From Klebsiella oxytoca (GTDB taxonomy: Bacteria > Pseudomonadota > Gammaproteobacteria > Enterobacterales > Enterobacteriaceae): a DNA stretch of 64,000 nt. Location of the stretch: contig NZ_CP046115.1 in NCBI RefSeq assembly GCF_009707385.1, positions 1,550,001-1,614,000 on the forward strand, read 5' to 3'. The notes below the pieces were generated by a model. It was not told the DNA's origin. It searched no databases and saw only the letters and a list, made by a program, of their open reading frames with translations. Below, piece after piece: positions 1 to 64,000 of this stretch (position 1 is the first letter of the stretch; each line of letters begins with the position of its first letter). The translations under genes were made by a program, and so were the position numbers.

Positions 1-47
1 AAACCGCGGCGCGGGTCGAAATCAACGTGTAACAGGTGGCGGATCAT
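1..47 (-). CDS. 5' end of an unidentified leftward gene (partial)
   Basis: Reading the minus strand, a TAAGGAG ribosome-binding site lies six bases before an ATG, followed by 15 open codons (MIRHLLHVDFDPRRG) that run off the left edge. The good Shine-Dalgarno match and its divergent position relative to the amino-acid ABC operon support a real start. Too little is visible to name a family. Confidence 0.5.
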   Translation of the reverse strand, partial: MIRHLLHVDFDPRRG

Positions 48-174
48 GACTGGCTCCTTACTCAAACGCTCTGTGCAGGAACCGGAGCAAATTCCATACC
101 ACTCTGAGAGTGACTGACACATCCGCGCGGTGAATCTGGCTCTATCTGGAAATTAAAAACCGTCCCTACAGTGA

Positions 175-318
175 GAACCGACCCCATCAGGCTATTTTAT
201 TTGCCATTTTGGTCCCGGGCAGTGCTCACACTCCTCACGTACGACGTGTACGCTCCGGGTGTTCCGCGCTGTCCGTATCCAAACTGGCTGCAACAATGTA
301 CGCCTGATGGGGGGCTCT
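175..318. repeat. Dispersed element with terminal inverted repeats, copy 1
   Basis: The ends CCCCATCAGGC (182-192) and GCCTGATGGGG (302-312) are perfect inverted repeats. The interior contains GGGCAGTGCTC, CTCACGTACGACGTGTACGC and GCGCTGTCCGT. The same order of blocks recurs at 19347-19553, so this is one member of a dispersed non-coding family. Short ORFs across it are not credible genes. The rest of the 48-427 gap shows no gene; it should contain the promoters of the two divergent genes. Confidence 0.7.
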
Positions 319-427
319 AAAAACGTATTCATCAGTCGCGGACCGGAACTTCCGTCGGCACATATTTTGCAAAACCTTTTCATGTTCTGGAATGAACACG
401 TCTGGCGAATTAATTAGGGGTGAATTA

Positions 428-1279
428 ATGAACAAATCATTAGGTTCAATTTGTCTGGGCGCCATCATGGCGATGGCCTTTTCTTATCACGCAGCAGCTG
501 CCGACCTTGCGGAAATAGAAAAAACCGGCACCCTCAAAGTCGCGACCGAAGATGATTACGCGCCTTTTAACTTTATGAATAACGGCCAGGCGGATGGCTT
601 CAACAAAGATATGCTCGATGAATTACGCAAATACGCGAAATTCAACGTCGACCAGAGCATTCTGCCGTGGACCGGATTATTGGCGGCGGTCTCCACCGGG
701 CAATACGACATGGCGTTAACCGGCGCGGTGATTACCGATGACCGTCTCAAAGTCTTTGATTTCACGCCGCCGTGGGCGTCAGCGCAGCACTATTTTGTTA
801 AACGCGCGGGCGATAATTCCCTGAATACCATTGCTGAACTGAGCGGGAAAAAAGTGGGCGTTCAGGCGGGCAGCGCGCTGCTGGCAAGGCTGCCGGAACT
901 GAAAGCGATGCTGGAGAAAACCGGCGGTAAGCTGGGGCCGGTGGTGGAGTATCCCTCCTATCCTGAAGCCTACGCCGACCTCGCCAACAAACGTCTGGAC
1001 TACGTGATAAACGTGGTTATCTCGGTCAACGACCTGGCGAAGGCCAGGCCGAAGGTGTTCGCCAAAGGTCTGGCGGTATCCGGTCCGGGCTATATGGCAT
1101 GGCCGATCCCGAAAAACTCGCCGCAGCTACTGGCCTATATGACCAAATTTATGAACCACATGAAGGAGACCGGCAAGCTCGCCGAGCTGCAGAAAAAGTG
1201 GTTTGGCGAAACCTATGACGACCTGCCGACCGAAGCGATTACCAGCCCGGAACAGTTTCATAAATTAGCCGGGCTGTAA
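428..1279 (+). CDS. Amino-acid ABC transporter periplasmic binding protein
   Basis: Solute-binding protein of family 3 (SBP_bac_3), 283 residues, the receptor of a polar amino-acid importer. The ATG at 428 is chosen over an in-frame start 12 codons upstream because AGGGG precedes it at normal spacing and it gives a clean signal peptide (MNKSLGSICLGAIMAMAFSY, cleavage near AAA-AD). The mature protein begins IEKTGTLKVATEDDYAPFNF, the usual first strand of this family, and the binding core contains GLLAAVSTGQYDMALTG. It is followed by two permease genes and an ATPase gene on the same strand. The exact ligand cannot be read from the sequence. Confidence 0.88.
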   Translation: MNKSLGSICLGAIMAMAFSYHAAAADLAEIEKTGTLKVATEDDYAPFNFMNNGQADGFNKDMLDELRKYAKFNVDQSILPWTGLLAAVSTGQYDMALTGAVITDDRLKVFDFTPPWASAQHYFVKRAGDNSLNTIAELSGKKVGVQAGSALLARLPELKAMLEKTGGKLGPVVEYPSYPEAYADLANKRLDYVINVVISVNDLAKARPKVFAKGLAVSGPGYMAWPIPKNSPQLLAYMTKFMNHMKETGKLAELQKKWFGETYDDLPTEAITSPEQFHKLAGL

Positions 1280-1328
1280 TGGGTTCTGCGGCGGGAAACC
1301 GCCGCCTGTTCAGGTGAAGGAGGGCTTC

Positions 1329-1970
1329 ATGGATGCAATTTCCTGGCAGTTACTGATTGAAGGCGCATGGACTACCCTCTGGATTTCGGCCATCGCTATT
1401 GCCTTTGGGGTGGTGATTGGTCTGCTGATCGCGCTGGTACGCATGCTGCGTATCCCGGTTATCGATCAGCTGCTGGTGGTCTATATCAGCCTTGCCCGCG
1501 CCACGCCGCTGGTGACGCTGGTGCTGTTCCTGTTTCTTTCTCTGCCGACCGTCGGGATTAACCTCGATAAAAACGTCGCGGCGATTGTGGCGCTGACGCT
1601 CAATACCTCGGCTTTCAATGCCGAAATCTGGCGTAACGCTTTTCGCACTTTCCCCCGCGAACAGCGGGAAGCGGCGGAGTCGGTGGGAATGCGGCGCTGG
1701 GCTTACTTCCGCTATATCATGCTGCCGCAAATGTGGATTGAAAGCCTGCCCGCACTGGTCAACGAAATGTCGTTCCTGATAAAAGGCAGCCCGGCAATCG
1801 CGGTGATTGGCGTGGTGGATCTCACCCGCGTCACTAACCGAATTTCTTCAGTTACCTATGAACCGCTTTCGCCGATTCTGGCGGCGGGTCTGCTGTACGT
1901 GGTGATTATTGGCCTGCTGCTGAAGCTGCAGGGGATGGCCGAGCGGAAAGCGAAGCGTCTGGCGCGATAA
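1329..1970 (+). CDS. Amino-acid ABC transporter permease (HisM/GlnP type), first
   Basis: Inner-membrane permease of the polar amino-acid uptake family, 213 residues from the ATG at 1329. AAGGAGG lies six bases before that codon, so it is preferred to a GTG five codons upstream. The protein opens with a hydrophobic segment (TTLWISAIAIAFGVVIGLLI) and carries the EAA-loop region (EQREAAESVGMRRW) that contacts the ATPase. It sits 14 bp before a second permease of the same family, so the channel is probably a heterodimer. Confidence 0.87.
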   Translation: MDAISWQLLIEGAWTTLWISAIAIAFGVVIGLLIALVRMLRIPVIDQLLVVYISLARATPLVTLVLFLFLSLPTVGINLDKNVAAIVALTLNTSAFNAEIWRNAFRTFPREQREAAESVGMRRWAYFRYIMLPQMWIESLPALVNEMSFLIKGSPAIAVIGVVDLTRVTNRISSVTYEPLSPILAAGLLYVVIIGLLLKLQGMAERKAKRLAR

Positions 1971-1984
1971 ATACGGGAGATGCT

Positions 1985-2650
1985 ATGAATCAGTGGGCCG
2001 TTATCTGGTCGGTACGCGACAGCTTTATTGCCGGTTTACTCGCCACCCTTGAGCTATTTATTACCGCGGCGATCGCCGGATTAATTATCGGCGTGGTCCT
2101 GTGCTATTTAACCGAATATCAAAAGAAAACCCTTAACCGGATTATTATTGGCTTCGTCAGCTTAATGCGGGCGATTCCCTTTTTGATTCTGGCTTATTTG
2201 CTCTATTACGGTTTGCCGGAAGTCGGTATCAGTATGGAGGCGTGGACAGCCGGATTAATCGCCTTAATTATTTACCACGGTGCCTATTTCTTTGAAATAC
2301 TGCGCAGCCAGCGCCGGGTATTTTCCGGCGGTTATATCGAGGCGGCGGTAGCGCAGGGGTTTTCGCGCTACAAAATCTTCCGCCGTATTATTCTGCCCAA
2401 TATTTTGTCATCAGCGCTACCGCTGATGGGGAATCAGCTGATTATCTGCCTGAAAGATACCGCTTTCCTCAGCATTATCACCGTCCAGGAGATAACCGCT
2501 GCGGCTAACAGCGTGCAGGCCACCTATTTTATCCCGTTTAACGCCTTTATTGTCGCCATTGGGCTCTACTGGGCGATCAGTATCCTGCTGGAGCTGCTGA
2601 TTAAGCGTCTGAGCGCCTGGGGAGCGAGAAGAGGAATGAGTCATGCCTGA
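1985..2650 (+). CDS. Amino-acid ABC transporter permease, second
   Basis: 221-residue inner-membrane permease paired with the preceding gene. It has several hydrophobic helices and the EAA-type loop YIEAAVAQGFSRYKIFRRII. GGGAGA precedes the ATG. The stop codon overlaps the start of the ATPase gene by eight bases, which implies translational coupling. With its neighbours it completes a four-gene importer. Confidence 0.87.
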   Translation: MNQWAVIWSVRDSFIAGLLATLELFITAAIAGLIIGVVLCYLTEYQKKTLNRIIIGFVSLMRAIPFLILAYLLYYGLPEVGISMEAWTAGLIALIIYHGAYFFEILRSQRRVFSGGYIEAAVAQGFSRYKIFRRIILPNILSSALPLMGNQLIICLKDTAFLSIITVQEITAAANSVQATYFIPFNAFIVAIGLYWAISILLELLIKRLSAWGARRGMSHA

Positions 2651-3404
2651 TACCACTGCTGTAAGCGTCAAAAACGTCTCAAAACAGTTTGATAACGTTG
2701 AAGTGCTTCGCGATATCAACCTGACGGTTGAGAAGGGGACCGTGGTGAGCATACTCGGCTCGTCGGGGTCAGGTAAATCAACGCTGCTGCGCTGCATGAA
2801 CTGGCTGGAACAGCCGGATCGCGGCGAGATCCGCATCAGCGGCCAGCGGCTGGGGATTGACGAGCAAAATGGCCGGGCGATGTCCCATCGTCAGCTGTCA
2901 AAAATCCGCGAGCGGGTAGGGATGGTGTTTCAGAGCTTTAACCTGTGGCCGCATCTGACGGTGCAGCAGAACGTCAGCGAAGCGTTGCTGCACGTGAAGG
3001 GGATGAAACGTGATGAAGCAAAGGTTATCGCCATGCAGCAGCTGGAGAAAGTGGGGATGGCGCATAAAGCCGACGTTTACCCGATAACGCTCTCCGGCGG
3101 ACAGAAGCAGAGGGTGGCAATTGCCCGTTCGCTGGCGATGTCGCCGGAGGTGATTCTGTTTGATGAACCGACGTCGGCGCTGGACCCCGAGCTGGTCAAC
3201 GAGGTGCTGGGAGTGATGAAAGCGCTGGCCGCTGAGGGCTATACCATGGTGGTGGTGACCCACGAGATGGACTTCGCGCGCCAGGTGTCGGATGAAGTGG
3301 TGTTTCTTGAGAAGGGATTGTTGATTGAGAAAGCGCCGCCGGAGAAGTTTTTCAGCAACCCGGATTCCGAGCGCGTCAGGCAGTTTCTGCAGAGCAGCCG
3401 ATAA
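2643..3404 (+). CDS. Amino-acid ABC transporter ATP-binding protein
   Basis: 253-residue HisP/GlnQ-type ATPase that powers the importer encoded upstream. Visible motifs are Walker A GSSGSGKST (residues 39-47), the signature LSGGQKQR (about 150), Walker B VILFDEPTSALDPE (about 172) and the switch histidine in VVVTHEMDFA. It overlaps the second permease gene by eight bases and is the last gene of the operon; REP-like palindromes follow. Confidence 0.92.
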   Translation: MPDTTAVSVKNVSKQFDNVEVLRDINLTVEKGTVVSILGSSGSGKSTLLRCMNWLEQPDRGEIRISGQRLGIDEQNGRAMSHRQLSKIRERVGMVFQSFNLWPHLTVQQNVSEALLHVKGMKRDEAKVIAMQQLEKVGMAHKADVYPITLSGGQKQRVAIARSLAMSPEVILFDEPTSALDPELVNEVLGVMKALAAEGYTMVVVTHEMDFARQVSDEVVFLEKGLLIEKAPPEKFFSNPDSERVRQFLQSSR

Positions 3405-3600
3405 TCTCCAGCGGCCAATCTCCCCGGTTGCGCTGCGCTTACCGGGGCTACGGGTTGCCAGCCGTCTGCGGGGCGGTATCCCGGGTAAGGCGTTTACGCC
3501 GCGACCCGGGATTTGCGGGCCCGGTGCCTGAGGGAGGCAGACTGGGTAGCCCGGACAGGCGCGGCAGCGCCGCCTCCGGGAGATGTTCATGCAGCTATGG
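3405..3600. repeat. REP/BIME-like palindromes downstream of the amino-acid ABC operon
   Basis: GC-rich imperfect palindromes of the type CCCGG...GGCGGC...CCGGGC, including CCCGGACAGGCGCGGCAGCG near 3550. A related unit follows at about 3905-3955. Such units also appear near 6260-6350, 14025-14165, 44790-44880 and 54857-54970. No gene is visible. Confidence 0.6.
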
Positions 3601-3639
3601 ATATGTCTCTGAAACAACGTGTTATGCAGCGATGCCCTG

Positions 3640-3840
3640 GCCCCCGCTGAAATCGGCGAACCGGAGGGCCGAAGACAAGGGCTGGCCGCCAGGGATGGCG
3701 GCCAGAGGCGAATCGAGACAGGGATGTCGAGTTGAGCCGACCGCAGGCTGAGGACCGGGAGGTGAGCGCAGTGCGTAGCACCGATTTCTTTGCGGGACCG
3801 CGGGGATTGTAAAGGGGGAGACGGTTTTCTCCCCCTTTAC
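3640..3840. other. Structured intergenic segment with two perfect hairpins, no gene
   Basis: Within the 3405-3966 gap this stretch is not REP-like. It holds CTGGCCGCC (3682-3690), a 6-base loop and GGCGGCCAG (3697-3705), then GTAAAGGGGGAGA (3809-3821), a 6-base loop and TCTCCCCCTTTAC (3828-3840). Both are perfect inverted repeats. Neither is followed by a clear T-run in either direction, so simple termination is not assured. A small RNA or a mobile non-coding repeat is possible. Confidence 0.4.
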
Positions 3841-3966
3841 CCGTTCACGTACCACGGTGAGACATTTTCTGCGAAATAGCGGTGAACGGAACCACCTACC
3901 ACACCGTCCCGGAGGCGGCGCTGCCGCGCCTGTCCGGGCTACCAGGCCCGGGCGCGGCGGCTGATG

Positions 3967-4761
<795 letters not shown>

Positions 4762-4913
4762 CTATAAAAACCGCACGCGCGCGGGCACAGAGCCAGTCGG
4801 CGCGCGGCGATGTGACACGGTGTCACATCATTTTTGCCTGACTGGCTCTATCCGTTTCTGCCCTGAACGACCAATGATGAGGCCAACGACAACGACATGA
4901 GAGAGGGCAGGGT

Positions 4914-6251
4914 ATGAAGCTGGCACTACAGAACGAAGTAGCAATAAGCAATGATGAAGTTCGGCAGCTGGATCGCGCTTATGTGTTTCATTCATGGTCG
5001 ATGCAGGGCAATTTACATCCGCTGGTGATCGCCGGGGCTAAAGGCTGCGAGCTGTGGGATTACGAAGGCAATACTTACCTGGATTTCAGCAGCCAGCTGG
5101 TCAACGTCAACATTGGCTATCAGCATCCGCGCGTGCTGGCGGCGATGAAAGCCCAACTGGAAGAACTGGTGACCATCGCGCCCGCCACCGCCAACCTCGC
5201 CCGCGGCGAAGCGGCGAAGCGCATCGTCGAGCTGGCGCCGGAAGGCTTTAGCAAAGTGTTCTTCACCAATGCTGGCGCTGACGCCAACGAGAACGCCATC
5301 CGCATGGCGCGGCTCTATACCGGGCGCGATAAAGTGCTCTCCGCCTATCGTTCCTATCACGGCAATACCGGCAGCGCCATTGCCGCCACCGGCGACTGGC
5401 GCCGGGTGCCGAACGAGTATTCCCGCGGCCACGTACACTTTTTCAATCCCTACCTCTATCGCAGCGAATTTAACGCCGCGACGGAAGAGGAGGAGTGCCA
5501 GCGCGCGCTGGCTCATCTGCGGCGGATGATTGAGTGCGAAGGCCCGAACGCGATTGCCGCGATTCTGCTGGAGTCGATTCCGGGTACTGCCGGGATTCTT
5601 GTCCCGCCCGAGGGCTATATGCAGGGCGTGCGGGCGCTGGCCGATGAGTTCGGCATTGTCTTGATCCTTGATGAAGTGATGGCCGGTTTTGGCCGTACCG
5701 GGAGCTGGTTTGCCTTTGAGCAGGATGGCGTGGTGCCGGATCTGGTGACTTTCGCCAAAGGGGTGAATGCCGGCTACGTCCCGGCCGGCGGCGTGCTGAT
5801 TAGCGAGCCGCTCGCCCGCTACTTTGATGACCATTTCTTCGCCGGAGGGCTGACCTATTCCGGCCATCCGCTGGCGATGGCGGCGATTGTCGCCACCATT
5901 GATGCGATGAAAGAAGAGAAGGTGGTGGAGAACGCGGCGACCATCGGCAACAAGGTACTGCGTCCGGGGCTGGAAGCGCTGGCGGAGAAGCACGCGCTTA
6001 TCGGCAACGTGCGCGGCCGCGGTCTGTTCCAGGCGCTGGAGCTGGTCAGCAGCCGCGAGCGGAAAACCCCGCTGACCGCTGCCGATATGGCGGCGATTAA
6101 AGTTGCGTTAACCGAAGCTGGTCTGCTGGCGTTTGTGGTGGAGAACCGCATTCACGTGGTGCCGCCGTGCACCATCAGTGCCGAACAGGTGGCAAAAGGG
6201 CTGGCGATTTTTGATGCGGTATTTGCCCGCTTCGCGAACCTGGCGAAGTAG
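4914..6251 (+). CDS. Class-III pyridoxal-phosphate aminotransferase
   Basis: 445 residues, the usual size for fold-type I class-III aminotransferases (omega-amino acid, beta-alanine, taurine or GABA types). The PLP-contacting aspartate lies in LILDEVMAGFGRTG (Asp253) and the Schiff-base lysine in LVTFAKGVNAGYVP (Lys282). FFTNAGADANENAIRMAR and YRSYHGNTGSA match the cofactor phosphate and ring-stacking regions. GAGGGCAGGGT precedes the ATG. The substrate cannot be assigned; the divergent SDR gene and nearby amino-acid importer hint at amino-compound catabolism. Confidence 0.85.
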   Translation: MKLALQNEVAISNDEVRQLDRAYVFHSWSMQGNLHPLVIAGAKGCELWDYEGNTYLDFSSQLVNVNIGYQHPRVLAAMKAQLEELVTIAPATANLARGEAAKRIVELAPEGFSKVFFTNAGADANENAIRMARLYTGRDKVLSAYRSYHGNTGSAIAATGDWRRVPNEYSRGHVHFFNPYLYRSEFNAATEEEECQRALAHLRRMIECEGPNAIAAILLESIPGTAGILVPPEGYMQGVRALADEFGIVLILDEVMAGFGRTGSWFAFEQDGVVPDLVTFAKGVNAGYVPAGGVLISEPLARYFDDHFFAGGLTYSGHPLAMAAIVATIDAMKEEKVVENAATIGNKVLRPGLEALAEKHALIGNVRGRGLFQALELVSSRERKTPLTAADMAAIKVALTEAGLLAFVVENRIHVVPPCTISAEQVAKGLAIFDAVFARFANLAK

Positions 6252-6458
6252 GGGGGATGATTTCCCGGGTCGCGGCGTAAACGCTTCACCCGGGCTAACC
6301 ACTTCCAGGTAGCAGTGAACCCGTAGCCCCGCTAAGCGTAGCGCGAGCGGGGGCGGGTTTTTACCCTACCTTAGACCAATGGTTTATTCTGCAAGCCATC
6401 TTCCGGCTATCCGGCTTTCTTGATATAACAATTTGATAACACTACGGGAGAGATAAGC

Positions 6459-6596
6459 GTGCCGGAAATCAATGAGTTTGGTCAGCAGGTCAAGGATCGC
6501 GTGCCCGTGCGCGATGCGGCGCTGCAGGCGTGGCTGGCGCCGGAGAACTTTGATGCCGAAGGGCGGCAGATAAAGCGGCTGGAAACGTTTCGTTGA
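6459..6596 (+). other. 45-codon open frame, possible gene remnant
   Basis: A GTG start preceded by GGGAGAGATAAGC opens a frame reading VPEINEFGQQVKDR, then PVRDAALQAWLAPENF, and ending QIKRLETFR. It looks protein-like (charged and hydrophobic residues alternate, no REP origin) but I do not recognise the family. It may be a surviving end of a decayed gene between the aminotransferase gene and betA, or a true small protein. The surrounding 6252-6458 contains REP-like palindromes. Confidence 0.3.
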
Positions 6597-6661
6597 ATTC
6601 AGGACGAGCGCCGATGAATAGCCCGAATAAGCGTAGCGCAATCCCGTAAAATCGTGGCCAG

Positions 6662-6689
6662 GCCGGGTGAGGCGTCGCCGCCACCCGGC
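6662..6689. repeat. REP-like palindrome downstream of betA
   Basis: GCCGGGTG (6662-6669) and CACCCGGC (6682-6689) form a GC-rich stem just after the betA stop. It is a typical single REP/BoxC-like unit at the 3' end of an operon. Confidence 0.6.
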
Positions 6690-6698
6690 ATAGATCGT

Positions 6699-8363
6699 TT
6701 AGCGGCGAACCGGCGCATCCCCGGCGACATAATAAGTCGCGGTACTGCGCGGCAGCGGCTGGCGGCCGCGAATGGCGTCAGCCATTTTCTCGCCAATCAT
6801 AATCGTGGTGGCGTTAAGGTTGCCGGTAATAATCTGCGGCATAATTGAGGCGTCTACCACGCGCAGGCCCTCCAGCCCGTGAACCCGACCTTCGCCATCG
6901 ACCACCGACATCTTGTCGTAGCCCATTTTACAGGTGCCGCACGGATGGAAGGCGGTTTCCGCATGATTGCGCACGAACTCATCCAGCTCGGCATCGCTCT
7001 GGCACTCCGCACCCGGGCTGATCTCCCGGCCGCGATAGTTATCCAGCGCCGGCTGATGCATGATTTCGCGGGTAATACGAATCGCATCGCGAAACTCCTG
7101 CCAGTCCTGTTCGCTGGACATATAGTTAAACAGAATCGCCGGATGCTGGTGCGGATCGCGCGATTTCAGCCGCACGTGGCCGCGGCTCGGGGAGCGCATG
7201 GAGCCCACGTGGCACTGGAAGCCGTGCTCTTTTACCGCATTTGAACCGTTATAGTTAATCGCGACCGGCAGGAAATGGTACTGAATATTCGGCCACGCAA
7301 ACTCCTCGCGGCTGCGAATAAATCCACCCGCTTCAAACTGGTTGCTGGCGCCGATGCCGGTTCCGCTGAACAGCCATTCGGCGCCGATTTTCGGCTGGTT
7401 CCACCACTGCAGCGCCGGGTAGAGCGACACCGGCTCTTTGCATTCGTACTGCAGATACATCTCCAGATGATCCTGCAGGTTCTCGCCGACGCCGGGCAGG
7501 GCGTGTACCAGCGGAATATCGAACTGGCGCAACAGTTCCGGGCTGCCGACGCCGGATCGCTGCAGGATTTGCGGCGAGGCGATAGCCCCCGCGCAGAGCA
7601 GCACTTCTTTGTTAGCGGTGGCTTTTGATGGCGCGGTGCTGTCGCCTTCCAGCCATTCGACGCCGACGGCGCGCTTGCCGGCAAAAATAATACGATCGGT
7701 CAGCGCGTGGGTGCGAATGGTCAGATTGGCGCGCGCGCGGGCCTGGTCGAGATAGCCGCGTGCGGTGCTGGCGCGGCGTCCCTGCGGCGTCACGGTACGA
7801 TCCATCGGGCCAAACCCCTCCTGCTGGTAGCCGTTAAGATCGTCGGTGCGCGGGTAGCCTGCCTGTACGCCGGCTTCGATCATCGCGTGGAACAGCGGGT
7901 TGTTGCCCTGCTTAGGCGTGGTGACGCTGACCGGGCCGTCGCCGCCGTGGTAGTCGTTAGCGCCGATATCGCGAGTTTCCGCTTTGCGGTAATAGGGCAG
8001 ACAGTCGAGGTAGCTCCAGTGTTCAAGCCCCGGCGCCGTGGCCCAGTTATCGAGGTCCATGGCGTTGCCGCGGATATAGCACATGCCGTTGATCAATGAG
8101 GAGCCGCCGAGGCCCTTACCGCGCCCGCACTCCATGCGGCGGTTATTCATATGCGGCTCGGGTTCGGTCTCGTAGGCCCAGTTATAGCGCCGACCCTGCA
8201 GGGGAAACGCCAGCGCGGCGGGCATCTGGGTGCGGAAGTCGAAACGGTAATCCGGGCCGCCCGCTTCCAGCAGCAGGACGGTGGTGTCAGGATCTTCCGT
8301 CAGTCGTGTAGCCAGTACGTTGCCGGCGGAACCGGCACCAATAATAATGTAGTCAAACTGCAA
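6699..8363 (-). CDS. betA: Choline dehydrogenase
   Basis: GMC-family FAD flavoprotein of 554 residues that oxidises choline to betaine aldehyde at the inner membrane. The N-terminal FAD motif [13 protein letters not shown], the [11 protein letters not shown] strand, [15 protein letters not shown] and the C-terminal [18 protein letters not shown] signatures are all present. The start is a TTG at 8363, supported by AGGAGG seven bases upstream and by the BetA N-terminus [11 protein letters not shown]. It lies 14 bp after betB in the betIBA operon, which makes the osmoprotectant glycine betaine. Confidence 0.97.
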
Positions 8364-8377
8364 AAATGACCTCCTGG

Positions 8378-9850
8378 TTAAAATATGGATTGAAACTGAC
8401 CCATCTCAACCTGGATGGATTTTACCTGGGTGTAGCTCTGTAGCGTCTGCACGCCGTTTTCGCGGCCAATCCCGGAGTGCTTGTAGCCGCCGACCGGCAT
8501 CTCCGCCGGGGATTCGCCCCAGGTGTTGATCCAGCAGATCCCGGCCTCCAGCCGATGAATCAGACGGTGGGCGCGGTTTAAATCCGGTGTGACCACGCCG
8601 GCAGCGAGGCCGTATTCGGTGGCATTGGCGCGGCGAACCGCTTCTTCCTCATCGTCGTAGCTCAGAATCGATATCACCGGGCCGAAGATCTCTTCGCGGA
8701 CGATGGTCATCTGGTCATCGCAGTCGGTAAACACCGTCGGGGCGACCCACGCGCCGTGGTCGAAGCCTTCCCCTTTCAGCACTTCGCCGCCGCAGAGCAG
8801 GCGCGCGCCTTCTTGTTTACCCGTCTCGATGTAGCGCAGCACGTTCTCGCGGTGAGGGAAGCTCACCAGCGGTCCGAAGTTGGTGCTTTCAGCAAACAGA
8901 TCGCCGGGGCGGATACGCGCCACGCGAGCGAGGATTTTTTCTTCAAACGCCGATTTCAGGCGCGCCGGAACGAAGACTCGCGTGCCGTTGGTACAGACCT
9001 GGCCCGAGCTGTAGAAGTTAGCCATCATCGCGATGTCGGCGGCGAGGTCGAGGTTGGCGTCTTCACAGACGATCAGCGGCGATTTGCCGCCCAGCTCCAT
9101 GGTCACTTCCTTCAATGAGGAGGCGGCGGAGTTGGCCATCACCTTTTTGCCGCTGGCGACGCCGCCGGTAAAGGAGATTTTGGCGATGTCCGGGTGCTCG
9201 GTGAGATACTGGCCGGTTTCGGCGCCGGTGCCCGGCAGCACGTTAAATACGCCCGCCGGTAGTCCCGCTTCGCGGTAAATTTCCGCCAGCTTCAGGGCGG
9301 TGAGCGGGGTGACTTCACTCGGCTTAAAGATCATCGCGTTACCGGCCGCCAGCGCCGGGGCTGATTTCCACAGGGCTATCTGGATCGGATAGTTCCAGGC
9401 ACCGATCCCGGCGACGACGCCCAGCGGTTCCCGGCGGGTATAGACGAATGAACTGTCGCGCAGCGGGATCTGGCTGCCTTCCAGCGCCGGGATCAGGCCC
9501 GCGTAGTACTCCAGGACATCTGCACCGGTGACGATATCGACGGCGGCGGTTTCGCTCAGCGGTTTGCCGGTATCGAGAGTTTCCAGACGCGCCAGTTCGT
9601 CGTTGCGCTCGCGCAGAATATCGACCGCTTTACGCAGAATGCGCGAACGTTCCATCGCGCTCATCGCCGCCCAGATTTTTTGCCCTTTTTGGGCGCTTTT
9701 TACCGCCCGGTCGACGTCTTCACGGCCGGCGGCCTGGACGGTCGCCAGCACTTCCCCGCTGGCGGGGTTAATGGTCTCGAAGGTTTTACCGCTGGTGGCG
9801 GAGACATAACCACCGTGGATATAAAGCTGCTGTTCGGCCATTCGGGACAT
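8378..9850 (-). CDS. betB: Betaine-aldehyde dehydrogenase
   Basis: NAD(P)-dependent aldehyde dehydrogenase of 490 residues, the same length as E. coli BetB, converting betaine aldehyde to glycine betaine. Visible are [12 protein letters not shown], the catalytic glutamate in [11 protein letters not shown], the catalytic cysteine in [11 protein letters not shown] and [10 protein letters not shown]. The start [14 protein letters not shown] matches BetB, with GGAGG four bases before the ATG. It lies 10 bp downstream of betI and 14 bp upstream of betA. Confidence 0.97.
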
Positions 9851-9860
9851 GGGTCCTCCA

Positions 9861-10454
9861 TTATTGAGAAGTCGGTGGCAGATATTTGCTGATGAAGTGC
9901 TCGGCGAGCGTTTCGGCGCGGGCTTTATCCAACGGTTTACCGCTTAGCGCCGCGCGCAGCCACAGCCCGTCGATCAGCGCGGCGAGACCGTATCCGGCCT
10001 CCTGCGCCTCTTCGCGCGGCAGAGCGCGCTGGAACTCATAGACGATATTCGACAGCAGGCGTCGGCTGCTGACCTGCTGCAGACGATAGAGCATCGGCTG
10101 ATGCATGCTGCTGGCCCAAAAGGCGAGCCAGGCCTTCATCGCCGCGCTGCTTATCTGACTCTCGTCAAAGTTTCCCGCTACGATGGCGCGCAGGCGCTCC
10201 TGAGGAGAGGCGCCGGGCAGAGCGTGCAGACGGCTTAATACCGCCTGGCGCAGCTGGCCGGTGATATCGCGCATCGTCGCTTCCAGCAGCCCGTTCTTAT
10301 CCTTGAAATAGTGGCTGATGATGCCGGTTGATACGCCAGCCCGTCGGGCAATTTGCGCAATGGTGGCATCGTGCATTCCCACTTCATTGATCGCGGCCAG
10401 GGTCGCGTCAATGAGCTGCCGCTGCCGTATCGGTTGCATCCCCAGTTTGGGCAT
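9861..10454 (-). CDS. betI: TetR-family repressor of the bet genes
   Basis: 197-residue TetR-type regulator and first gene of betIBA. The N-terminal helix-turn-helix spans roughly residues 25-47 ([20 protein letters not shown]). In E. coli BetI represses betIBA and the divergent betT and is relieved by choline. The same layout here, with a palindrome between betI and betT, supports that role. Confidence 0.96.
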
Positions 10455-10503
10455 TTCTCAGACTCCATTCATCAGCTTTGTTTATCTATTAAAGCGGTTT
10501 TTG

Positions 10504-10517
10504 ATTGGACGTTCAAT
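10504..10517. promoter_or_regulatory. Candidate BetI operator between betI and betT
   Basis: ATTGGACGTTCAAT is a palindrome with one mismatch (ATTG...CAAT around ACGT). It lies in the 128-bp divergent promoter region, where a repressor could control both directions. Assignment to BetI is inferred from position and symmetry. Confidence 0.55.
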
Positions 10518-10582
10518 ATAAAATGTGTCTTAATTGTTTCCGATTTTGGTTCTAATAGTTACAAAAAAAGTAAGGAGAATGG

Positions 10583-12616
10583 ATGACAGACCTTTCGCCG
10601 AGCAGAGAAAAGGACAAAATCAATCCGGTGGTTTTTTATACTTCCGCCGGACTGATTTTGTTGTTTTCCCTGATGACTCTCTTCTTCAGCGATTATTCCG
10701 CGGCCTGGATTGGCCGTACCCTGAACTGGGTTTCAAAGACCTTCGGCTGGTATTATTTGTTGGCCGCGACGCTGTATATCGTGTTTGTGGTGTGCATCGC
10801 CTGCTCGCGTTTCGGTTCGGTGAAGCTCGGACCGGAGCACTCGAAGCCGGAGTTTAGCGTGCTCAGCTGGGCGGCAATGCTGTTCGCCGCTGGTATCGGG
10901 ATCGACCTGATGTTCTTCTCCGTTGCCGAACCGGTGACCCAGTATATGCAGCCGCCGGAAGGGGCGGGGCAGACCATGGAGGCGGCGCGCCAGGCGATGG
11001 TATGGACGCTGTTTCACTACGGGCTGACCGGCTGGTCGATGTATGCCCTGATGGGGATGGCGTTGGGATACTTTAGCTATCGTTATAATTTACCCCTGAC
11101 CATCCGCTCCGCGCTCTATCCTATCTTTGGCAAAAAGATTAATGGCCCTATTGGCCACACCGTGGATATCGCCGCCGTTATCGGCACCATTTTTGGTATC
11201 GCCACCACCCTTGGCATTGGCGTGGTGCAGCTCAATTATGGCCTCAACGTGCTGTTTGACATCCCGGATTCGCTGGGGGCGAAAGCGGCGCTGATCGTGC
11301 TGTCGGTGATAATCGCCACCATCTCTGTGACCTCCGGGGTGGACAAAGGCATTCGTATTCTTTCCGAGCTTAACGTGGTGCTGGCCCTCGGCCTGATCCT
11401 GTTCATCCTGTTTATGGGCGATACCGAGTTCCTGCTCAATGCGCTGGTGCTTAACGTCGGCGACTACGTGAATCGTTTTATGGGTATGACTCTGAACAGC
11501 TTCGCCTTCGATCGTCCGGTAGAGTGGATGAACAACTGGACCCTGTTCTTCTGGGCGTGGTGGGTTGCGTGGTCGCCGTTTGTCGGTCTGTTCCTGGCGC
11601 GTATTTCACGTGGACGTACCATTCGTCAGTTCGTGCTGGGGACGCTGATTATCCCCTTCACCTTTACCCTGCTGTGGCTGTCGGTGTTCGGCAACAGCGC
11701 GCTGTACGAAATCATCCACGGCAATGCGGCCTTCGCCGCCGAGGCGGTCGCCCACCCGGAGCGCGGATTCTATAACCTGCTGGCGCAGTATCCGGCGTTT
11801 ACCTTTAGCGCTTCGGTGGCGACGATTACCGGCCTGCTGTTCTACGTGACCTCCGCGGATTCCGGGGCGCTGGTGCTGGGTAACTTCACCTCGAAGCTGA
11901 AGGATATCAACAGCGATGCGCCAAACTGGCTGCGGATCTTCTGGTCGGTGGTCATCGGCCTGCTGACCCTCGGCATGCTGATGACTAACGGCATTTCCGC
12001 CCTGCAGAACGCAACGGTGATTATGGGGCTACCGTTTAGCTTCGTGATCTTCTTCGTGATGGCGGGGTTGTACAAGTCGCTGAAGGTCGAGGATTATCGC
12101 CGCGAGAGCGCCAACCGCGATACTGCCCCGCGCCCGCTTGGCGTACAGGATCGCCTGAGCTGGAAGAAGCGTCTGTCGCGGCTGATGAACTATCCCGGCA
12201 CGCGCTATACCCGCCAGATGATGGAAACGGTATGCTTCCCGGCGATGGAAGAGGTGGCGCAGGAGCTGAAGCTGCGCGGCGCCTACGTTGAGCTGAAAAG
12301 CCTGCCGCCGGAAGAGGGGGATAACCTGGGCCATCTCGACCTGCTGGTGCATATGGGCGACGAGCAGAACTTTATTTATCAAATCTGGCCGCAGCAGTAC
12401 TCCATTCCCGGCTTTACCTACCGGGCGCGTAGCGGGAAGTCGACCTACTATCGTCTGGAGACCTTCCTGCTGGAAGGGAGTCAGGGCAACGACCTGATGG
12501 ACTACAGCAAAGAGCAGGTCATTACCGATATTCTTGACCAGTACGAGCGTCATTTGAACTTTATCCATCTGCATCGCGAAGCGCCGGGCAACAGCGTGAC
12601 CTTCCCCGGAATGTAG
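10583..12616 (+). CDS. betT: High-affinity choline transporter
   Basis: BCCT-family secondary transporter of 677 residues. About twelve transmembrane helices precede a long hydrophilic C-terminal tail (from about residue 505) typical of osmosensing BetT proteins. The BCCT tryptophan-rich segment is visible as WTLFFWAWWVAWSPFVGLFL. AAGGAG precedes the ATG. It is divergent from betIBA and supplies choline for BetA/BetB. Confidence 0.96.
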   Translation: MTDLSPSREKDKINPVVFYTSAGLILLFSLMTLFFSDYSAAWIGRTLNWVSKTFGWYYLLAATLYIVFVVCIACSRFGSVKLGPEHSKPEFSVLSWAAMLFAAGIGIDLMFFSVAEPVTQYMQPPEGAGQTMEAARQAMVWTLFHYGLTGWSMYALMGMALGYFSYRYNLPLTIRSALYPIFGKKINGPIGHTVDIAAVIGTIFGIATTLGIGVVQLNYGLNVLFDIPDSLGAKAALIVLSVIIATISVTSGVDKGIRILSELNVVLALGLILFILFMGDTEFLLNALVLNVGDYVNRFMGMTLNSFAFDRPVEWMNNWTLFFWAWWVAWSPFVGLFLARISRGRTIRQFVLGTLIIPFTFTLLWLSVFGNSALYEIIHGNAAFAAEAVAHPERGFYNLLAQYPAFTFSASVATITGLLFYVTSADSGALVLGNFTSKLKDINSDAPNWLRIFWSVVIGLLTLGMLMTNGISALQNATVIMGLPFSFVIFFVMAGLYKSLKVEDYRRESANRDTAPRPLGVQDRLSWKKRLSRLMNYPGTRYTRQMMETVCFPAMEEVAQELKLRGAYVELKSLPPEEGDNLGHLDLLVHMGDEQNFIYQIWPQQYSIPGFTYRARSGKSTYYRLETFLLEGSQGNDLMDYSKEQVITDILDQYERHLNFIHLHREAPGNSVTFPGM

Positions 12617-12674
12617 GCCATCTAAACGTTTTCTGAAAAAGGGATTTGACTGGTTAAATATACAGTGAGAAACG

Positions 12675-12838
12675 CAGGGAGGCGTATGATGGCGGCGGGT
12701 GCCTGAGGCTTTCTGCGTTCAGGCTTAGGTGAGGATTCAGAAAGACGAAGCCCCAGGAGATGTTCCCATCAACCTGAGGCTCACGATCCAACCCTAGCAC
12801 GTTGGATAGTAGCCTCTTCTTCGCATGGAGGCAACGAG
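12675..12838 (+). ncRNA. hok mRNA leader and likely Sok antisense target region
   Basis: The leader upstream of hokE has the hok-type arrangement: CTGAGGCTTTCTGCGTTCAG, later CAGAAAGACGAAGCCCC, then a GATAGTAGCCTCTTCTTCGC block before the toxin start. These correspond in order to blocks of the R1 hok mRNA leader that mask translation and bind antisense Sok RNA. The Sok RNA would be on the minus strand in roughly 12700-12800; its exact ends are not visible. Confidence 0.5.
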
Positions 12839-12991
12839 ATGCTGACAAAATACGCCCTGGTGGCAATCATCGTGCTGTGTCTGACAGCGCTGGGATTGAC
12901 GTTAATGGTGCGCGACTCGCTGTGCGAGCTGAGCATCAAAGAACGTAGTATGGAGTTCAAGGCCGTTCTCGCTTACGAAACGAAGAAGTAG
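12839..12991 (+). CDS. hokE: Hok/Gef-family type I toxin (HokE-like)
   Basis: 50-residue membrane toxin. It reads [20 protein letters not shown], one membrane helix, then [14 protein letters not shown] and AVLAYETKK. The conserved Hok cysteine and the ...E..AVLAYE.KK tail match E. coli HokE closely. GGAGG precedes the ATG. Hok proteins depolarise the inner membrane and are silenced by an antisense Sok RNA. The conserved leader makes the module look intact. It is isolated between betT and the polyol cluster. Confidence 0.88.
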
Positions 12992-12998
12992 CCGGTAT

Positions 12999-13016
12999 GC
13001 GGGGAGCTATCCCCGC
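12999..13016. terminator. Hairpin downstream of hokE
   Basis: GCGGGG (12999-13004) and CCCCGC (13011-13016) flank AGCTAT eight bases after the hokE stop. Only a short TTAT follows, so termination is likely but not strong. The remainder up to 13184 shows no gene. Confidence 0.5.
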
Positions 13017-13184
13017 TTATCCGCAGGCTGGGTAAGGAACCTTAAGGCACCTTTTTTCTGCTTATGGGGGCAGGATGGACGGCGAGAGAACATCGACCGG
13101 TTAAAACAATCGCGCCGCCACCCTGCATACTGCTTCGCCGGTCGCTGTCAGTATATTGATATCCATACCGGCATTCGGTCCGTT

Positions 13185-13970
13185 CTACCAGCAGACAAAG
13201 CCGCCGTCGACGACCAGATCAACCCCGGTACAGAATGATGCCGCATCGCTGGCAAGGAACAGCGCCGGACCGGCCATCTCTTCCACCTTCGCCATACGCT
13301 GGATCGGCGTCTGGCTTTCAAATTCGCGGGTCTGGTGAACCATCTCTGGACGGGTGTTCATCGGCGTGGCGGTGTAGCCGGGACTGATGGAGTTCACGCG
13401 GATCCCTTTGCCGATCCACTCCATCGCCAGGCTTTTCGACAGGTGGATCACCCCCGCTTTAGAGCAGTTATAGTGCGCCTGATCGAGGCCCCGATTAACG
13501 ATGATGCCGGACATCGAGGCGATATTAATAATCGAGCCGCCGCCAGATTCCTGCATCAGCTCGGCTTCCGCCTTACAGGAGTTCCACACGCCAGTGAGGT
13601 TGATGTCGATAACCCGCTGCCACTGCTCGGTTTCCATCTCAAGCGCCGGATTGGCATTAGCAATCCCGGCGGCGTTTACGGCGACATCAAGGCGGCCAAA
13701 GCGGCTTTTGGCCAGCGCAACACCGGCGCGCAGGTCGCTAAGCTGACGGACATCGCCGGTGTAAAAACAGGCTTCTCCACCAATGGCTTCGATATTGTTT
13801 ACGGTTTCAGCAAGGCCCCCGTCTTCGCGTAGATCAAAGCAGACTATCCGAGCGCCCGCGCTGGCGAGGCCATAAGCAATCATCTGGCCGATACCGCTGC
13901 CTGCGCCGGTCACAAAAGCGACGCGGTCCTGTAGATTAAACAGCTGTTGGGCAAAATCTTTTGCGATCAT
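13185..13970 (-). CDS. SDR-family polyol/sugar dehydrogenase, last gene of the polyol operon
   Basis: 261-residue classical SDR. TGAGSGIG lies near residues 20-27, NAAG near 98, the serine in NIASMSG near 150 and YNCSK gives the Tyr/Lys pair. The C-terminus ends VVDGGFVCW, reminiscent of sorbose reductase, xylulose reductase and threitol dehydrogenase relatives. It is the last gene of a leftward set with an ABC importer and a sugar kinase, so oxidation of an imported polyol to a ketose is the likely role. The exact substrate is unknown. Confidence 0.8.
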   Translation of the reverse strand: MIAKDFAQQLFNLQDRVAFVTGAGSGIGQMIAYGLASAGARIVCFDLREDGGLAETVNNIEAIGGEACFYTGDVRQLSDLRAGVALAKSRFGRLDVAVNAAGIANANPALEMETEQWQRVIDINLTGVWNSCKAEAELMQESGGGSIINIASMSGIIVNRGLDQAHYNCSKAGVIHLSKSLAMEWIGKGIRVNSISPGYTATPMNTRPEMVHQTREFESQTPIQRMAKVEEMAGPALFLASDAASFCTGVDLVVDGGFVCW

Positions 13971-14019
13971 AGTTATTACTCTCTAAAAAATATTCTTTAG
14001 CATGCCCGGTGTTGGCGTT

Positions 14020-14165
14020 CCCGGAGGCGGCGCGTTGCGCCTGTCCGGGCTACCAGACGGTGCTGATCTGTTGTTTCCCCGGATTGCGGCATAAACGTCT
14101 TATCCGGGCTACAAAATTGTGCCGACCGGAAGCCCGGGTAAGGCGTCAGCCGCAACCCGGGGGAC
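14020..14165. repeat. REP-like palindromes between the two SDR genes
   Basis: CCCGGAGGCGGCGCGTTGCG with CCTGTCCGGGCTAC, followed by two related units with CCCGGGTAAGGCGTCAGCCG. These are BIME-type intergenic palindromes inside the operon and might attenuate or stabilise the transcript. Confidence 0.6.
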
Positions 14166-14169
14166 CGCA

Positions 14170-14967
14170 TTACGACATAATCAGGCCGCCATCTATATTG
14201 ATGGTCTGCCCGGTGAGATAGCGCGCGTCATCGGAGGCGAGAAACGCCACCAGACCAGCAACGTCTTCCGGTTTACCGGCACGCTTCATCGGAATGCCTT
14301 CGACCCACTCCGCCATCAGCTCGCCCTTACCGTAGCGTTTCTGCTCGGTGCTGAGGATCTCGCCCCATACCCGGTCGTTGTAGTCCCACATTTCGCTTTC
14401 AATAATGCCCGGACAGAAGGCGTTGACGGTGATATTCCACGGCGCCAGCTCGTGCGCCAGGCTTTGGGTAATGCCGATAACGCCCATTTTGCTGGCGGCA
14501 TAGTGCGGGGTATAAATAAAGCCCTGACGCCCCTGGCCGGAAGAGGTATTGATCAGGCTGCCGTGGTTCTGCTTAACCATATATTTGGCGGCTTCGCGGC
14601 AGCACAGCCAGACGCCGGTGGTGTTAACGGCGAGCACTTTTTCAAAGTCGGCTTTCGGCATACGATCGTAATAGTCGATAGTGATCACGCCCGCGTTCTG
14701 GATAGAGACGTCAATGGTGCCGAAACGCGCCGCCGCCCGCTCGTACAGTGACTGCACCTGCGCTTCGTCGGTGACATCAACCTGCAACGAAAGAATATCG
14801 GCCTGATAGCGCTGGCGTAAGGTTTCCGCCGTTTCGTGGACGCGCTCGGCGTTAGAGACCATCACCAGATTCGCCCCGTCGCGCGCAAAGCGCTCGGCGA
14901 TACCGGCACCAATTCCGCGGCAGGCGCCGGTGATAACAACCGTTTTGTTCTCGAAATTTCTTTGCAT
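14170..14967 (-). CDS. SDR-family dehydrogenase, second in the polyol operon
   Basis: 265 residues from the ATG at 14967; AAGGG lies nine bases before it, while an in-frame ATG three codons upstream has no spacing to that site. TGACRGIGAGIA is the nucleotide-binding motif, NAG occurs in IQNAGVI, the active-site region is YAASK and the end is GQTINIDGG. The insert WDYNDRVWGEILS resembles sorbitol/galactitol-type dehydrogenases. A second SDR in one operon suggests two successive oxidations or two substrates. Confidence 0.8.
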   Translation of the reverse strand: MQRNFENKTVVITGACRGIGAGIAERFARDGANLVMVSNAERVHETAETLRQRYQADILSLQVDVTDEAQVQSLYERAAARFGTIDVSIQNAGVITIDYYDRMPKADFEKVLAVNTTGVWLCCREAAKYMVKQNHGSLINTSSGQGRQGFIYTPHYAASKMGVIGITQSLAHELAPWNITVNAFCPGIIESEMWDYNDRVWGEILSTEQKRYGKGELMAEWVEGIPMKRAGKPEDVAGLVAFLASDDARYLTGQTINIDGGLIMS

Positions 14968-15027
14968 GTTTTTCATCCCTTATAGAAGCCGGACGCCGGT
15001 GCGTCCGACGGGGTAATAAAGACGTTA

Positions 15028-16083
15028 TTAACTGGTGGCACCTGCCGCAGCCAGCTTCTCCTCATGGCGGCGCATCAGGATGACTTTGTTTTGTAGTTTT
15101 TGCTGGAACTGGTCGACAACGACCGCGGTGACGATAACCACGCCCTTAATGACCATCTGCCAGAAATCGCTGACCCCCATCATCACCATGCCATCAGCCA
15201 GGAAGACGATAACGAACGCGCCGATAATAGAGCCGGTAACCCGGCCACGGCCGCCTGCCAGCGCGGTTCCGCCGAGCACGGTGGCGCCGATAGCGTCCAT
15301 TTCGAACATATTGCCGGTCATCGGGTGCGCGGTTTGCAGCTGTGAGGCGACGATAAGACCAACGAACGCCGAGCACAGGCCGGAGAAGGCGTAAACAAAG
15401 ATTTTTGCCTTGACGATAGGTACACCTGCAAGGCGAGCGGCGGATTCATTACCGCCGATAGCGTAGATATAGCGGCCCAGCGGGGTTTTGGTGGTCAGCC
15501 AGTAGCCCAGCAGCAGGAAGCCGATCATCAGCCAGATTGGCAAATAAATGCCCATCAGCGTTCCGGATCCCAGGGTGGAGAAACCGGTATTGCCCAGCGC
15601 TTCCATGCCGTTAAGGTTCGGGTAGGTGCTGCCGTCGTTGAACAGCAGCGCCGAACCCCTGGCGACATACATCATGCCCAGGGTGCAGATAAAGGGCGCC
15701 ACGCCGAAGCGGGTGATTACCGCGCCGTTAACAAAGCCGACCAGTACGCCGAAGAGCGCCACGCAGAGGATCACTTCCGGCACGTTGAAGAAAATGACGC
15801 TGCCGTTCCACAAGGGCAGGCCGTTAGTTAATAGCGCCCCGGCAACCATGCCGCAGATCCCGGCGACGGCGCCAACGGAAAGGTCGATACCGCCCGTCAG
15901 AATAACCAGCGTCATACCGATGGCCAGCAGGCCGGTGATGGCCACGTGCTGGGTCATAATCAGCAGGTTAGATGTGGTCAGGAAATTCGGTACCATCACG
16001 CTGAAAAACGCGATAACCAGCAGCAGAGCGATAAACGTTCTGGCTTTCAGCAGGTACATATAAATCATATATTTCTGGTTCAT
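15028..16083 (-). CDS. Sugar ABC transporter permease (RbsC-like)
   Basis: 351-residue BPD_transp_2-type inner-membrane permease with about ten hydrophobic segments. The first conserved core is GMTLVILTGGIDLSVGAV and the later one is YAIGGNESAARLAGVP. It lies 17 bp downstream of the ATPase gene. Family members transport ribose and other pentoses, autoinducer-2 or polyols; the ligand here is inferred to be a sugar or polyol from the dehydrogenase and kinase genes. Confidence 0.9.
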   Translation of the reverse strand: MNQKYMIYMYLLKARTFIALLLVIAFFSVMVPNFLTTSNLLIMTQHVAITGLLAIGMTLVILTGGIDLSVGAVAGICGMVAGALLTNGLPLWNGSVIFFNVPEVILCVALFGVLVGFVNGAVITRFGVAPFICTLGMMYVARGSALLFNDGSTYPNLNGMEALGNTGFSTLGSGTLMGIYLPIWLMIGFLLLGYWLTTKTPLGRYIYAIGGNESAARLAGVPIVKAKIFVYAFSGLCSAFVGLIVASQLQTAHPMTGNMFEMDAIGATVLGGTALAGGRGRVTGSIIGAFVIVFLADGMVMMGVSDFWQMVIKGVVIVTAVVVDQFQQKLQNKVILMRRHEEKLAAAGATS

Positions 16084-16100
16084 GATGGGTTCCAGCCTGA

Positions 16101-17645
16101 TTAATCTTGAGGTGTTGAAGCCGCGATTAATTTTTCGCGGGTAACCGCATGACGCGGTAAATCGGCGGTAATCCGGCCATCGGCCATCACCAAAATGCGA
16201 TCCGCCAGCGCCATCACTTCATCCAGCTCCGATGAAGAGAACATCACTGCCAGACCCTGTTGGGCCATTTTGCCGATCAGGTGATAAACGTCGGTTTTCG
16301 CGCCGACATCAATGCCGCGAGTGGGCTCATCGAGAAATACCACCTCCGGCCTGGTCATCAACGCTTTGCCGAGTACCACTTTTTGTTGGTTGCCGCCGCT
16401 GAGCGAGGTGATCGGTAGTTCGGGATCGCTAACCTTGATGGCCAGCTCGCCAATCATCTCTTTGACGCAGGCCGTTTCCTTCTGCGGATTCAGCCATTTC
16501 CACGCCCGACGAAAGCCCTGCAGGCTGAAATCGGATAAGGTCATATTCGACTGAATCGACATCATCTGCACCACGCCTTCGCCCTGGCGGTCTTCAGGAA
16601 CCAGCGCCAGCCCCTTTTTCAGCCGCGTCTGGAACGAAGACTTTTCGATGTTTTCGCCGTTGAGCTGGACGTTACCGCTCTGGCAGGGCATCAGGCCGAC
16701 CAAGCCTTTGAACAGCTCCGTGCGCCCGGCGCCGAGCAGACCGTAGATGCCGATGACTTCCCCTTTACTTAAGGTGAAGGTCACGTCGTTGAGCTTATAG
16801 CCGCCGCTGGGATGGAGCGCCGTCAAACCATCAACGGCAAGTACCGCCTCGCCTTTTGGCGCAGGCCGGTAGTCAAAATGTTTTTTCTTATCGCCGACCA
16901 TCTGTTCGATAATCCACGGAATACTGGCGTCGCTGACTTCACGCTCGCTGATAAAGCGCCCGTCGCGGAAAATAGTGATGTGATCGCCAATTTCCATCAG
17001 CTCTTCCAGACGATGGGAAATATAAATAATGGTGACGCCACGGCGTTTAAGCTGCTCAATAACGTTAAACAGGATTTTGACTTCCGACTGACTGAGTGCG
17101 GAAGTGGGCTCATCCATAATTAATACCCGGGTGTCTTTTGAAAGCGCGCGCGCAATTTCCACCAGCTGCTGATGGCCGATACCTAATTCGCCGAGCGGGG
17201 TATAGGGATCGACGTTAAGTTCGAGCCTCTCGAGTAATTTTTTGGCTAACTCATATTGATATTTTTCGTTAATCTTTCCTTTCTGAAAGAATTCGTTAGC
17301 CATAAAAATATTATCCATGACGTTCATGTTCGGGAATAAGTTTAATTCCTGAAAAATGATGCTGATGCCATGTTTCTCTGCCTGATGGGTGGAGCTTAGG
17401 GTGACCGGAGTACCGTCAAGAATAATTTGACCGGAAGAGGGTGTTTCAACGCCAGCAAGCATTTTCATCATGGTGGATTTACCCGCACCATTTTCACCGA
17501 TCAGAACGTTTACTTTATTTCGATAGACCCGATAGTTCACGTTATCTAAAGCCACAACGCCTGGATAAACGCGTGATAATTCGCGGGTTTCGATAATAAC
17601 TTCAGATTCGACTGGTTGGGAATTGACGAGTTCTTGCCGCTGCAT
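16101..17645 (-). CDS. Sugar ABC transporter ATP-binding protein (RbsA-like, tandem)
   Basis: 514 residues from the ATG at 17645, preceded by GGGAGGACAATAAG; a longer frame exists but lacks this site. Two fused ATPase domains are visible: Walker A GENGAGKST in the first, and GLLGAGRTELFK in the degenerate second. LSGGNQQKVVLGKAL is the second signature and VFLDEPTRGIDVGAK its Walker B. It begins one base after the stop of the DUF2291 gene, so translation is coupled. Confidence 0.91.
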   Translation of the reverse strand: MQRQELVNSQPVESEVIIETRELSRVYPGVVALDNVNYRVYRNKVNVLIGENGAGKSTMMKMLAGVETPSSGQIILDGTPVTLSSTHQAEKHGISIIFQELNLFPNMNVMDNIFMANEFFQKGKINEKYQYELAKKLLERLELNVDPYTPLGELGIGHQQLVEIARALSKDTRVLIMDEPTSALSQSEVKILFNVIEQLKRRGVTIIYISHRLEELMEIGDHITIFRDGRFISEREVSDASIPWIIEQMVGDKKKHFDYRPAPKGEAVLAVDGLTALHPSGGYKLNDVTFTLSKGEVIGIYGLLGAGRTELFKGLVGLMPCQSGNVQLNGENIEKSSFQTRLKKGLALVPEDRQGEGVVQMMSIQSNMTLSDFSLQGFRRAWKWLNPQKETACVKEMIGELAIKVSDPELPITSLSGGNQQKVVLGKALMTRPEVVFLDEPTRGIDVGAKTDVYHLIGKMAQQGLAVMFSSSELDEVMALADRILVMADGRITADLPRHAVTREKLIAASTPQD

Positions 17646-17646
17646 C

Positions 17647-18267
17647 TTATTGTCCTCCCAAACGAACAATTTTTGCTGGCGTAATATCAGGAACGCTCTG
17701 CGGAATATCCCAGGCGGAGAACACGCCGTAGACCTGTACTGCTTCGCCGGTTTTAACCTGCGCCGTCTGGATCATCTTGACGGCGTGTTCATTAATCGCC
17801 CGGCTATATTCACCAAATAGCACCTGATCGTTGAAGTCCTGATAGCTGGCGCCCTGATAGCCGTCGCGTAATAATGTGCCGCGCAGCGTTGGGCCAATTT
17901 GCACTACCACGTTGCTGCCGCTGGTATCCTCAATCGTCATTTTTCCGCTACGTGAAGCGGAATCAATTTTGCTGATAGTGCCTTCAACTTTGACGTAAAA
18001 AACGCACGGATTTTCATCCTGAGCACGATAGCCTAACGCTTTGCAGGCGCTATCAATATCATGCGCTGCGCCGAGAGCGGTCATTAATTCGGCGACCGGG
18101 CGAGCTTTAGCCACAACCTGAGGAACCACCTGGTCTTGCCATGTCCGATCGATATCCGCCATATGCGGATTGGGCGGAGATTTAAGATCGGCCAGCTCCT
18201 GCTGAGAGACGATACGACAGCCTCCGAGCGCAAGAACGACCAGCATCAGCGATATTTTTTTATACAT
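17647..18267 (-). CDS. DUF2291 lipoprotein of the sugar ABC operon
   Basis: 206 residues from the ATG at 18267, which has GGAG six bases upstream; the longer frame starts inside the preceding spacer. MYKKISLMLVVLALGGCRIV is a lipoprotein signal with lipobox LGGC. DUF2291 proteins are commonly found with RbsABC-type importers, but their function is not established. The gene lies between the binding-protein and ATPase genes. Confidence 0.82.
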   Translation of the reverse strand: MYKKISLMLVVLALGGCRIVSQQELADLKSPPNPHMADIDRTWQDQVVPQVVAKARPVAELMTALGAAHDIDSACKALGYRAQDENPCVFYVKVEGTISKIDSASRSGKMTIEDTSGSNVVVQIGPTLRGTLLRDGYQGASYQDFNDQVLFGEYSRAINEHAVKMIQTAQVKTGEAVQVYGVFSAWDIPQSVPDITPAKIVRLGGQ

Positions 18268-18310
18268 AATACTCTCCTGTGCGCCCCGGAAGGGGCGCAA
18301 CAACCCGAAA

Positions 18311-19246
18311 TCAGGATTTGATATTGAAGTCCTGTACTTTATCTGCGTTGTCCTGGGTTATCAGGATGCCGCGGAACATCACGCGCTGCTTCGCCGGTTT
18401 TTCACCTTTTTGCAGGTAGTTATCGAGATCGGTCACCCCCTGAGCGGCGATGGCCTGGGCCTGAAGCATCACGGTAGCCTGCAGGGTGCCGGCTTTTACC
18501 GCGTCGCGTTCATCGTTGCTGCCATCAATACCAACCACCACAACGTCGGTGCGATTAGCGGCTTTCAGCGCGGCGATAGCGCCGAGTGCGACAGGACCGT
18601 TGCCGCAAATCACGCCCTTCACGTCAGGATGCGCTTGCAGAATACTGTCCATAATGCGTTTGCCGTCGATTAACGTGCCCTTAGCGTCTTGTTTGGCCAC
18701 GCTGACCATATCGGGGTACTGGTCGATAACCTGGTGGAAAGATTTAGAGCGGGTAACGCAGTTATTATCCGCCAGGTTACAGGTCAGTTCGGCGTATTTC
18801 CCTTTCTCCGCCATTTTCTCAACAAATACGTTGGCGACTTCAGAACCGGCCTGGAAGTTATTATGGGTAATTTGCTCCAGCGCGATATCATCAACCGGAA
18901 TTTCGCGGTTAATTAATACCACCGGAATACCGGCTTTCTTCGCTTTTTCAATAGCGGCGACGCTGGCGGTGGAGTCGGCGTTATCCAGAATAATGCCCTG
19001 AACTTTTTTACCGATGGCGGTATCGATCAGCTCATTCTGTTTTTTTACATCTTCGCCGTGCGACAGAATAGTGGTTTGATATCCCAGTTCTTTTGCTTTT
19101 TCGCTGGCGCCCTTGGCTTCAGAGGCGTAATAAGGGTTATCCAGCGAGTTTACCATGATCATAATGGTGCCTTTTTCTGCCGCCTGGGCAGCAAAAGAAA
19201 AGGCGGTCAGGGTAGCAGCAGTTAAAAGCGTTAAACGTAATTTCAT
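18311..19246 (-). CDS. Sugar ABC transporter periplasmic binding protein
   Basis: 311-residue RbsB-like periplasmic-binding protein (Peripla_BP_4). The signal peptide MKLRLTLLTAATLTAFSFAA ends near AQA-AE. The mature start GTIMIMVNSLDNPYY and the hinge-region strands VQGIILDNADS and VVVVGIDGSNDE are family features. Two cysteines in LTCNLADNNCVT may form a disulfide. It is the first transport gene of the leftward operon and lies downstream of the kinase gene, separated by a repeat element. Confidence 0.9.
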   Translation of the reverse strand: MKLRLTLLTAATLTAFSFAAQAAEKGTIMIMVNSLDNPYYASEAKGASEKAKELGYQTTILSHGEDVKKQNELIDTAIGKKVQGIILDNADSTASVAAIEKAKKAGIPVVLINREIPVDDIALEQITHNNFQAGSEVANVFVEKMAEKGKYAELTCNLADNNCVTRSKSFHQVIDQYPDMVSVAKQDAKGTLIDGKRIMDSILQAHPDVKGVICGNGPVALGAIAALKAANRTDVVVVGIDGSNDERDAVKAGTLQATVMLQAQAIAAQGVTDLDNYLQKGEKPAKQRVMFRGILITQDNADKVQDFNIKS

Positions 19247-19346
19247 GACAATTTTCTCTCTTGGTTGTTATTGTCGGGTACGGTGAAACAACGTAAGGCC
19301 TGTAAATCAAGTTTATGGGCCGGGGGTCTCCTTTTGTTGATGAGTA

Positions 19347-19553
19347 AGAGCCTATCCATTAGGGCTATTTTACTGGCCATTTTGAACCAGGGCAGTGCTC
19401 GACAAAATACGAAAGTATTTTGAACGCCCTTCAGGGCGGCCCGGAGGGCGAGCATCGCGAGTTAATCCTCACGTACTACGTGTACGCTCCGGGATCGAAG
19501 CGCTGTCCGTGTTCAAACTGCCTGCGCCAATAACGCCTACTGGGATAGGCTCT
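19347..19553. repeat. Dispersed element with terminal inverted repeats, copy 2
   Basis: AGAGCCTATCC (19347-19357) and GGATAGGCTCT (19543-19553) are perfect 11-bp terminal inverted repeats. The interior shares GGGCAGTGCTC, CTCACGTACTACGTGTACGC and GCGCTGTCCGT with copy 1 at 175-318. It also has about 60 extra bases that include CCCTTCAGGGCGGCCCGGAG. It lies between the kinase and binding-protein genes. Confidence 0.72.
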
Positions 19554-19587
19554 AAAGTGCGTCACACGCGCGATTCCCTGGTGGGCG

Positions 19588-21108
19588 TCAGGCGGACGTT
19601 GCCGGTTTCCATAATGTTCTGTTCACCGCATGGCGCCACTCCTGCCATCTTTTCTGCAGGCGCTGGTGGCGGGCCATATCGGGGATAAATTCGCTATGTT
19701 CGGTTAAAAAGGCTTTCAGATCGGTCACCGATCCGGGATTCAGGGCTTTGCGTGCGAGCAGGGCCGCGCCAATCGCCGACAGTTCGGCAACGTCGCTGCG
19801 CATCACCGGGCAGCCGAGCAGATCGGCCTGATACTGCATTAACCAGTCATTTTTGGTTGGGCCGCCGTCGACCATCAATGCCGTCAGGTGGAAGTCATCC
19901 TGCTGGCGCATCGCAACGACGACATCGGCGATTTGATAGGTAATGGATTCCAGCGCGGCGCGAATCAGATGGGCGCGCTTGACGCCGCGGCTCAGGCCGC
20001 AGATTACGCCGCGCGCGCTGTCATCCCACCACGGCGCGCCAAGGCCGGTTAACGCCGGGACAAAATAGACGCCCAGCGTCGAATCAACGGAGGCGGGCAG
20101 CGTGTTGAGTTCATGCGCCAGTTCCGCGGCGGAAAGCTCGCTTAAGCCGGTACTGTCGGCCATCCATGCTACGGCGTCGCCGGTATGCGGAATATTACCT
20201 TCTAGCCCGTAGGTCATGCTGTCGCCGTCGTGCCAGGCGACGGTGGTGGCCAGCGCGTCGATATCGCACTGGGCGGATTTTACCGGCGCCATCACCGATG
20301 ATCCGGTACCGTAGGTGGCTTTAACGCAGCCGGATTCGCCCAGCGCGTGGCCGAACAGCGCGGCATGGGAATCCCCGACCATCGCCATTACCGGGATACC
20401 GTCAGGGATCGCGTTCAGCCCGCGGGTATAGCCAAATAATCCGCTGGAAGGTTTAATTTCCGGCAGCGCGGCGCGAGGGATCTGAAACAGCGCCAGCATT
20501 TCGTCGTCCCACTGACCGGTTTGCAGGTTGAGCAGCTGGGTACGTGCGGCATTGGAGCAATCGCAGTAAAACGCCTCACCCTGGGTTAAGTTCCACAGCA
20601 GCCAGCTGTCGATAGTGCCAAGGCAAATTTCTCCGCGCTCTGCCTGCATTCTGCCGTCCGGGATGGATTCCAGCAGCCAGCGCATTTTCGAGGCAGAGAA
20701 CAGCGGCGCAATCGGCAAGCCGGTAGTTGTTTTGATTTGCTGCTCTTTACCGTTGCGACGCAGTTCATCGCAAAATTCAGCGCTGCGGGTACACTGCCAG
20801 GTGATGGCCGCGTTGATCGGCTTACCGCTCTGGCGATACCAGCCGATTGCCGTTTCGCGCTGGTTGCTGATGGCTAAGGCAGCGACGTTTGCAGCGCCAA
20901 CGTGTTCAACCGCTTGCGCAATAACGTCCAGTGACGCCTCTACCAGCACTTCTCCCGACTGCTCGACCCAACCTTCACGCGGTGTTTGAATCGCCAGCGG
21001 CTGGGAGAATTTCACCACGACCTGGCCGCGGCTATCGAGCACCACGGCTTTGGCATTGGTGGTGCCCTCGTCCAGTGCAATGATGAACTCTTTACGTGTT
21101 GCCTGCAT
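19588..21108 (-). CDS. FGGY-family carbohydrate kinase
   Basis: 506-residue FGGY sugar kinase. The N-terminal phosphate loop is ALDEGTTNAKAVVLD, the NQRETAIGWYR and TWQCTRSAEF segments match the substrate side, and GTGSSVMAP plus VDGGPTKNDWLMQYQADLL match the C-terminal ATP-binding half. It resembles glycerol-kinase-type members, but the context (polyol dehydrogenases, sugar importer, transketolase) points to a ketose made from a polyol. AGGAG precedes the ATG. Confidence 0.88.
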   Translation of the reverse strand: MQATRKEFIIALDEGTTNAKAVVLDSRGQVVVKFSQPLAIQTPREGWVEQSGEVLVEASLDVIAQAVEHVGAANVAALAISNQRETAIGWYRQSGKPINAAITWQCTRSAEFCDELRRNGKEQQIKTTTGLPIAPLFSASKMRWLLESIPDGRMQAERGEICLGTIDSWLLWNLTQGEAFYCDCSNAARTQLLNLQTGQWDDEMLALFQIPRAALPEIKPSSGLFGYTRGLNAIPDGIPVMAMVGDSHAALFGHALGESGCVKATYGTGSSVMAPVKSAQCDIDALATTVAWHDGDSMTYGLEGNIPHTGDAVAWMADSTGLSELSAAELAHELNTLPASVDSTLGVYFVPALTGLGAPWWDDSARGVICGLSRGVKRAHLIRAALESITYQIADVVVAMRQQDDFHLTALMVDGGPTKNDWLMQYQADLLGCPVMRSDVAELSAIGAALLARKALNPGSVTDLKAFLTEHSEFIPDMARHQRLQKRWQEWRHAVNRTLWKPATSA

Positions 21109-21229
21109 TAGGTAGTCTCCTGAGTCACACTTCGTCCTGGCGCAGAGGGGAACGGTTGCTACTCCTCGTTATCGCATTGCTTCCTGGCAGGTCATGATGT
21201 GACAATTCGTTTTCACTTTTTTAATCACT

Positions 21230-21241
21230 GAATATATATTC
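21230..21241. promoter_or_regulatory. Candidate SorC-type operator upstream of the kinase operon
   Basis: GAATATATATTC is a perfect 12-bp palindrome in the 363-bp gap before the kinase gene. The same 12 bases occur at 22592-22603 before the transketolase genes, on the other side of the SorC-family regulator gene. The flanks TCACT and AGTGA extend the symmetry imperfectly. Confidence 0.6.
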
Positions 21242-21417
21242 GATAGTGATTATTTATTTGATACCTTAGCCAGAAACTTCCCGTCGGGCTACAGGAAAAG
21301 TTATCAATTGTGCTGGCAATCACACTTATCGGATCAACGAAGTATCCCGATGTTGGTGAAAAAGAGAGCGGCTTTGTGCTTTTATCCTACTGAAATATAT
21401 TGATTTATTAGCATCAC

Positions 21418-21443
21418 CTTTACGCCTGAGAGAAAGCGTAAAG
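21418..21443 (-). terminator. Hairpin at the 3' end of the SorC-family regulator gene
   Basis: CTTTACGC (21418-21425) and GCGTAAAG (21436-21443) form an 8-bp stem just beyond the regulator stop. No strong T-run follows, so this is a weak terminator candidate. Confidence 0.4.
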
Positions 21444-21471
21444 GCTGTGGGAAAGTGTTGGAGTGGGGATT

Positions 21472-22422
21472 TCAATCGGCAATAAGCAATCTTGCCGTGG
21501 GGTAGTCGGTAATTAAAACATCGATATATCCGCCCGACAGCGCACCTTTGATAGCTGCCACCTTATCTCTGCCGCCGGCTAGAGCCACCACGTTAGGGCA
21601 CTTCTTCACTTTCTCCAGCGCCATACCGATTACAGGATCTTCATCATCGCGTAACACTGCGTTACCGTTTTTGTCGTAGTAGTGCAGGCAAATGTCCCCC
21701 ACGGCGCCGCGTTCCGCCAGCACCTGGAGCATATCTTCGTGATAGTAGTTGCCGGAGGTTTTCAGCAGCTGTGACGGTTCAAGAATGCCAATGCCGACAA
21801 TAGCGATATCGACTTCGTCGAAGCGGGCGATAACATCGGCGACATCTTTGCTGGCAACGAGGCGATTTTTTTCCTCGGTGGAACCCTCAATGCTTTGGGA
21901 AGGGAGCAGCCAGGCTTCACAGTTCAGATGCTGCGCCAGAGTTTGGGTGAGAATGGTCGCCTGCACGTTACCGTTTGGACCGACGCCGCCCAGCAGTTGA
22001 ATGACGCCGCTGGCCTTCAGGTTTTGTGCATGAACCTCATCCACCATCGCACGAATGGTCGAGCTCCACGAAGAGACGCCGATCAGATCTTTTGGCCGCA
22101 ATCGCGTCTCCAGATAGTGCGCGGCGGCGGAGCCAATAGCGCGCTTGATGGTGTGATCGCTGGCGTCTTCTTCAGTATCCACCACGATGGCTTGTTTAAT
22201 GCCGTAACGATCCTCGAGGCCTTTTTCAAGATTGAGGAAAATATTCGATGGCTGAACAACGCTGATTTTGACCACGCCTTCTTTTTGGCAGCGGGTGATC
22301 GCTCGGGAGATAAATGATTGAGAAAGCGAGAGAAGTTGAGCGATATCGGACTGCTTGCGTCCTTCAAGATAGTAGAGCGTGGCAATCTTAACTAATAGCC
22401 GTTGTTCATCCTGCTTAGCCAT
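21472..22422 (-). CDS. SorC-family sugar-binding transcriptional regulator
   Basis: 316 residues. The N-terminal helix-turn-helix is visible in YLEGRKQSDIAQLLSLSQSF (about residues 19-38), followed by a SorC/DeoR-type sugar-phosphate-binding domain (GVGPNGNVQATILTQTLAQH, VDIAIVGIGI, VVALAGGRDKVAAI). Such regulators usually sense a phosphorylated sugar of the pathway they control. The gene sits between the leftward kinase/transport operon and the rightward transketolase genes, with identical palindromes near both promoters. Confidence 0.9.
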   Translation of the reverse strand: MAKQDEQRLLVKIATLYYLEGRKQSDIAQLLSLSQSFISRAITRCQKEGVVKISVVQPSNIFLNLEKGLEDRYGIKQAIVVDTEEDASDHTIKRAIGSAAAHYLETRLRPKDLIGVSSWSSTIRAMVDEVHAQNLKASGVIQLLGGVGPNGNVQATILTQTLAQHLNCEAWLLPSQSIEGSTEEKNRLVASKDVADVIARFDEVDIAIVGIGILEPSQLLKTSGNYYHEDMLQVLAERGAVGDICLHYYDKNGNAVLRDDEDPVIGMALEKVKKCPNVVALAGGRDKVAAIKGALSGGYIDVLITDYPTARLLIAD

Positions 22423-22590
22423 ATATTTCCCCGAAAATCATTTACGTGCAGCCATTATGTTAGAGCTCATTATCATACGCGAAAAGAAAAGACAGTTAAG
22501 TGTGATGAATATCTAACTTTCACCAATCGTCAAAAACAGCTATGGACAAAAACAAATCGCTGGTCGCATAATTGAATAAAGAATCGTTAT

Positions 22591-22604
22591 TGAATATATA
22601 TTCA
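22591..22604. promoter_or_regulatory. Candidate SorC-type operator upstream of the transketolase genes
   Basis: TGAATATATATTCA is a perfect 14-bp palindrome between the regulator and the transketolase pair. Its 12-bp core is identical to the site at 21230-21241. Flanking CGTTAT and TTGACG extend the symmetry imperfectly. It could serve autoregulation and transketolase control. Confidence 0.62.
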
Positions 22605-22668
22605 TTGACGATTTCAGGTCAACTGAAAAGTATCCGGGTGAAGTTATGCCTGGTGGTAAGGAGGCAGA

Positions 22669-22737
22669 ATGTTCCTGAGTATGATGCAGCGGCGTAAGCC
22701 TTACGATGCGTTGCCTGGGGATGTCTGGTTTTTTTAG
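22669..22737 (+). CDS. Possible 22-residue leader peptide before the transketolase genes
   Basis: TAAGGAGG lies five bases before an ATG that opens MFLSMMQRRKPYDALPGDVW then FF and a TAG. The ribosome-binding site is stronger than that of the real transketolase start 50 bp downstream. There is no recognisable family; it could be a regulatory leader peptide or a remnant. Only expression data would settle it. Confidence 0.35.
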   Translation: MFLSMMQRRKPYDALPGDVWFF

Positions 22738-22787
22738 TCCCTGACGGAATAAATATTCCAAGTTGAAAATAAATTCAGAGGTATTAA

Positions 22788-23618
22788 ATGAATCCCTATA
22801 GCTATGATGTCCAGGCACTTGAGCGTAAAGCCCGCGCCGTACGTCGCCATATCGTCAGATTGAATGCCAATAGCCCGGCTGGTGGGCACACCGGTGCCGA
22901 CCTGTCTCAGGTTGAACTGATCACCGCGCTCTATTTCCGCATTATGAACGTTGCGCCGGACCGCCTGGATGACGACCAGCGTGATATCTACATTCAGTCG
23001 AAAGGCCATGCGGTGGGCTGCTACTACTGCGTGCTGGCCGAAGCGGGCTTCTTCCCGGTTGACTGGCTGGAAACCTATCAGCATGCCAATTCACATCTTC
23101 CTGGTCACCCGGTTCGTCAGAAAACGCCGGGTATTGAGCTTAACACCGGCGCGCTGGGCCACGGTTTGCCTGTTGCGGTGGGGCTGGCGCTGGCTGCAAA
23201 GAAAAGCAACAGCTCCCGCCGCATCTTTTTAATTACCGGCGATGGCGAACTGGCGGAAGGCAGCAACTGGGAAGCGGCGCTGGCTGCGGCGCACTATGGC
23301 CTTGATAACCTGGTCATTATTAATGACAAGAACAATCTCCAGCTGGCGGGGCCGACCCGCGAAATCATGAATACCGATCCGCTGGCTGATAAATGGAAGG
23401 CCTTCGGGATGACGGTCACCGAGTGCCAGGGTAACGACATGGCCTCGGTAGTGGCGACCCTGGAAGGGCTGAAGCAGGAAGGTAAACCGAACGTTGTTAT
23501 CGCCAACACCACGAAAGGTGCCGGTATTTCCTTTATCCAGGGGCGCCCTGAATGGCACCACCGGGTACCGAAAGGCGAAGAAATTGCACTGGCACTGGAG
23601 GAACTGAAAGATGAGTAA
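22788..23618 (+). CDS. Transketolase N-terminal subunit (split transketolase)
   Basis: 276 residues covering the thiamine-diphosphate-binding half only. Visible are AGGHTGADLSQVELITALYF, the SKGHAVG motif, HLPGHP, LNTGALGHGLPVAVG and the TPP motif TGDGELAEGSNWEA. The pyrimidine and C-terminal domains are in the next gene, which overlaps by eight bases. Two-gene transketolases occur in several sugar pathways, including apulose-4-phosphate transketolase (AptA/AptB) of D-apiose catabolism. A dedicated pathway enzyme is more likely than housekeeping Tkt. Confidence 0.9.
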   Translation: MNPYSYDVQALERKARAVRRHIVRLNANSPAGGHTGADLSQVELITALYFRIMNVAPDRLDDDQRDIYIQSKGHAVGCYYCVLAEAGFFPVDWLETYQHANSHLPGHPVRQKTPGIELNTGALGHGLPVAVGLALAAKKSNSSRRIFLITGDGELAEGSNWEAALAAAHYGLDNLVIINDKNNLQLAGPTREIMNTDPLADKWKAFGMTVTECQGNDMASVVATLEGLKQEGKPNVVIANTTKGAGISFIQGRPEWHHRVPKGEEIALALEELKDE

Positions 23619-24546
23619 TGCAGAACACCTGGCGAGCGTGATGGTTCAGGCCTTTATTGATGCGGTCGACAGCGGGGTTGACCTGGTGCCGGTGGTGGCT
23701 GACTCAACGTCTACGGCAAAAATTGCCCCGTTTATTAAACAGTTTCCCGGCCGTCTGGTTAACGTGGGTATCGCCGAGCAGAGCATGGTCGGTACGGCGG
23801 CGGGGCTGGCGCTGGGAGGCAAAGTGGCGGTCACCTGTAACGCCGCGCCGTTCCTGATTTCCCGCGCTAATGAACAGATTAAAGTCGACGTTTGCTATAA
23901 CAACACCAACGTTAAGCTATTTGGCCTTAACGCCGGGGCCAGCTACGGCCCGCTGGCCAGCACCCATCACGCGATCGACGACCTGGCGGTGATGCGCGGC
24001 TTCGGTAATATCCAGATTTTTGCCCCGTCTTCGCCGCGCGAATGTCGGCAGATTATCGATTACGCTATCGGCTATCAGGGGCCGGTGTATATTCGTCTTG
24101 ACGGTAAGGCGCTGCCGGAACTGCACGATGAAAACTATCGCTTTGTGCCGGGAGCGGTCGTCACGCTGCGGGAAGGCGAGGATATCGCGCTGGTCGCGAC
24201 GGGGTCAACGGTGCATGAAATCGTCGATGCCGCGCAGATGCTGGCCGACGCGGGGATTCAGGCCAAAGTGGTGAGCGTGCCGTCCATTCGCCCTTGCGAT
24301 ACCGCCGCGCTGCTGGCAGCGCTGAAGCCGTGCAAAGCGGTGATTACGGTGGAAGAACATAACGTCAACGGCGGATTGGGTAGCCTGGTGGCGGAAGTGC
24401 TGGCCGAAGCGGGCGCGGGCATTACGCTTAAACGTCTGGGGATCCCGGATGGCGAGTATGCGGCGGCGGCGGACCGCGGCTGGCTGCGCAAACATCATGG
24501 TTTTGATGCCGCTTCTGTGGCGGAGCTGGCGCAGAAGATGCGCTGA
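23611..24546 (+). CDS. Transketolase C-terminal subunit (split transketolase)
   Basis: 311 residues with the pyrimidine-binding (Transket_pyr) and C-terminal domains. The cofactor-activating glutamate is expected in NVGIAEQSMVGTAAGLALGG; later ASTHHAIDDLAVMRG and VITVEEHNVNGGLGSLVAE match the family. It overlaps the N-terminal subunit gene by eight bases, implying a fixed ratio of subunits. A terminator-like hairpin follows. Confidence 0.9.
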   Translation: MSNAEHLASVMVQAFIDAVDSGVDLVPVVADSTSTAKIAPFIKQFPGRLVNVGIAEQSMVGTAAGLALGGKVAVTCNAAPFLISRANEQIKVDVCYNNTNVKLFGLNAGASYGPLASTHHAIDDLAVMRGFGNIQIFAPSSPRECRQIIDYAIGYQGPVYIRLDGKALPELHDENYRFVPGAVVTLREGEDIALVATGSTVHEIVDAAQMLADAGIQAKVVSVPSIRPCDTAALLAALKPCKAVITVEEHNVNGGLGSLVAEVLAEAGAGITLKRLGIPDGEYAAAADRGWLRKHHGFDAASVAELAQKMR

Positions 24547-24564
24547 TTTTGCCGTAGCGTTGTA

Positions 24565-24596
24565 AACCCGTGCGGGGCGACCGCGCGGGTTTTGTG
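24565..24596. terminator. Bidirectional terminator between the transketolase gene and entD
   Basis: AACCCGTGCGG (24565-24575) pairs with CCGCGCGGGTT (24581-24591) around GGCGA. T-rich sequence follows on the plus strand (TTTGTGTTTA), and short T-tracts exist on the minus strand. It separates the convergent transketolase and entD transcripts. Confidence 0.75.
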
Positions 24597-24597
24597 T

Positions 24598-25221
24598 TTA
24601 TGACGCGCTGAGCGTAATCACGTATTCAGCGGCCTTAATCCATTGCAGCCGGTACTCCGTGGCGGATAGCCGCAAAAGCAAATTTCCTTCCTTTATACAC
24701 ACCAGTTTAAAATCGGTGAAACCTATTCCCGCTTGTACCCGGAGAGGGCAGGCCTTGAACGCGCTCTCCTTCGCCGAAAACGCCAGCGTCAGCGCCAGCT
24801 CGGGCGTCAGGCCGCTTGCTGCGAGCAGGCTCTTTTCTTCGCTATTGATGATGCTGCTTTCCAGATCCGCCGCCAGGGAAGGCGTCATGATACGCTCAAT
24901 ATCGACGCCAATCGGTTGGGCCGAGACCACCGCCAGCGCGCTGCGTTCGCAGTGGCTGATGCTGCCGTACCACGGCGCTGGCCACAGGGGCTGGCGTTCA
25001 TCACCGATGGCGGGAACGTCCTTTTCGCCCACTTCCTGCAGCGCGTAAACCGCGGCGATACGCCCGGCGAGATGCTCGGTCTGTCGTTTGCGGGAGCCGT
25101 CGGTGAGTTGGGCATAGTGCGGCAGCCAGAGCAGATCTTCTGGCTGAAAGGTTACCGGGTCGAAATCCACCCGCTGAAGCGAGTGACCGGCAAGTTGAAT
25201 AATCGAGTGCTGGATTTGCAT
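24598..25221 (-). CDS. entD: Enterobactin synthase 4'-phosphopantetheinyl transferase
   Basis: 207 residues, the size of EntD. It attaches phosphopantetheine from CoA to the carrier domains of EntB and EntF. Sfp-type motifs are clear: WYGSISHCERSALAV, the Mg-binding GVDIERI and FSAKESAFKACP. It is downstream of fepA on the same strand (69-bp gap), as in E. coli, and should share the Fur-controlled fepA promoter. Confidence 0.95.
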   Translation of the reverse strand: MQIQHSIIQLAGHSLQRVDFDPVTFQPEDLLWLPHYAQLTDGSRKRQTEHLAGRIAAVYALQEVGEKDVPAIGDERQPLWPAPWYGSISHCERSALAVVSAQPIGVDIERIMTPSLAADLESSIINSEEKSLLAASGLTPELALTLAFSAKESAFKACPLRVQAGIGFTDFKLVCIKEGNLLLRLSATEYRLQWIKAAEYVITLSAS

Positions 25222-25290
25222 AGCGTGATGTTAACAGATTCTCCCGTCCGCCCTCTACGGGGAAGAGGGCGGGGGGGAGCGGGTGCATCA

Positions 25291-27567
25291 TCAGAAGTGG
25301 GTATTGACGCTCATATACCAGGTACGTCCCGGTTCGTTGTAGGTATACGCCCCTGCGCCTCTCATATAGGAAACATCGGTTGTGCTTCCGGTCGTCTGGG
25401 AGTTACCTTCACGCCACAAGCGTTTGTCAAAGACGTTATCCACGCCGCCGGTCAGGCTGACGTTTTTGCTGACGTCCCAGGTCGCGCTCAGGCCCACGAT
25501 GCTATAAGGACTGACTTCTTGCTTATCCGAACCGGTAACCGGTTTGCCCTGGTAATCATATTTCTTCGGCTCTTGCTTACCGTACCAGGTCAGCGTGGAC
25601 TGCAGCGAGACATCCTGACGCACCTGCCAGCTGAGGGTCGAGTTCAGCGTATATTCAGGTATGATCGACAGTCGTTCGCCGGTCTCTTTATTCTTACTCT
25701 GCAGCATGTAAGTAATGTTGTTGGTCCAGTTAATCGTATCGCTAACCGGAATATTCAACGTGCCTTCAAGCCCTTCAACCACCGCTTTAGGGACGTTTTC
25801 CCACTGATAGATATCGGTGTAGGTGGTTTTCCCTTTGCTGGTAATAGAGGTGCGGCTCAGCGGAACGGTACCCGCCTCAATCTTGTTTTTATAATCGTTA
25901 CGGAACCAGGTCACCCCGGCCAGCCAGCCGTCGCGTTTAAATTCGAGGCCAATCTCTTTGTTAACGCTGGTCTCGGCTTTCAGGTCGTCATTACCCATCA
26001 TATAGCAGCCGATACCGGTAGAGGCGCCGGTCGCATAGCAGCCTTGCCCTTTACTATAGAGAATATAGTTAGGATTGGTTTGATACAGGCTTGGCGCTTT
26101 GTAGGCGCGGGCGATGCCCATCTTTAACGTGAAGTCATCCCACAGGCCCTGAGACAGGTTTAGCGATGGGCTCCAGTTGTTACCGACGATGCTGTGGTGA
26201 TCGAAGCGCAGACCCGGCGTCAGCATGGTGGTATCGGTCAGCTCGATGTTGTTTTCGGCAAACAGCGAGAAAATTTCTGCTTTCGAATAAGGGCTGCGGT
26301 TAGTGCTGTCGTAGCCCGGAATGTCGCCGCCCATAAAGGTCTGAGAGTTGGATAACTGATCCTTCATGCGCTGCTGGTTCCATTCGCTACCCAGCGTCAG
26401 ATTCTGATTAACCCACAGGTCAAACGGAATGCTGACTTCACTGTGCAACATCACATCGTTAAGATCGGAATCGACGTATTTCGCCGATGAGTTCGGGTCG
26501 AAAATGCCTTCCGTTCCGCCCGCCAGACCTTCCGGAGTACGGGAGTTGCGGGTGTGTTCGTACTGTACCCAGTTGCTGGTGGTAACGCCGTTATCCCAGC
26601 CGCCGTTCCAGGTGAGGGAGTAGTTCTGGCGATAAAGGCGGTTAGTCTCTTTACCGTAGTTATCTTTTACCCGCTGGTTAGTATTGGTGTTCTGCGTATC
26701 ACCGGCATAGAGGTTGCCCTGACGGCTATAGCCCGCTTCAAGCTCCAGAGACTGCATTGGAGCAAAGTCCCAGCGCACCGTGCCGTTAATGTCTTTGTTA
26801 ATTACCCCTTCGCGGCCCGCAGGCAGCGTATCAACATAGTTGCCGGTACGCTCGGACTGATGGCCCTGGTTGATATCCCAGGCGTCGGCCTGAGTTTTAT
26901 CGAGGTTGCCGTACAGGCGGAAGCTAAAATCTCCGCCCAGCGGCCCGTTAAGGCTAAAGTTGGTGCGTTTTGTCGACCCTTCGTCTTTGTGCTCCGGGGC
27001 GTTCAGATAGGTGTTCCAGGAACCGTGCCACTCGTCGCCGCCTTTTTTGGTGATGATATTGACGACGCCGCCCGCCGCGCCGTTGCCGTAGCGTGCGGCA
27101 GCCGGGCCGCGCAGGACCTCAATGCGTTCAATCATTTCTGGCGGAACCCAGCCGGTATCGCCGCGGGTATCTCGCTCGCCGCGCCAGCCCTGGCGCACGG
27201 AGTTGCGGCTGGTCACGGGCTTGCCGTCTATCAGGATCAGGGTGTTTTCCGGGCCCATGCCGCGAATATCAATCTGGCGATTGTTGCCGCGCTGGCCGCT
27301 GGTGGAGTTGCCGGTCAGGTTAACGCCCGGCATGGTACGGATAATTTCAGCTACGTCGCGCGCAGGCGGACGTTTACGAATTTCATCGGCGGTGATGGTT
27401 GACACGCCAGGCGCCTGCAGGTTCTGCTCGGCAGCGGTAACGACCATGGTTTCATCAGCGGTTGCGGCTTTGCTATCGGAGGTCGTTTCCGCCGCGCTCA
27501 GCGGAAAAGCAGCTCCGTAGATTCCCAGATTGACCAGCAAGGCCAGGGATTTGATCCTGTTATTCAT
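25291..27567 (-). CDS. fepA: Ferric enterobactin outer-membrane receptor
   Basis: 758-residue TonB-dependent receptor. After the signal peptide (ending near AFPLSAAETT) come the TonB box region DETMVVTAAE, a plug domain (IRTMPGVNLTGNSTSGQRGN, IDIRGMGPENTLILIDGKPV) and a 22-strand barrel ending in aromatic F (GRTWYMSVNTHF). It imports Fe-enterobactin with FepB/FepDGC. It is divergent from fes across a Fur-box region. Confidence 0.96.
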   Translation of the reverse strand: MNNRIKSLALLVNLGIYGAAFPLSAAETTSDSKAATADETMVVTAAEQNLQAPGVSTITADEIRKRPPARDVAEIIRTMPGVNLTGNSTSGQRGNNRQIDIRGMGPENTLILIDGKPVTSRNSVRQGWRGERDTRGDTGWVPPEMIERIEVLRGPAAARYGNGAAGGVVNIITKKGGDEWHGSWNTYLNAPEHKDEGSTKRTNFSLNGPLGGDFSFRLYGNLDKTQADAWDINQGHQSERTGNYVDTLPAGREGVINKDINGTVRWDFAPMQSLELEAGYSRQGNLYAGDTQNTNTNQRVKDNYGKETNRLYRQNYSLTWNGGWDNGVTTSNWVQYEHTRNSRTPEGLAGGTEGIFDPNSSAKYVDSDLNDVMLHSEVSIPFDLWVNQNLTLGSEWNQQRMKDQLSNSQTFMGGDIPGYDSTNRSPYSKAEIFSLFAENNIELTDTTMLTPGLRFDHHSIVGNNWSPSLNLSQGLWDDFTLKMGIARAYKAPSLYQTNPNYILYSKGQGCYATGASTGIGCYMMGNDDLKAETSVNKEIGLEFKRDGWLAGVTWFRNDYKNKIEAGTVPLSRTSITSKGKTTYTDIYQWENVPKAVVEGLEGTLNIPVSDTINWTNNITYMLQSKNKETGERLSIIPEYTLNSTLSWQVRQDVSLQSTLTWYGKQEPKKYDYQGKPVTGSDKQEVSPYSIVGLSATWDVSKNVSLTGGVDNVFDKRLWREGNSQTTGSTTDVSYMRGAGAYTYNEPGRTWYMSVNTHF

Positions 27568-27790
27568 TGTAAATCCTGCTTTTCGTTGCCGCCTTCCTCA
27601 AAAGCCCTTTCCGTCGGGTGGATAGGCGGTATCAATATTGCCAGTAGAGGGCCCAGGCACTCCGTCGCTGACCAGAATCCGGCTTTCGGGCTCATTTGTT
27701 TACCCGCAAGCCCCGGCTTTACATAAGCGCTCTCTGACATGTTTATTTTTTGAAAGACGCGCTTCCCACAGCGCGCTAATACGCTATTGC

Positions 27791-27826
27791 AAATGAAAAT
27801 AGTTATCAATAATATTATCAATAAAT
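27791..27826. promoter_or_regulatory. Fur-box-like region between fepA and fes
   Basis: AT-rich overlapping repeats GAAAATAGTTATCAATAAT and ATTATCAATAAAT resemble the Fur consensus built of GATAAT hexamers. They lie in the 318-bp divergent fepA/fes promoter region, the position of the known E. coli Fur-controlled promoters. No other gene is visible in the gap. Confidence 0.65.
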
Positions 27827-27885
27827 ATTGCGTTTATTAATGCGTTCGTTGATAAATGTCACGATAAACATAGGGTTGAAAAGGA

Positions 27886-29085
27886 ATGCATAAGACAGGA
27901 AGCGACGACTGGTGGCAGATTATTACCGGTCCGCAGATTGAGGCCGTGGACGGTGCGTATCGGGTGACCTTCTGGTGGCGCGACCCGGCGGGCAACGAAA
28001 CGTCTTCGGCAACCCAGCGGGTGTGGATTAATATCACCGGCGTAACTGACCATCATAAAAATGCGCAGCCGCAAACGCTGCAGCGCATTCCCGGTACCGA
28101 TGCCTGGTTCTGGCAAACTACGCTTTCCCCTACCTGGCGCGGCAGCTACTGCTTTATTCCTTCTTCACGCGACGATGATTTTTCTCCTCAGCTTTTTAAC
28201 GCCGATAGCCCGGACCACGCGCTGCTGCGCGAAGGCTGGCGCAAGCTGCTGCCGCGCGCAATTGCCGACCCGCTCAACCGGCAAAGCTGGAAGGGCGGGC
28301 GCGGTCATGCTGTTTCCGCGCTGGAACTGCCTGAAGCTCCTGAACAGCCGGGATGGTCGCTGCGCGATGAACCCTATCAGCCTCCAGTCTGCATTGAGTG
28401 GCACAGCCAGCGTCTCGGCAATACGCGACGGATATGGATTTACGCCACCGGCGATGCCCATCCGCAACAGCGCCCGCTGGCGATCCTGCTTGATGGCCAG
28501 TTCTGGGCCGAAAGCATGCCGGTATGGTCGCCGCTGGCGGGATTAACCCGCGAAAAACGGCTGCCGCCGGCGGTTTATCTACTGATTGATGTGATTGATG
28601 ACCAGCATCGCTCCGAAGAGCTTCCCTGCAATGAGGCCTTCTGGCTGGCGGTGCAGGAAGAGCTGTTGCCGCTGGTTCATCAGATAACGCCTTTCAGCGA
28701 TCGCGCCGACCGAACGGTGGTGGCAGGGCAGAGCTTTGGCGGTCTCGCCGCCATGTTCGCCGCACTCTATTGGCCGCAGCGTTTTGGCTGCGTGCTCAGC
28801 CAGTCCGGCTCTTACTGGTGGCCGCATCGCGGCGGCGCGCAGACGGGCCTGCTGATTGAGCGGCTCAGCCGCGGCGAATTACAACCGCAGGGGCTACGTA
28901 TCTGGCTGGAAGCCGGGATCCGCGAGCCGATTATTTTTCGCACGAACCAGGCGCTGCTTGCTTGCCTGCAACAGCAGACGATTTTCTGGCGTCAGGTTGA
29001 CGGCGGGCATGATGCGCTTTGCTGGCGCGGCGGGCTGACGGCGGGGCTTATCCAGCTGTGGCAGCCTTTATGCCGAAACGAGTAG
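27886..29085 (+). CDS. fes: Enterochelin (ferric enterobactin) esterase
   Basis: 399 residues, close to E. coli Fes (400). It hydrolyses the trilactone of imported Fe-enterobactin in the cytoplasm to release iron. The N-terminal domain VTFWWRDPAGNETSS and the alpha/beta-hydrolase core with nucleophile serine in VAGQSFGGLAAMFA are present, as is the late histidine in VDGGHDALCWRGG. An in-frame TGA shortly upstream limits the start to 27886 or later. It heads the fes-ybdZ-entF operon. Confidence 0.95.
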   Translation: MHKTGSDDWWQIITGPQIEAVDGAYRVTFWWRDPAGNETSSATQRVWINITGVTDHHKNAQPQTLQRIPGTDAWFWQTTLSPTWRGSYCFIPSSRDDDFSPQLFNADSPDHALLREGWRKLLPRAIADPLNRQSWKGGRGHAVSALELPEAPEQPGWSLRDEPYQPPVCIEWHSQRLGNTRRIWIYATGDAHPQQRPLAILLDGQFWAESMPVWSPLAGLTREKRLPPAVYLLIDVIDDQHRSEELPCNEAFWLAVQEELLPLVHQITPFSDRADRTVVAGQSFGGLAAMFAALYWPQRFGCVLSQSGSYWWPHRGGAQTGLLIERLSRGELQPQGLRIWLEAGIREPIIFRTNQALLACLQQQTIFWRQVDGGHDALCWRGGLTAGLIQLWQPLCRNE

Positions 29086-29112
29086 CAGAGCGCGCTTTAC
29101 GAGGAATTTGAC

Positions 29113-29316
29113 ATGCAATTCAGTAACCCCTTCGACAACCCGCAAGAGCAGTTTTATATCCTGCGCAATGATCAGCAGCAGTTCAGCCTGTGGCCACAGC
29201 ACTGCGCGCTGCCGCAAGGCTGGATGGTGGAGTGTCCGCCGCAGTCGTTAGAGGCGTGCAACGCCTGGCTTATGGCGAACTGGTCAACTTTGACCCCCGC
29301 TCACCATGTATCCTGA
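29113..29316 (+). CDS. ybdZ: MbtH-like protein of enterobactin synthesis
   Basis: 67-residue MbtH-family protein that binds and supports the adenylation domain of EntF. Family residues are visible: NPFDNPQEQFYILRND, then the tryptophan-containing SLWPQ, LPQGW and the late NAWLMANWSTLTP. GAGGAA precedes the ATG. It ends eight bases before the second ATG of the following MM start of entF. Confidence 0.93.
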   Translation: MQFSNPFDNPQEQFYILRNDQQQFSLWPQHCALPQGWMVECPPQSLEACNAWLMANWSTLTPAHHVS

Positions 29317-29326
29317 GGAGCCGATG

Positions 29327-32300
29327 ATGACCACTCGTTTACCGCTGGTTGCGGCTCAGCCGGGGATCTGGATGGCGGAGCGTCTCTCGACGCTGCCCGG
29401 CGCATGGAGCGTTGCCCACTACGTTGAACTGTGCGGCGATATCGACCCGGTTCTGCTGGGACAGGCGATTGTTACCGGCCTGTCGCAGGCCGATACTCTC
29501 AGCATGCGCTTTTGTGAAGATAACGGCGAGGCCTGGCAGTGGGTCGATGAGCGCCGCATCTTTGCCGAGCCGGACTATCAAGACCTGCGCGATTCGAGCG
29601 ACCCGCACGCCGCCGCGCTGGCGCTGATGCAGTCCGATCTCGGACAGAACCTGCGCGTGGATGGCGGTAATCCGCTGGTCTGCCATCAGCTGCTGCGGGT
29701 GGGCGATAAGCGCTGGTACTGGTATCAGCGTTATCACCATTTGCTGGTCGACGGCTTCAGCTTCCCGGCCATTACCCGCCAGATCGCGGCGATTTATCGC
29801 GCCTGGCAGCGCGGTGAACAGACGCCGGCTTCACCGTTTACCCCCTTCTCCGAAGTGGTGGAAGAGTACCAGCGTTATTATGGCAGCGATGCCTGGCAGC
29901 GTGACAAAGCGTTCTGGCAGGCGCAGCGTAAAGCGCTGCCGGCTCCGGCCTCGCTTTCGGACGCGCCGCTGGCGGGAAGGGCGACCAGCACCGATATCTG
30001 GCGCATGAAGCTGGAGGTCGAGGCCGGAGCCTTTAACCGGCTGGCAGCAGGCGCACCGCAGTGCCAGCGCGCGGATCTGGCGCTGGCGTTAACCGCCCTG
30101 TGGCTGGGGCGGCTGTGCAGCCGAATGGAGTACGCTGCGGGCTTTATTTTTATGCGCCGTATGGGCTCTGCGGCGTTAACCGCCAGCGGACCGGTGCTCA
30201 ACGTTCTGCCGCTGGCGGTCAATATTGACGCCGGGGAAACGCTGCCGGAGCTGGCGATTCGTCTTGCCGGACAGCTCAAGAAAATGCGCCGCCATCAGCG
30301 CTACGACGCCGAACAGATTGTCCGCGATAGCGGCAAGGCGGCGGGCGATGAACCGCTGTTTGGCCCGGTACTCAATATTAAAGTCTTTGACTATCAGCTG
30401 GATATTGACGGCGTACGGGCCATTACCCACACCCTGGCGACCGGCCCGGTCAACGACCTGGAGCTGGCGCTTTTCCCTGACGAAGCGGGCGGCCTGTCGC
30501 TGGAGGTTCTGGCCAATAAACAGCGATACGATGAACAGACGCTGCGCGGGCATATTGCCCGGCTATCGGCATTGCTGATGCAGTTTGCCGATAATCCGGG
30601 CCTGCGCTGCGGCGAAGCGAATATGCTGTCGGCGGCGGAAACGGCACGGCTTCAGCAGGTAAACGCCACCGCTATTGATCTGCCGCTTACGACTCTGAGC
30701 GCGCTGGTGGCGGAGCAGGCGGCGAAAACTCCCGATGCGCCCGCGCTGGCGGACACCAGCAGGCAGTTCAGCTACCGCGAAATGCGCCAGCAGGTAGTGG
30801 CGCTGGCGGAATTACTGCGCGCGCGCGGCGTTAAGCCGGGCGATAGCGTGGCGGTGGCGCTGCCGCGTTCGGTATTCCTGACGCTGGCGCTGCACGGCAT
30901 TGTTGAAGCCGGAGCCGCGTGGCTGCCGCTGGATACCGGCTATCCCGACGACCGTCTGCGGATGATGCTGGAAGATGCCCGTCCGTCGCTGCTGATTACC
31001 TCTGAGGATCAGCTGGCGCGCTTTAGCGATATTCCCGGTCTGGAAAGCCTCTGCTACCAGCAGCCGCTGGCGGCGGGCGACTCCGCGCCGCTGGCGCTCT
31101 CGCAGCCTGAGCATACCGCGTATATCATCTTTACCTCCGGCTCTACCGGGCGACCGAAAGGGGTGATGGTCGGGCAGACCGCCATCGTTAACCGCCTGCT
31201 GTGGATGCAGGACCACTATCCGCTCACCGCCGACGATGTGGTGGCGCAGAAAACGCCGTGCAGCTTTGATGTTTCGGTATGGGAGTTCTGGTGGCCGTTT
31301 ATCGCCGGCGCGCAGCTGGTGATGGCCGAACCGGAAGCCCATCGCGACCCGCTGGCGATGCAGCAGTTTTTTGCCCGCTACGGCGTGACCACCACCCATT
31401 TTGTCCCGTCGATGCTGGCGGCGTTCGTCGCCTCGTTGGATGCGAAAAACGTCGCCTCCTGCCAGACTCTGCGCCGGGTATTCTGCAGCGGAGAAGCGCT
31501 GCCGACGGCGCTGTGCCGGGAGTGGGAGCTGCTGACCGGCGCGCCGCTGCATAACCTGTACGGCCCGACGGAAGCGGCGGTGGACGTCAGCTGGTATCCG
31601 GCCTGCGGGCCCGAGCTGGCCGCGGTAACCGGCACCAGCGTGCCGATTGGCTGGCCGGTGTGGAATACCGGGTTGCGCATTCTCGATGCGTCAATGCGCC
31701 CGGTGCCGCCGGGCGTGGCGGGAGATCTCTACCTGACCGGTATTCAGTTGGCGCAGGGCTATCTGGGGCGTCCCGATTTGACCGCCAGCCGCTTTATTGC
31801 CGACCCTTACGCGCCGGGCGAGCGCATGTACCGCACTGGCGACGTTGCCCGCTGGCTTGATAGCGGCGCGGTGGAATATCTTGGGCGCAGCGACGACCAG
31901 CTGAAAATTCGCGGCCAGCGGATTGAACTGGGAGAGATTGACCGCGCGATGTCGGCGCTGCCGGACGTCAAGCAGACGGTGGCTCACGCCTGTATCTTTA
32001 ATCAGGCGGTGTCGATCGGCGGCGATGCCCGTCAGCTGGTGGGCTATCTGGTTTCTGAATCTGGCCTGCCGCTGGATACCGCAGCGCTTAAAGCGCGGCT
32101 CGGCGAACAGCTGCCGCCGCATATGGTGCCGGTGGTGCTGATTCAGCTGCCGGAGCTGCCGCTGAGCGCTAACGGGAAGCTGGATCGTAAAGCGCTGCCG
32201 CTGCCGACGCTAAGCCGCGAGAGCAGCGGTCGTCCGCCGGAACCGGGCATGGAAACCGCCGTTGCCTCGGCATTCAGCCAGCTGTTGGGCTGTGAGATCA

Positions 32301-33214
32301 ATGATATTGACGCCGATTTCTTCGCCCTCGGCGGCCATTCGCTGCTGGCGATGCGTCTCGCGGTGCTGCTCAGCCGCGAGCTGGAACGTCAGGTAACGCC
32401 GGGGCAGGTGATGGTCGCTTCTAGCGTTGGCAAACTGAGCGCGCTGCTGGCTTCGGATCTCAGCGATGAGCAGGCGCAGCGGCTGGGCTTCGACGCGATT
32501 CTGCCGCTGCGCGAGAGCGACGGCCCGACGCTTTTCTGCTTCCATCCAGCCTCCGGTTTTGCCTGGCAGTTCAGCGTGCTGGCGCGTTATTTAAGCCCGC
32601 GCTGGTCTATTACCGGCATTCAGTCGCCGCGCCCACTGGGGCCAATGGCGACGGCGGCGGATCTGGATGCGGTCTGCGAGCATCATCTGCAAACCCTGCT
32701 TTCGCAGCAGCCGCACGGCCCCTATTATCTGTTCGGTTATTCGCTCGGCGGCACCCTGGCGCAGGGGATTGCCGCCCGTTTACGCCAGCGCGGCGAAGCG
32801 GTGGCCTTCCTCGGGCTGCTGGATACCTGGCCGCCGGAAACCCAGAACTGGACGGAGAAAGAAGCTAACGGTCTGGACCCGGAGGTACTGGCGGAGATAG
32901 CTAGTGAACGCGAAGCGTTTCTGGCCGCACAGCAGGGGCAGGCTTCCGGCGAGCTATTCAGCGTTATCGAGGGCAACTACGCCGATGCGGTACGCCTGCT
33001 GACCACCGCGCACAGCGCGAAGTTTGACGGTAAGGCGACGCTGTTTGTCGCGGAGAAAACCCGCCAGGCCGGGATGGATCCGCAGGTGGTGTGGGGGCCG
33101 TGGGTTGTAGAGCTGGAGGTTTTTAGCCAGAATTGTGCCCATGTGGATATTATCTCCCCGCAGGCCTTTGAGGCGATTGGCCCGGTGGTCAGGGAGATTC
33201 TCGGGGAAGGATAG
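29327..33214 (+). CDS. entF: Enterobactin synthase component F (NRPS)
   Basis: 1295 residues from the ATG at 29327, chosen because GAGGAG lies six bases upstream and the start MTTRLPLVAAQPG aligns with E. coli EntF (1293 residues). Order of domains: condensation (HHLLVDGFSF, about 138), serine adenylation (YIIFTSGSTGRPKG, about 610), peptidyl carrier (LGGHSLLAMRL, serine about 1008), thioesterase (GYSLGGTLAQG, serine about 1140, late histidine in CAHVDIIS). It activates serine, condenses it with dihydroxybenzoate on EntB and cyclises the trimer. Synthesis depends on EntD and YbdZ. Confidence 0.97.
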   Translation: MTTRLPLVAAQPGIWMAERLSTLPGAWSVAHYVELCGDIDPVLLGQAIVTGLSQADTLSMRFCEDNGEAWQWVDERRIFAEPDYQDLRDSSDPHAAALALMQSDLGQNLRVDGGNPLVCHQLLRVGDKRWYWYQRYHHLLVDGFSFPAITRQIAAIYRAWQRGEQTPASPFTPFSEVVEEYQRYYGSDAWQRDKAFWQAQRKALPAPASLSDAPLAGRATSTDIWRMKLEVEAGAFNRLAAGAPQCQRADLALALTALWLGRLCSRMEYAAGFIFMRRMGSAALTASGPVLNVLPLAVNIDAGETLPELAIRLAGQLKKMRRHQRYDAEQIVRDSGKAAGDEPLFGPVLNIKVFDYQLDIDGVRAITHTLATGPVNDLELALFPDEAGGLSLEVLANKQRYDEQTLRGHIARLSALLMQFADNPGLRCGEANMLSAAETARLQQVNATAIDLPLTTLSALVAEQAAKTPDAPALADTSRQFSYREMRQQVVALAELLRARGVKPGDSVAVALPRSVFLTLALHGIVEAGAAWLPLDTGYPDDRLRMMLEDARPSLLITSEDQLARFSDIPGLESLCYQQPLAAGDSAPLALSQPEHTAYIIFTSGSTGRPKGVMVGQTAIVNRLLWMQDHYPLTADDVVAQKTPCSFDVSVWEFWWPFIAGAQLVMAEPEAHRDPLAMQQFFARYGVTTTHFVPSMLAAFVASLDAKNVASCQTLRRVFCSGEALPTALCREWELLTGAPLHNLYGPTEAAVDVSWYPACGPELAAVTGTSVPIGWPVWNTGLRILDASMRPVPPGVAGDLYLTGIQLAQGYLGRPDLTASRFIADPYAPGERMYRTGDVARWLDSGAVEYLGRSDDQLKIRGQRIELGEIDRAMSALPDVKQTVAHACIFNQAVSIGGDARQLVGYLVSESGLPLDTAALKARLGEQLPPHMVPVVLIQLPELPLSANGKLDRKALPLPTLSRESSGRPPEPGMETAVASAFSQLLGCEINDIDADFFALGGHSLLAMRLAVLLSRELERQVTPGQVMVASSVGKLSALLASDLSDEQAQRLGFDAILPLRESDGPTLFCFHPASGFAWQFSVLARYLSPRWSITGIQSPRPLGPMATAADLDAVCEHHLQTLLSQQPHGPYYLFGYSLGGTLAQGIAARLRQRGEAVAFLGLLDTWPPETQNWTEKEANGLDPEVLAEIASEREAFLAAQQGQASGELFSVIEGNYADAVRLLTTAHSAKFDGKATLFVAEKTRQAGMDPQVVWGPWVVELEVFSQNCAHVDIISPQAFEAIGPVVREILGEG

Positions 33215-33221
33215 AAAAACT

Positions 33222-33658
33222 CCCGGGTTGCGGCGTAAACGCCTTGCCCGGGCTACCGTTTCTGCCAGACTGGTAGCCCGGCTAAGCGCAGCGCGAGCCG
33301 GGGAAGCCGGGGCTGGACGAAGCAAGGACGTGTAATTTCCCCGGGTTGCGGCGTAAACGCCTTACTCGGGCTACCGTTTCTGCCAGACTGGTAGCCCGGC
33401 TAAGCGCAGCGCGAGCCGGGGAAGCCAGGGCTGGACGAGGCAAGGACATGTAATTTCCCCGGGTTGCGGTGTAAACGCCTTACTCGGGCTAGCGTTTCTG
33501 CGAGACTGGGTAGCCCGGCTAAGCGTAGCGCGAGCCGGGGAAGCCAGGGCTGGACGAGGCAAGGACGTGTAATTTCCCCGGGTTGCGGTGTAAACGTCTT
33601 ACTCGGGCTACCGTTTTTGCCAGACTGGTAGCCCGGCTAAGCGCAGCGTGAGCCGGGA
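33222..33658. repeat. Tandem 118-119 bp BIME array between entF and fepC
   Basis: CCCGGGTTGCGG begins at 33222, 33340, 33458 and 33577, giving periods 118, 118 and 119 with only a few substitutions between copies. Each unit has two palindromic halves: CCCGGG...CTCGGGCTA and GTAGCCCGGCTAAGCGCAGC...GAGCCGGG. The array fills the gap between the convergent entF and fepC genes, where E. coli carries fepE. No gene is present. Confidence 0.88.
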
Positions 33659-33662
33659 GGAT

Positions 33663-34457
33663 CTACTTTCGACCGAGCGGTACTACCAGCGGCGTATGGG
33701 CCACCGGATCTTCAATGATCGTACAGCGCAGACCGTAAATCTTTTCAATTAGCTCCGCGTTGACGATCTCCTTTGGCGCGCCCTCGGCGACGATTTTGCC
33801 CTCGCGCAGGGCAATCAAATGGGTGGCGTAGCGGCAGGCCTGGTTCAGGTCATGCAGCACCGCCGCCAGCGTATAGCCCTTCTCCTGATTCAGTTCGCTC
33901 AAGAGCTCCAGCAGATCGATTTGATGGCTGATGTCCAGCCAGGTGGTTGGCTCATCCAGCAGCATGATCGCCGTTTCCTGGGCCAGCACCATGGCGATCC
34001 ACGCCCGCTGGCGCTGGCCGCCGGAGAGCGTATCGACGCTTTGTCGCGCCAGGTCGGTAATGCCGGTGGCCTTCATCGCTCTGCTGACCGCCTCTTCATC
34101 CTCTTTGCGCCAGCGGGTAAACAACGGCTGGTGCGGATAGCGTCCGCGGGCCACCAGCTCCTGAACCGTAATATCACCTGGGGTGGTCGCGTTCTGCGCC
34201 AGCAGGCCGATGCGTTTAGCAACCTCCTTGCTGGCGTAACGCTGGATCTGCTCGCCGTCGAGCCAGACATGACCGTCGGTGGGCGTCATCAGGCGACTCA
34301 GGGTGCGCAACAGCGTCGATTTACCGCAGCCGTTGGGGCCAATGATGGCGGTAAAGTGGCCGTCGGGAATGGTCACGTTCAGCGATTCGGCGATGGTCTT
34401 TTTGCCGTACGCCAGGGTTAACTGGTCGCCGCGCAAACGGGAGGTGGTAGCAGTCAT
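33663..34457 (-). CDS. fepC: Ferric enterobactin ABC transporter ATP-binding protein
   Basis: 264-residue FecE/FepC-type ATPase driving cytoplasmic import of Fe-enterobactin. Walker A GPNGCGKST is near residue 37, the signature LSGGQRQRAWIAMVLAQE near 143 and Walker B IMLLDEPTTWLD near 163. Its start overlaps the fepG stop (ATGA), so it is the third gene of fepDGC. Confidence 0.96.
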   Translation of the reverse strand: MTATTSRLRGDQLTLAYGKKTIAESLNVTIPDGHFTAIIGPNGCGKSTLLRTLSRLMTPTDGHVWLDGEQIQRYASKEVAKRIGLLAQNATTPGDITVQELVARGRYPHQPLFTRWRKEDEEAVSRAMKATGITDLARQSVDTLSGGQRQRAWIAMVLAQETAIMLLDEPTTWLDISHQIDLLELLSELNQEKGYTLAAVLHDLNQACRYATHLIALREGKIVAEGAPKEIVNAELIEKIYGLRCTIIEDPVAHTPLVVPLGRK

Positions 34458-35446
34458 TTTTTGCGGGACTCCTGAATTAACAACCCGATAAGGTAGATGC
34501 CGCCAATGCTGACGGTCACCACGCCCACCGGTAACTGATAGGGCATAAACAGACGCTGCGCGCAGTAGTCAGAAAGCGCCAGCAGCAGGGCCCCGCACAG
34601 CGCCGCCTGGGCCAGTCCCCAGCGGGCGGTACCGCTAAGGCGTCGGGCGATATGGGGAGCCACCAGAGCGATAAACGAAATCGGTCCGGCGAGCGCGGTG
34701 GCGGCGGCGGTCAGCACCACCCCGACCAGCATCAACAGCAGACGCGAACGCTCAACCCGAACGCCCAGCGCGCAGGCGGTATCGTCACCCATCTCCAGCA
34801 GCCGCATGCGTCGCGCCAGCAGCGCAGCGAAGACCAGCATCAAGAGAATCAGCGGCGCGGAGGGCCAGGTTTTTCCCCAGGTCAGACCATTCAGCGAGCC
34901 GGCATACCACAGTCCGGCGGAGAGGGCGGTTTCCAGCGAAGCGCGCAGCAGTAGCCAGGTGTTGAACGCTACCAGCATGGCGCGCACGCCGATGCCGATA
35001 ATAATCAGGCGAAAGGTTTCAATCCCGTTACGCCACGCCAGCAGCCAGACCACCAGCGCGGTGAGAATACCGCCAGCCATTGCCGCCATGGCGATGGCCG
35101 CCAGGTTCTGGCCGAACATCACCATCGCCACCAGCACGCCGCTCCACGCCCCGGTGTTAAAGCCCATCACGTCTGGGCTGCCCAGCGGGTTGCGGGTCAG
35201 AGACTGAAATATTGCGCCGCTGACGCCGAGGGCGGCGCCAATCAGCAGCGCCATCAGTACGCGGGGTAAACGCCATTCGGTTACCACCATGGCGACGTTA
35301 CGCGGCGCATCGCCGAGCAGTGCCGAGATAACCTGTTCAACGCTTAACGGCACCAGGCCGGTACCGAGCCCCCACAGGGAGACCAGCAGGCTGGCGAGGA
35401 TCAGCAGCAGGCAGCTAAAAATCAGGCGGCGAGAAGGGGCTATCAT
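34454..35446 (-). CDS. fepG: Ferric enterobactin ABC transporter permease FepG
   Basis: 330-residue FecCD-family inner-membrane permease. Typical segments are SLTRNPLGSPDVMGFNTGAW, GDDTACALGVRVERSR and the C-terminal AAATALAGPISFIALVAPHI. It overlaps fepD upstream and fepC downstream by four bases each, forming the FepDG channel with its partner. Confidence 0.95.
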   Translation of the reverse strand: MIAPSRRLIFSCLLLILASLLVSLWGLGTGLVPLSVEQVISALLGDAPRNVAMVVTEWRLPRVLMALLIGAALGVSGAIFQSLTRNPLGSPDVMGFNTGAWSGVLVAMVMFGQNLAAIAMAAMAGGILTALVVWLLAWRNGIETFRLIIIGIGVRAMLVAFNTWLLLRASLETALSAGLWYAGSLNGLTWGKTWPSAPLILLMLVFAALLARRMRLLEMGDDTACALGVRVERSRLLLMLVGVVLTAAATALAGPISFIALVAPHIARRLSGTARWGLAQAALCGALLLALSDYCAQRLFMPYQLPVGVVTVSIGGIYLIGLLIQESRKK

Positions 35447-36450
35447 ATTCCACCTCCGCGCGGCTGGCGGCGCACCAGCCAGATCAGCACCGGCGCGCCG
35501 ATAAAGGCGCTAACCACTGAAACCCGCAGCTCGCCGGGAACCAGCAGGCGCCCCAGTATGTCGGCGAACAGCAGCAGGGCAGGAGTTGCCAGTAGCGTAA
35601 CCGGCAGCGACCAACGATGATCGGCTCCCACCAGCCAGCGGGCCAGATGCGGCATCATCAGGCCGATAAAGGCGATCGGCCCGACTACCGCCGTGGCGCT
35701 GCCGCACAGGACGGTTATCGCCAGCAGCCCGATAAGCTGGGTACGGGCGACCCGGCTGCCGAGCGCGGTGGCGGTATCGTTGCCGAGGCTCAGGCTATTT
35801 AAAGCCCTGCTCAGCAGCAGCGTAATTCCTCCGGCAATAAGCACCGGCAGCAGCACGATTTTCAGGGTTTGCAGAGTGCGTACGTCGAGCGAACCCGCCT
35901 GCCAGAAGCGCAGCTGGTCATAGACGTCGGGGTTCAGCAGGGCGATCCCGCTGGACAGTCCTTCGAGCACAGCCGCCAGAGCAACCCCTGCGAGAGTCAG
36001 GCGGACTGGACTAAGCTGGCCGCCGCCCTGGCTGCCGGTAAAGGCGACCAGCAGCGAGGCGGCGAACGCGCCGCAAAAAGCCATCAGCAGTTGCTCCTGC
36101 GGCGAGGAGATACCAAACAGCGCCGCGCCCAGGACGATAGCGAAACTGGCGCCGGAGTTAACGCCGAGGATCCCCGGGTCCGCCAGCGGGTTACGGGTCA
36201 GCGTTTGCATCAGCGCTCCGGCGAGACCCAGCGCGGCCCCGGCCAGTAGTCCGGCGAGGGTTCGCGGCAGTCGGGCATCAAGGACGATGGTGCAATCGGC
36301 GCTCTGGCAGGTACCGCTGAGTGCCTCCACGACGACGCTAAACGGCAGGGGCTTAGCGCCAATCAGCAGGCTGAGCGTAACGGCGATGGCTAAAACGATT
36401 AATAGACCCGGCACGGCAAAGGCGCGCGCCGCGGTCGTTGAAAACGACAT
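35443..36450 (-). CDS. fepD: Ferric enterobactin ABC transporter permease FepD
   Basis: 335-residue FecCD-family permease and first gene of fepDGC. It contains QTLTRNPLADPGILGVNSGA, GNDTATALGSRVART and VVGPIAFIGLMMPHLARWLV, the hallmarks of siderophore permeases. It is divergent from entS, with a Fur-like site in the 112-bp gap. Confidence 0.95.
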   Translation of the reverse strand: MSFSTTAARAFAVPGLLIVLAIAVTLSLLIGAKPLPFSVVVEALSGTCQSADCTIVLDARLPRTLAGLLAGAALGLAGALMQTLTRNPLADPGILGVNSGASFAIVLGAALFGISSPQEQLLMAFCGAFAASLLVAFTGSQGGGQLSPVRLTLAGVALAAVLEGLSSGIALLNPDVYDQLRFWQAGSLDVRTLQTLKIVLLPVLIAGGITLLLSRALNSLSLGNDTATALGSRVARTQLIGLLAITVLCGSATAVVGPIAFIGLMMPHLARWLVGADHRWSLPVTLLATPALLLFADILGRLLVPGELRVSVVSAFIGAPVLIWLVRRQPRGGGI

Positions 36451-36467
36451 GGCTTACATCCCTGGCA

Positions 36468-36494
36468 TGATAATGATAGTAATTATCGTTATCG
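36468..36494. promoter_or_regulatory. Fur box between fepD and entS
   Basis: GATAATGATAGTAATTATCG, continuing into TTATCGA, is an excellent match to the Fur consensus made of GATAAT repeats. Its position in the short fepD/entS divergent region matches the Fur-controlled bidirectional promoter known in E. coli. Confidence 0.85.
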
Positions 36495-36562
36495 ATTCTA
36501 TTCAGTTATGTTAGCATGTGCACCCATAAAAATGGTATGGAAAATAATAACAAGGCGCTGTC

Positions 36563-37804
36563 ATGAACCGACAATCCTGGCTGCTGAATCTCAGCTTACT
36601 GAAAACTCACCCGGCCTTTCGTGCCGTCTTTATCGCCCGCTTTATCTCAATTCTGTCGCTTGGCCTGCTGGGCGTAGCGATCCCGGTACAAATCCAGATG
36701 ATGACCCATTCGACCTGGCAAGTGGGGTTGTCGGTAACCCTGACCGGCGCTTCGATGTTTATCGGTCTGATGATCGGCGGCGTGCTTGCCGACCGCTATG
36801 AACGTAAGCGTCTGATTCTGCTGGCGCGCGGCACCTGCGGCATCGGCTTCGTCGGCCTGTGCATCAATGCCATGATGCCGGAACCGTCGCTTATCGCTAT
36901 CTATCTGCTGGGCATCTGGGACGGCCTGTTTGCTTCCATTGGCGTGACCGCGCTGCTGGCGGCGACCCCGGCGCTGGTCGGTCGGGAAAATTTGATGCAG
37001 GCCGGAGCAATCACCATGTTAACGGTGCGGCTGGGCTCGGTGATTTCGCCGATGATCGGCGGTCTGCTGCTGGCGACCGGCGGCGTGGCCTGGAACTATG
37101 GCCTGGCGGCGGCGGGCACTTTTATTACCACGCTGACCCTGCTGCGTTTACCGCTGCTGGCTCCGCCGCCGCAGCCGCGCGAGCATCCGCTGAAATCGCT
37201 GCAGGCGGGATTAAAGTTTCTGTTTAATAGCCCGCTTATCGGCGGCATCGCGCTGCTTGGCGGCCTGCTGACGATGGCCAGCGCGGTGCGCGTACTCTAT
37301 CCGGCGCTGGCCGGAAGCTGGCAGATGTCGGCGTCGCAGATTGGGATGCTGTACGCCGCGATCCCTTTAGGGGCGGCATTCGGCGCGTTGACCAGCGGAC
37401 AGCTGGCGCAGACGGCGAAGCCCGGCGTGCTGATGCTGGCGACCACCGTCGGCTCGTTTGTGGCTATTGCGCTGTTTAGCCTGATGCCGGTGTGGGAGCT
37501 GGGTGCGCTGTGCCTGGCGCTATTTGGCTGGCTGAGCGCGATAAGCTCGCTGCTGCAATACACGCTGATCCAGACGCAAACTCCGGAAAATATGCTTGGA
37601 CGAATCAACGGTTTGTGGACCGCGCAGAACGTAACCGGCGATGCGATAGGCGCGGCGCTGCTCGGCGGTCTGGGGGCGATTCTGACGCCGGCCGCTTCGG
37701 CGAGCGCCAGCGGTTGGGCGCTGGTGATTGTCGGCGTGGTGCTGGTGGGACTGTTGCGCGAACTGCGCCGCTTTCAGCGCCCGGAGAGGGTCAGCGAAAG
37801 TTAA
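36563..37804 (+). CDS. entS: Enterobactin exporter
   Basis: 413-residue MFS transporter with about twelve membrane helices that exports enterobactin across the inner membrane. It begins [19 protein letters not shown], as in E. coli EntS. The MFS motif [18 protein letters not shown] follows the second helix pair, and [20 protein letters not shown] lies in the C-terminal half. It is divergent from fepDGC and convergent with fepB. Confidence 0.96.
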
Positions 37805-37817
37805 CTTTCGCTGCGCT

Positions 37818-38605
37818 TTCCCGGCGGTCTGCAGTGCGGTAACCCGGGCAGGCGTTTTGCGCCGCCCCGGGAGAAGCGCGCAGGGTGTTGCAGAATTTTC
37901 CCGGAGGCGATGCTGCGCATCTGTCCGGGCTACGCGTCTCCGGCGGTCTGCGATGCGGTAGTCCGGGCAGGCGTTTTGCGCCGCCCCCGGGAGAAGCGCG
38001 CAGGGTGTTGCAGAATTTTCCCGGAGGCGATGCTGCGCATCTGTCCGGGCTACGCGTCCCCGGCGGTCTGCGGTGCGGTAACCCGGGCAGGCGTTTTGCG
38101 CCGCCCCCGGGAGAAGCGTGCAGGGTGTTGCAGAATTTTCCCGGAGGCGATGCTGCGCATCTGTCCGGGCTACGCGTTCCCGGCGGTCTGCGGTGCGGTA
38201 ACCCGGGCAAGGCGCTTTGCGCCGCCCCCGGGAGAAGCGCGCAGGGTGTTGCGGAATTTTCCCGGAGGCGATGCTGCGCATCTGTCCGGGCTACGCGTCC
38301 CCGGCGGTCTGCGGTGTGGTAGCCCGGGCAAGGCGCAACGCGCCGCCCCCGGGAGAAGCGCGCAGGGTGTTGCAGAATTTTCCCGGAGGCGATGCTGCGC
38401 ATCTGTCCGGGCTACGCGTCCCCGGCGGTCTGCGGTGGAGTAGCCCGGGCAAGGCGCAACGCGCCGCCCCCGGGAGAAGCGTGCAGGGTGTTGCAGAATT
38501 TTCCCGGAGGCGATGCTGCGCATCTGTCCGGGCTATGCGTCCCCGGCGGTCTGCGGTGGGGTAGCCCGGGCAAGGCGCAACGCGCCACCCCCGGGAGAAG
38601 CGCGC
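37818..38605. repeat. Tandem 120-121 bp BIME array between entS and fepB (array A)
   Basis: CAGGGTGTTGCAGAATTTTC begins at 37881, 38001, 38121, 38242, 38363 and 38484, with partial units at both ends. Each unit carries two palindromes, CCCGGAGGCGATGCTGCGCA...TGTCCGGG and CCCGGGCAAGGCGC...CGCCGCCCCCGGG. Adjacent copies differ by few bases. The near-3n period leaves long open frames on both strands, but these are artefacts of the repeat. The same unit recurs at 44860-45150. Confidence 0.9.
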
Positions 38606-38644
38606 ATTATTCTGGTTATCCGCAATTGGCGCCGGGAGATCTGT

Positions 38645-39604
38645 TTAGGCAAAGAGCGCCGCTAAACGCTGCAGCACCAGCACGGCGCTGTAGTAATCGA
38701 GGCGGAAGGTTTCCGTCCCCAGCGGATAAACGCGTTTACCTTCGACCGAGGACAGATGCGACAGCAGCGGGTTAGCGTAAATCGCCTCGGCATCTTTTTG
38801 ATCCCCGGCAAACAGGAACAGGCTCTGACCGTTCAGTCCGGCGGCTAAATTTTCCCCACCCAATTGAACAATATCGTGGCGTTTCCCCTGGCTCTGGCTG
38901 GCATGGAGCCCGGAGGGCAGGTCGGCGAGGGTAAAGCCCAGCTGTTCGAGCAGCTGCCCCTGAGCAGATTCTTTGGTCCAGATATTGGCGCTATGGGCCG
39001 CAGGGGTGTAGACCAGCGCGGTGACAGGCTGCGGCGGCAGCTGCATTTTCTCTTTCAGCGCCGCCAGCTTTTTATCAAACTCAGCAATTCTTTCCGCAGC
39101 CTGTTTTTCATGACCGGTGATTTCACCCAACTGGGTCAGCAGCGTCTGCCAGCTTTTATCATCGTAGTTAATGATAAGCGTCGGCGCGATGGTCGAAAGC
39201 TGATCGTACAGCGCCATCGCCGAGTCACCGCCGGTGGCGCTAATCAGGATCAGGTCCGGCATCTGGGCCGCGACGGCTTCAGCGCTCGGCTCGCCAATGT
39301 AGAGACGCGACAGCTTGCGCGCTTTCGCCACATCGCTCCATTGACGCAAAAATCCCTGGCCATCGGCGACGCGATTATTGGGTGTTGTGGCTCCGCTGGC
39401 CACCACCGGCGCGTCAATCGCCAGCAGCGAGCCGGTCAGCGTCACGCTGGTGGAAACAATCCGCAGAGGCTGGCTTTCCAGCGTGTGCGTTCCGCGACTG
39501 TCGGTTATCTGGCGCGGCCAGTCTGCCGCCAGCGCTGAGCTAATTCCTAAAATCGCCAGACCGCCGGCGAGGAGGGTACGGCGGCAAAAGGTGGAGAAAT
39601 TCAC
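38645..39604 (-). CDS. fepB: Ferric enterobactin periplasmic binding protein
   Basis: 319-residue class III periplasmic binding protein that carries Fe-enterobactin from FepA to FepDG. The signal peptide ends near ISSALA-AD, and the mature start [19 protein letters not shown] is that of Fep[18 protein letters not shown] and [12 protein letters not shown] segments are conserved. It is divergent from entC with a Fur-like site between. Confidence 0.95.
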
Positions 39605-39911
39605 GTATTCGCATCCTGATGTAGTTGTGATAAATGCTTCTCATTTTCAACTTTGCGCGGCATGGATGCAAGCCCTGGTGCTGAATCATTCGAGGTGCCT
39701 TGAGGCGGCAGCGGAAGAACGCTTCGGAAGCGGTAACAAGGATGCTCCCGTGAGCCGGTTTGAACGCTGCCCCGGTGGCCTCGCAAAGGCGCGCGTCATC
39801 GGCAGCCAGCCAAAGAGGCAATTTAAAAGATGCAGGGCATAAGTAGCACAACATGCAACCTGTACGGTTGACATAGAGCGCAATACCTTTTAGGTTAGCC
39901 AACCAAAATAT

Positions 39912-39944
39912 AAATGATAATTATTCGTAATATCTTTATCATTT
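39912..39944. promoter_or_regulatory. Fur-like operator between fepB and entC
   Basis: AAATGATA (39912-39919) and TATCATTT (39937-39944) are perfect inverted arms around an AT-rich centre, and AATGATAATTATT resembles overlapping Fur hexamers. It lies just upstream of entC. The rest of the 352-bp gap (39605-39911) shows no gene and gives fepB a long leader, as described for E. coli fepB. Confidence 0.65.
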
Positions 39945-39956
39945 TTGGAGGATGAT

Positions 39957-41132
39957 ATGGAAACATCGTTGGCTGAGGAAGTTCGGGAGAAAAAAATGAC
40001 CCTGCCGCCGGAAAGCTTCTTCTTTATGTCGCCGTACCGCAGTTTCAGCACCGCTGGCTGTTTTAGCCGATTTTCTCATCCTGCCGCCGATGGCGATAAT
40101 CTTGATGGGGAATTCCAGCAAAAAATGGCGGCCGCGTTTAAAGCGGCGCGGGCCGCCGGGATCGCTAAGCCGGTGATGGTCGGCGCCATTCCGTTTGATA
40201 CCAGCGAGCCGTCCGAGCTCTTTATCCCTGAGCGCTGGGAAGCGTTTTCCCGTACGGAAAAGCAGCACTCCGCACGCTATACGTGCGGACAGGCCCCGAT
40301 GGATGTCGTCCAGCGCCAGGAGATCCCCGGACAGGATACTTTCATGGCCATGGTGACGCGCGCCGCGGCCCTGACCGCTACGCCGGAAGTGGACAAAGTG
40401 GTCCTGTCGCGCCTGATTGATATTACTACCAGCAAACGGGTTGATAGCGGGGCGCTGCTTGAGCGACTGATCGCCCAGAACCCTGCCAGCTTTAACTTCC
40501 ACGTGCCGCTCTCGGACGGCGGCGTACTGCTGGGCGCCAGCCCGGAGCTGCTGCTGCGTAAAGAAGGTTCGCATTTCAGCTCTCTGCCGCTGGCCGGTTC
40601 CGCCCGCCGTCAGCCGGACGATATACTGGATCGCGAAGCGGGGCACAAGCTACTGGCATCGGAAAAAGATCGTCACGAGCATGAGCTGGTGACCCAGGCG
40701 ATGAAGGCCGTATTAGCGCCGCGCAGCAGCGAACTTTCCCTACCGGATTCTCCGCAGCTCATTACCACACCGACCCTGTGGCATCTGGCGACGCAGATTC
40801 AGGGCTCCGCGCTGGCAAACGAAAACGCGATGTCGCTGGCCTGCCTGCTGCACCCGACCCCGGCGCTGAGCGGCTTCCCGCATCAGGCGGCGAAACGCCT
40901 GATTAGCGAACTGGAGTCGTTCGACCGCCAGCTGTTTGGCGGGATTGTCGGCTGGTGCGACGACGAAGGCAACGGCGAATGGGTGGTCACCATCCGCTGC
41001 GCGCGCCTGCACCAGCGCACCCTGCGGCTATTTGCCGGCGCAGGTATCGTTCCTGCCTCTTCACCGCTGGGCGAGTGGCGCGAAACCGGCGTCAAACTGA
41101 CCACCATGCTGAACGTTTTCGGCTTGCAATAA
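39957..41132 (+). CDS. entC: Isochorismate synthase
   Basis: 391 residues, same length as E. coli EntC, converting chorismate to isochorismate as the first step of dihydroxybenzoate synthesis. The ATG at 39957 is chosen over one four codons upstream because GGAGG lies five bases before it and METSLAEEV aligns with the EntC start. Chorismate-binding motifs LPLAGSARRQPDD, EKDRHEHELVTQAM and LLHPTPALSGFPHQAA are intact. Confidence 0.96.
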   Translation: METSLAEEVREKKMTLPPESFFFMSPYRSFSTAGCFSRFSHPAADGDNLDGEFQQKMAAAFKAARAAGIAKPVMVGAIPFDTSEPSELFIPERWEAFSRTEKQHSARYTCGQAPMDVVQRQEIPGQDTFMAMVTRAAALTATPEVDKVVLSRLIDITTSKRVDSGALLERLIAQNPASFNFHVPLSDGGVLLGASPELLLRKEGSHFSSLPLAGSARRQPDDILDREAGHKLLASEKDRHEHELVTQAMKAVLAPRSSELSLPDSPQLITTPTLWHLATQIQGSALANENAMSLACLLHPTPALSGFPHQAAKRLISELESFDRQLFGGIVGWCDDEGNGEWVVTIRCARLHQRTLRLFAGAGIVPASSPLGEWRETGVKLTTMLNVFGLQ

Positions 41133-41141
41133 GGGATGATC

Positions 41142-42749
41142 ATGATCGAATTTACCCGCTGGCCGGAAGATTTTGCGACCCGCTACCGGCAAAAAGGTTA
41201 CTGGCAGGATCTGCCGCTAACCAATCTGATTACCCGTCATGCGGAGAACGACGCGCCCGCCATTATCGACGGCGATAAAAGCTACAGCTACCGCGAATTC
41301 AACCGCCTGGTCGATAATCTTGGCGCTTCGTTACAGCGTCAGGGGCTGAAGCGCGGCGAAACGGCGCTGGTGCAGCTGGGCAACGTTGCGGAATTTTATA
41401 TTACTTTTTTCGCCCTGCTGCGTATCGGCGTTGCGCCGGTCAATGCGCTGTTCAGCCATCAACGTAGCGAGCTGAACGCCTACGCCGCGCAGATTGAACC
41501 CGCTTTGCTGATTGCCGACCGCGAACACGCGCTGTTTGCCGATGATGCTTTTCTCAACGCTTTTGTTGAGCAGCATTCGTCGGTTCGCGTGACGCTGCTG
41601 CTGAACGACTGCGGCGAGCAAAGCCTGGCGGCAGCCATCGATCGGCCTGGCGATGATTTCGTTGCCAACCCGACGCCTGCCGACGAGGTGGCGTTTTTCC
41701 AGCTTTCCGGCGGCAGTACCGGCACGCCGAAGCTGATTCCGCGCACTCATAACGATTATGACTACAGCATTCGCCGCAGCAATGAGCTGTGCGGCGTGAG
41801 TGCCGAAACGCGCTATCTGAACGCGCTTCCCGCCGCCCATAACTACGCGATGAGTTCGCCGGGTTCATTAGGCGTGTTCCTCGCCGGTGGCGTGGTGGTG
41901 CTGGCGCACGATCCGAGCGCGACGCTGTGTTTCCCGCTGATCGAAAAGCACCAGATTAACCTGACCTCGCTGGTCCCGCCTGCGGTCAGCCTCTGGCTAC
42001 AGGAGATCCACGACGTCGGTAGCAATGCTCAGCTGCAATCATTGCGGCTGCTGCAGGTGGGCGGCGCACGCCTTTCCGCCACCCTCGCCGCGCGTATTCC
42101 GACGGAAATCGGCTGCCAGCTGCAGCAGGTCTTCGGCATGGCGGAGGGGCTGGTGAACTATACCCGCCTCGACGACAGCCCGGAGCGCATTATCAATACC
42201 CAGGGCTGCCCGATGTGCCCGGATGATGAAGTGTGGGTGGCCGATGCCGACGGAAATCCGCTGCCGCGCGGCGAAGTCGGACGGCTGATGACCCGTGGCC
42301 CATACACCTTCCGCGGCTATTACAAGAGCCCGCAGCATAACGCCGAAGCCTTTGATGCCAACGGTTTCTACTGCTCGGGCGATCTGATCTCGATTGATGA
42401 AGACGGCTATATCACCGTCCAGGGGCGGGAAAAAGATCAGATCAACCGCGGCGGAGAGAAGATCGCGGCGGAAGAGATCGAAAACCTGCTGCTGCGCCAT
42501 CCGGCGGCGATCCACGTCGCGCTGGTCAGCATGGAAGATAGCCTGCTCGGTGAAAAAAGCTGTGCGTATCTGGTAGTGAAAGAGCCCCTGCGCGCGGTCG
42601 CGGTACGCCGTTTTCTGCGGGAACAGGGGGTCGCAGAATTTAAACTGCCGGACCGGGTGGAGTGCGTTGACACGCTGCCGCTGACGCCGGTGGGCAAAGT
42701 CGATAAAAAACAATTACGTCAGTGGCTGGCTGAACGCAAGCTGGGCTGA
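41142..42749 (+). CDS. entE: 2,3-dihydroxybenzoate-AMP ligase
   Basis: 535 residues from the third methionine (41142), preferred because AAGGG is correctly spaced and [15 protein letters not shown] aligns with the EntE start. It activates dihydroxybenzoate as the adenylate and loads it on EntB. The AMP-binding motif [15 protein letters not shown], the aryl-acid pocket region [10 protein letters not shown] and the late lysine in [13 protein letters not shown] are visible. Confidence 0.96.
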
Positions 42750-42762
42750 AAGAGAGGACAGA

Positions 42763-43614
42763 ATGGCAATCCCAAAATTACAGGCTTACGCGCTGCCGGA
42801 AGCCAGCGATATCCCGGCGAACAAAGTGAACTGGGCCTTTGAGCCGTCCCGCGCCGCGCTGTTAATCCACGATATGCAGGAGTATTTCCTCAACTTCTGG
42901 GGCGAAAACAGCGCGATGATGGAGAAAGTGGTGGCCAACATCGCTGCCCTGCGCGAGTTCTGCAAGCAAAATAACATCCCGGTCTTTTATACCGCCCAAC
43001 CCAAAGAGCAGAGCGATGCAGACCGTGCGCTGCTGAACGATATGTGGGGGCCGGGTTTAACCCGCTCTCCGGAACAGCAGCAGGTCATTGCCGCTCTGGC
43101 GCCGGACGACAATGACACCGTGCTGGTGAAGTGGCGCTACAGCGCGTTTCATCGTTCTCCGCTGGAAGAGATGCTGAAGGAGACGGGGCGCGATCAGCTG
43201 ATCATCACCGGCGTGTACGCCCATATCGGCTGCATGACCACCGCGACCGACGCGTTTATGCGCGATATTAAGCCGTTCTTTGTTGCCGATGCGCTGGCCG
43301 ATTTCAGCCGGGAAGAGCATCTGATGGCGCTCAACTACGTGGCGGGTCGCTCCGGTCGCGTGGTGATGACCGAAGAACTGCTGCCGCTGCCGGCATCGAA
43401 GGCGGCGCTGCGCGCGCTGGTGCTGCCGCTGCTGGATGAATCCGACGAGCCAATGGATGACGAAAACCTGATCGACTACGGTCTGGATTCGGTGCGCATG
43501 ATGGCGCTGGCCGCCCGCTGGCGGAAAGTTCACGGCGATATCGACTTTGTGGTGCTGGCGAAAAACCCCACCATCGATGCCTGGTGGGCGCTGCTTTCCC
43601 GCGAGGTGAAATAA
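42763..43614 (+). CDS. entB: Isochorismatase / aryl carrier protein
   Basis: 283 residues, two domains. The N-terminal isochorismatase ([49 protein letters not shown]) removes pyruvate from isochorismate. The C-terminal aryl carrier domain has the phosphopantetheine site in [15 protein letters not shown] (serine near 244), modified by EntD. GAGGACAG precedes the ATG; its stop overlaps the entA start. Confidence 0.96.
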
Positions 43615-44369
43615 TGGCTGGATTAGATTTTCACGGCCAGACCGTGTGGGTGACCGGAGCGGGTAAGGGCATCGGCTATGCCACCGCGATGGCGTTCGTT
43701 GAGGCCGGGGCAAAGGTGACCGGTTTTGATCTGGCTTTTGATGGCGAAAGCTATCCGTTTGCCACCGAGACGCTGGACGTCGCCGACGCGCAGCAGGTGG
43801 CGCAGGTATGCGGTCGCCTGCTGGATAACATCGATCGACTGGATGTGCTGGTCAATGCCGCCGGAATTTTGCGCATGGGGGCGACCGATACGCTGAGCCA
43901 GGAAGACTGGCAGCAGAGCTTCGCCGTCAACGTCGGCGGGGCGTTTAATTTGTTTCAGCAGACGATGGCGCAGTTCCGTCGCCAGAAGGGCGGGGCGATA
44001 GTGACCGTGGCGTCCGATGCAGCCCATACTCCGCGTATCGGCATGAGCGCCTACGGCGCGTCGAAGGCGGCGCTAAAGAGCCTGGCGCTGACCGTTGGCC
44101 TGGAGCTGGCGGGCAGCGGCGTACGCTGTAATCTGGTTTCTCCCGGTTCTACCGATACCGATATGCAGCGCACGCTATGGATCAGCGATGATGCTGAGCA
44201 GCAGCGCATTCGCGGCTTCGGCGAGCAGTTTAAGCTGGGTATTCCGCTGGGCAAAATCGCCCGGCCGCAGGAGATTGCCAGTACCATTCTGTTCCTCGCT
44301 TCCGCCCACGCCAGCCATATCACGCTGCAGGATATTGTGGTGGACGGCGGCTCAACGCTGGGGGCATAG
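43614..44369 (+). CDS. entA: 2,3-dihydro-2,3-dihydroxybenzoate dehydrogenase
   Basis: 251-residue SDR enzyme completing dihydroxybenzoate. The ATG at 43614 overlaps the entB stop (TAATG) and is preceded by GAGGTG. Motifs: TGAGKGIGYATA, NAAGILRMG, the serine in VASDAAHTPRIGMS and the YGASK catalytic pair. The C-terminus VVDGGSTLGA is as in E. coli EntA. Confidence 0.96.
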   Translation: MAGLDFHGQTVWVTGAGKGIGYATAMAFVEAGAKVTGFDLAFDGESYPFATETLDVADAQQVAQVCGRLLDNIDRLDVLVNAAGILRMGATDTLSQEDWQQSFAVNVGGAFNLFQQTMAQFRRQKGGAIVTVASDAAHTPRIGMSAYGASKAALKSLALTVGLELAGSGVRCNLVSPGSTDTDMQRTLWISDDAEQQRIRGFGEQFKLGIPLGKIARPQEIASTILFLASAHASHITLQDIVVDGGSTLGA

Positions 44370-44783
44370 ATGGCCTGGAAACGTCTGCTGACGATCGATG
44401 AGCTTAACGCGACCAGCGCAAATACGATGGTGGCGCATCTGGGGATTGTCTATACCCGGCTGGAGGAGGGCGTACTGGAGGCGGAAATGCCGGTCGATAC
44501 GCGAACCCATCAGCCGTTCGGGCTGCTGCACGGCGGGGCATCCGCGGCGCTGGCGGAAACCCTCGGCTCCATGGCCGGATGGTTGATGACCGAAGAGGGG
44601 CAGTGCGTGGTGGGAACCGAACTTAACGCCACCCATCACCGGGCGGTTTCCAGCGGTAAAGTGCGCGGCGAGTGCCGCCCGCTGCACCTGGGACGCCAGG
44701 GCCAGAGCTGGGAGATTGCGATATTCGACGAACGCGGACGACGCTGCTGCACCTGCCGTCTGGGTACGGCGGTCCTCGGCTGA
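44370..44783 (+). CDS. entH: Enterobactin proofreading thioesterase
   Basis: 137-residue hotdog-fold thioesterase that clears misloaded acyl groups from Ent[20 protein letters not shown] contains the catalytic glutamate region and [15 protein letters not shown] the conserved CoA-side loop. It starts directly after the entA stop and ends the entCEBAH operon. Confidence 0.95.
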
Positions 44784-44859
44784 GGAAACCTGATCCCGGC
44801 TTGCGGCGTGAACGCCTTAGCCGGGCTACGGGATTCTAGCCGTCTGCGGGCAGGTAGCT

Positions 44860-45150
44860 CGGGCAAGGCATCCCCAGCGGTCTGCGGTCCTGTAGCCCGG
44901 CAAGGCGCAACGCGCCGCCCCCGGGAGAAGCGCGCAGGGTGTTGCAGAATTTTCCCGGAGGCGATGCTGCGCATCTGTCCGGGCTACGTGTCCCCGGCGG
45001 TCTGCGGTGTGGTAGCCCGGGCAAGGCGCAACGCGCCGCCCCCGGGAGAAGCGCGCAGGGTGTTGCAGAATTTTCCCGGAGGCGATGCTGCACATCTGTC
45101 CGGGCTACGCGTCCCCGGCGGTCTGCGGACAGGTAGCCCGCCCCCGGGAA
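44860..45150. repeat. BIME array B downstream of entH (same unit as array A)
   Basis: CAGGGTGTTGCAGAATTTTC occurs at 44935 and 45056 (period 121), with the same flanking palindromes and the same strand orientation as array A at 37818-38605. About 6.3 kb carrying fepB-entCEBAH lies between the arrays. No gene is present here; 45151-45343 is the AT-richer cstA promoter region. Confidence 0.88.
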
Positions 45151-45343
45151 ACAATCTGCGATGTCATTTCAGATTATCCTCCCCCATTTTCATCCATTTC
45201 CCACCAGAAGTGATCTCGCTTGCAATGTGAGATAAATCCTTACCGCAAGACGACATCTGCACCGTTTCTGAGTTGTTAAAATCTACATTGTGTTCTAGAA
45301 ACAAACTGTAACATCCGGATTACCCTACCAGCGGAACACAATG

Positions 45344-47449
45344 ATGAATAATTCAGGGAAATACCTCATCTGGACAATACTCTCCGTTATCGGAGCCTTT
45401 GCCCTCGGCTATATCGCGCTCAACCGTGGTGAACAGATTAATGCGCTATGGATTGTCGTCGCGGCAGTCTGCGTCTATCTGATCGCCTATCGCTTCTACG
45501 GCCTGTATATCGCTAAAAACGTGCTGGCGGTCGACCCGACGCGCATGACCCCGGCGGTGCGTCACAACGACGGTCTCGACTACGTCCCGACCGACAAAAA
45601 AGTGCTGTTCGGTCACCATTTTGCGGCCATAGCCGGAGCAGGGCCGCTGGTTGGCCCGGTGCTGGCGGCGCAGATGGGCTATCTGCCGGGGATGATCTGG
45701 ATCCTCGCCGGCGTGGTGCTGGCCGGGGCGGTGCAGGACTTTATGGTGCTGTTCGTCTCCACCCGCCGCGATGGACGTTCGCTCGGCGAGCTGGTCAAAG
45801 AGGAGATGGGGCCAACCGCCGGAGTGCTGGCGCTGGTGGCCTGCTTTATGATCATGGTGATCATCCTTGCGGTACTGGCGATGATCGTGGTGAAAGCGCT
45901 GACCCACAGTCCGTGGGGGACCTACACCGTGGCGTTCACCATTCCGCTGGCGATTTTTATGGGGATCTATATTCGCTACCTGCGCCCCGGGCGCATTGGC
46001 GAAGTATCGGTCATTGGTCTGGTGATGCTGGTATTCGCCATCATTTCCGGCGGCTGGGTGGCGGAAAGCCCGACCTGGGCACCGTGGTTTGACTATACCG
46101 GCGTGCAGCTCACGTGGATTCTGGTAGGTTACGGCTTTATCGCCGCCGTGCTGCCGGTGTGGCTGCTGCTGGCACCTCGCGACTACCTCTCCACCTTCCT
46201 GAAAATCGGCACTATCGTCGGCCTGGCGATCGGGATCCTGATTATGCGCCCGACGCTGACGATGCCGGCGCTGACCAAGTTTATCGACGGCACCGGGCCG
46301 GTGTGGAGCGGCAACCTGTTCCCGTTTCTGTTTATCACCATCGCCTGCGGCGCGGTTTCTGGCTTCCATGCGCTTATCTCTTCAGGCACTACGCCGAAAA
46401 TGTTGGCCAACGAAGGACAAGCCTGTTTTATCGGCTACGGCGGTATGCTGATGGAGTCCTTCGTGGCGATCATGGCGCTGGTGGCGGCCTGCATTATCGA
46501 TCCGGGCGTTTATTTCGCCATGAACAGCCCGATGGCGGTTCTGGCTCCGGCGGGCGTGACCGATGTGGTGGCGTCGGCGGCGCAGGTGGTGAGCAGCTGG
46601 GGCTTTACCGTGACCCCGGATACGCTCAATCAGATTGCTAACGAAGTGGGCGAGCAGTCGATTATCTCCCGCGCGGGCGGCGCCCCGACGCTGGCGGTGG
46701 GTATGGCCTACATTCTGCACGGCTCGCTGGGCGGCCTGATGGACGTCTCCTTCTGGTACCACTTCGCGATTCTGTTTGAGGCGCTGTTCATCCTGACCGC
46801 GGTGGATGCGGGGACGCGCGCGGCGCGCTTTATGCTCCAGGACCTGCTGGGGGTCATCAGTCCGGGGTTGAAGCAAACCAGTTCTCTGCCTGCCAACCTG
46901 CTGGCGACGGCGCTGTGCGTACTGGCGTGGGGCTATTTCCTGCATCAGGGCGTGGTTGACCCGCTTGGCGGTATCAACACGCTGTGGCCGCTGTTTGGTA
47001 TTGCTAACCAGATGCTGGCAGGAATGGCGCTGATGCTCTGTGCAGTGGTATTGTTTAAGATGAAGCGCCAGCGCTATGCGTGGGTGGCGCTGCTGCCGAC
47101 CTCCTGGCTGCTGGTATGTACCTTAACCGCGGGCTGGCAGAAGTCGTTCAGCACCGATACGAAAGTTGGGTTCCTGGCGATTGCCAATAAGTTCCAGGCG
47201 ATGATCGACAGCGGCAATATTCCGCCGCAGTATACCGAGTCGCAGCTGGCGCAGCTGGTGTTTAACAACCGTCTGGATGCCGGTCTGACCATCTTCTTTA
47301 TGGTCGTGGTCGTGGTGCTGGCGCTGTTCTCAATTAAAACCGCGCTGGCGGCGCTGAAAGAAGACAAGCCAACGGCGAAAGAAACCCCTTACCAGGAGAT
47401 GCCTGCTGATGCAGACAGCCTGGTAACCCAGGCCAAACGCGCCCACTAG
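45344..47449 (+). CDS. cstA: Carbon-starvation protein CstA (pyruvate/peptide transporter family)
   Basis: 701 residues from the second ATG of an ATGATG start, which gives MNNSGKYLIWTI and the length of E. coli CstA. A polytopic inner-membrane protein with about 16-18 hydrophobic segments; GHHFAAIAGAGPLVGPVLAA and ISSGTTPKMLANEGQA are CstA hallmarks. It is induced on carbon starvation in E. coli and implicated in peptide or pyruvate uptake. It lies directly after the enterobactin operon, as in E. coli, and is followed by ybdD. Confidence 0.95.
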   Translation: MNNSGKYLIWTILSVIGAFALGYIALNRGEQINALWIVVAAVCVYLIAYRFYGLYIAKNVLAVDPTRMTPAVRHNDGLDYVPTDKKVLFGHHFAAIAGAGPLVGPVLAAQMGYLPGMIWILAGVVLAGAVQDFMVLFVSTRRDGRSLGELVKEEMGPTAGVLALVACFMIMVIILAVLAMIVVKALTHSPWGTYTVAFTIPLAIFMGIYIRYLRPGRIGEVSVIGLVMLVFAIISGGWVAESPTWAPWFDYTGVQLTWILVGYGFIAAVLPVWLLLAPRDYLSTFLKIGTIVGLAIGILIMRPTLTMPALTKFIDGTGPVWSGNLFPFLFITIACGAVSGFHALISSGTTPKMLANEGQACFIGYGGMLMESFVAIMALVAACIIDPGVYFAMNSPMAVLAPAGVTDVVASAAQVVSSWGFTVTPDTLNQIANEVGEQSIISRAGGAPTLAVGMAYILHGSLGGLMDVSFWYHFAILFEALFILTAVDAGTRAARFMLQDLLGVISPGLKQTSSLPANLLATALCVLAWGYFLHQGVVDPLGGINTLWPLFGIANQMLAGMALMLCAVVLFKMKRQRYAWVALLPTSWLLVCTLTAGWQKSFSTDTKVGFLAIANKFQAMIDSGNIPPQYTESQLAQLVFNNRLDAGLTIFFMVVVVVLALFSIKTALAALKEDKPTAKETPYQEMPADADSLVTQAKRAH

Positions 47450-47460
47450 GGCGTAACGAT

Positions 47461-47489
47461 ATCGCCCCCCTTATGAGAAGGGGGGCGAT
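47461..47489. terminator. Strong hairpin between cstA and ybdD
   Basis: ATCGCCCCCCTT (47461-47472) and AAGGGGGGCGAT (47478-47489) are a perfect 12-bp inverted repeat around ATGAG. No T-run follows and ybdD starts 15 bases later, so it may be an RNA-stability or attenuation element rather than a full terminator. Confidence 0.6.
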
Positions 47490-47503
47490 GATGAGAGCTA
47501 AAA

Positions 47504-47701
47504 ATGTTTGATTCCCTTTCGAAAGCAGGAAAATATTTAGGTCAGGCGGCGAAAATGATGATCGGCGTGCCGGATTACGACAACTATGTCGAGCACATTC
47601 GCGCCACGCATCCCGAGCAAACGCCGATGACCTACGAAGAGTTTTTTCGCGAGCGCCAGGACGCGCGCTACGGCGGCAAAGGCGGCGCGAAGTGCTGTTA
47701 G
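47504..47701 (+). CDS. ybdD: YbdD family (DUF466) small protein
   Basis: 65 residues, nearly identical in layout to E. coli Ybd[58 protein letters not shown] and a CC end. This family usually accompanies CstA-type transporters and may assist them; its mechanism is not established from sequence. Its last four bases overlap the convergent antitoxin gene. Confidence 0.93.
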
Positions 47702-48102
47702 CCCTCTTTCGGCAGATACAGGCTGATTTGCTCCTGCGTACAGCCGTAAATTGCCGCTAGCTTTTCGCGGGTGCGCTTTTGCGGACGGGAGTCGACGGCC
47801 TCCAGCTGGGAAACCGCAGACTGGCTAATGCCGAGCTTATCGGCAACCTCCTGCTGCGACAGGCCGCGCAGAATGCGCCAGGCGGCCTGCAGGCTGACTT
47901 TCTCACGATGCATGATGTCGCAAACGCCATCTGGTAATGGAACGCTGTCATATTCATCGGATTCGTAGGGGATGTCTTCCCACACATCCTCTTGCTCATC
48001 ATCGTATTCCGCCATTTTCAGGCGCATCTGGAAGTATTCGTTATAAGGGATAACCACATACTGTGGGTTGCCCTCGTCATCCTTAATTAGTTGCACTGCC
48101 AT
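47698..48102 (-). CDS. Xre-family antitoxin of a RelE-type toxin-antitoxin pair
   Basis: 134 residues. The C-terminal helix-turn-helix ([20 protein letters not shown], about residues 80-99) is Cro/C1-like. The acidic N-terminal half ([20 protein letters not shown]) is likely the toxin-binding part. It starts 20 bases inside the end of the upstream RelE-type reading frame, the usual toxin-first, HigBA-like order. It would repress the operon. The antitoxin reading frame is intact while the toxin frame is interrupted. Confidence 0.85.
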
Positions 48103-48385
48103 AGGGCGTTGCCTCCTCGTGAAGACGGGTTGTTGAGGTTCTGCGTTTTATTGCTACGACATAACAGCTTCCAGATATCCCCTCAAACTGAGTGAAGATG
48201 ATTCGATAATCACCTACACGCAATCGATAATGATCTTTGGACGCCGGCTGCTTGAGTTTCTTAATGTCCGGAGCCGGTGCATTTTTATCATCCATGGCTC
48301 GTGGCTTTTCTTTGATTCTCTACTGATAGCGGGAATCAATTGCGGCGAGCTGCTTTTCTGCACTTTTTGACCAAAAAACGATCAC
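48083..48385 (-). pseudogene. RelE/ParE-family toxin gene interrupted by an in-frame amber codon
   Basis: A GTG at 48385, five bases after GGAGG, opens VIVFWSKSAEKQLAAIDSRY then Q and TAG (48322-48320). The same frame continues without loss: RIKEKPRAMDDKNAPAPDIK, then HYRLRVGDYRIIFTQFEG, the RelE core. Together they make the roughly 100-codon length and order of a full RelE toxin. Translation could reinitiate at an ATG at 48295 to give 70 residues lacking the first strand and helix. One base change would explain the stop; sequencing error or suppression are alternatives. Confidence 0.75.
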
Positions 48386-48566
48386 CCTGACCTCCACTTT
48401 AAGCCAAAGCTCTTTATAAGTAAATAATAAGATTATAAGTAAATTTTAATTTTCTTATAGAGGACCATAGCGTTGATTTAAGGCAGCATAAAGACGGAAA
48501 AATCAGCTTTGCGAGGCGGCTCGAAAGCGCCTCCGCCGTGCGGCAGAGGCGAACAGAACGGGGGAG

Positions 48567-49655
48567 TTATACGGCGAAACGTTCGACTTTTTCAAACGCC
48601 GCGCGCAGGGTTTCGGCGTTGATCGCAACCGGCAGGAAATGGATGGATTCTACCGGGCGCAGGGTATGAGTGATGACGCGATCCAGCTGTTCACGGTTGT
48701 TGATATCCACCTCCAGCGCCGCCAGCGTGGTTGGCAGATTAAAGCGCTGATACGCCCGCACCAGCTGTGCCAGCACGTCATCCTGGCCGAGCAGGGCGCT
48801 CTGCACCAGAATACCGTAGGCGACTTTGGTTCCGTGCAGATATTTTTCGGTCTGCGGTAGCACCGTCAGCCCGTTATGCACCGCATGGGCGGCGGCAACG
48901 CGGGTATAGCGCTCGCCTAATCCGCCCACCATACCGCCGCCAGCGATAATCGCATCCACCACGTCACGGAAAGCCTGGGTTAGCTCCCCACGCTGCTGGT
49001 TGGCCAGCGCGGTTTCGCTGCTTTCCAGCAGCACATCGCGAATGGCCAGCGCGCCGTTGATGCCAAGACGCACGGTGAGCGGCAGCGTCTCCGGATGTGG
49101 GGCCAGCACCACCGCTTCATACCATTTCGCCAGGGTATCGCCGATCCCCGCCAGCAGATATTCCGCCGGGGCGTTCAGAATAATGTGCGGCTCCACCAGC
49201 ACCAGGAAGTTGGCGTCGTCGAAAATTTCAAACTGCAGCGCCTGACCGGCATCGTTATACCACACCGACAGCGGCGTCCACGCCGCGCAGGTCGCGGCGA
49301 TAGTGGGGATCGCCACTACCGGCAAACCGAGACGGCGGGCCAGCGCCTTCGCGGTATCGAGCAGTGCGCCGCCGCCGACGCCGATCACTACCGCGCGATC
49401 GTCGCCGGACGCGCGGGCAAGTTCGCTGACATCGTTTTCGCTGCAGTGGCCTTTAAATAAGATTTTTTTCGCGCCGGGCGCGTTAAACGCTTCCGGCAGG
49501 AAAGCCTCTGCGCCAGCGATAGCCCGTTCGCCGTAAATCCACACCGCGCGTGAAAGCTGTTCTTCGCTATAAAAATCATGCAGTCGGGCAAGGCTGCCGG
49601 GATGGGAATAGTAGTTGGCGGGGCCGGGGACCACGCGGATATCGCTGTGACTCAT
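48567..49655 (-). CDS. hcxA: Hydroxycarboxylate dehydrogenase A (YbdH)
   Basis: 362 residues from the ATG at 49655 (AAGGA eight bases upstream; the TTG one codon earlier is not needed), the length of E. coli HcxA/YbdH. Iron-type dehydrogenase/glycerol-dehydrogenase-like fold: the NAD motif VVIGVGGGALLDTAKALA, PTIAATCAAWTPLSVW and the metal-site histidines in AAHAVHNGLTVLP. It reduces 2-oxo acids such as oxobutyrate in E. coli. Its place after cstA-ybdD is conserved. Confidence 0.93.
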   Translation of the reverse strand: MSHSDIRVVPGPANYYSHPGSLARLHDFYSEEQLSRAVWIYGERAIAGAEAFLPEAFNAPGAKKILFKGHCSENDVSELARASGDDRAVVIGVGGGALLDTAKALARRLGLPVVAIPTIAATCAAWTPLSVWYNDAGQALQFEIFDDANFLVLVEPHIILNAPAEYLLAGIGDTLAKWYEAVVLAPHPETLPLTVRLGINGALAIRDVLLESSETALANQQRGELTQAFRDVVDAIIAGGGMVGGLGERYTRVAAAHAVHNGLTVLPQTEKYLHGTKVAYGILVQSALLGQDDVLAQLVRAYQRFNLPTTLAALEVDINNREQLDRVITHTLRPVESIHFLPVAINAETLRAAFEKVERFAV

Positions 49656-49690
49656 CAATGCTGTCCTTGTTCTGTTTTGCTAACCCGATG

Positions 49691-49714
49691 TTATGTCTGG
49701 ACATCCGGATGGCT
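49691..49714. promoter_or_regulatory. Candidate MetJ operator upstream of the ABC transporter operon
   Basis: Three adjacent 8-bp boxes, TTATGTCT, GGACATCC and GGATGGCT, each match the met-box consensus AGACGTCT at five of eight bases. Tandem half-matching boxes are how MetJ sites look. It lies between hcxA and the transporter ATPase gene. Confidence 0.5.
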
Positions 49715-49815
49715 AATACTATTTCGCTTTATCTTATGCCTTTTATGCATTTGTCAGTCAAGCACGGCTATGAAAAATTCGTTAAATCAGAACATTAATC
49801 GACAGGGTGCAGGGG

Positions 49816-51318
49816 ATGACCGGCAATCGTCTTGAGATGCAAAATATTAGCCTCGTCTTTTCCGGCTTTCGGGCGCTGAGCAACGTCTCTTTTACCCTCA
49901 TCGGGGGAACGGTGCATGCGTTAACCGGCGCTAACGGTGCGGGTAAGTCGACGCTCATGGCGGTGCTGTGCGGCACGTACGATCATTATGAAGGCGAAGT
50001 GGTGATTAACAACCAGCCGATCGGCATTCGCTCGCCGCGCGATGCCAAACTGCTGGGCATCCATCTGGTACAGCAGGAGGTTGACGTTGCGCTGGTACCG
50101 GGCCTGAGTATCGCGGAAAACATTATGCTCGACAGGCTGGCTGAACCTGGCCTCGCTTTCCGCTGGAGCCGGGTGCGCCAGCTGGCGCGCGAGGCGCTGG
50201 CCCAGCTTGATGTCAGCCTTGACGTACGGCGCTCAATCGATAGCTGCACGCTGGCAGAAAAACAGCAAATCCTGCTGGCCCGCGCGTTGTCGCACCACTG
50301 CCGCTTTCTTATCCTCGATGAACCTACCGCGCCGCTGGACCAAAATGAGAGCGAGCGCCTGTTTGCGGTAGTTCGCCGCCTGCAGCAGCAGGGCATTGGC
50401 ATTGTGTTTATCTCACACCGCATTCATGAATTAAAAGCGATCTGCGACACCCTGACGGTGCTGCGCGATGGCCGTCTGGTTGAGAGTGGGCCGATGGGCA
50501 ATCTGAGCGGCGATCAGATTGTCGAGAAGATGCTTGGCCACGAGCTAAGCGATATCTTCCCGTCGAAGCGCCCGCCGCACGGCGAGGAAGTGCTGCTGCA
50601 GGTCGAAGGGTTACATGACGAAGGGCTGTTGCAGGATATCTCGCTGCGTCTGCGCAAAGGAGAGATTCTGGGGATCGCCGGACTGGCGGGCGCCGGAAAA
50701 ACCGAACTGTGCAAGGCGCTGTTTGGCGCCAGCAAAAGCCGTTTAACGCGCGGGGAGCTGAACAACCAGCCCTGGCGTCCGCGCGACCCGGCTGATTCGG
50801 TGGTCCGCGGTCTGGCGCTGGTACCTGAGGAGAGGCGTAAAGAGGGCATTTTTATCGAAGAGCCGGTGGTGATGAATCTGGCGGTCAGCGCCGACAACAG
50901 TTTTTCCCGCTGGAGCCTGTTTGGCCATCGTCATGCCTGGCGCTGGGCGGAAGAGGTGATAGCCCGCGTGGGGATCCGCTCTTCCGGACCGGCGCAGACG
51001 CTGCGCCGCCTTTCCGGCGGCAATCAGCAGAAAGTGGCGATCGGCAAATGGCTGCGCGGCAACGCCAACGTCCTGATTTTCGATGAGCCGACCAAAGGCG
51101 TCGATGTGAAGGCCAAAACGGATTTATTCCAGCTTATTGACGGCCTGGCGCGGGAAGGCAAAGGAGTGATTTACGCCTCGGGTGAATTCGCCGAGCTGGT
51201 TGGTCTGTGCGATCGTATCTGCGTGCTGTGGGACGGACGCATCGTGGCGGAAATCCCGGGCGCTGAGGCCCGGGAAGAGAACATTCTTTATTACTCTACC
51301 GGAGGAGCAGCAGCGTGA
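49816..51318 (+). CDS. Sugar-type ABC transporter ATP-binding protein (RbsA-like), probable methylthioribose system
   Basis: 500 residues from the ATG at 49816 (AGGG eight bases upstream; a GTG three codons earlier is possible). Tandem ATPase domains: Walker A GANGAGKST, LILDEPTAPLDQNE, then GLAGAGKTELCKALFG and LSGGNQQKVAIGKWLRG with FDEPTKGVDVKAK. Its stop overlaps the permease start. The ligand is inferred from neighbours (mtnK, mtnA and MetJ-like boxes). Confidence 0.88.
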   Translation: MTGNRLEMQNISLVFSGFRALSNVSFTLIGGTVHALTGANGAGKSTLMAVLCGTYDHYEGEVVINNQPIGIRSPRDAKLLGIHLVQQEVDVALVPGLSIAENIMLDRLAEPGLAFRWSRVRQLAREALAQLDVSLDVRRSIDSCTLAEKQQILLARALSHHCRFLILDEPTAPLDQNESERLFAVVRRLQQQGIGIVFISHRIHELKAICDTLTVLRDGRLVESGPMGNLSGDQIVEKMLGHELSDIFPSKRPPHGEEVLLQVEGLHDEGLLQDISLRLRKGEILGIAGLAGAGKTELCKALFGASKSRLTRGELNNQPWRPRDPADSVVRGLALVPEERRKEGIFIEEPVVMNLAVSADNSFSRWSLFGHRHAWRWAEEVIARVGIRSSGPAQTLRRLSGGNQQKVAIGKWLRGNANVLIFDEPTKGVDVKAKTDLFQLIDGLAREGKGVIYASGEFAELVGLCDRICVLWDGRIVAEIPGAEAREENILYYSTGGAAA

Positions 51319-52313
51319 GTAAGGCCCTGGCAGTGAACGCGACGGTATCGGGCCGTCAGCGATTTTTCGATTTTCTCTACAAATGGGGCATGTTGCTGAC
51401 CGTTGTTCTGCTGATCGCCGTTTTTGGCCTGGCGTCGGACAACTTCCTCGACCCGTTTAATATCATCAACATCCTGCGCTCTATTGCTATCGTGACGGTA
51501 ATTGCCATCGGCGTGTCGATATCGCTGACCATCGGTGGCTTCGATTTGTCCGTAGGCTCCACCGCCTCGCTGGCCAATGCGCTGGTGATTTCGCTGTTTG
51601 TCTGGCACGGCTTCGGCACCACCGAGGCGATCCTTGTTACCCTCGCGCTCTGCACCCTGGTGGGACTATTCAACGCTTTTCTCATCGTGATCCTGCGGAT
51701 TCCCGACATGCTGGCGACGCTGGCCAGCCTGTTCGTGATTCAGGGCGTGGCGATGACCTACAGCTACGGCGGCTCGATTACCGAAAATATGGTGCTGCCG
51801 AGCGGCGATATGGCGGAAGGTACGATCCCGGCGGCGTTCGGTTCGCTGGGGCAGGTACCGACGATTGTCATCATTATGCTGGTGGTGACGGTCATCGCCC
51901 AGCTGGCGCTCTCCTTTACCACCCACGGGCGGCGGATGTACGCCATCGGCGGCAATCCGGAAGCAGCGCGCCTCTCCGGCCTGCGGATTACGCGTTACAA
52001 AGTTGCGGCCTACGTCATGGCCTCCCTGCTGGCGGGGCTTGGCGGCATTCTGCTGGCTTCGCGCATCGGCTCATCCCAGGTAAACGCCGGCGGCGGCTAC
52101 CTGATGGATGCGGTGGCGGCAGCGTGGATTGGCTTCTCGCTGGCCGGTTCCGGTAAGCCGAACGCGCTCGGTACGCTGGTGGGGGCGGTGATCCTGGGCG
52201 TGCTCTCCAACGGCCTGGTGATGCTCTCGGTGCCGTACTACGCGATGGACATTATTAAAGGGCTGGTGCTGGCTGGCGCGCTGGCACTGACTTATTTTCA
52301 GCGCCGCACCTAA
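51315..52313 (+). CDS. Sugar-type ABC transporter permease (RbsC-like)
   Basis: 332-residue inner-membrane permease starting with GTG, four bases overlapping the ATPase stop, with GGAGGAG upstream. Core segments GVSISLTIGGFDLSVGSTAS and YAIGGNPEAARLSGLRI match the BPD_transp_2 family. An ERIC element follows it before the binding-protein gene. Confidence 0.88.
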   Translation: MSKALAVNATVSGRQRFFDFLYKWGMLLTVVLLIAVFGLASDNFLDPFNIINILRSIAIVTVIAIGVSISLTIGGFDLSVGSTASLANALVISLFVWHGFGTTEAILVTLALCTLVGLFNAFLIVILRIPDMLATLASLFVIQGVAMTYSYGGSITENMVLPSGDMAEGTIPAAFGSLGQVPTIVIIMLVVTVIAQLALSFTTHGRRMYAIGGNPEAARLSGLRITRYKVAAYVMASLLAGLGGILLASRIGSSQVNAGGGYLMDAVAAAWIGFSLAGSGKPNALGTLVGAVILGVLSNGLVMLSVPYYAMDIIKGLVLAGALALTYFQRRT

Positions 52314-52318
52314 CATTT

Positions 52319-52441
<123 letters not shown>

Positions 52442-52457
52442 ACAAAAAGGAAACACC

Positions 52458-53522
52458 ATGAAAAAGATAACGCTTTCACTCATCGCGCTGGGATTGTTCA
52501 ACGCGACGGCGGCTTTTGCTGAAACCCCGACCCCGCTTCCGGCGGCGATCGCCGAACACAGCGGGCCGATTCGCATTGCGGTGATCCGCAATCTGGGTTC
52601 TGACGATAACACCACCCAGTTTGTCTCCGGGGCCATTCAGGAAGGTAAAAAGCTCGGCTTTAAAATCAGCACCTTCCTCAGCAACGGCGACGACGCAAAA
52701 TTCCAGGACTTTGTTAACCAGGCGATTAGCCAGAAATATGACGGGATTATTCTTTCTCAGGGGCGGGACCCTTACGCCACTGCGCTAGTAAAAAAAGCGG
52801 TGGATGCGGGGATTAAAGTCTCGGTCTTCGATACCGCGGTAAACGGCGAAATTCCGGGCGTTACCGTCACCCAGCAGGATGACGCTTCGCTGACCGAACT
52901 CTCCTTCGGCCAGCTGGTGAAGGACTTCAACGGCAAAGCCAATATCGTCAAGCTGTGGGTCGCAGGCTTCCCGCCGATGGAGCGCCGTCAGGCCGCTTAC
53001 CAGACGCTGCTAAAACAAAACCCCGGGATCAAAGAGCTGGAATCCATCGGCGCGGTCTCTTCCGATGTGCAGGGCGACACCGCCAACAAGGTCGGCGCAG
53101 TCTTAGCCAAATACCCGAAAGGCAAAATTGACGCCATCTGGGGGACCTGGGACGCGTTCAGCCAGGGCGCTTATAAAGCGCTGAAAGAGAACGGCCGCAC
53201 CGAGATTAAACTCTACAGTATCGATATTTCCAACCAGGATTTGCAGCTGATGCGCGAATCCGGCAGCCCGTGGAAAGTGAGCGTGGCGGTCGATCCGAAG
53301 CTTATCGGCGCGACCAACGTGCGCCTGATCGCCAATAAAATTGCCGGTGAACCAACGCCGAAAACCTATGACTTTAAAGCGGCGGCGATACCGCAGGCGC
53401 TGCTGGCGGCGCAACCAGGGGCGGTGAACGTCGCCTCGCTGGGCAAAATTATCCCGGGCTGGGGTCAGACCGAAGACTTTATCGCCCCGTGGTTCGCCAC
53501 TCTGGAAGCGAAAAACAAGTAA
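52458..53522 (+). CDS. Sugar-type ABC transporter periplasmic binding protein
   Basis: 354-residue Peripla_BP_4-type receptor. The signal peptide MKKITLSLIALGLFNATAAF ends near AFA-ET. The core starts IRIAVIRNLGSDDNTTQF, with DGIILSQGRDPYAT and VSVFDTAVNGEIPGV as typical strands. AAGGAA precedes the ATG. Together with the ATPase and permease it forms a complete importer; a methylthioribose-type ligand is inferred. Confidence 0.87.
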   Translation: MKKITLSLIALGLFNATAAFAETPTPLPAAIAEHSGPIRIAVIRNLGSDDNTTQFVSGAIQEGKKLGFKISTFLSNGDDAKFQDFVNQAISQKYDGIILSQGRDPYATALVKKAVDAGIKVSVFDTAVNGEIPGVTVTQQDDASLTELSFGQLVKDFNGKANIVKLWVAGFPPMERRQAAYQTLLKQNPGIKELESIGAVSSDVQGDTANKVGAVLAKYPKGKIDAIWGTWDAFSQGAYKALKENGRTEIKLYSIDISNQDLQLMRESGSPWKVSVAVDPKLIGATNVRLIANKIAGEPTPKTYDFKAAAIPQALLAAQPGAVNVASLGKIIPGWGQTEDFIAPWFATLEAKNK

Positions 53523-53537
53523 CGCCTGGAGGCGCTG

Positions 53538-53590
53538 CGCTTAGCGGGCCAGTAGTGTTGTTGGTCGGATAAGACGCAGCCGCCATCCGA
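53538..53590. repeat. REP-like unit between the binding-protein and LVIVD genes
   Basis: GTCGGATAAGACGCAGCCGC and CATCCGAC form a BoxC-like palindrome in the 83-bp gap. It is a small intergenic repeat of the enterobacterial REP type. Confidence 0.55.
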
Positions 53591-53605
53591 CAAAAGGAGC
53601 TCAAG

Positions 53606-54847
53606 GTGACAGAATTACCGTGCCCCGAATACAGCCGCAATATGCGGCTGATTGGCCATAGCGATCAGGGAGGACGCCCGGACGGCGTTCAGCTGATGGT
53701 ACATCGTGGTTTTGCCTATATTGGCCATATGGTATCGCAGGGCTTTTCCGTCGTGGACGTACGCGACCCGAAAAATCCGCAAACGGTCAATTACATCGCC
53801 GCGCCGCCCGGAACCTGGAATGTCCATTTACAGGCGCACGACGATCTGCTGCTGGTAATCAACGCCCGGGATCTGTTCGCCGATGCCCGTTTCGCCGACG
53901 AGAAGGTTTACTACACCCGTTCGGTCGGCGAGACGGTCAGCGACGTGCAGGATAAGGGATGGAGCGCCGGACTGCGGATTTTTGATATTTCAACGCCGGA
54001 TAAACCGCGGGAAGTTAGCTTCCTGTCGCTCAACGGTATTGGAATCCACCGCATCTGGTACGTCGGCGGTCGCTGGGCCTACGTTTCCGCGCTGATCGAC
54101 GGTTTTAGCGACTATATTTTCCTGACTATCGATCTTGCCGATCCGCGTAAACCGGAGGTTGCCGGGCGCTGGTGGCTGCCGGGAATGAACCACGCGGCGG
54201 GGGAAACGCCGCAGTGGCCGGAAGGTAAACGCTACGCCCTGCATCATGCGATTATCGCCGGAGATACCGCTTACGGTAGCTGGCGCGACGGCGGCTTGAC
54301 GCTGCTGGATGTCAAAGACCGCGCGCAGCCGAAGCTTATCAGCCACCGTAACTGGAGCCCGCCGTTTGGCGGCGGTACTCATACCGCGCTGCCGCTACCG
54401 GATCGGGAGTTGCTGGTGGTGCTTGATGAAGCGGTGCTGGATAACCAGCAGGATGGCGAGAAGCTGATCTGGCTGTTTGATATTCGCGACCCGACGAATC
54501 CGGTGAGTATTTCGACTTTTCCGCAGCCGGATGAAGCCGACTATGTGGCGAAAGGAGCGCACTTTGGCCCGCATAATCTGCATGAGAACCGTCCCGGCAG
54601 CTTTATTAGCTCAACGCTGATTTTCGCTACTTACCAGAACGCAGGCGTGCGCGCTTACGATATTTCCAACCCTTATCGGCCGGTGGAAACCGGGGCGCTG
54701 GTGCCCACCGCGCCGGCGAAAATGATGGATACCCGACCTGGTCGTCCGCGGGTTATCCAGTCCTGCGACGTATTCGTTGATGCGCAGGGCATTATCTACA
54801 GCACCGATTATAACGGCGGACTGTCGGTGATTGAGTATCTGGGGTAG
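53606..54847 (+). CDS. LVIVD-repeat beta-propeller protein
   Basis: 413 residues from a GTG with AAAGGAG eight bases upstream. The repeated blades read VDVRDPKNPQTV, FDISTPDKPREV, LDVKDRAQPKL, FDIRDPTNPVSI and YDISNPYRPVET, the LVIVD pattern of a beta-propeller. No signal peptide is obvious, so a cytoplasmic role is likely. Its biochemical role is not established. It is co-directional with the ABC genes and next to mtnK/mtnA, which suggests it serves the same substrate. Confidence 0.85.
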   Translation: MTELPCPEYSRNMRLIGHSDQGGRPDGVQLMVHRGFAYIGHMVSQGFSVVDVRDPKNPQTVNYIAAPPGTWNVHLQAHDDLLLVINARDLFADARFADEKVYYTRSVGETVSDVQDKGWSAGLRIFDISTPDKPREVSFLSLNGIGIHRIWYVGGRWAYVSALIDGFSDYIFLTIDLADPRKPEVAGRWWLPGMNHAAGETPQWPEGKRYALHHAIIAGDTAYGSWRDGGLTLLDVKDRAQPKLISHRNWSPPFGGGTHTALPLPDRELLVVLDEAVLDNQQDGEKLIWLFDIRDPTNPVSISTFPQPDEADYVAKGAHFGPHNLHENRPGSFISSTLIFATYQNAGVRAYDISNPYRPVETGALVPTAPAKMMDTRPGRPRVIQSCDVFVDAQGIIYSTDYNGGLSVIEYLG

Positions 54848-54856
54848 GAATATTTC

Positions 54857-54970
54857 CCGGAGGCGGCGCGTTGCGCCTGTCCGGGCTACGGGTCTGTGCG
54901 GTTTGCGGGTTTTGTAGCCCGGACAGACCAGGTAGCCCGGGCAAGACGCATTAGCGTCGCGGCCCGGGAA
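54857..54970. repeat. REP/BIME unit between the LVIVD gene and mtnK
   Basis: CCCGGAGGCGGCGCGTTGCG...GTCCGGGCTAC followed by GTAGCCCGGACAG and GCCCGGGCAAGACGC palindromes. It separates two convergent genes. Confidence 0.65.
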
Positions 54971-54973
54971 CGA

Positions 54974-56173
54974 TTAACCGTACTGACGAATTCGTGCAAT
55001 CAGCTCTTCGACGCTGTCGATACGATCGGCAAGCACAACCAGCGCTTTACCCAGGGTGATGGCGTGGCGCAGGCATTGATGACGCATGGCTTCGTCCTCA
55101 ATGGTATCGATATCCGCCACGTGCGACAGGCCAACGCTGCGGCGAATCAACTCGGTGCCGCAGAAGCCAATTGCATCGGCCCATACTTTCTTCAGGAACG
55201 CGGAGGCATAGCCGGGATAAGCCAGCGCCGCGTCGCGGGATTTTTCCGTCGCCAGCGCCTGGAAACGCTCGGCGAAGGTATTCCAGAACTGCTGAATATC
55301 GCTCAGACGCTGCTCGCGCGCGGCGGCGGCATCGCGAACGCCAAGATGTCCCGGCAGGCCGCAGTAGTTGAGCAGCAGGTTGCCGATGGCGGTGCCGATA
55401 TCGAAACCGATCGGGCCGAAATAGCCAAATTCGGCGTCGATAGCTTTAAAGCTGCCTTCCGCGACGAAAATCGAGCCGCTATGGATATCGCCGTGCAGCA
55501 GCGCTTCAGCATGGGAGAAAAAGCGGTGCTTCAGCGCGGCGACCGCCAGCTTTAGCTGGGCATCGTCGCGCAGGGCGGAGACGTCGGCTTCCAGCGCCGC
55601 GGGGTAATTGTTGCGCTCGTGAACCTGATAGGGATCGTTGAAGAACAGGTCCTCGGTGATTTCGCACATCTCGGGGTTAATAAACTCCGCCACCCGGGCC
55701 TTTTTCTCATGCGTATGCAGATAAAAATCGCTGGTGTGGAACAGCGCCTGGGCCAGATATTCTCCCAGCTGGCTGGCGGCTTGCGGATAGTAAACGTTGT
55801 TAATCAACTCGCCGCGCCAGATACGGTGATCGGAGAGATCTTCCATCACCATTACCGCCAGCGCGGGGTCGAAATGCACAATCTGCACCGTGTGCTGCGG
55901 GCAGTGCTGATAGTGAGCAACCAGAGTTTGCGCTTCAAGACGCGCGCGGTCGAGGGTCAGGGGCCAGGATTCACCCACGCAGCGTACGTAGGGTAGCGCC
56001 TGCTTAACGATAATCCGGCTAACGCCTTCGGTATCGAAAATTTTAAACACCAGGTTGAGGTTACCATCGCCCACTTCCTGTGCGGACACCAGTTCTGACG
56101 GATTGTTGATTCCGCCATATTGTTGGGCGTAAGCCACCGCATCGCTGGCGGTGAAAGTATGGTATTGCGACAT
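54974..56173 (-). CDS. mtnK: 5-methylthioribose kinase
   Basis: 399 residues from the ATG at 56173, matching the Klebsiella MtnK start [20 protein letters not shown] and length; the longer frame runs into the promoter region. It phosphorylates methylthioribose, giving the substrate of MtnA in methionine salvage. Kinase-fold motifs: [12 protein letters not shown] (catalytic loop) and [18 protein letters not shown] (metal/ATP loop). It is divergent from mtnA. Confidence 0.96.
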
Positions 56174-56207
56174 TGCCTCGATCCTCAAAATTCTGATTAA
56201 GCCGTTC

Positions 56208-56223
56208 AGACGTCTATACTTCT
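56208..56223. promoter_or_regulatory. Candidate MetJ operator between mtnK and mtnA
   Basis: AGACGTCT (56208-56215) is a perfect met-box, followed directly by ATACTTCT (six of eight). It lies in the 102-bp divergent mtnK/mtnA promoter region. MetJ with S-adenosylmethionine binds such tandem boxes and represses methionine genes. Confidence 0.65.
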
Positions 56224-56275
56224 GGATTCCATCCTGACACAATGTGATACAACAACGCAACAGGGATTTAACTAA

Positions 56276-57304
56276 ATGCAGACACTACAGACCACCAGCC
56301 TGCGGGTAAGCGAAAATCAGCTTTTTATTCTTGACCAGCAGGCTTTACCGCAGGAAAAACGCTGGCTGGCGGCGGATAGCGTGGCGCTGCTGGTGGACCA
56401 TATCCACGCCCTGCGGGTTCGCGGCGCGCCGTTGATTGGCCTCTCCGCCAGCCTGCTGCTGGCGCTACTGGCGCAGCGCGGCCTGACCCGCGATGAACTT
56501 TCTCAGGCGCTGGAGACGCTGCGCGCCGCCCGCCCGACCGCGGTGAACCTGATGAATAATCTGGATCGCATGAAGCTGGCGCTGGCGCAGGAATCTTATC
56601 CGCAGGCGCTGGAAGCGGAAGCACTGCGCCTGATAGAAGAAGATAAGCAGCTTTGCGCCAGCATCGCCGAAGCGGGCAGCGCGCTAGTCACGCCGGGCAG
56701 CCGCCTGTTAACCCACTGCAATACCGGCGGTCTGGCGACGGCGGGAGTCGGCACCGCGCTGGGAGTGATTGCGCTGGCGCACGAGCAGGGGAAAGTGGCG
56801 AACGTCTGGGTGGATGAAACGCGTCCTCTGTTACAGGGCGGACGCCTGACCGCCTGGGAGCTGGGCGAGCTGGGCGTGCCGTATCGGCTGATTACCGACT
56901 CGATGGCCGCCAGCCTGATGGCGCAGGGCGAGGTGGACGCGGTGTGGGTTGGCGCTGACCGTATTGCCGCCAACGGCGACGTAGCGAATAAAATCGGCAC
57001 CTATTCGCTGGCGGTGCTGGCGAGGTATCACCGGATCCCGTTTTATGTGGCCGCGCCGCAGACCACCCTGGATCGCTATTGCCCGAACGGCGCGGCGATC
57101 CCGATTGAGCAGCGGGCGGCGGCGGAAGTGACCGGCGTTGCCGGCAGCTTTGGCGCGGTACAGTGGGCGCCGAAAGATGCCGCGGTTTACAATCCGGCGT
57201 TCGACGTCACGCCCGCATCGTTAGTCAGCGGCTGGGTGCTGGATAGCGGCGTGGTGACCCCGGAGCAGGTTGCCGCCGGGGCATTTAAGCCAGAAAAGGC
57301 CTGA
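56276..57304 (+). CDS. mtnA: Methylthioribose-1-phosphate isomerase
   Basis: 342 residues of the eIF-2B alpha/beta/delta-like MtnA family. It converts methylthioribose-1-phosphate to methylthioribulose-1-phosphate. Motifs: the RVRGAPLIG start region, the catalytic cysteine in [32 protein letters not shown] and [20 protein letters not shown]. Divergent from mtnK, sharing the MetJ-like site. Confidence 0.95.
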
Positions 57305-57313
57305 ATCTGAGCT

Positions 57314-57342
57314 AAAAAGCGAAGCTACCTGCATAGCTTCGC
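57314..57342 (-). terminator. Rho-independent terminator of the phytase transcript
   Basis: GCGAAGCTA (57319-57327) and TAGCTTCGC (57334-57342) form a perfect 9-bp stem around CCTGCA. On the minus strand it is followed by TTTTT, the classic terminator form. It sits just past the phytase stop and may also end mtnA weakly. Confidence 0.85.
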
Positions 57343-57349
57343 ATTCAGT

Positions 57350-58618
57350 TCAGGGCAGAACCATTTCAACCGCCGGAGCGGAGCGCCGGTCGATATTACG
57401 GCCGAGCGCGGTCAGCGTCGCCTGGTAAGGGCACAGGGTCCCGACATCGGTCGTCCGGCAGCCCGCCTGACGCCACTCCTGGCGCAGCAGCGGATGCTGG
57501 CTGTCCGGCGTTTGCAGGCGGCGTAAATCGTCCAGACTCTGCGCCTGGAAGTAGACGCGCAGGAAGCGTTGACCGCTGCGGGTATCGCGCCAGCGTTCCA
57601 GCACCAGGCTGCTGCCCGGCGGGATATTGCCGCGGCTGTACCCCGGCAGCTGCCAGCTAAAGTCCATTAACGTCCGTACCATGGCGATATTGGTATCGTG
57701 CGCCACCAGCAGCAGCCAGCGTACGTTCGGCGTGGTGCCTTCTTTTACCCCTTCGAGCATGGCGTTGAGCAGAATCGAGCCGCGTTTTTGTGCGGTATAC
57801 AGCACATCGTTGCTCAGATCGTAGTTCTCCGTCAGCAGCGGCAGCAGGGCGGTTATCTGGCCGGAGCGGGTGATATTGCCCCACGCCAGCTGGCTAAGGG
57901 GCAGGTTTTCGCTCCAGCCCAGCCGCAGCGTCTCGACCATGTTGGCCATCACGCTCAGCCCGCTAATCGACGTTTTGCCGCTTTTGCTTTGCTCGACCTG
58001 CCACGGGAGGTCAAACACCGGGCAGGGCTTATCGGTCATGCAGACCGCGTTTTTCAGCAGCTGAATCACCGGAGCCAGCGTCTGCCGGCGCTGCGCCAGA
58101 TCGCCGGCTTTCGCTTTGACCTCCGCCAGCTGGCGGGCGGGGTCGGTTTGCGTGGCGACAAACTTATCGCTCTGAAACAGCGGGTCGGCGTCGCCGCTAA
58201 CGTGATGAATTTCTACGCCGCATCCGGGAAAGGTGCCGTCTACCAGCGCCTGGGCGGTGGCCCGCGTGCGCTGCAGGGGGCTGGCGCGCACGTAAATCTC
58301 ACCGCTCGCCGGGCAGCCCGCCGTCAGCAGCCCCAGCTGGCGAAAGCGCGCACCCTCATCGCGCCCCTTATTGACGACGGCGGCATAGCCGTGGCCGGTC
58401 AGCTCGCCGTCGCGGGTGGTCCACTGGGTCCACGGACGCTGGGTCGCCGCTTCGATGGCCTCCCGGTTGCCCTCGGTCGGCGGACGAATGCCGTGGCGGC
58501 TGAGTTCAACCACTTTCTCCAGCGCATACTGCGCGGCGGCATGGCCCGGCGCGGCCAGCAGCGGCAGAGTGCAGGCAAGCAGCAGGCGTAGCAAAACCTG
58601 ATGTCGTACAGGCATCAT
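57350..58618 (-). CDS. phyK: Periplasmic histidine-acid phytase (PhyK type)
   Basis: 422-residue histidine acid phosphatase exported by MMPVRHQVLLRLLLACTLPL (signal ends near GHAAA). The catalytic RHGIRPP is at residues 41-47 and the proton-donor region HDTN at 307-310. Sequence and length resemble Klebsiella/Raoultella 3-phytase PhyK more than glucose-1-phosphatase Agp. It should release phosphate from phytate and other inositol phosphates in the periplasm. It is the last gene of a leftward set with a phosphate-ester antiporter and an inositol-monophosphatase-like protein. Confidence 0.88.
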   Translation of the reverse strand: MMPVRHQVLLRLLLACTLPLLAAPGHAAAQYALEKVVELSRHGIRPPTEGNREAIEAATQRPWTQWTTRDGELTGHGYAAVVNKGRDEGARFRQLGLLTAGCPASGEIYVRASPLQRTRATAQALVDGTFPGCGVEIHHVSGDADPLFQSDKFVATQTDPARQLAEVKAKAGDLAQRRQTLAPVIQLLKNAVCMTDKPCPVFDLPWQVEQSKSGKTSISGLSVMANMVETLRLGWSENLPLSQLAWGNITRSGQITALLPLLTENYDLSNDVLYTAQKRGSILLNAMLEGVKEGTTPNVRWLLLVAHDTNIAMVRTLMDFSWQLPGYSRGNIPPGSSLVLERWRDTRSGQRFLRVYFQAQSLDDLRRLQTPDSQHPLLRQEWRQAGCRTTDVGTLCPYQATLTALGRNIDRRSAPAVEMVLP

Positions 58619-58642
58619 AAAATCTTCCTTATAAGTAAAGGG

Positions 58643-60001
58643 TTATGACGAGAATGAGGTCTGCCGTTCTATGGCGTGTCGCCTGGCGACAATCGCGGCG
58701 GTGGTAAAACAGAATAGCGCGGAGGCGAGGCCGGTGCCTACCCAAAACAGCGACAGCGTACTGAAGTCGTACAGCGTTTTGCCGTTTTCGATAATCGACG
58801 TTTTATCGATGATGATGCCGGTCAGAAACTCGCCGAGTCCTGCTCCCGCGTAGCTGGCGATGCCGATAGTGCCGAGCGCGGCGCCCGCTGCTTTGCGCGA
58901 CGAAATATCGACGGCAATCAGTCCGCCGAGGAAACAGGTTAACGCCCCGATGGTGGCGCCGAAGATAATCATCGCCAGAATATCGGTGTAGTAGCCGTGC
59001 GGCGACCAGAGCATCAGCGCGAAGCCAGCGGTGTTGAGCAGGCTGATAAATCCGGCCATCACGCTGCGGTTACGCGGGAAAAAGCGGTCGGAGAGCATCC
59101 CGGCGATAATGGTTCCGGCGATACCCGCGATGGCGTTGACCCCGATAATCCCGGAAGCCTCCAGGGTGGAGTAGGCTTTATCCTGTTCCAGAAAGAAGAT
59201 CCCCCACGAGTTCACCGCGTAGCGGTCGATATACATAAACGCCGAGGCCAGGGCCAGCGTCCACAGGGCCGGGTTACGCAGCGCCAGCAGCTGGTTTTTA
59301 AATACCGAGCCGCGGGCCTCGGCCTCCTCTTGCGGTTCGTCGCGAATGACGTTGATCGGCGGGAAGCCGCAGCTTTGCGGCGAGTCGCGCATAAACAGCA
59401 GCATCAGCACCACCCCGGCGGCGCCGAGCGCGGTGGTGGACAGGTAGCCCATCTGCCAGCCAAATCCGGCAATCACCGCGGCGATCACCATATAGGTCAT
59501 CGCTTCGCCGATGTTATGCGCCGTCGACCAGATGGCGTAAAAAGTGCCTCTTTCTTTGCAGCCGTACCAGCGTGCCAGCGATACCACGCACGGGCCGACG
59601 CCCATCGATTGCGCCCAACCGTTGATCCCCCAGAAGACAGCCAGCAGCATGGCGTTGCTGGTCATCCCCATCATCAGATTCATCCCGGCGCTGAGCAGTA
59701 GCCCGAGGCTCATATAGCGCACCACGTTGGCATGATCGGCGATAAAGCCGTTGACCAGCTTGCCGATGGCGTAGCTGAAAAATAGCGTTGAGCCGATCAT
59801 CCCCAGCTCCGTCGGGGTAATACCAAGCTCTACCAGCGCGCTTTTGGCGACGGTAAACGACAGCCGACAAACGTAAAACGTGACGTATGCCAGGGTCATG
59901 GTAATAAAGGTTTGCCAGCGCACGCTGCGAAAGCGCCGCTCATCGAACTCTCCGCCCGCTTTGGGCGGCGAAGCGCGAAAAAATGCGATAATTCCAGACA
60001 T
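58643..60001 (-). CDS. Organophosphate:phosphate antiporter family MFS protein
   Basis: 452-residue transporter of the GlpT/UhpT/UhpC/PgtP family with about twelve membrane helices. Typical segments are FYVCRLSFTVAKSALVELGI, FFSYAIGKLVNGFIADHANV, GWAQSMGVGPCVVSLARWYG and YAIWSTAHNIGEA. It lies 24 bp upstream of the phytase gene, so import of inositol phosphate or another phosphate ester is the natural inference. GGAG precedes the ATG. Confidence 0.88.
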   Translation of the reverse strand: MSGIIAFFRASPPKAGGEFDERRFRSVRWQTFITMTLAYVTFYVCRLSFTVAKSALVELGITPTELGMIGSTLFFSYAIGKLVNGFIADHANVVRYMSLGLLLSAGMNLMMGMTSNAMLLAVFWGINGWAQSMGVGPCVVSLARWYGCKERGTFYAIWSTAHNIGEAMTYMVIAAVIAGFGWQMGYLSTTALGAAGVVLMLLFMRDSPQSCGFPPINVIRDEPQEEAEARGSVFKNQLLALRNPALWTLALASAFMYIDRYAVNSWGIFFLEQDKAYSTLEASGIIGVNAIAGIAGTIIAGMLSDRFFPRNRSVMAGFISLLNTAGFALMLWSPHGYYTDILAMIIFGATIGALTCFLGGLIAVDISSRKAAGAALGTIGIASYAGAGLGEFLTGIIIDKTSIIENGKTLYDFSTLSLFWVGTGLASALFCFTTAAIVARRHAIERQTSFSS

Positions 60002-60058
60002 GATGGTATCTCCGAAGGTCGGAGGCCTGACTGATTAGTGTGGTTCGTCCATGAGGTT

Positions 60059-60182
60059 TAACCCGTCATACTTCAAGTTGCATATGCGTTGGCTGCGTTC
60101 GTTCACCCCAGTCACTTACCAGAGTAAGCTCCTGGGGGGTCGCTCACTTGCCGCCTTTCTGCAACTCGAATTATTTAGGGTA
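60059..60182. repeat. ERIC element between the monophosphatase and antiporter genes
   Basis: Begins TTAACCCGTCATACTTCAAG, has the central GTCACTTACCAGAGTAAGCT and ends CAACTCGAATTATTTAGGGT, a standard ERIC repeat. It lies in the 231-bp gap inside the probable phytate operon; the rest of the gap shows no gene. Confidence 0.9.
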
Positions 60183-60232
60183 CATTGTCGTTGTGTAGAG
60201 TACATAATCAGATAAAGCCTGACCCGATACGG

Positions 60233-61042
60233 TTAAGGTAATGGGTGACAAAGCATGTTTTTTAATTGTGGATAGAGCGTCTTGCTGGCCAGCAGCAGCG
60301 GATTACCGTTACGAATTCCATCTTCCGCCAGGTAGTCATTGCTGAGGCCGCCCGCTTCGCGCATCAGCACCAGCCCCGGCAGCCCGTCCCACGGGTTCAT
60401 ATGCGGTTCGTAGTAGCCGATAAGCCTGCCCGCCGCCGCCCAGGCGCTCATCAGCGCTCCGGAGCCGTTGCGGATAAACATCCCGCCGTCGCTCAGCAGC
60501 GCGTCGAGAAAGGGCAGAAAGACCGCCGGCGTCACGCGGTGTGAGGTGCCGACCCCCATCACTCCCGCCTTAACCGTCGCACCCGGATGCGGCGCGATGG
60601 GCGCATCGTTGAGCCATGCGCCCTGGCCTTTCAGGGCGTGGAACAGCTCGCGATGGTTGGGGTCGTACACCACGCCAATAACCGGTTCACCGTCGGCGAC
60701 GATAGCCAGCGACAGGCACCAGGTATGCAGGCCGTTAAGAAAACAGCTGGTGCCGTCGATAGGATCGACCACCCACAGGACGCGGGCGTCCGGCATCTGC
60801 GTGCCGCTCTCCTCGCCGAGAAAGCCGTCCTGCGGGAAAGCGCTGATAATGCGCTGCTTAACAAACGCTTCGACCTGTTTATCGGCGACGCTGACCACGT
60901 CCTGCAGATCGTCGCCCTTATGCTCCACCGCCAGCCGGTCGCGCTGCTGATAGAATTCGAACGCCAGTTCCGCACCGGCCTGCGCCAGCTCGCAGGCCAG
61001 GCGGTAGCGGGCCTGCAGTTCATCTAATTCCAGTGATTTCAT
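60233..61042 (-). CDS. Inositol-monophosphatase-family protein
   Basis: 269 residues of the lithium-sensitive Mg phosphatase family. Metal-binding motifs are GEES (76-79), DPIDGT (93-98) and the late NPWDGLPGLVLMREAGG. Family members include myo-inositol monophosphatase, CysQ and HisN-type enzymes. The neighbouring phytase and antiporter favour inositol-monophosphate hydrolysis in the cytoplasm. It is first in the leftward set and follows a LacI-type palindrome. Confidence 0.87.
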   Translation of the reverse strand: MKSLELDELQARYRLACELAQAGAELAFEFYQQRDRLAVEHKGDDLQDVVSVADKQVEAFVKQRIISAFPQDGFLGEESGTQMPDARVLWVVDPIDGTSCFLNGLHTWCLSLAIVADGEPVIGVVYDPNHRELFHALKGQGAWLNDAPIAPHPGATVKAGVMGVGTSHRVTPAVFLPFLDALLSDGGMFIRNGSGALMSAWAAAGRLIGYYEPHMNPWDGLPGLVLMREAGGLSNDYLAEDGIRNGNPLLLASKTLYPQLKNMLCHPLP

Positions 61043-61056
61043 CGTAACTCCCTATT

Positions 61057-61072
61057 TTGCACACGTGTGCAA
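61057..61072. promoter_or_regulatory. Candidate LacI-family operator before the monophosphatase gene
   Basis: TTGCACACGTGTGCAA is a perfect 16-bp palindrome 15 bases upstream of the monophosphatase ATG. It has the size and central symmetry of LacI-family sites, and a LacI-family regulator gene is directly upstream. Confidence 0.75.
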
Positions 61073-61163
61073 TTTGCCTGAAAAAAACAGCCCCGAAGGG
61101 CGAAATGAGTGTGGATGGATTAAAAGAATTATTCTGTGATCGTTCCTGCATAAAATGAATTTT

Positions 61164-62153
61164 TCATTTTGCGCTTTGGCGGACGATCAGTTTCACCGGC
61201 ACCTCGCGGTGGCGTGACGGCAGGCTGAATCTGGCGATCCTTGTAACCAGCAGATCGACCGCATGATGGGCGAGCAGGGCGGTATTCTGCTGCACGGTGG
61301 TCAGCTGGTAGGGCTGCCAGTCCGCCTGCGGAATATCATCGAAGCCAACGATCGCGGGCAGGGGAGCGCCGGGATTCTCCGCCCGCAGGCCGTCCAGCGC
61401 GCCGAGCGCCAGCATATCGGTGGCGCAGAACAGCGCCTGCAGCTGCGGATGCGCGGCAAGCAGCTGCCTGGCGGCGGTAAAGCCCGCCTGATAGCCGCTG
61501 CTGTCGCAGAAATGGGCGGCCACGTCCATGCCCTGCGTGCGGGCGACAAACGCCTCGTAGCGCTGGCGGGTGCTGAAGTTATCCAGGCTTTCGCCGATAA
61601 ATCCGACCTGTTGCCAGCGGCGTTGAACAAACAGGTCGGCCACCAGCTTCGCCCCCTGCGCGTTGTCGCTGCATACCCGATCGCAGCCGGCTAAGTCGGC
61701 GTGGCGGTTGATCAGCGTCACCGGAATTTTTCGCTCCAGATACTCTTCCGCCAGCGACAGCGGCGGCGCCCCGGAAGTGATAATGACGCCCGCGACGTGG
61801 TAGCTCAGCAGCTGTTTGAGCGAGGGGGCGAGCTGCTGCGGATCGTCGGCGTTCATCAGCAGCGGCATAAAGCCGTTAAGCGCCAGCTGGTGGACCAGCG
61901 GCGAGAGTAATTTACTACGGAACGGGTTATCAAACCCGGCGGTGACGATACCGATAAAATTGCTGCTGCCGGTGTTCATCGTGCGGGCGATGATATTGAC
62001 CTGATAGCCCAGGGTTTCCGCCGCGGCGAGGACCTTCTGCCGGGTTTTTTCCGCCACCGACGCGCCGGGAGTAAAGGTGCGGGAAACCGCAGAGCGGGAG
62101 ACGCCGGCAAGCCGGGCAACGTCCTCGGCCTTAATCCATTTTTTTTCACTCAT
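61164..62153 (-). CDS. LacI-family transcriptional regulator
   Basis: 329 residues from the ATG at 62153; the longer frame upstream has no regulator-like sequence. The N-terminal HTH and hinge are typical: AEDVARLAGVSRSAVSRTFT and VLAAAETLGYQVNIIARTM. The effector domain has FIGIVTAGFDNPFRSKLLSP, GVIITSGAPP and PAIVGFDDIPQADW. It probably controls the downstream monophosphatase-antiporter-phytase genes through the palindrome at 61057. Confidence 0.9.
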   Translation of the reverse strand: MSEKKWIKAEDVARLAGVSRSAVSRTFTPGASVAEKTRQKVLAAAETLGYQVNIIARTMNTGSSNFIGIVTAGFDNPFRSKLLSPLVHQLALNGFMPLLMNADDPQQLAPSLKQLLSYHVAGVIITSGAPPLSLAEEYLERKIPVTLINRHADLAGCDRVCSDNAQGAKLVADLFVQRRWQQVGFIGESLDNFSTRQRYEAFVARTQGMDVAAHFCDSSGYQAGFTAARQLLAAHPQLQALFCATDMLALGALDGLRAENPGAPLPAIVGFDDIPQADWQPYQLTTVQQNTALLAHHAVDLLVTRIARFSLPSRHREVPVKLIVRQSAK

Positions 62154-62260
62154 AGTGTCAGGGGAGCCATGGTCGGCAACAAAAGTAGTAAGAAGGTACC
62201 ACATAAATCCCTGGACGAGCAGCGGGTTGACGCGGGGTGGGGACCGCGCCAACGTTATGC

Positions 62261-63499
62261 TTACGCCGGGTAGTGAATCTGTTCCGGCTGACGCTGCAAA
62301 ATGATTTTGCCGTGACGAATGGAGGTCAGTACTTTGGCCTGGCGGCGCACCGCGTCATAGTCGTTTTCCGCGTCGAGGATCAGCAGGTTTGCCGGACGAC
62401 CCTCGGCAATGCCGTAGTTATCGCCGAGGCACAGCGCGCGGGCGCTGTTGTCGGTGATGAGGTCGAGGCAGCGCTGCAAATCTTCATATCCCAGCATATG
62501 GCAGATATGCAGTCCGGCGTCGAGGATGCGCATAATGTTGCCGTTGCCCAACGGGTACCACGGATCCTGGATAGAGTCCTGGGCAAAGCAGACGTTGATC
62601 CCGGCGCGATCCAGCTCCGCTACCCGCGTTACGCCGCGGCGTTTCGGCCAGGTGTCGAAGCGCCCCTGCAGGTGGATGCTTTCGGTCGGGCAGGAGATAA
62701 AGTTGATGCCCGACGCTTTAAGCAGGCGGAACAGCTTCGAGCAGTAGGCGTTATCGTAGGAACCCATGGCGCAGGTATGGCTGGCGGTGACCTGCGCGCC
62801 CATGTCGCGTACCCGGGCTTCTTCCGCCAGCACTTCGAGGAAGCGCGACTGCGGGTCGTCGGTTTCATCGCAGTGTACGTCTACCAGGCGGCCGTGACGC
62901 TGGGCCAGATCCATCAGGAAAACCAGCGAGCTGACGCCTTTATCGCGGGTGTTTTCGTAGTGCGGAATGCCGCCGACCACATCGGCCCCCATCTCAATGG
63001 CGCGGGTCATCAGTTCGCGCCCACCGGGGAACGACTCAATCCCCTCCTGCGGAAAAGCGACGATCTGCAGGTCGATAAGATGAGCCGCCTCTTTTTTCAC
63101 CGTCAGCATCGCCTCAAGGGCCGTCAGGGAGGGATCGGTGACATCAATATGGGTACGTACGTGCTGTACGCCGTTATCGCGCAGCATGCCGATGGTTTTC
63201 AGCGCCCGCTGGCGCGTATCTTCAACGGTGACGCTCTCTTTGCGCTGGCTCCAGCGGGCGATACCCTCAAACAGGGTGCCGCTCATATTCCACTCCGGTT
63301 CGCCTGCCGTCAAAGTGGCGTCGAGATGGATATGCGGTTCGACGAACGGCGGGATAACCAGCTTTTGCCGGGCATCGACATCGCTGGCGTCGGCCGTCTG
63401 CACTGCCGTCTGTGGAGCGATGCTTTTAATCAGTCCATCCTGTAATTCAAGGGTATAAAGCGCTTCTTTATGGCGCAGACGCGCATTGATAATTTTCAT
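62261..63499 (-). CDS. Cytosine deaminase-like amidohydrolase (CodA-like)
   Basis: 412-residue amidohydrolase resembling E. coli CodA, which deaminates cytosine to uracil. Metal ligands: HIHLD (56-60), the histidine in VDVHCDETDD, and ASHTCAM. In CodA the pocket reads GHDDVFDPW; here it reads AQDSIQDPWYPLG, so the second aspartate is serine and the histidine is glutamine. A shifted base specificity (isoguanine or another cyclic amide) is possible. The start overlaps the regulator stop (ATGA). Confidence 0.78.
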   Translation of the reverse strand: MKIINARLRHKEALYTLELQDGLIKSIAPQTAVQTADASDVDARQKLVIPPFVEPHIHLDATLTAGEPEWNMSGTLFEGIARWSQRKESVTVEDTRQRALKTIGMLRDNGVQHVRTHIDVTDPSLTALEAMLTVKKEAAHLIDLQIVAFPQEGIESFPGGRELMTRAIEMGADVVGGIPHYENTRDKGVSSLVFLMDLAQRHGRLVDVHCDETDDPQSRFLEVLAEEARVRDMGAQVTASHTCAMGSYDNAYCSKLFRLLKASGINFISCPTESIHLQGRFDTWPKRRGVTRVAELDRAGINVCFAQDSIQDPWYPLGNGNIMRILDAGLHICHMLGYEDLQRCLDLITDNSARALCLGDNYGIAEGRPANLLILDAENDYDAVRRQAKVLTSIRHGKIILQRQPEQIHYPA

Positions 63500-64000
63500 G
63501 GTTGTTCCCGTAAATGGTTTTGCGACATACGCCAGATCGCTAAAGCGACCGAAGCGTTGAGATGAAATTGCGGATGGCTGACCGGATAGCTGGTTAGCTT
63601 TTCAATGCGCTGGATACGCTGATGCAGCGTATTGCGGTGGATACCCAGCCGCTCGGCGGCTCTGACCACGTTGCCGCTCTCCTGAAGCAGCGTTTCCAGC
63701 GTCTCCATCAGCAGCCACGGACTTTTGCGATCCGGTTCAATCAGGCAGCCGAGAGTGTCGTGCATAAAATCGCTCAGCAGGGTGGGGTCGCTGACGGCGG
63801 AGAGCAGCTTGATAAAGCCCAGCTGCTGGTAGTCGCTGATGCGCTGGGCCGGACGCAGGTTATCGCAGAGGTCCAGCGCCTGACGCGCCTGCGACAGGGC
63901 GCGCTGATATCCCTGCAGCTGCTGTACCGGCGCCGAAAGGCCGCACAGCAGCGACAGTTCGTCGTCGCTTTCCGCCAGCGCAAGCAGCCACTCCTGCAGC
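63496..64000 (-). CDS. PucR/CdaR-type transcriptional regulator, C-terminal part (cut by window edge)
   Basis: 168 codons are visible, open to the right edge. The end is the PucR-type HTH_30 domain: LLQESGNVVRAAERLGIHRN and TLHQRIQRIEKLTSY. The upstream part (RALSQARQALDLCDN, ISDYQQLGFIKLLSAV) is the GGDEF-like middle region of the family. Its stop overlaps the CodA-like start, so the two are probably co-expressed, with the regulator controlling purine/pyrimidine-type catabolism. Confidence 0.85.
   Translation of the reverse strand, partial: LQEWLLALAESDDELSLLCGLSAPVQQLQGYQRALSQARQALDLCDNLRPAQRISDYQQLGFIKLLSAVSDPTLLSDFMHDTLGCLIEPDRKSPWLLMETLETLLQESGNVVRAAERLGIHRNTLHQRIQRIEKLTSYPVSHPQFHLNASVALAIWRMSQNHLREQP

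Follow-up and report, generated by a model that had tools for sequence, protein, structure and literature searches.

What sugar is served by a cluster in which an FGGY kinase and a split transketolase accompany two SDRs and an Rbs-type importer, and how would that sugar become a ketose? In Klebsiella oxytoca, such a cluster is formed by ten intact ORFs within positions 13185-24546 of the window, by which we mean the whole stretch of 64,000 nucleotides analyzed here, and a Pfam and ORF scan returned no D-apiose isomerase gene among the ten. The genes and two operator-like palindromes are laid out as follows:

13185..13970, minus strand: SDR1, 261 aa; passes NF004774/PRK06114 (502.5 bits against a cut-off of 360), an SDR family without a named function
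14170..14976, minus strand: SDR2, 268 aa; an SDR by Pfam, passing no NCBIfam equivalog cut-off among the 25 matches listed
15028..16083, minus strand: ABC permease of RbsC type; PF02653 (BPD_transp_2), with the ribose permease PRK09512 as best NCBIfam model, below its cut-off
16101..17645, minus strand: ABC ATPase of RbsA type; PF00005 in two stretches; start set at ATG, with a TTG upstream at 17669
17647..18267, minus strand: DUF2291 lipoprotein; PF10054, 150.3 bits
18311..19246, minus strand: periplasmic binding protein with an Rbs-like fold and an altered pocket; Peripla_BP_4
19588..21108, minus strand: FGGY kinase, proposed apulose kinase (AplK of PMC13001218); PF00370/PF02782
21228..21243, no strand: operator-like palindrome in the kinase/regulator gap
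21472..22422, minus strand: SorC/DeoR/LsrR-like regulator; PF04198, 209 bits; the B. subtilis-type DeoR and LsrR models come nearest in NCBIfam without reaching their cut-offs
22590..22605, no strand: operator-like palindrome in the regulator/transketolase gap
22788..23618, plus strand: transketolase N-terminal subunit (AptA of PMC13001218); PF00456
23611..24546, plus strand: transketolase C-terminal subunit (AptB of PMC13001218); PF02779/PF02780

The transketolase pair is divergent from the remaining eight genes, and its C-terminal gene overlaps the N-terminal one by 8 bases. The best solved-structure matches of the two subunits are, respectively, the N-terminal chain (6yak) and the C-terminal chain (6yaj) of a split transketolase; a residue comparison with the genome's own transketolase gave an alignment too gappy for use. 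Promoter-like and terminator-like sites occurred near shuffle level (11 vs 9.5 and 17 vs 14.0).

The same ten-gene cluster is the "D-apiose degradation cluster" of pandemic Escherichia coli clones (STc131/STc14) and of E. fergusonii (Royer et al. 2026, PMC13001218), the sole relevant paper that we found on apiose catabolism. There, aplK, aptA, and aptB are named in the E. coli cluster, Klebsiella is listed among the carrier genera, growth on D-apiose is demonstrated for cluster-carrying E. coli and E. fergusonii as well as for Pectobacterium, with K-12 as the negative growth control, and D-apiose use is proposed as a niche factor of the pandemic clones. Megablast against 5426 complete E. coli genomes placed part of the stretch in 920 of them, the best places being ~80% identical over 71% of the query and none reaching 80% cover. 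In one annotated E. coli region, content and order of the ten genes are identical, entD adjoins the cluster, both SDRs are present, and apsI is absent as in K. oxytoca, whereas the second flank holds ybdK in E. coli and bet genes in K. oxytoca. Protein identities to an E. coli O25:H4 strain range from 75 to 94% (SDR1 90%, SDR2 94%, kinase 87%, transketolase N-terminal subunit 92%, and C-terminal subunit 87%). The screening rule of Royer et al. asks for at least 5 of the 10 genes, including aplK, aptA, and aptB, within 10 consecutive CDSs, at 40% identity and 80% coverage; the K. oxytoca locus has 10 of 10 in one stretch, with the O25:H4 strain rather than SE15 as reference and coverage judged by lengths. 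The preliminary description of this DNA had matched the route to no described pathway, a view not supported in light of the orthologous E. coli cluster published in 2026. The logic given there, from import to a ketose, FGGY phosphorylation, and two-carbon transfer, is supported, and so is the likeness to the AplK and AptA/AptB route.

Judging from its sequence, the cluster most likely lets K. oxytoca use D-apiose, a branched sugar of the plant cell wall. What we observe is the set of genes, their orthology with those of E. coli, and the conserved palindrome; each enzyme step, the sequence in which the SDRs act, the cofactors, and the inducer are inferred. We lean towards a route of import, reduction by SDR2, oxidation by SDR1, phosphorylation by the FGGY kinase, and transfer by the split transketolase. 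In this route, the Rbs-type ABC importer would take up D-apiose, SDR2 would reduce it with NADPH to apiitol, and SDR1 would use NAD+ to oxidize this polyol to apulose. Phosphorylation by the FGGY kinase would give apulose 4-phosphate, whose C1-C2 unit the split transketolase would pass to glyceraldehyde 3-phosphate; the products would be xylulose 5-phosphate and dihydroxyacetone phosphate. In each of the two promoter gaps, the palindrome would serve as binding site for the regulator, whose signal is probably a phosphorylated intermediate.

In classical SDRs, an Asp at the end of beta2 goes with NAD, and a basic residue in the Gly motif combined with no acidic residue at the end of beta2 goes with NADP. 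In SDR1, beta2 ends with Asp46, kept in 37 of the 37 relatives read; in SDR2, it ends with Ser41, and the Gly motif carries Arg20. Read as residues by this rule, SDR1 is NAD-type and the window's SDR2 NADP-type. The predicted structure of SDR2 places beta2 at 36-41, with a weak mean pLDDT of 68.9 and values of at least 84 in the beta2 part. Among SDR2 relatives, the end of beta2 carries Ser, as in the window, in 56/65 and the NAD-type Asp in 9/65. SDR1 thus looks NAD-type and most SDR2 proteins NADP-type, a pairing that suggests conversion of D-apiose to apiitol and of apiitol to apulose, and we propose that SDR1 is an NAD-dependent apiitol dehydrogenase and SDR2 an NADPH-dependent D-apiose reductase.

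From a comparative perspective, the SDR pair has a counterpart in ISO, a fucose-isomerase-type protein of 472 residues. ISO-type clusters (in Leclercia, Kosakonia, Citrobacter braakii, Klebsiella indica, and others) have the palindrome in common with the SDR type, and their regulator, kinase, and transketolase subunits are about 70-85% identical; they differ in holding ISO instead of the SDR pair and another ABC importer (about 43-57% identical). Relatives of ISO bore no D-apiose isomerase name among the 120 matches listed, the named ones belonging to the fucose/arabinose isomerase family, and no ISO-type protein was found in the K. oxytoca genome at an E value of 1e-100. The screening rule of Royer et al. 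would admit ISO-type clusters as well.

Cluster types were assigned by BLAST best hits at 101 loci, whose counts are not independent because some genomes occur twice. The comparison of ISO with SDR2 covered 82 genomes, 32 of one set plus those belonging to 50 of 80 further loci (likely doubles, MAG contigs, and loci past 50 set aside), mostly chosen for presence of the kinase (two have none at the cut used) and possibly with duplicates: 29 hold only ISO, 45 only SDR2, 4 both, and 4 neither. ISO and SDR2 thus nearly exclude each other, in agreement with the earlier suggestion, also made in PMC13001218 for two oxidoreductases in place of ApsI, that SDRs replace the isomerase. The kinase tree requires only two switches between ISO and SDR, and we rejected a reading of the exclusion as many independent events. 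The four genomes with both, in one of which SDR2 is interrupted by a stop, indicate that the modules are not strict alternatives, and two ISO-like clusters lack both ISO and SDR2. Two SDRs are constantly present in the SDR type and in a third cluster type, which keeps two although one is exchanged. Within Klebsiella, ISO and SDR clusters both occupy the entD-betT interval.

Regulator and operator are common to the ISO and SDR clusters. With a consensus derived from the window itself and applied to its relatives, the palindrome occurs in 34/34 kinase-regulator gaps and 34/35 regulator-transketolase gaps of SDR-type clusters, in 30/30 regulator-transketolase gaps of ISO-type clusters, and in 0/25 of third-type clusters at each gap, with 32 matches in 1,955,173 bases outside the tested gaps. 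Its presence in both gaps flanking the regulator backs the earlier view of the locus as one regulatory unit.

With regard to the kinase, we read it at what we take to be the contact positions of GlpK. It scores 505.7 against the GlpK subfamily model NF000756, above the cut-off of 498, and 510.9 against the GlpK equivalog TIGR01311, under the cut-off of 590.35. A plain glycerol kinase was rejected as unlikely on this missed cut-off and on the 42% identity to the closest other FGGY kinase of its own genome, which is GlpK-like. In a tree drawn without GlpK or an assayed AplK, its best relatives all sit in D-apiose-type clusters.

The binding protein brings in another reading, namely that the natural substrate is apiitol, one SDR converting it to apulose and the other serving a second substrate such as D-apiose, with growth on D-apiose a side entry; we regard this as rather unlikely. 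Six aligned positions that we presume to line the pocket differ between SDR-linked proteins (Tyr-Tyr, Asn, Gly, Ile, and Leu in 12/12) and ISO-linked ones (Phe-Phe, Asp, Trp, Phe, and Gln in 5/5). Besides, ISO-linked proteins are far closer than the window's (439 vs 271 bits) to the solved 5ibq/4ry0; the title of 4ry0 names a ribose transporter binding protein, and 5ibq presumably holds D-apiose. As the SDR-linked pocket lacks the residues kept in ISO-linked proteins, its ligand may differ and could be apiitol. Vibrio salinus, with ISO, both SDRs, and two importers under the same palindrome, and the NAD-type SDR2 of all four genomes holding ISO and SDR2, point the same way. However, a polyol would need one SDR where two are kept, we found no report of bacterial apiitol use in the papers searched, and the growth evidence, that of PMC13001218, is for D-apiose only. 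A polyol as the imported substrate, as had been supposed for this DNA, is not supported, and the diverged pocket keeps it as a rival.

It is improbable, in our view, that a broad-specificity chromosomal isomerase makes apulose from D-apiose while the SDRs serve another role. The K-12 control of PMC13001218 would also lack importer, kinase, and AptA/AptB, so that the absence of growth in that strain need not mean that the SDRs are the replacement; yet a chromosomal isomerase would leave the ISO/SDR2 near-exclusion and the constant SDR pair unexplained. A linear pentitol pathway (arabitol or xylitol, for instance), unrelated to apiose, seems very improbable: SDRs, an FGGY kinase, and an Rbs-type importer are usual for pentitols, but a dedicated transketolase is needless for a linear pentulose phosphate, given the established pentose phosphate pathway, and we rejected it because the locus is orthologous to, and syntenic with, the D-apiose cluster. 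Overall, the D-apiose route is favored by the same ten genes, order, and entD neighbor, the lack of an ISO match in the genome at 1e-100, the near-exclusion, the common palindrome, the Klebsiella entD-betT site, the SDR pair kept in the third type, and the NAD/NADP fingerprints; it is weakened by the roughly two tree switches, the four genomes with both modules, the pocket divergence, the third type without palindrome, the two clusters without ISO and SDR2, and the 9/65 SDR2 proteins with Asp.

In the fungal xylose reductase/xylitol dehydrogenase route, an aldose becomes a ketose by way of its polyol, and two cofactors are used. The K. oxytoca route would follow the same logic if our model holds, although its enzymes belong to different families and its sugar is a different one; the resemblance is one of function, not of membership. 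In Pectobacterium, Carter et al. reportedly described in 2018 a D-apiose transketolase pathway of ApsI, AplK, and AptA/AptB. Kinase and split transketolase are common to both by the orthology claimed in PMC13001218, whereas the ApsI isomerase is absent from the K. oxytoca cluster, which sets it apart from that canonical pathway. To the published picture we add the ISO/SDR2 near-exclusion, the common regulator, operator, and site, the SDR cofactor types, and the pocket divergence. The authors of PMC13001218 left the SDR step open, and the locus and its relatives make this step testable. More tentatively, an NADPH reductase and an NAD dehydrogenase may have taken the place of the isomerase at an unchanged chromosomal site and with the regulator retained, the importer pocket changing too, with apiitol as both entry point and intermediate, and with the pathway open to the polyol as well as to D-apiose. 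If true, this would be a case of a bacterial redox pair replacing an isomerase within one regulon.

Reading of the open reading frames (ORFs), together with Pfam and NCBIfam profile searches, bore out the gene cluster in this 5.39-Mb, single-contig genome: the ten genes claimed in the preliminary description are each intact and lie where it had placed them. The regulator, kinase, binding protein, DUF2291 lipoprotein, ATPase, permease, SDR2, and SDR1 are encoded on the minus strand, and the two transketolase subunits are divergent from these eight genes. Judged from sequence, one flank carries EntD- and FepA-like ORFs (the annotated Escherichia coli region agrees for entD and fepA) and the opposite flank carries BetT-, BetI-, and BetB-like ORFs. 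The kinase is 95–96% identical to those of K. spallanzanii, K. oxytoca, K. grimontii, and K. michiganensis, which probably places the host among Klebsiella close to the K. oxytoca group. G+C content is 0.507–0.515 in the ATPase, DUF2291, and binding-protein genes (16101–19246), 0.587 in the whole window, and 0.601 in the gene of the transketolase subunit TK-C. The interval separating SDR1 from the BetT-like gene contains, within 12697–12991, a match to sok RNA (RF01794, 88 bits) and an intact hok-like reading frame that begins at 12839; hokE genes flank the E. coli cluster too. Elsewhere in the genome, a second split transketolase (locus L143, 5332–8535, at about 3.81 Mb; 28% and 39% identity to the window's subunits), adjoined by a 476-residue ORF, probably belongs to a separate pathway that has a two-subunit transketolase to itself.

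The pathway logic of import, oxidation, phosphorylation, and two-carbon transfer was largely right, and the SDR step is its interesting, still putative part; the route, which the preliminary description could not match to a known pathway, has nevertheless been described in E. coli (PMC13001218). Of the 5426 complete E. coli genomes searched, 920 contain part of this stretch, the top-matching places being about 80% identical with 71% of the query covered, and in an annotated O25:H4 strain the identical ten-gene set adjoins entD in the identical order. Royer et al. 2026 name it the D-apiose degradation cluster. They detect it in every complete genome (100%) of STc131 (n = 126) and of STc14 (n = 22) and, under a looser rule, in 98 genera, Klebsiella named among them, and state that apsI, the D-apiose isomerase gene, is absent from it and that two putative oxidoreductases may substitute (PMC13001218). 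The looser rule would also take in isomerase-type clusters, so that the genus list is not specific to SDR clusters.

We compared 80 named loci (those ranked highest among 490 relatives) with 20 stretches of other genomes and the E. coli region, with cluster labels assigned from the BLAST best match of each ORF. The SDR type, to which the window belongs, has SDR2 together with SDR1; the ISO type lacks the SDR pair and has a 472-residue protein (ISO) whose C-terminal domain is that of fucose isomerase, plus an ABC set sharing about 43–57% identity with the window's; and a third type, found in Erwinia, Pantoea, Dickeya, Serratia marcescens, and others, combines SDR2 with a different SDR (SDRX) and has a more divergent transketolase, a related form occurring in a Succinivibrionaceae MAG and in genomes of another family. 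That the pair persists though one member is exchanged fits a two-step need. Two contigs of one Erwinia aphidicola genome (L116 and L117) each bear a third-type cluster; in Leclercia adecarboxylata NCTC13032 (L089), ISO is split over two frames into overlapping pieces, from either gene disruption or an error in sequencing; and a contig under a Sporobacter termitidis MAG (L063), with a Klebsiella-like cluster whose kinase has an end branch of 0 beside a same-genus genome, is probably mis-binned.

Whole-genome searches with ISO and SDR2 as queries found ISO in 6, SDR2 in 24, both in 0, and neither in 2 of a set of 32 genomes, and, in genomes representing 50 of the 80 named loci, ISO in 27, SDR2 in 25, both in 4 (Phytobacter massiliensis, where SDR2 is interrupted by a stop, Pseudescherichia vulneris, Escherichia sp. 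ESNIH1, and Vibrio salinus), and neither in 2. This pattern reflects few switches, because the labels need only two changes on the kinase tree (a quick method, 93 rows, counting only ISO- and SDR-labelled ones). In Klebsiella, both cluster types occupy one shared address: one ISO cluster (L142 of genome G012, 9658–18843) starts at entD, and two others (L038 and L039) end at a BetT-length ORF, beyond which lie ORFs as long as BetI and BetB. The L142 cluster has no kinase, and the ORFs after its ISO read as resembling a Mu-type phage. In Klebsiella sp. BIGb0407 (L079) and an uncultured Cedecea (L080), the ISO-type cluster consists of importer, regulator, transketolase, and kinase, and whole-genome searches at the cuts used found neither ISO nor SDR2.

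In classical SDRs, an Asp that closes beta2 generally marks an NAD-type enzyme, and a basic Gly-motif residue with no acidic one closing beta2 an NADP-type enzyme. SDR1 has the Asp in all 37 relatives read, and SDR2 has Ser in its place, plus Arg in the Gly motif, in 56 of 65 and Asp in the other 9; SDR1 is thus predicted to be NAD-type and most SDR2 NADP-type. All four genomes with ISO as well as SDR2 have the Asp form, and these residues suggest that Ser-form SDR2 may be a reductase making apiitol where the isomerase is absent. The link between ISO and the Asp form is, however, loose, because Asp-form SDR2 also exists without ISO (L040 and L083, plus L049 and L050 of another family). As for the kinase, alignment to the genome's own GlpK-like protein (42% identity) shows that it retains Arg84, Glu85, and Asp246; unlike GlpK, it lacks Tyr135, Gln246, and Phe270, which contact glycerol in the E. 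coli enzyme, and has Leu136, Ser247, and Ser instead, the first two being invariant across 11 aligned kinases. These changes would fit a larger, branched substrate.

The solved chains nearest to the window's binding protein are 5ibq, presumably solved with D-apiose bound, and 4ry0, a Rhizobium etli protein titled as a ribose transporter binding protein; the bit score to 5ibq is 439 for one ISO-linked protein and 271 for the window's. At the pocket-lining positions of ribose-binding proteins, transferred by alignment, Tyr-Tyr, Asn, Gly, Ile, and Leu stand in 12/12 SDR2-linked proteins, and Phe-Phe, Asp, Trp, Phe, and Gln in 5/5 ISO-linked ones. Because these residues differ, the window's importer may take a different compound, apiitol being the natural candidate, or a different form of the sugar. 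This changed pocket is the main evidence favouring the polyol substrate suggested in the preliminary description. Such a substrate was nonetheless not borne out: growth evidence exists for D-apiose only, which supports carrier strains and not K-12 (PMC13001218).

A scan for the palindrome TTGAATATATATTCAA (up to 3 mismatches) matched 34/34 kinase–regulator and 34/35 regulator–transketolase gaps of SDR-type loci, 30/30 regulator–transketolase gaps of ISO-type loci, and 0/25 of the third-type loci in the stretches tested upstream of kinase and transketolase. In other gene arrangements, it precedes the kinase in 3/5 SDR-type and 1/31 ISO-type loci (in these, the kinase comes after ISO in the same operon) and the transketolase in 3/4 and 2/3, respectively. 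Beyond the tested stretches, there are 32 matches in 1.96 Mb, several directly ahead of ISO-type importers, and, at up to 2 mismatches, the genome itself has six sites, two of them, including the best, in the cluster. The sharing of palindrome and regulator by ISO and SDR clusters gives the best computed argument for both feeding into the same downstream steps. In Vibrio salinus, palindromes lie by SDR2, the kinase, both transketolases, and two importers. In a single stretch of that genome (L109), ISO and both SDRs occur together with one kinase, two transketolase pairs, and two ABC importers, most units being preceded by a palindrome; the stretch offers a natural case for distinguishing the ISO and SDR modules.
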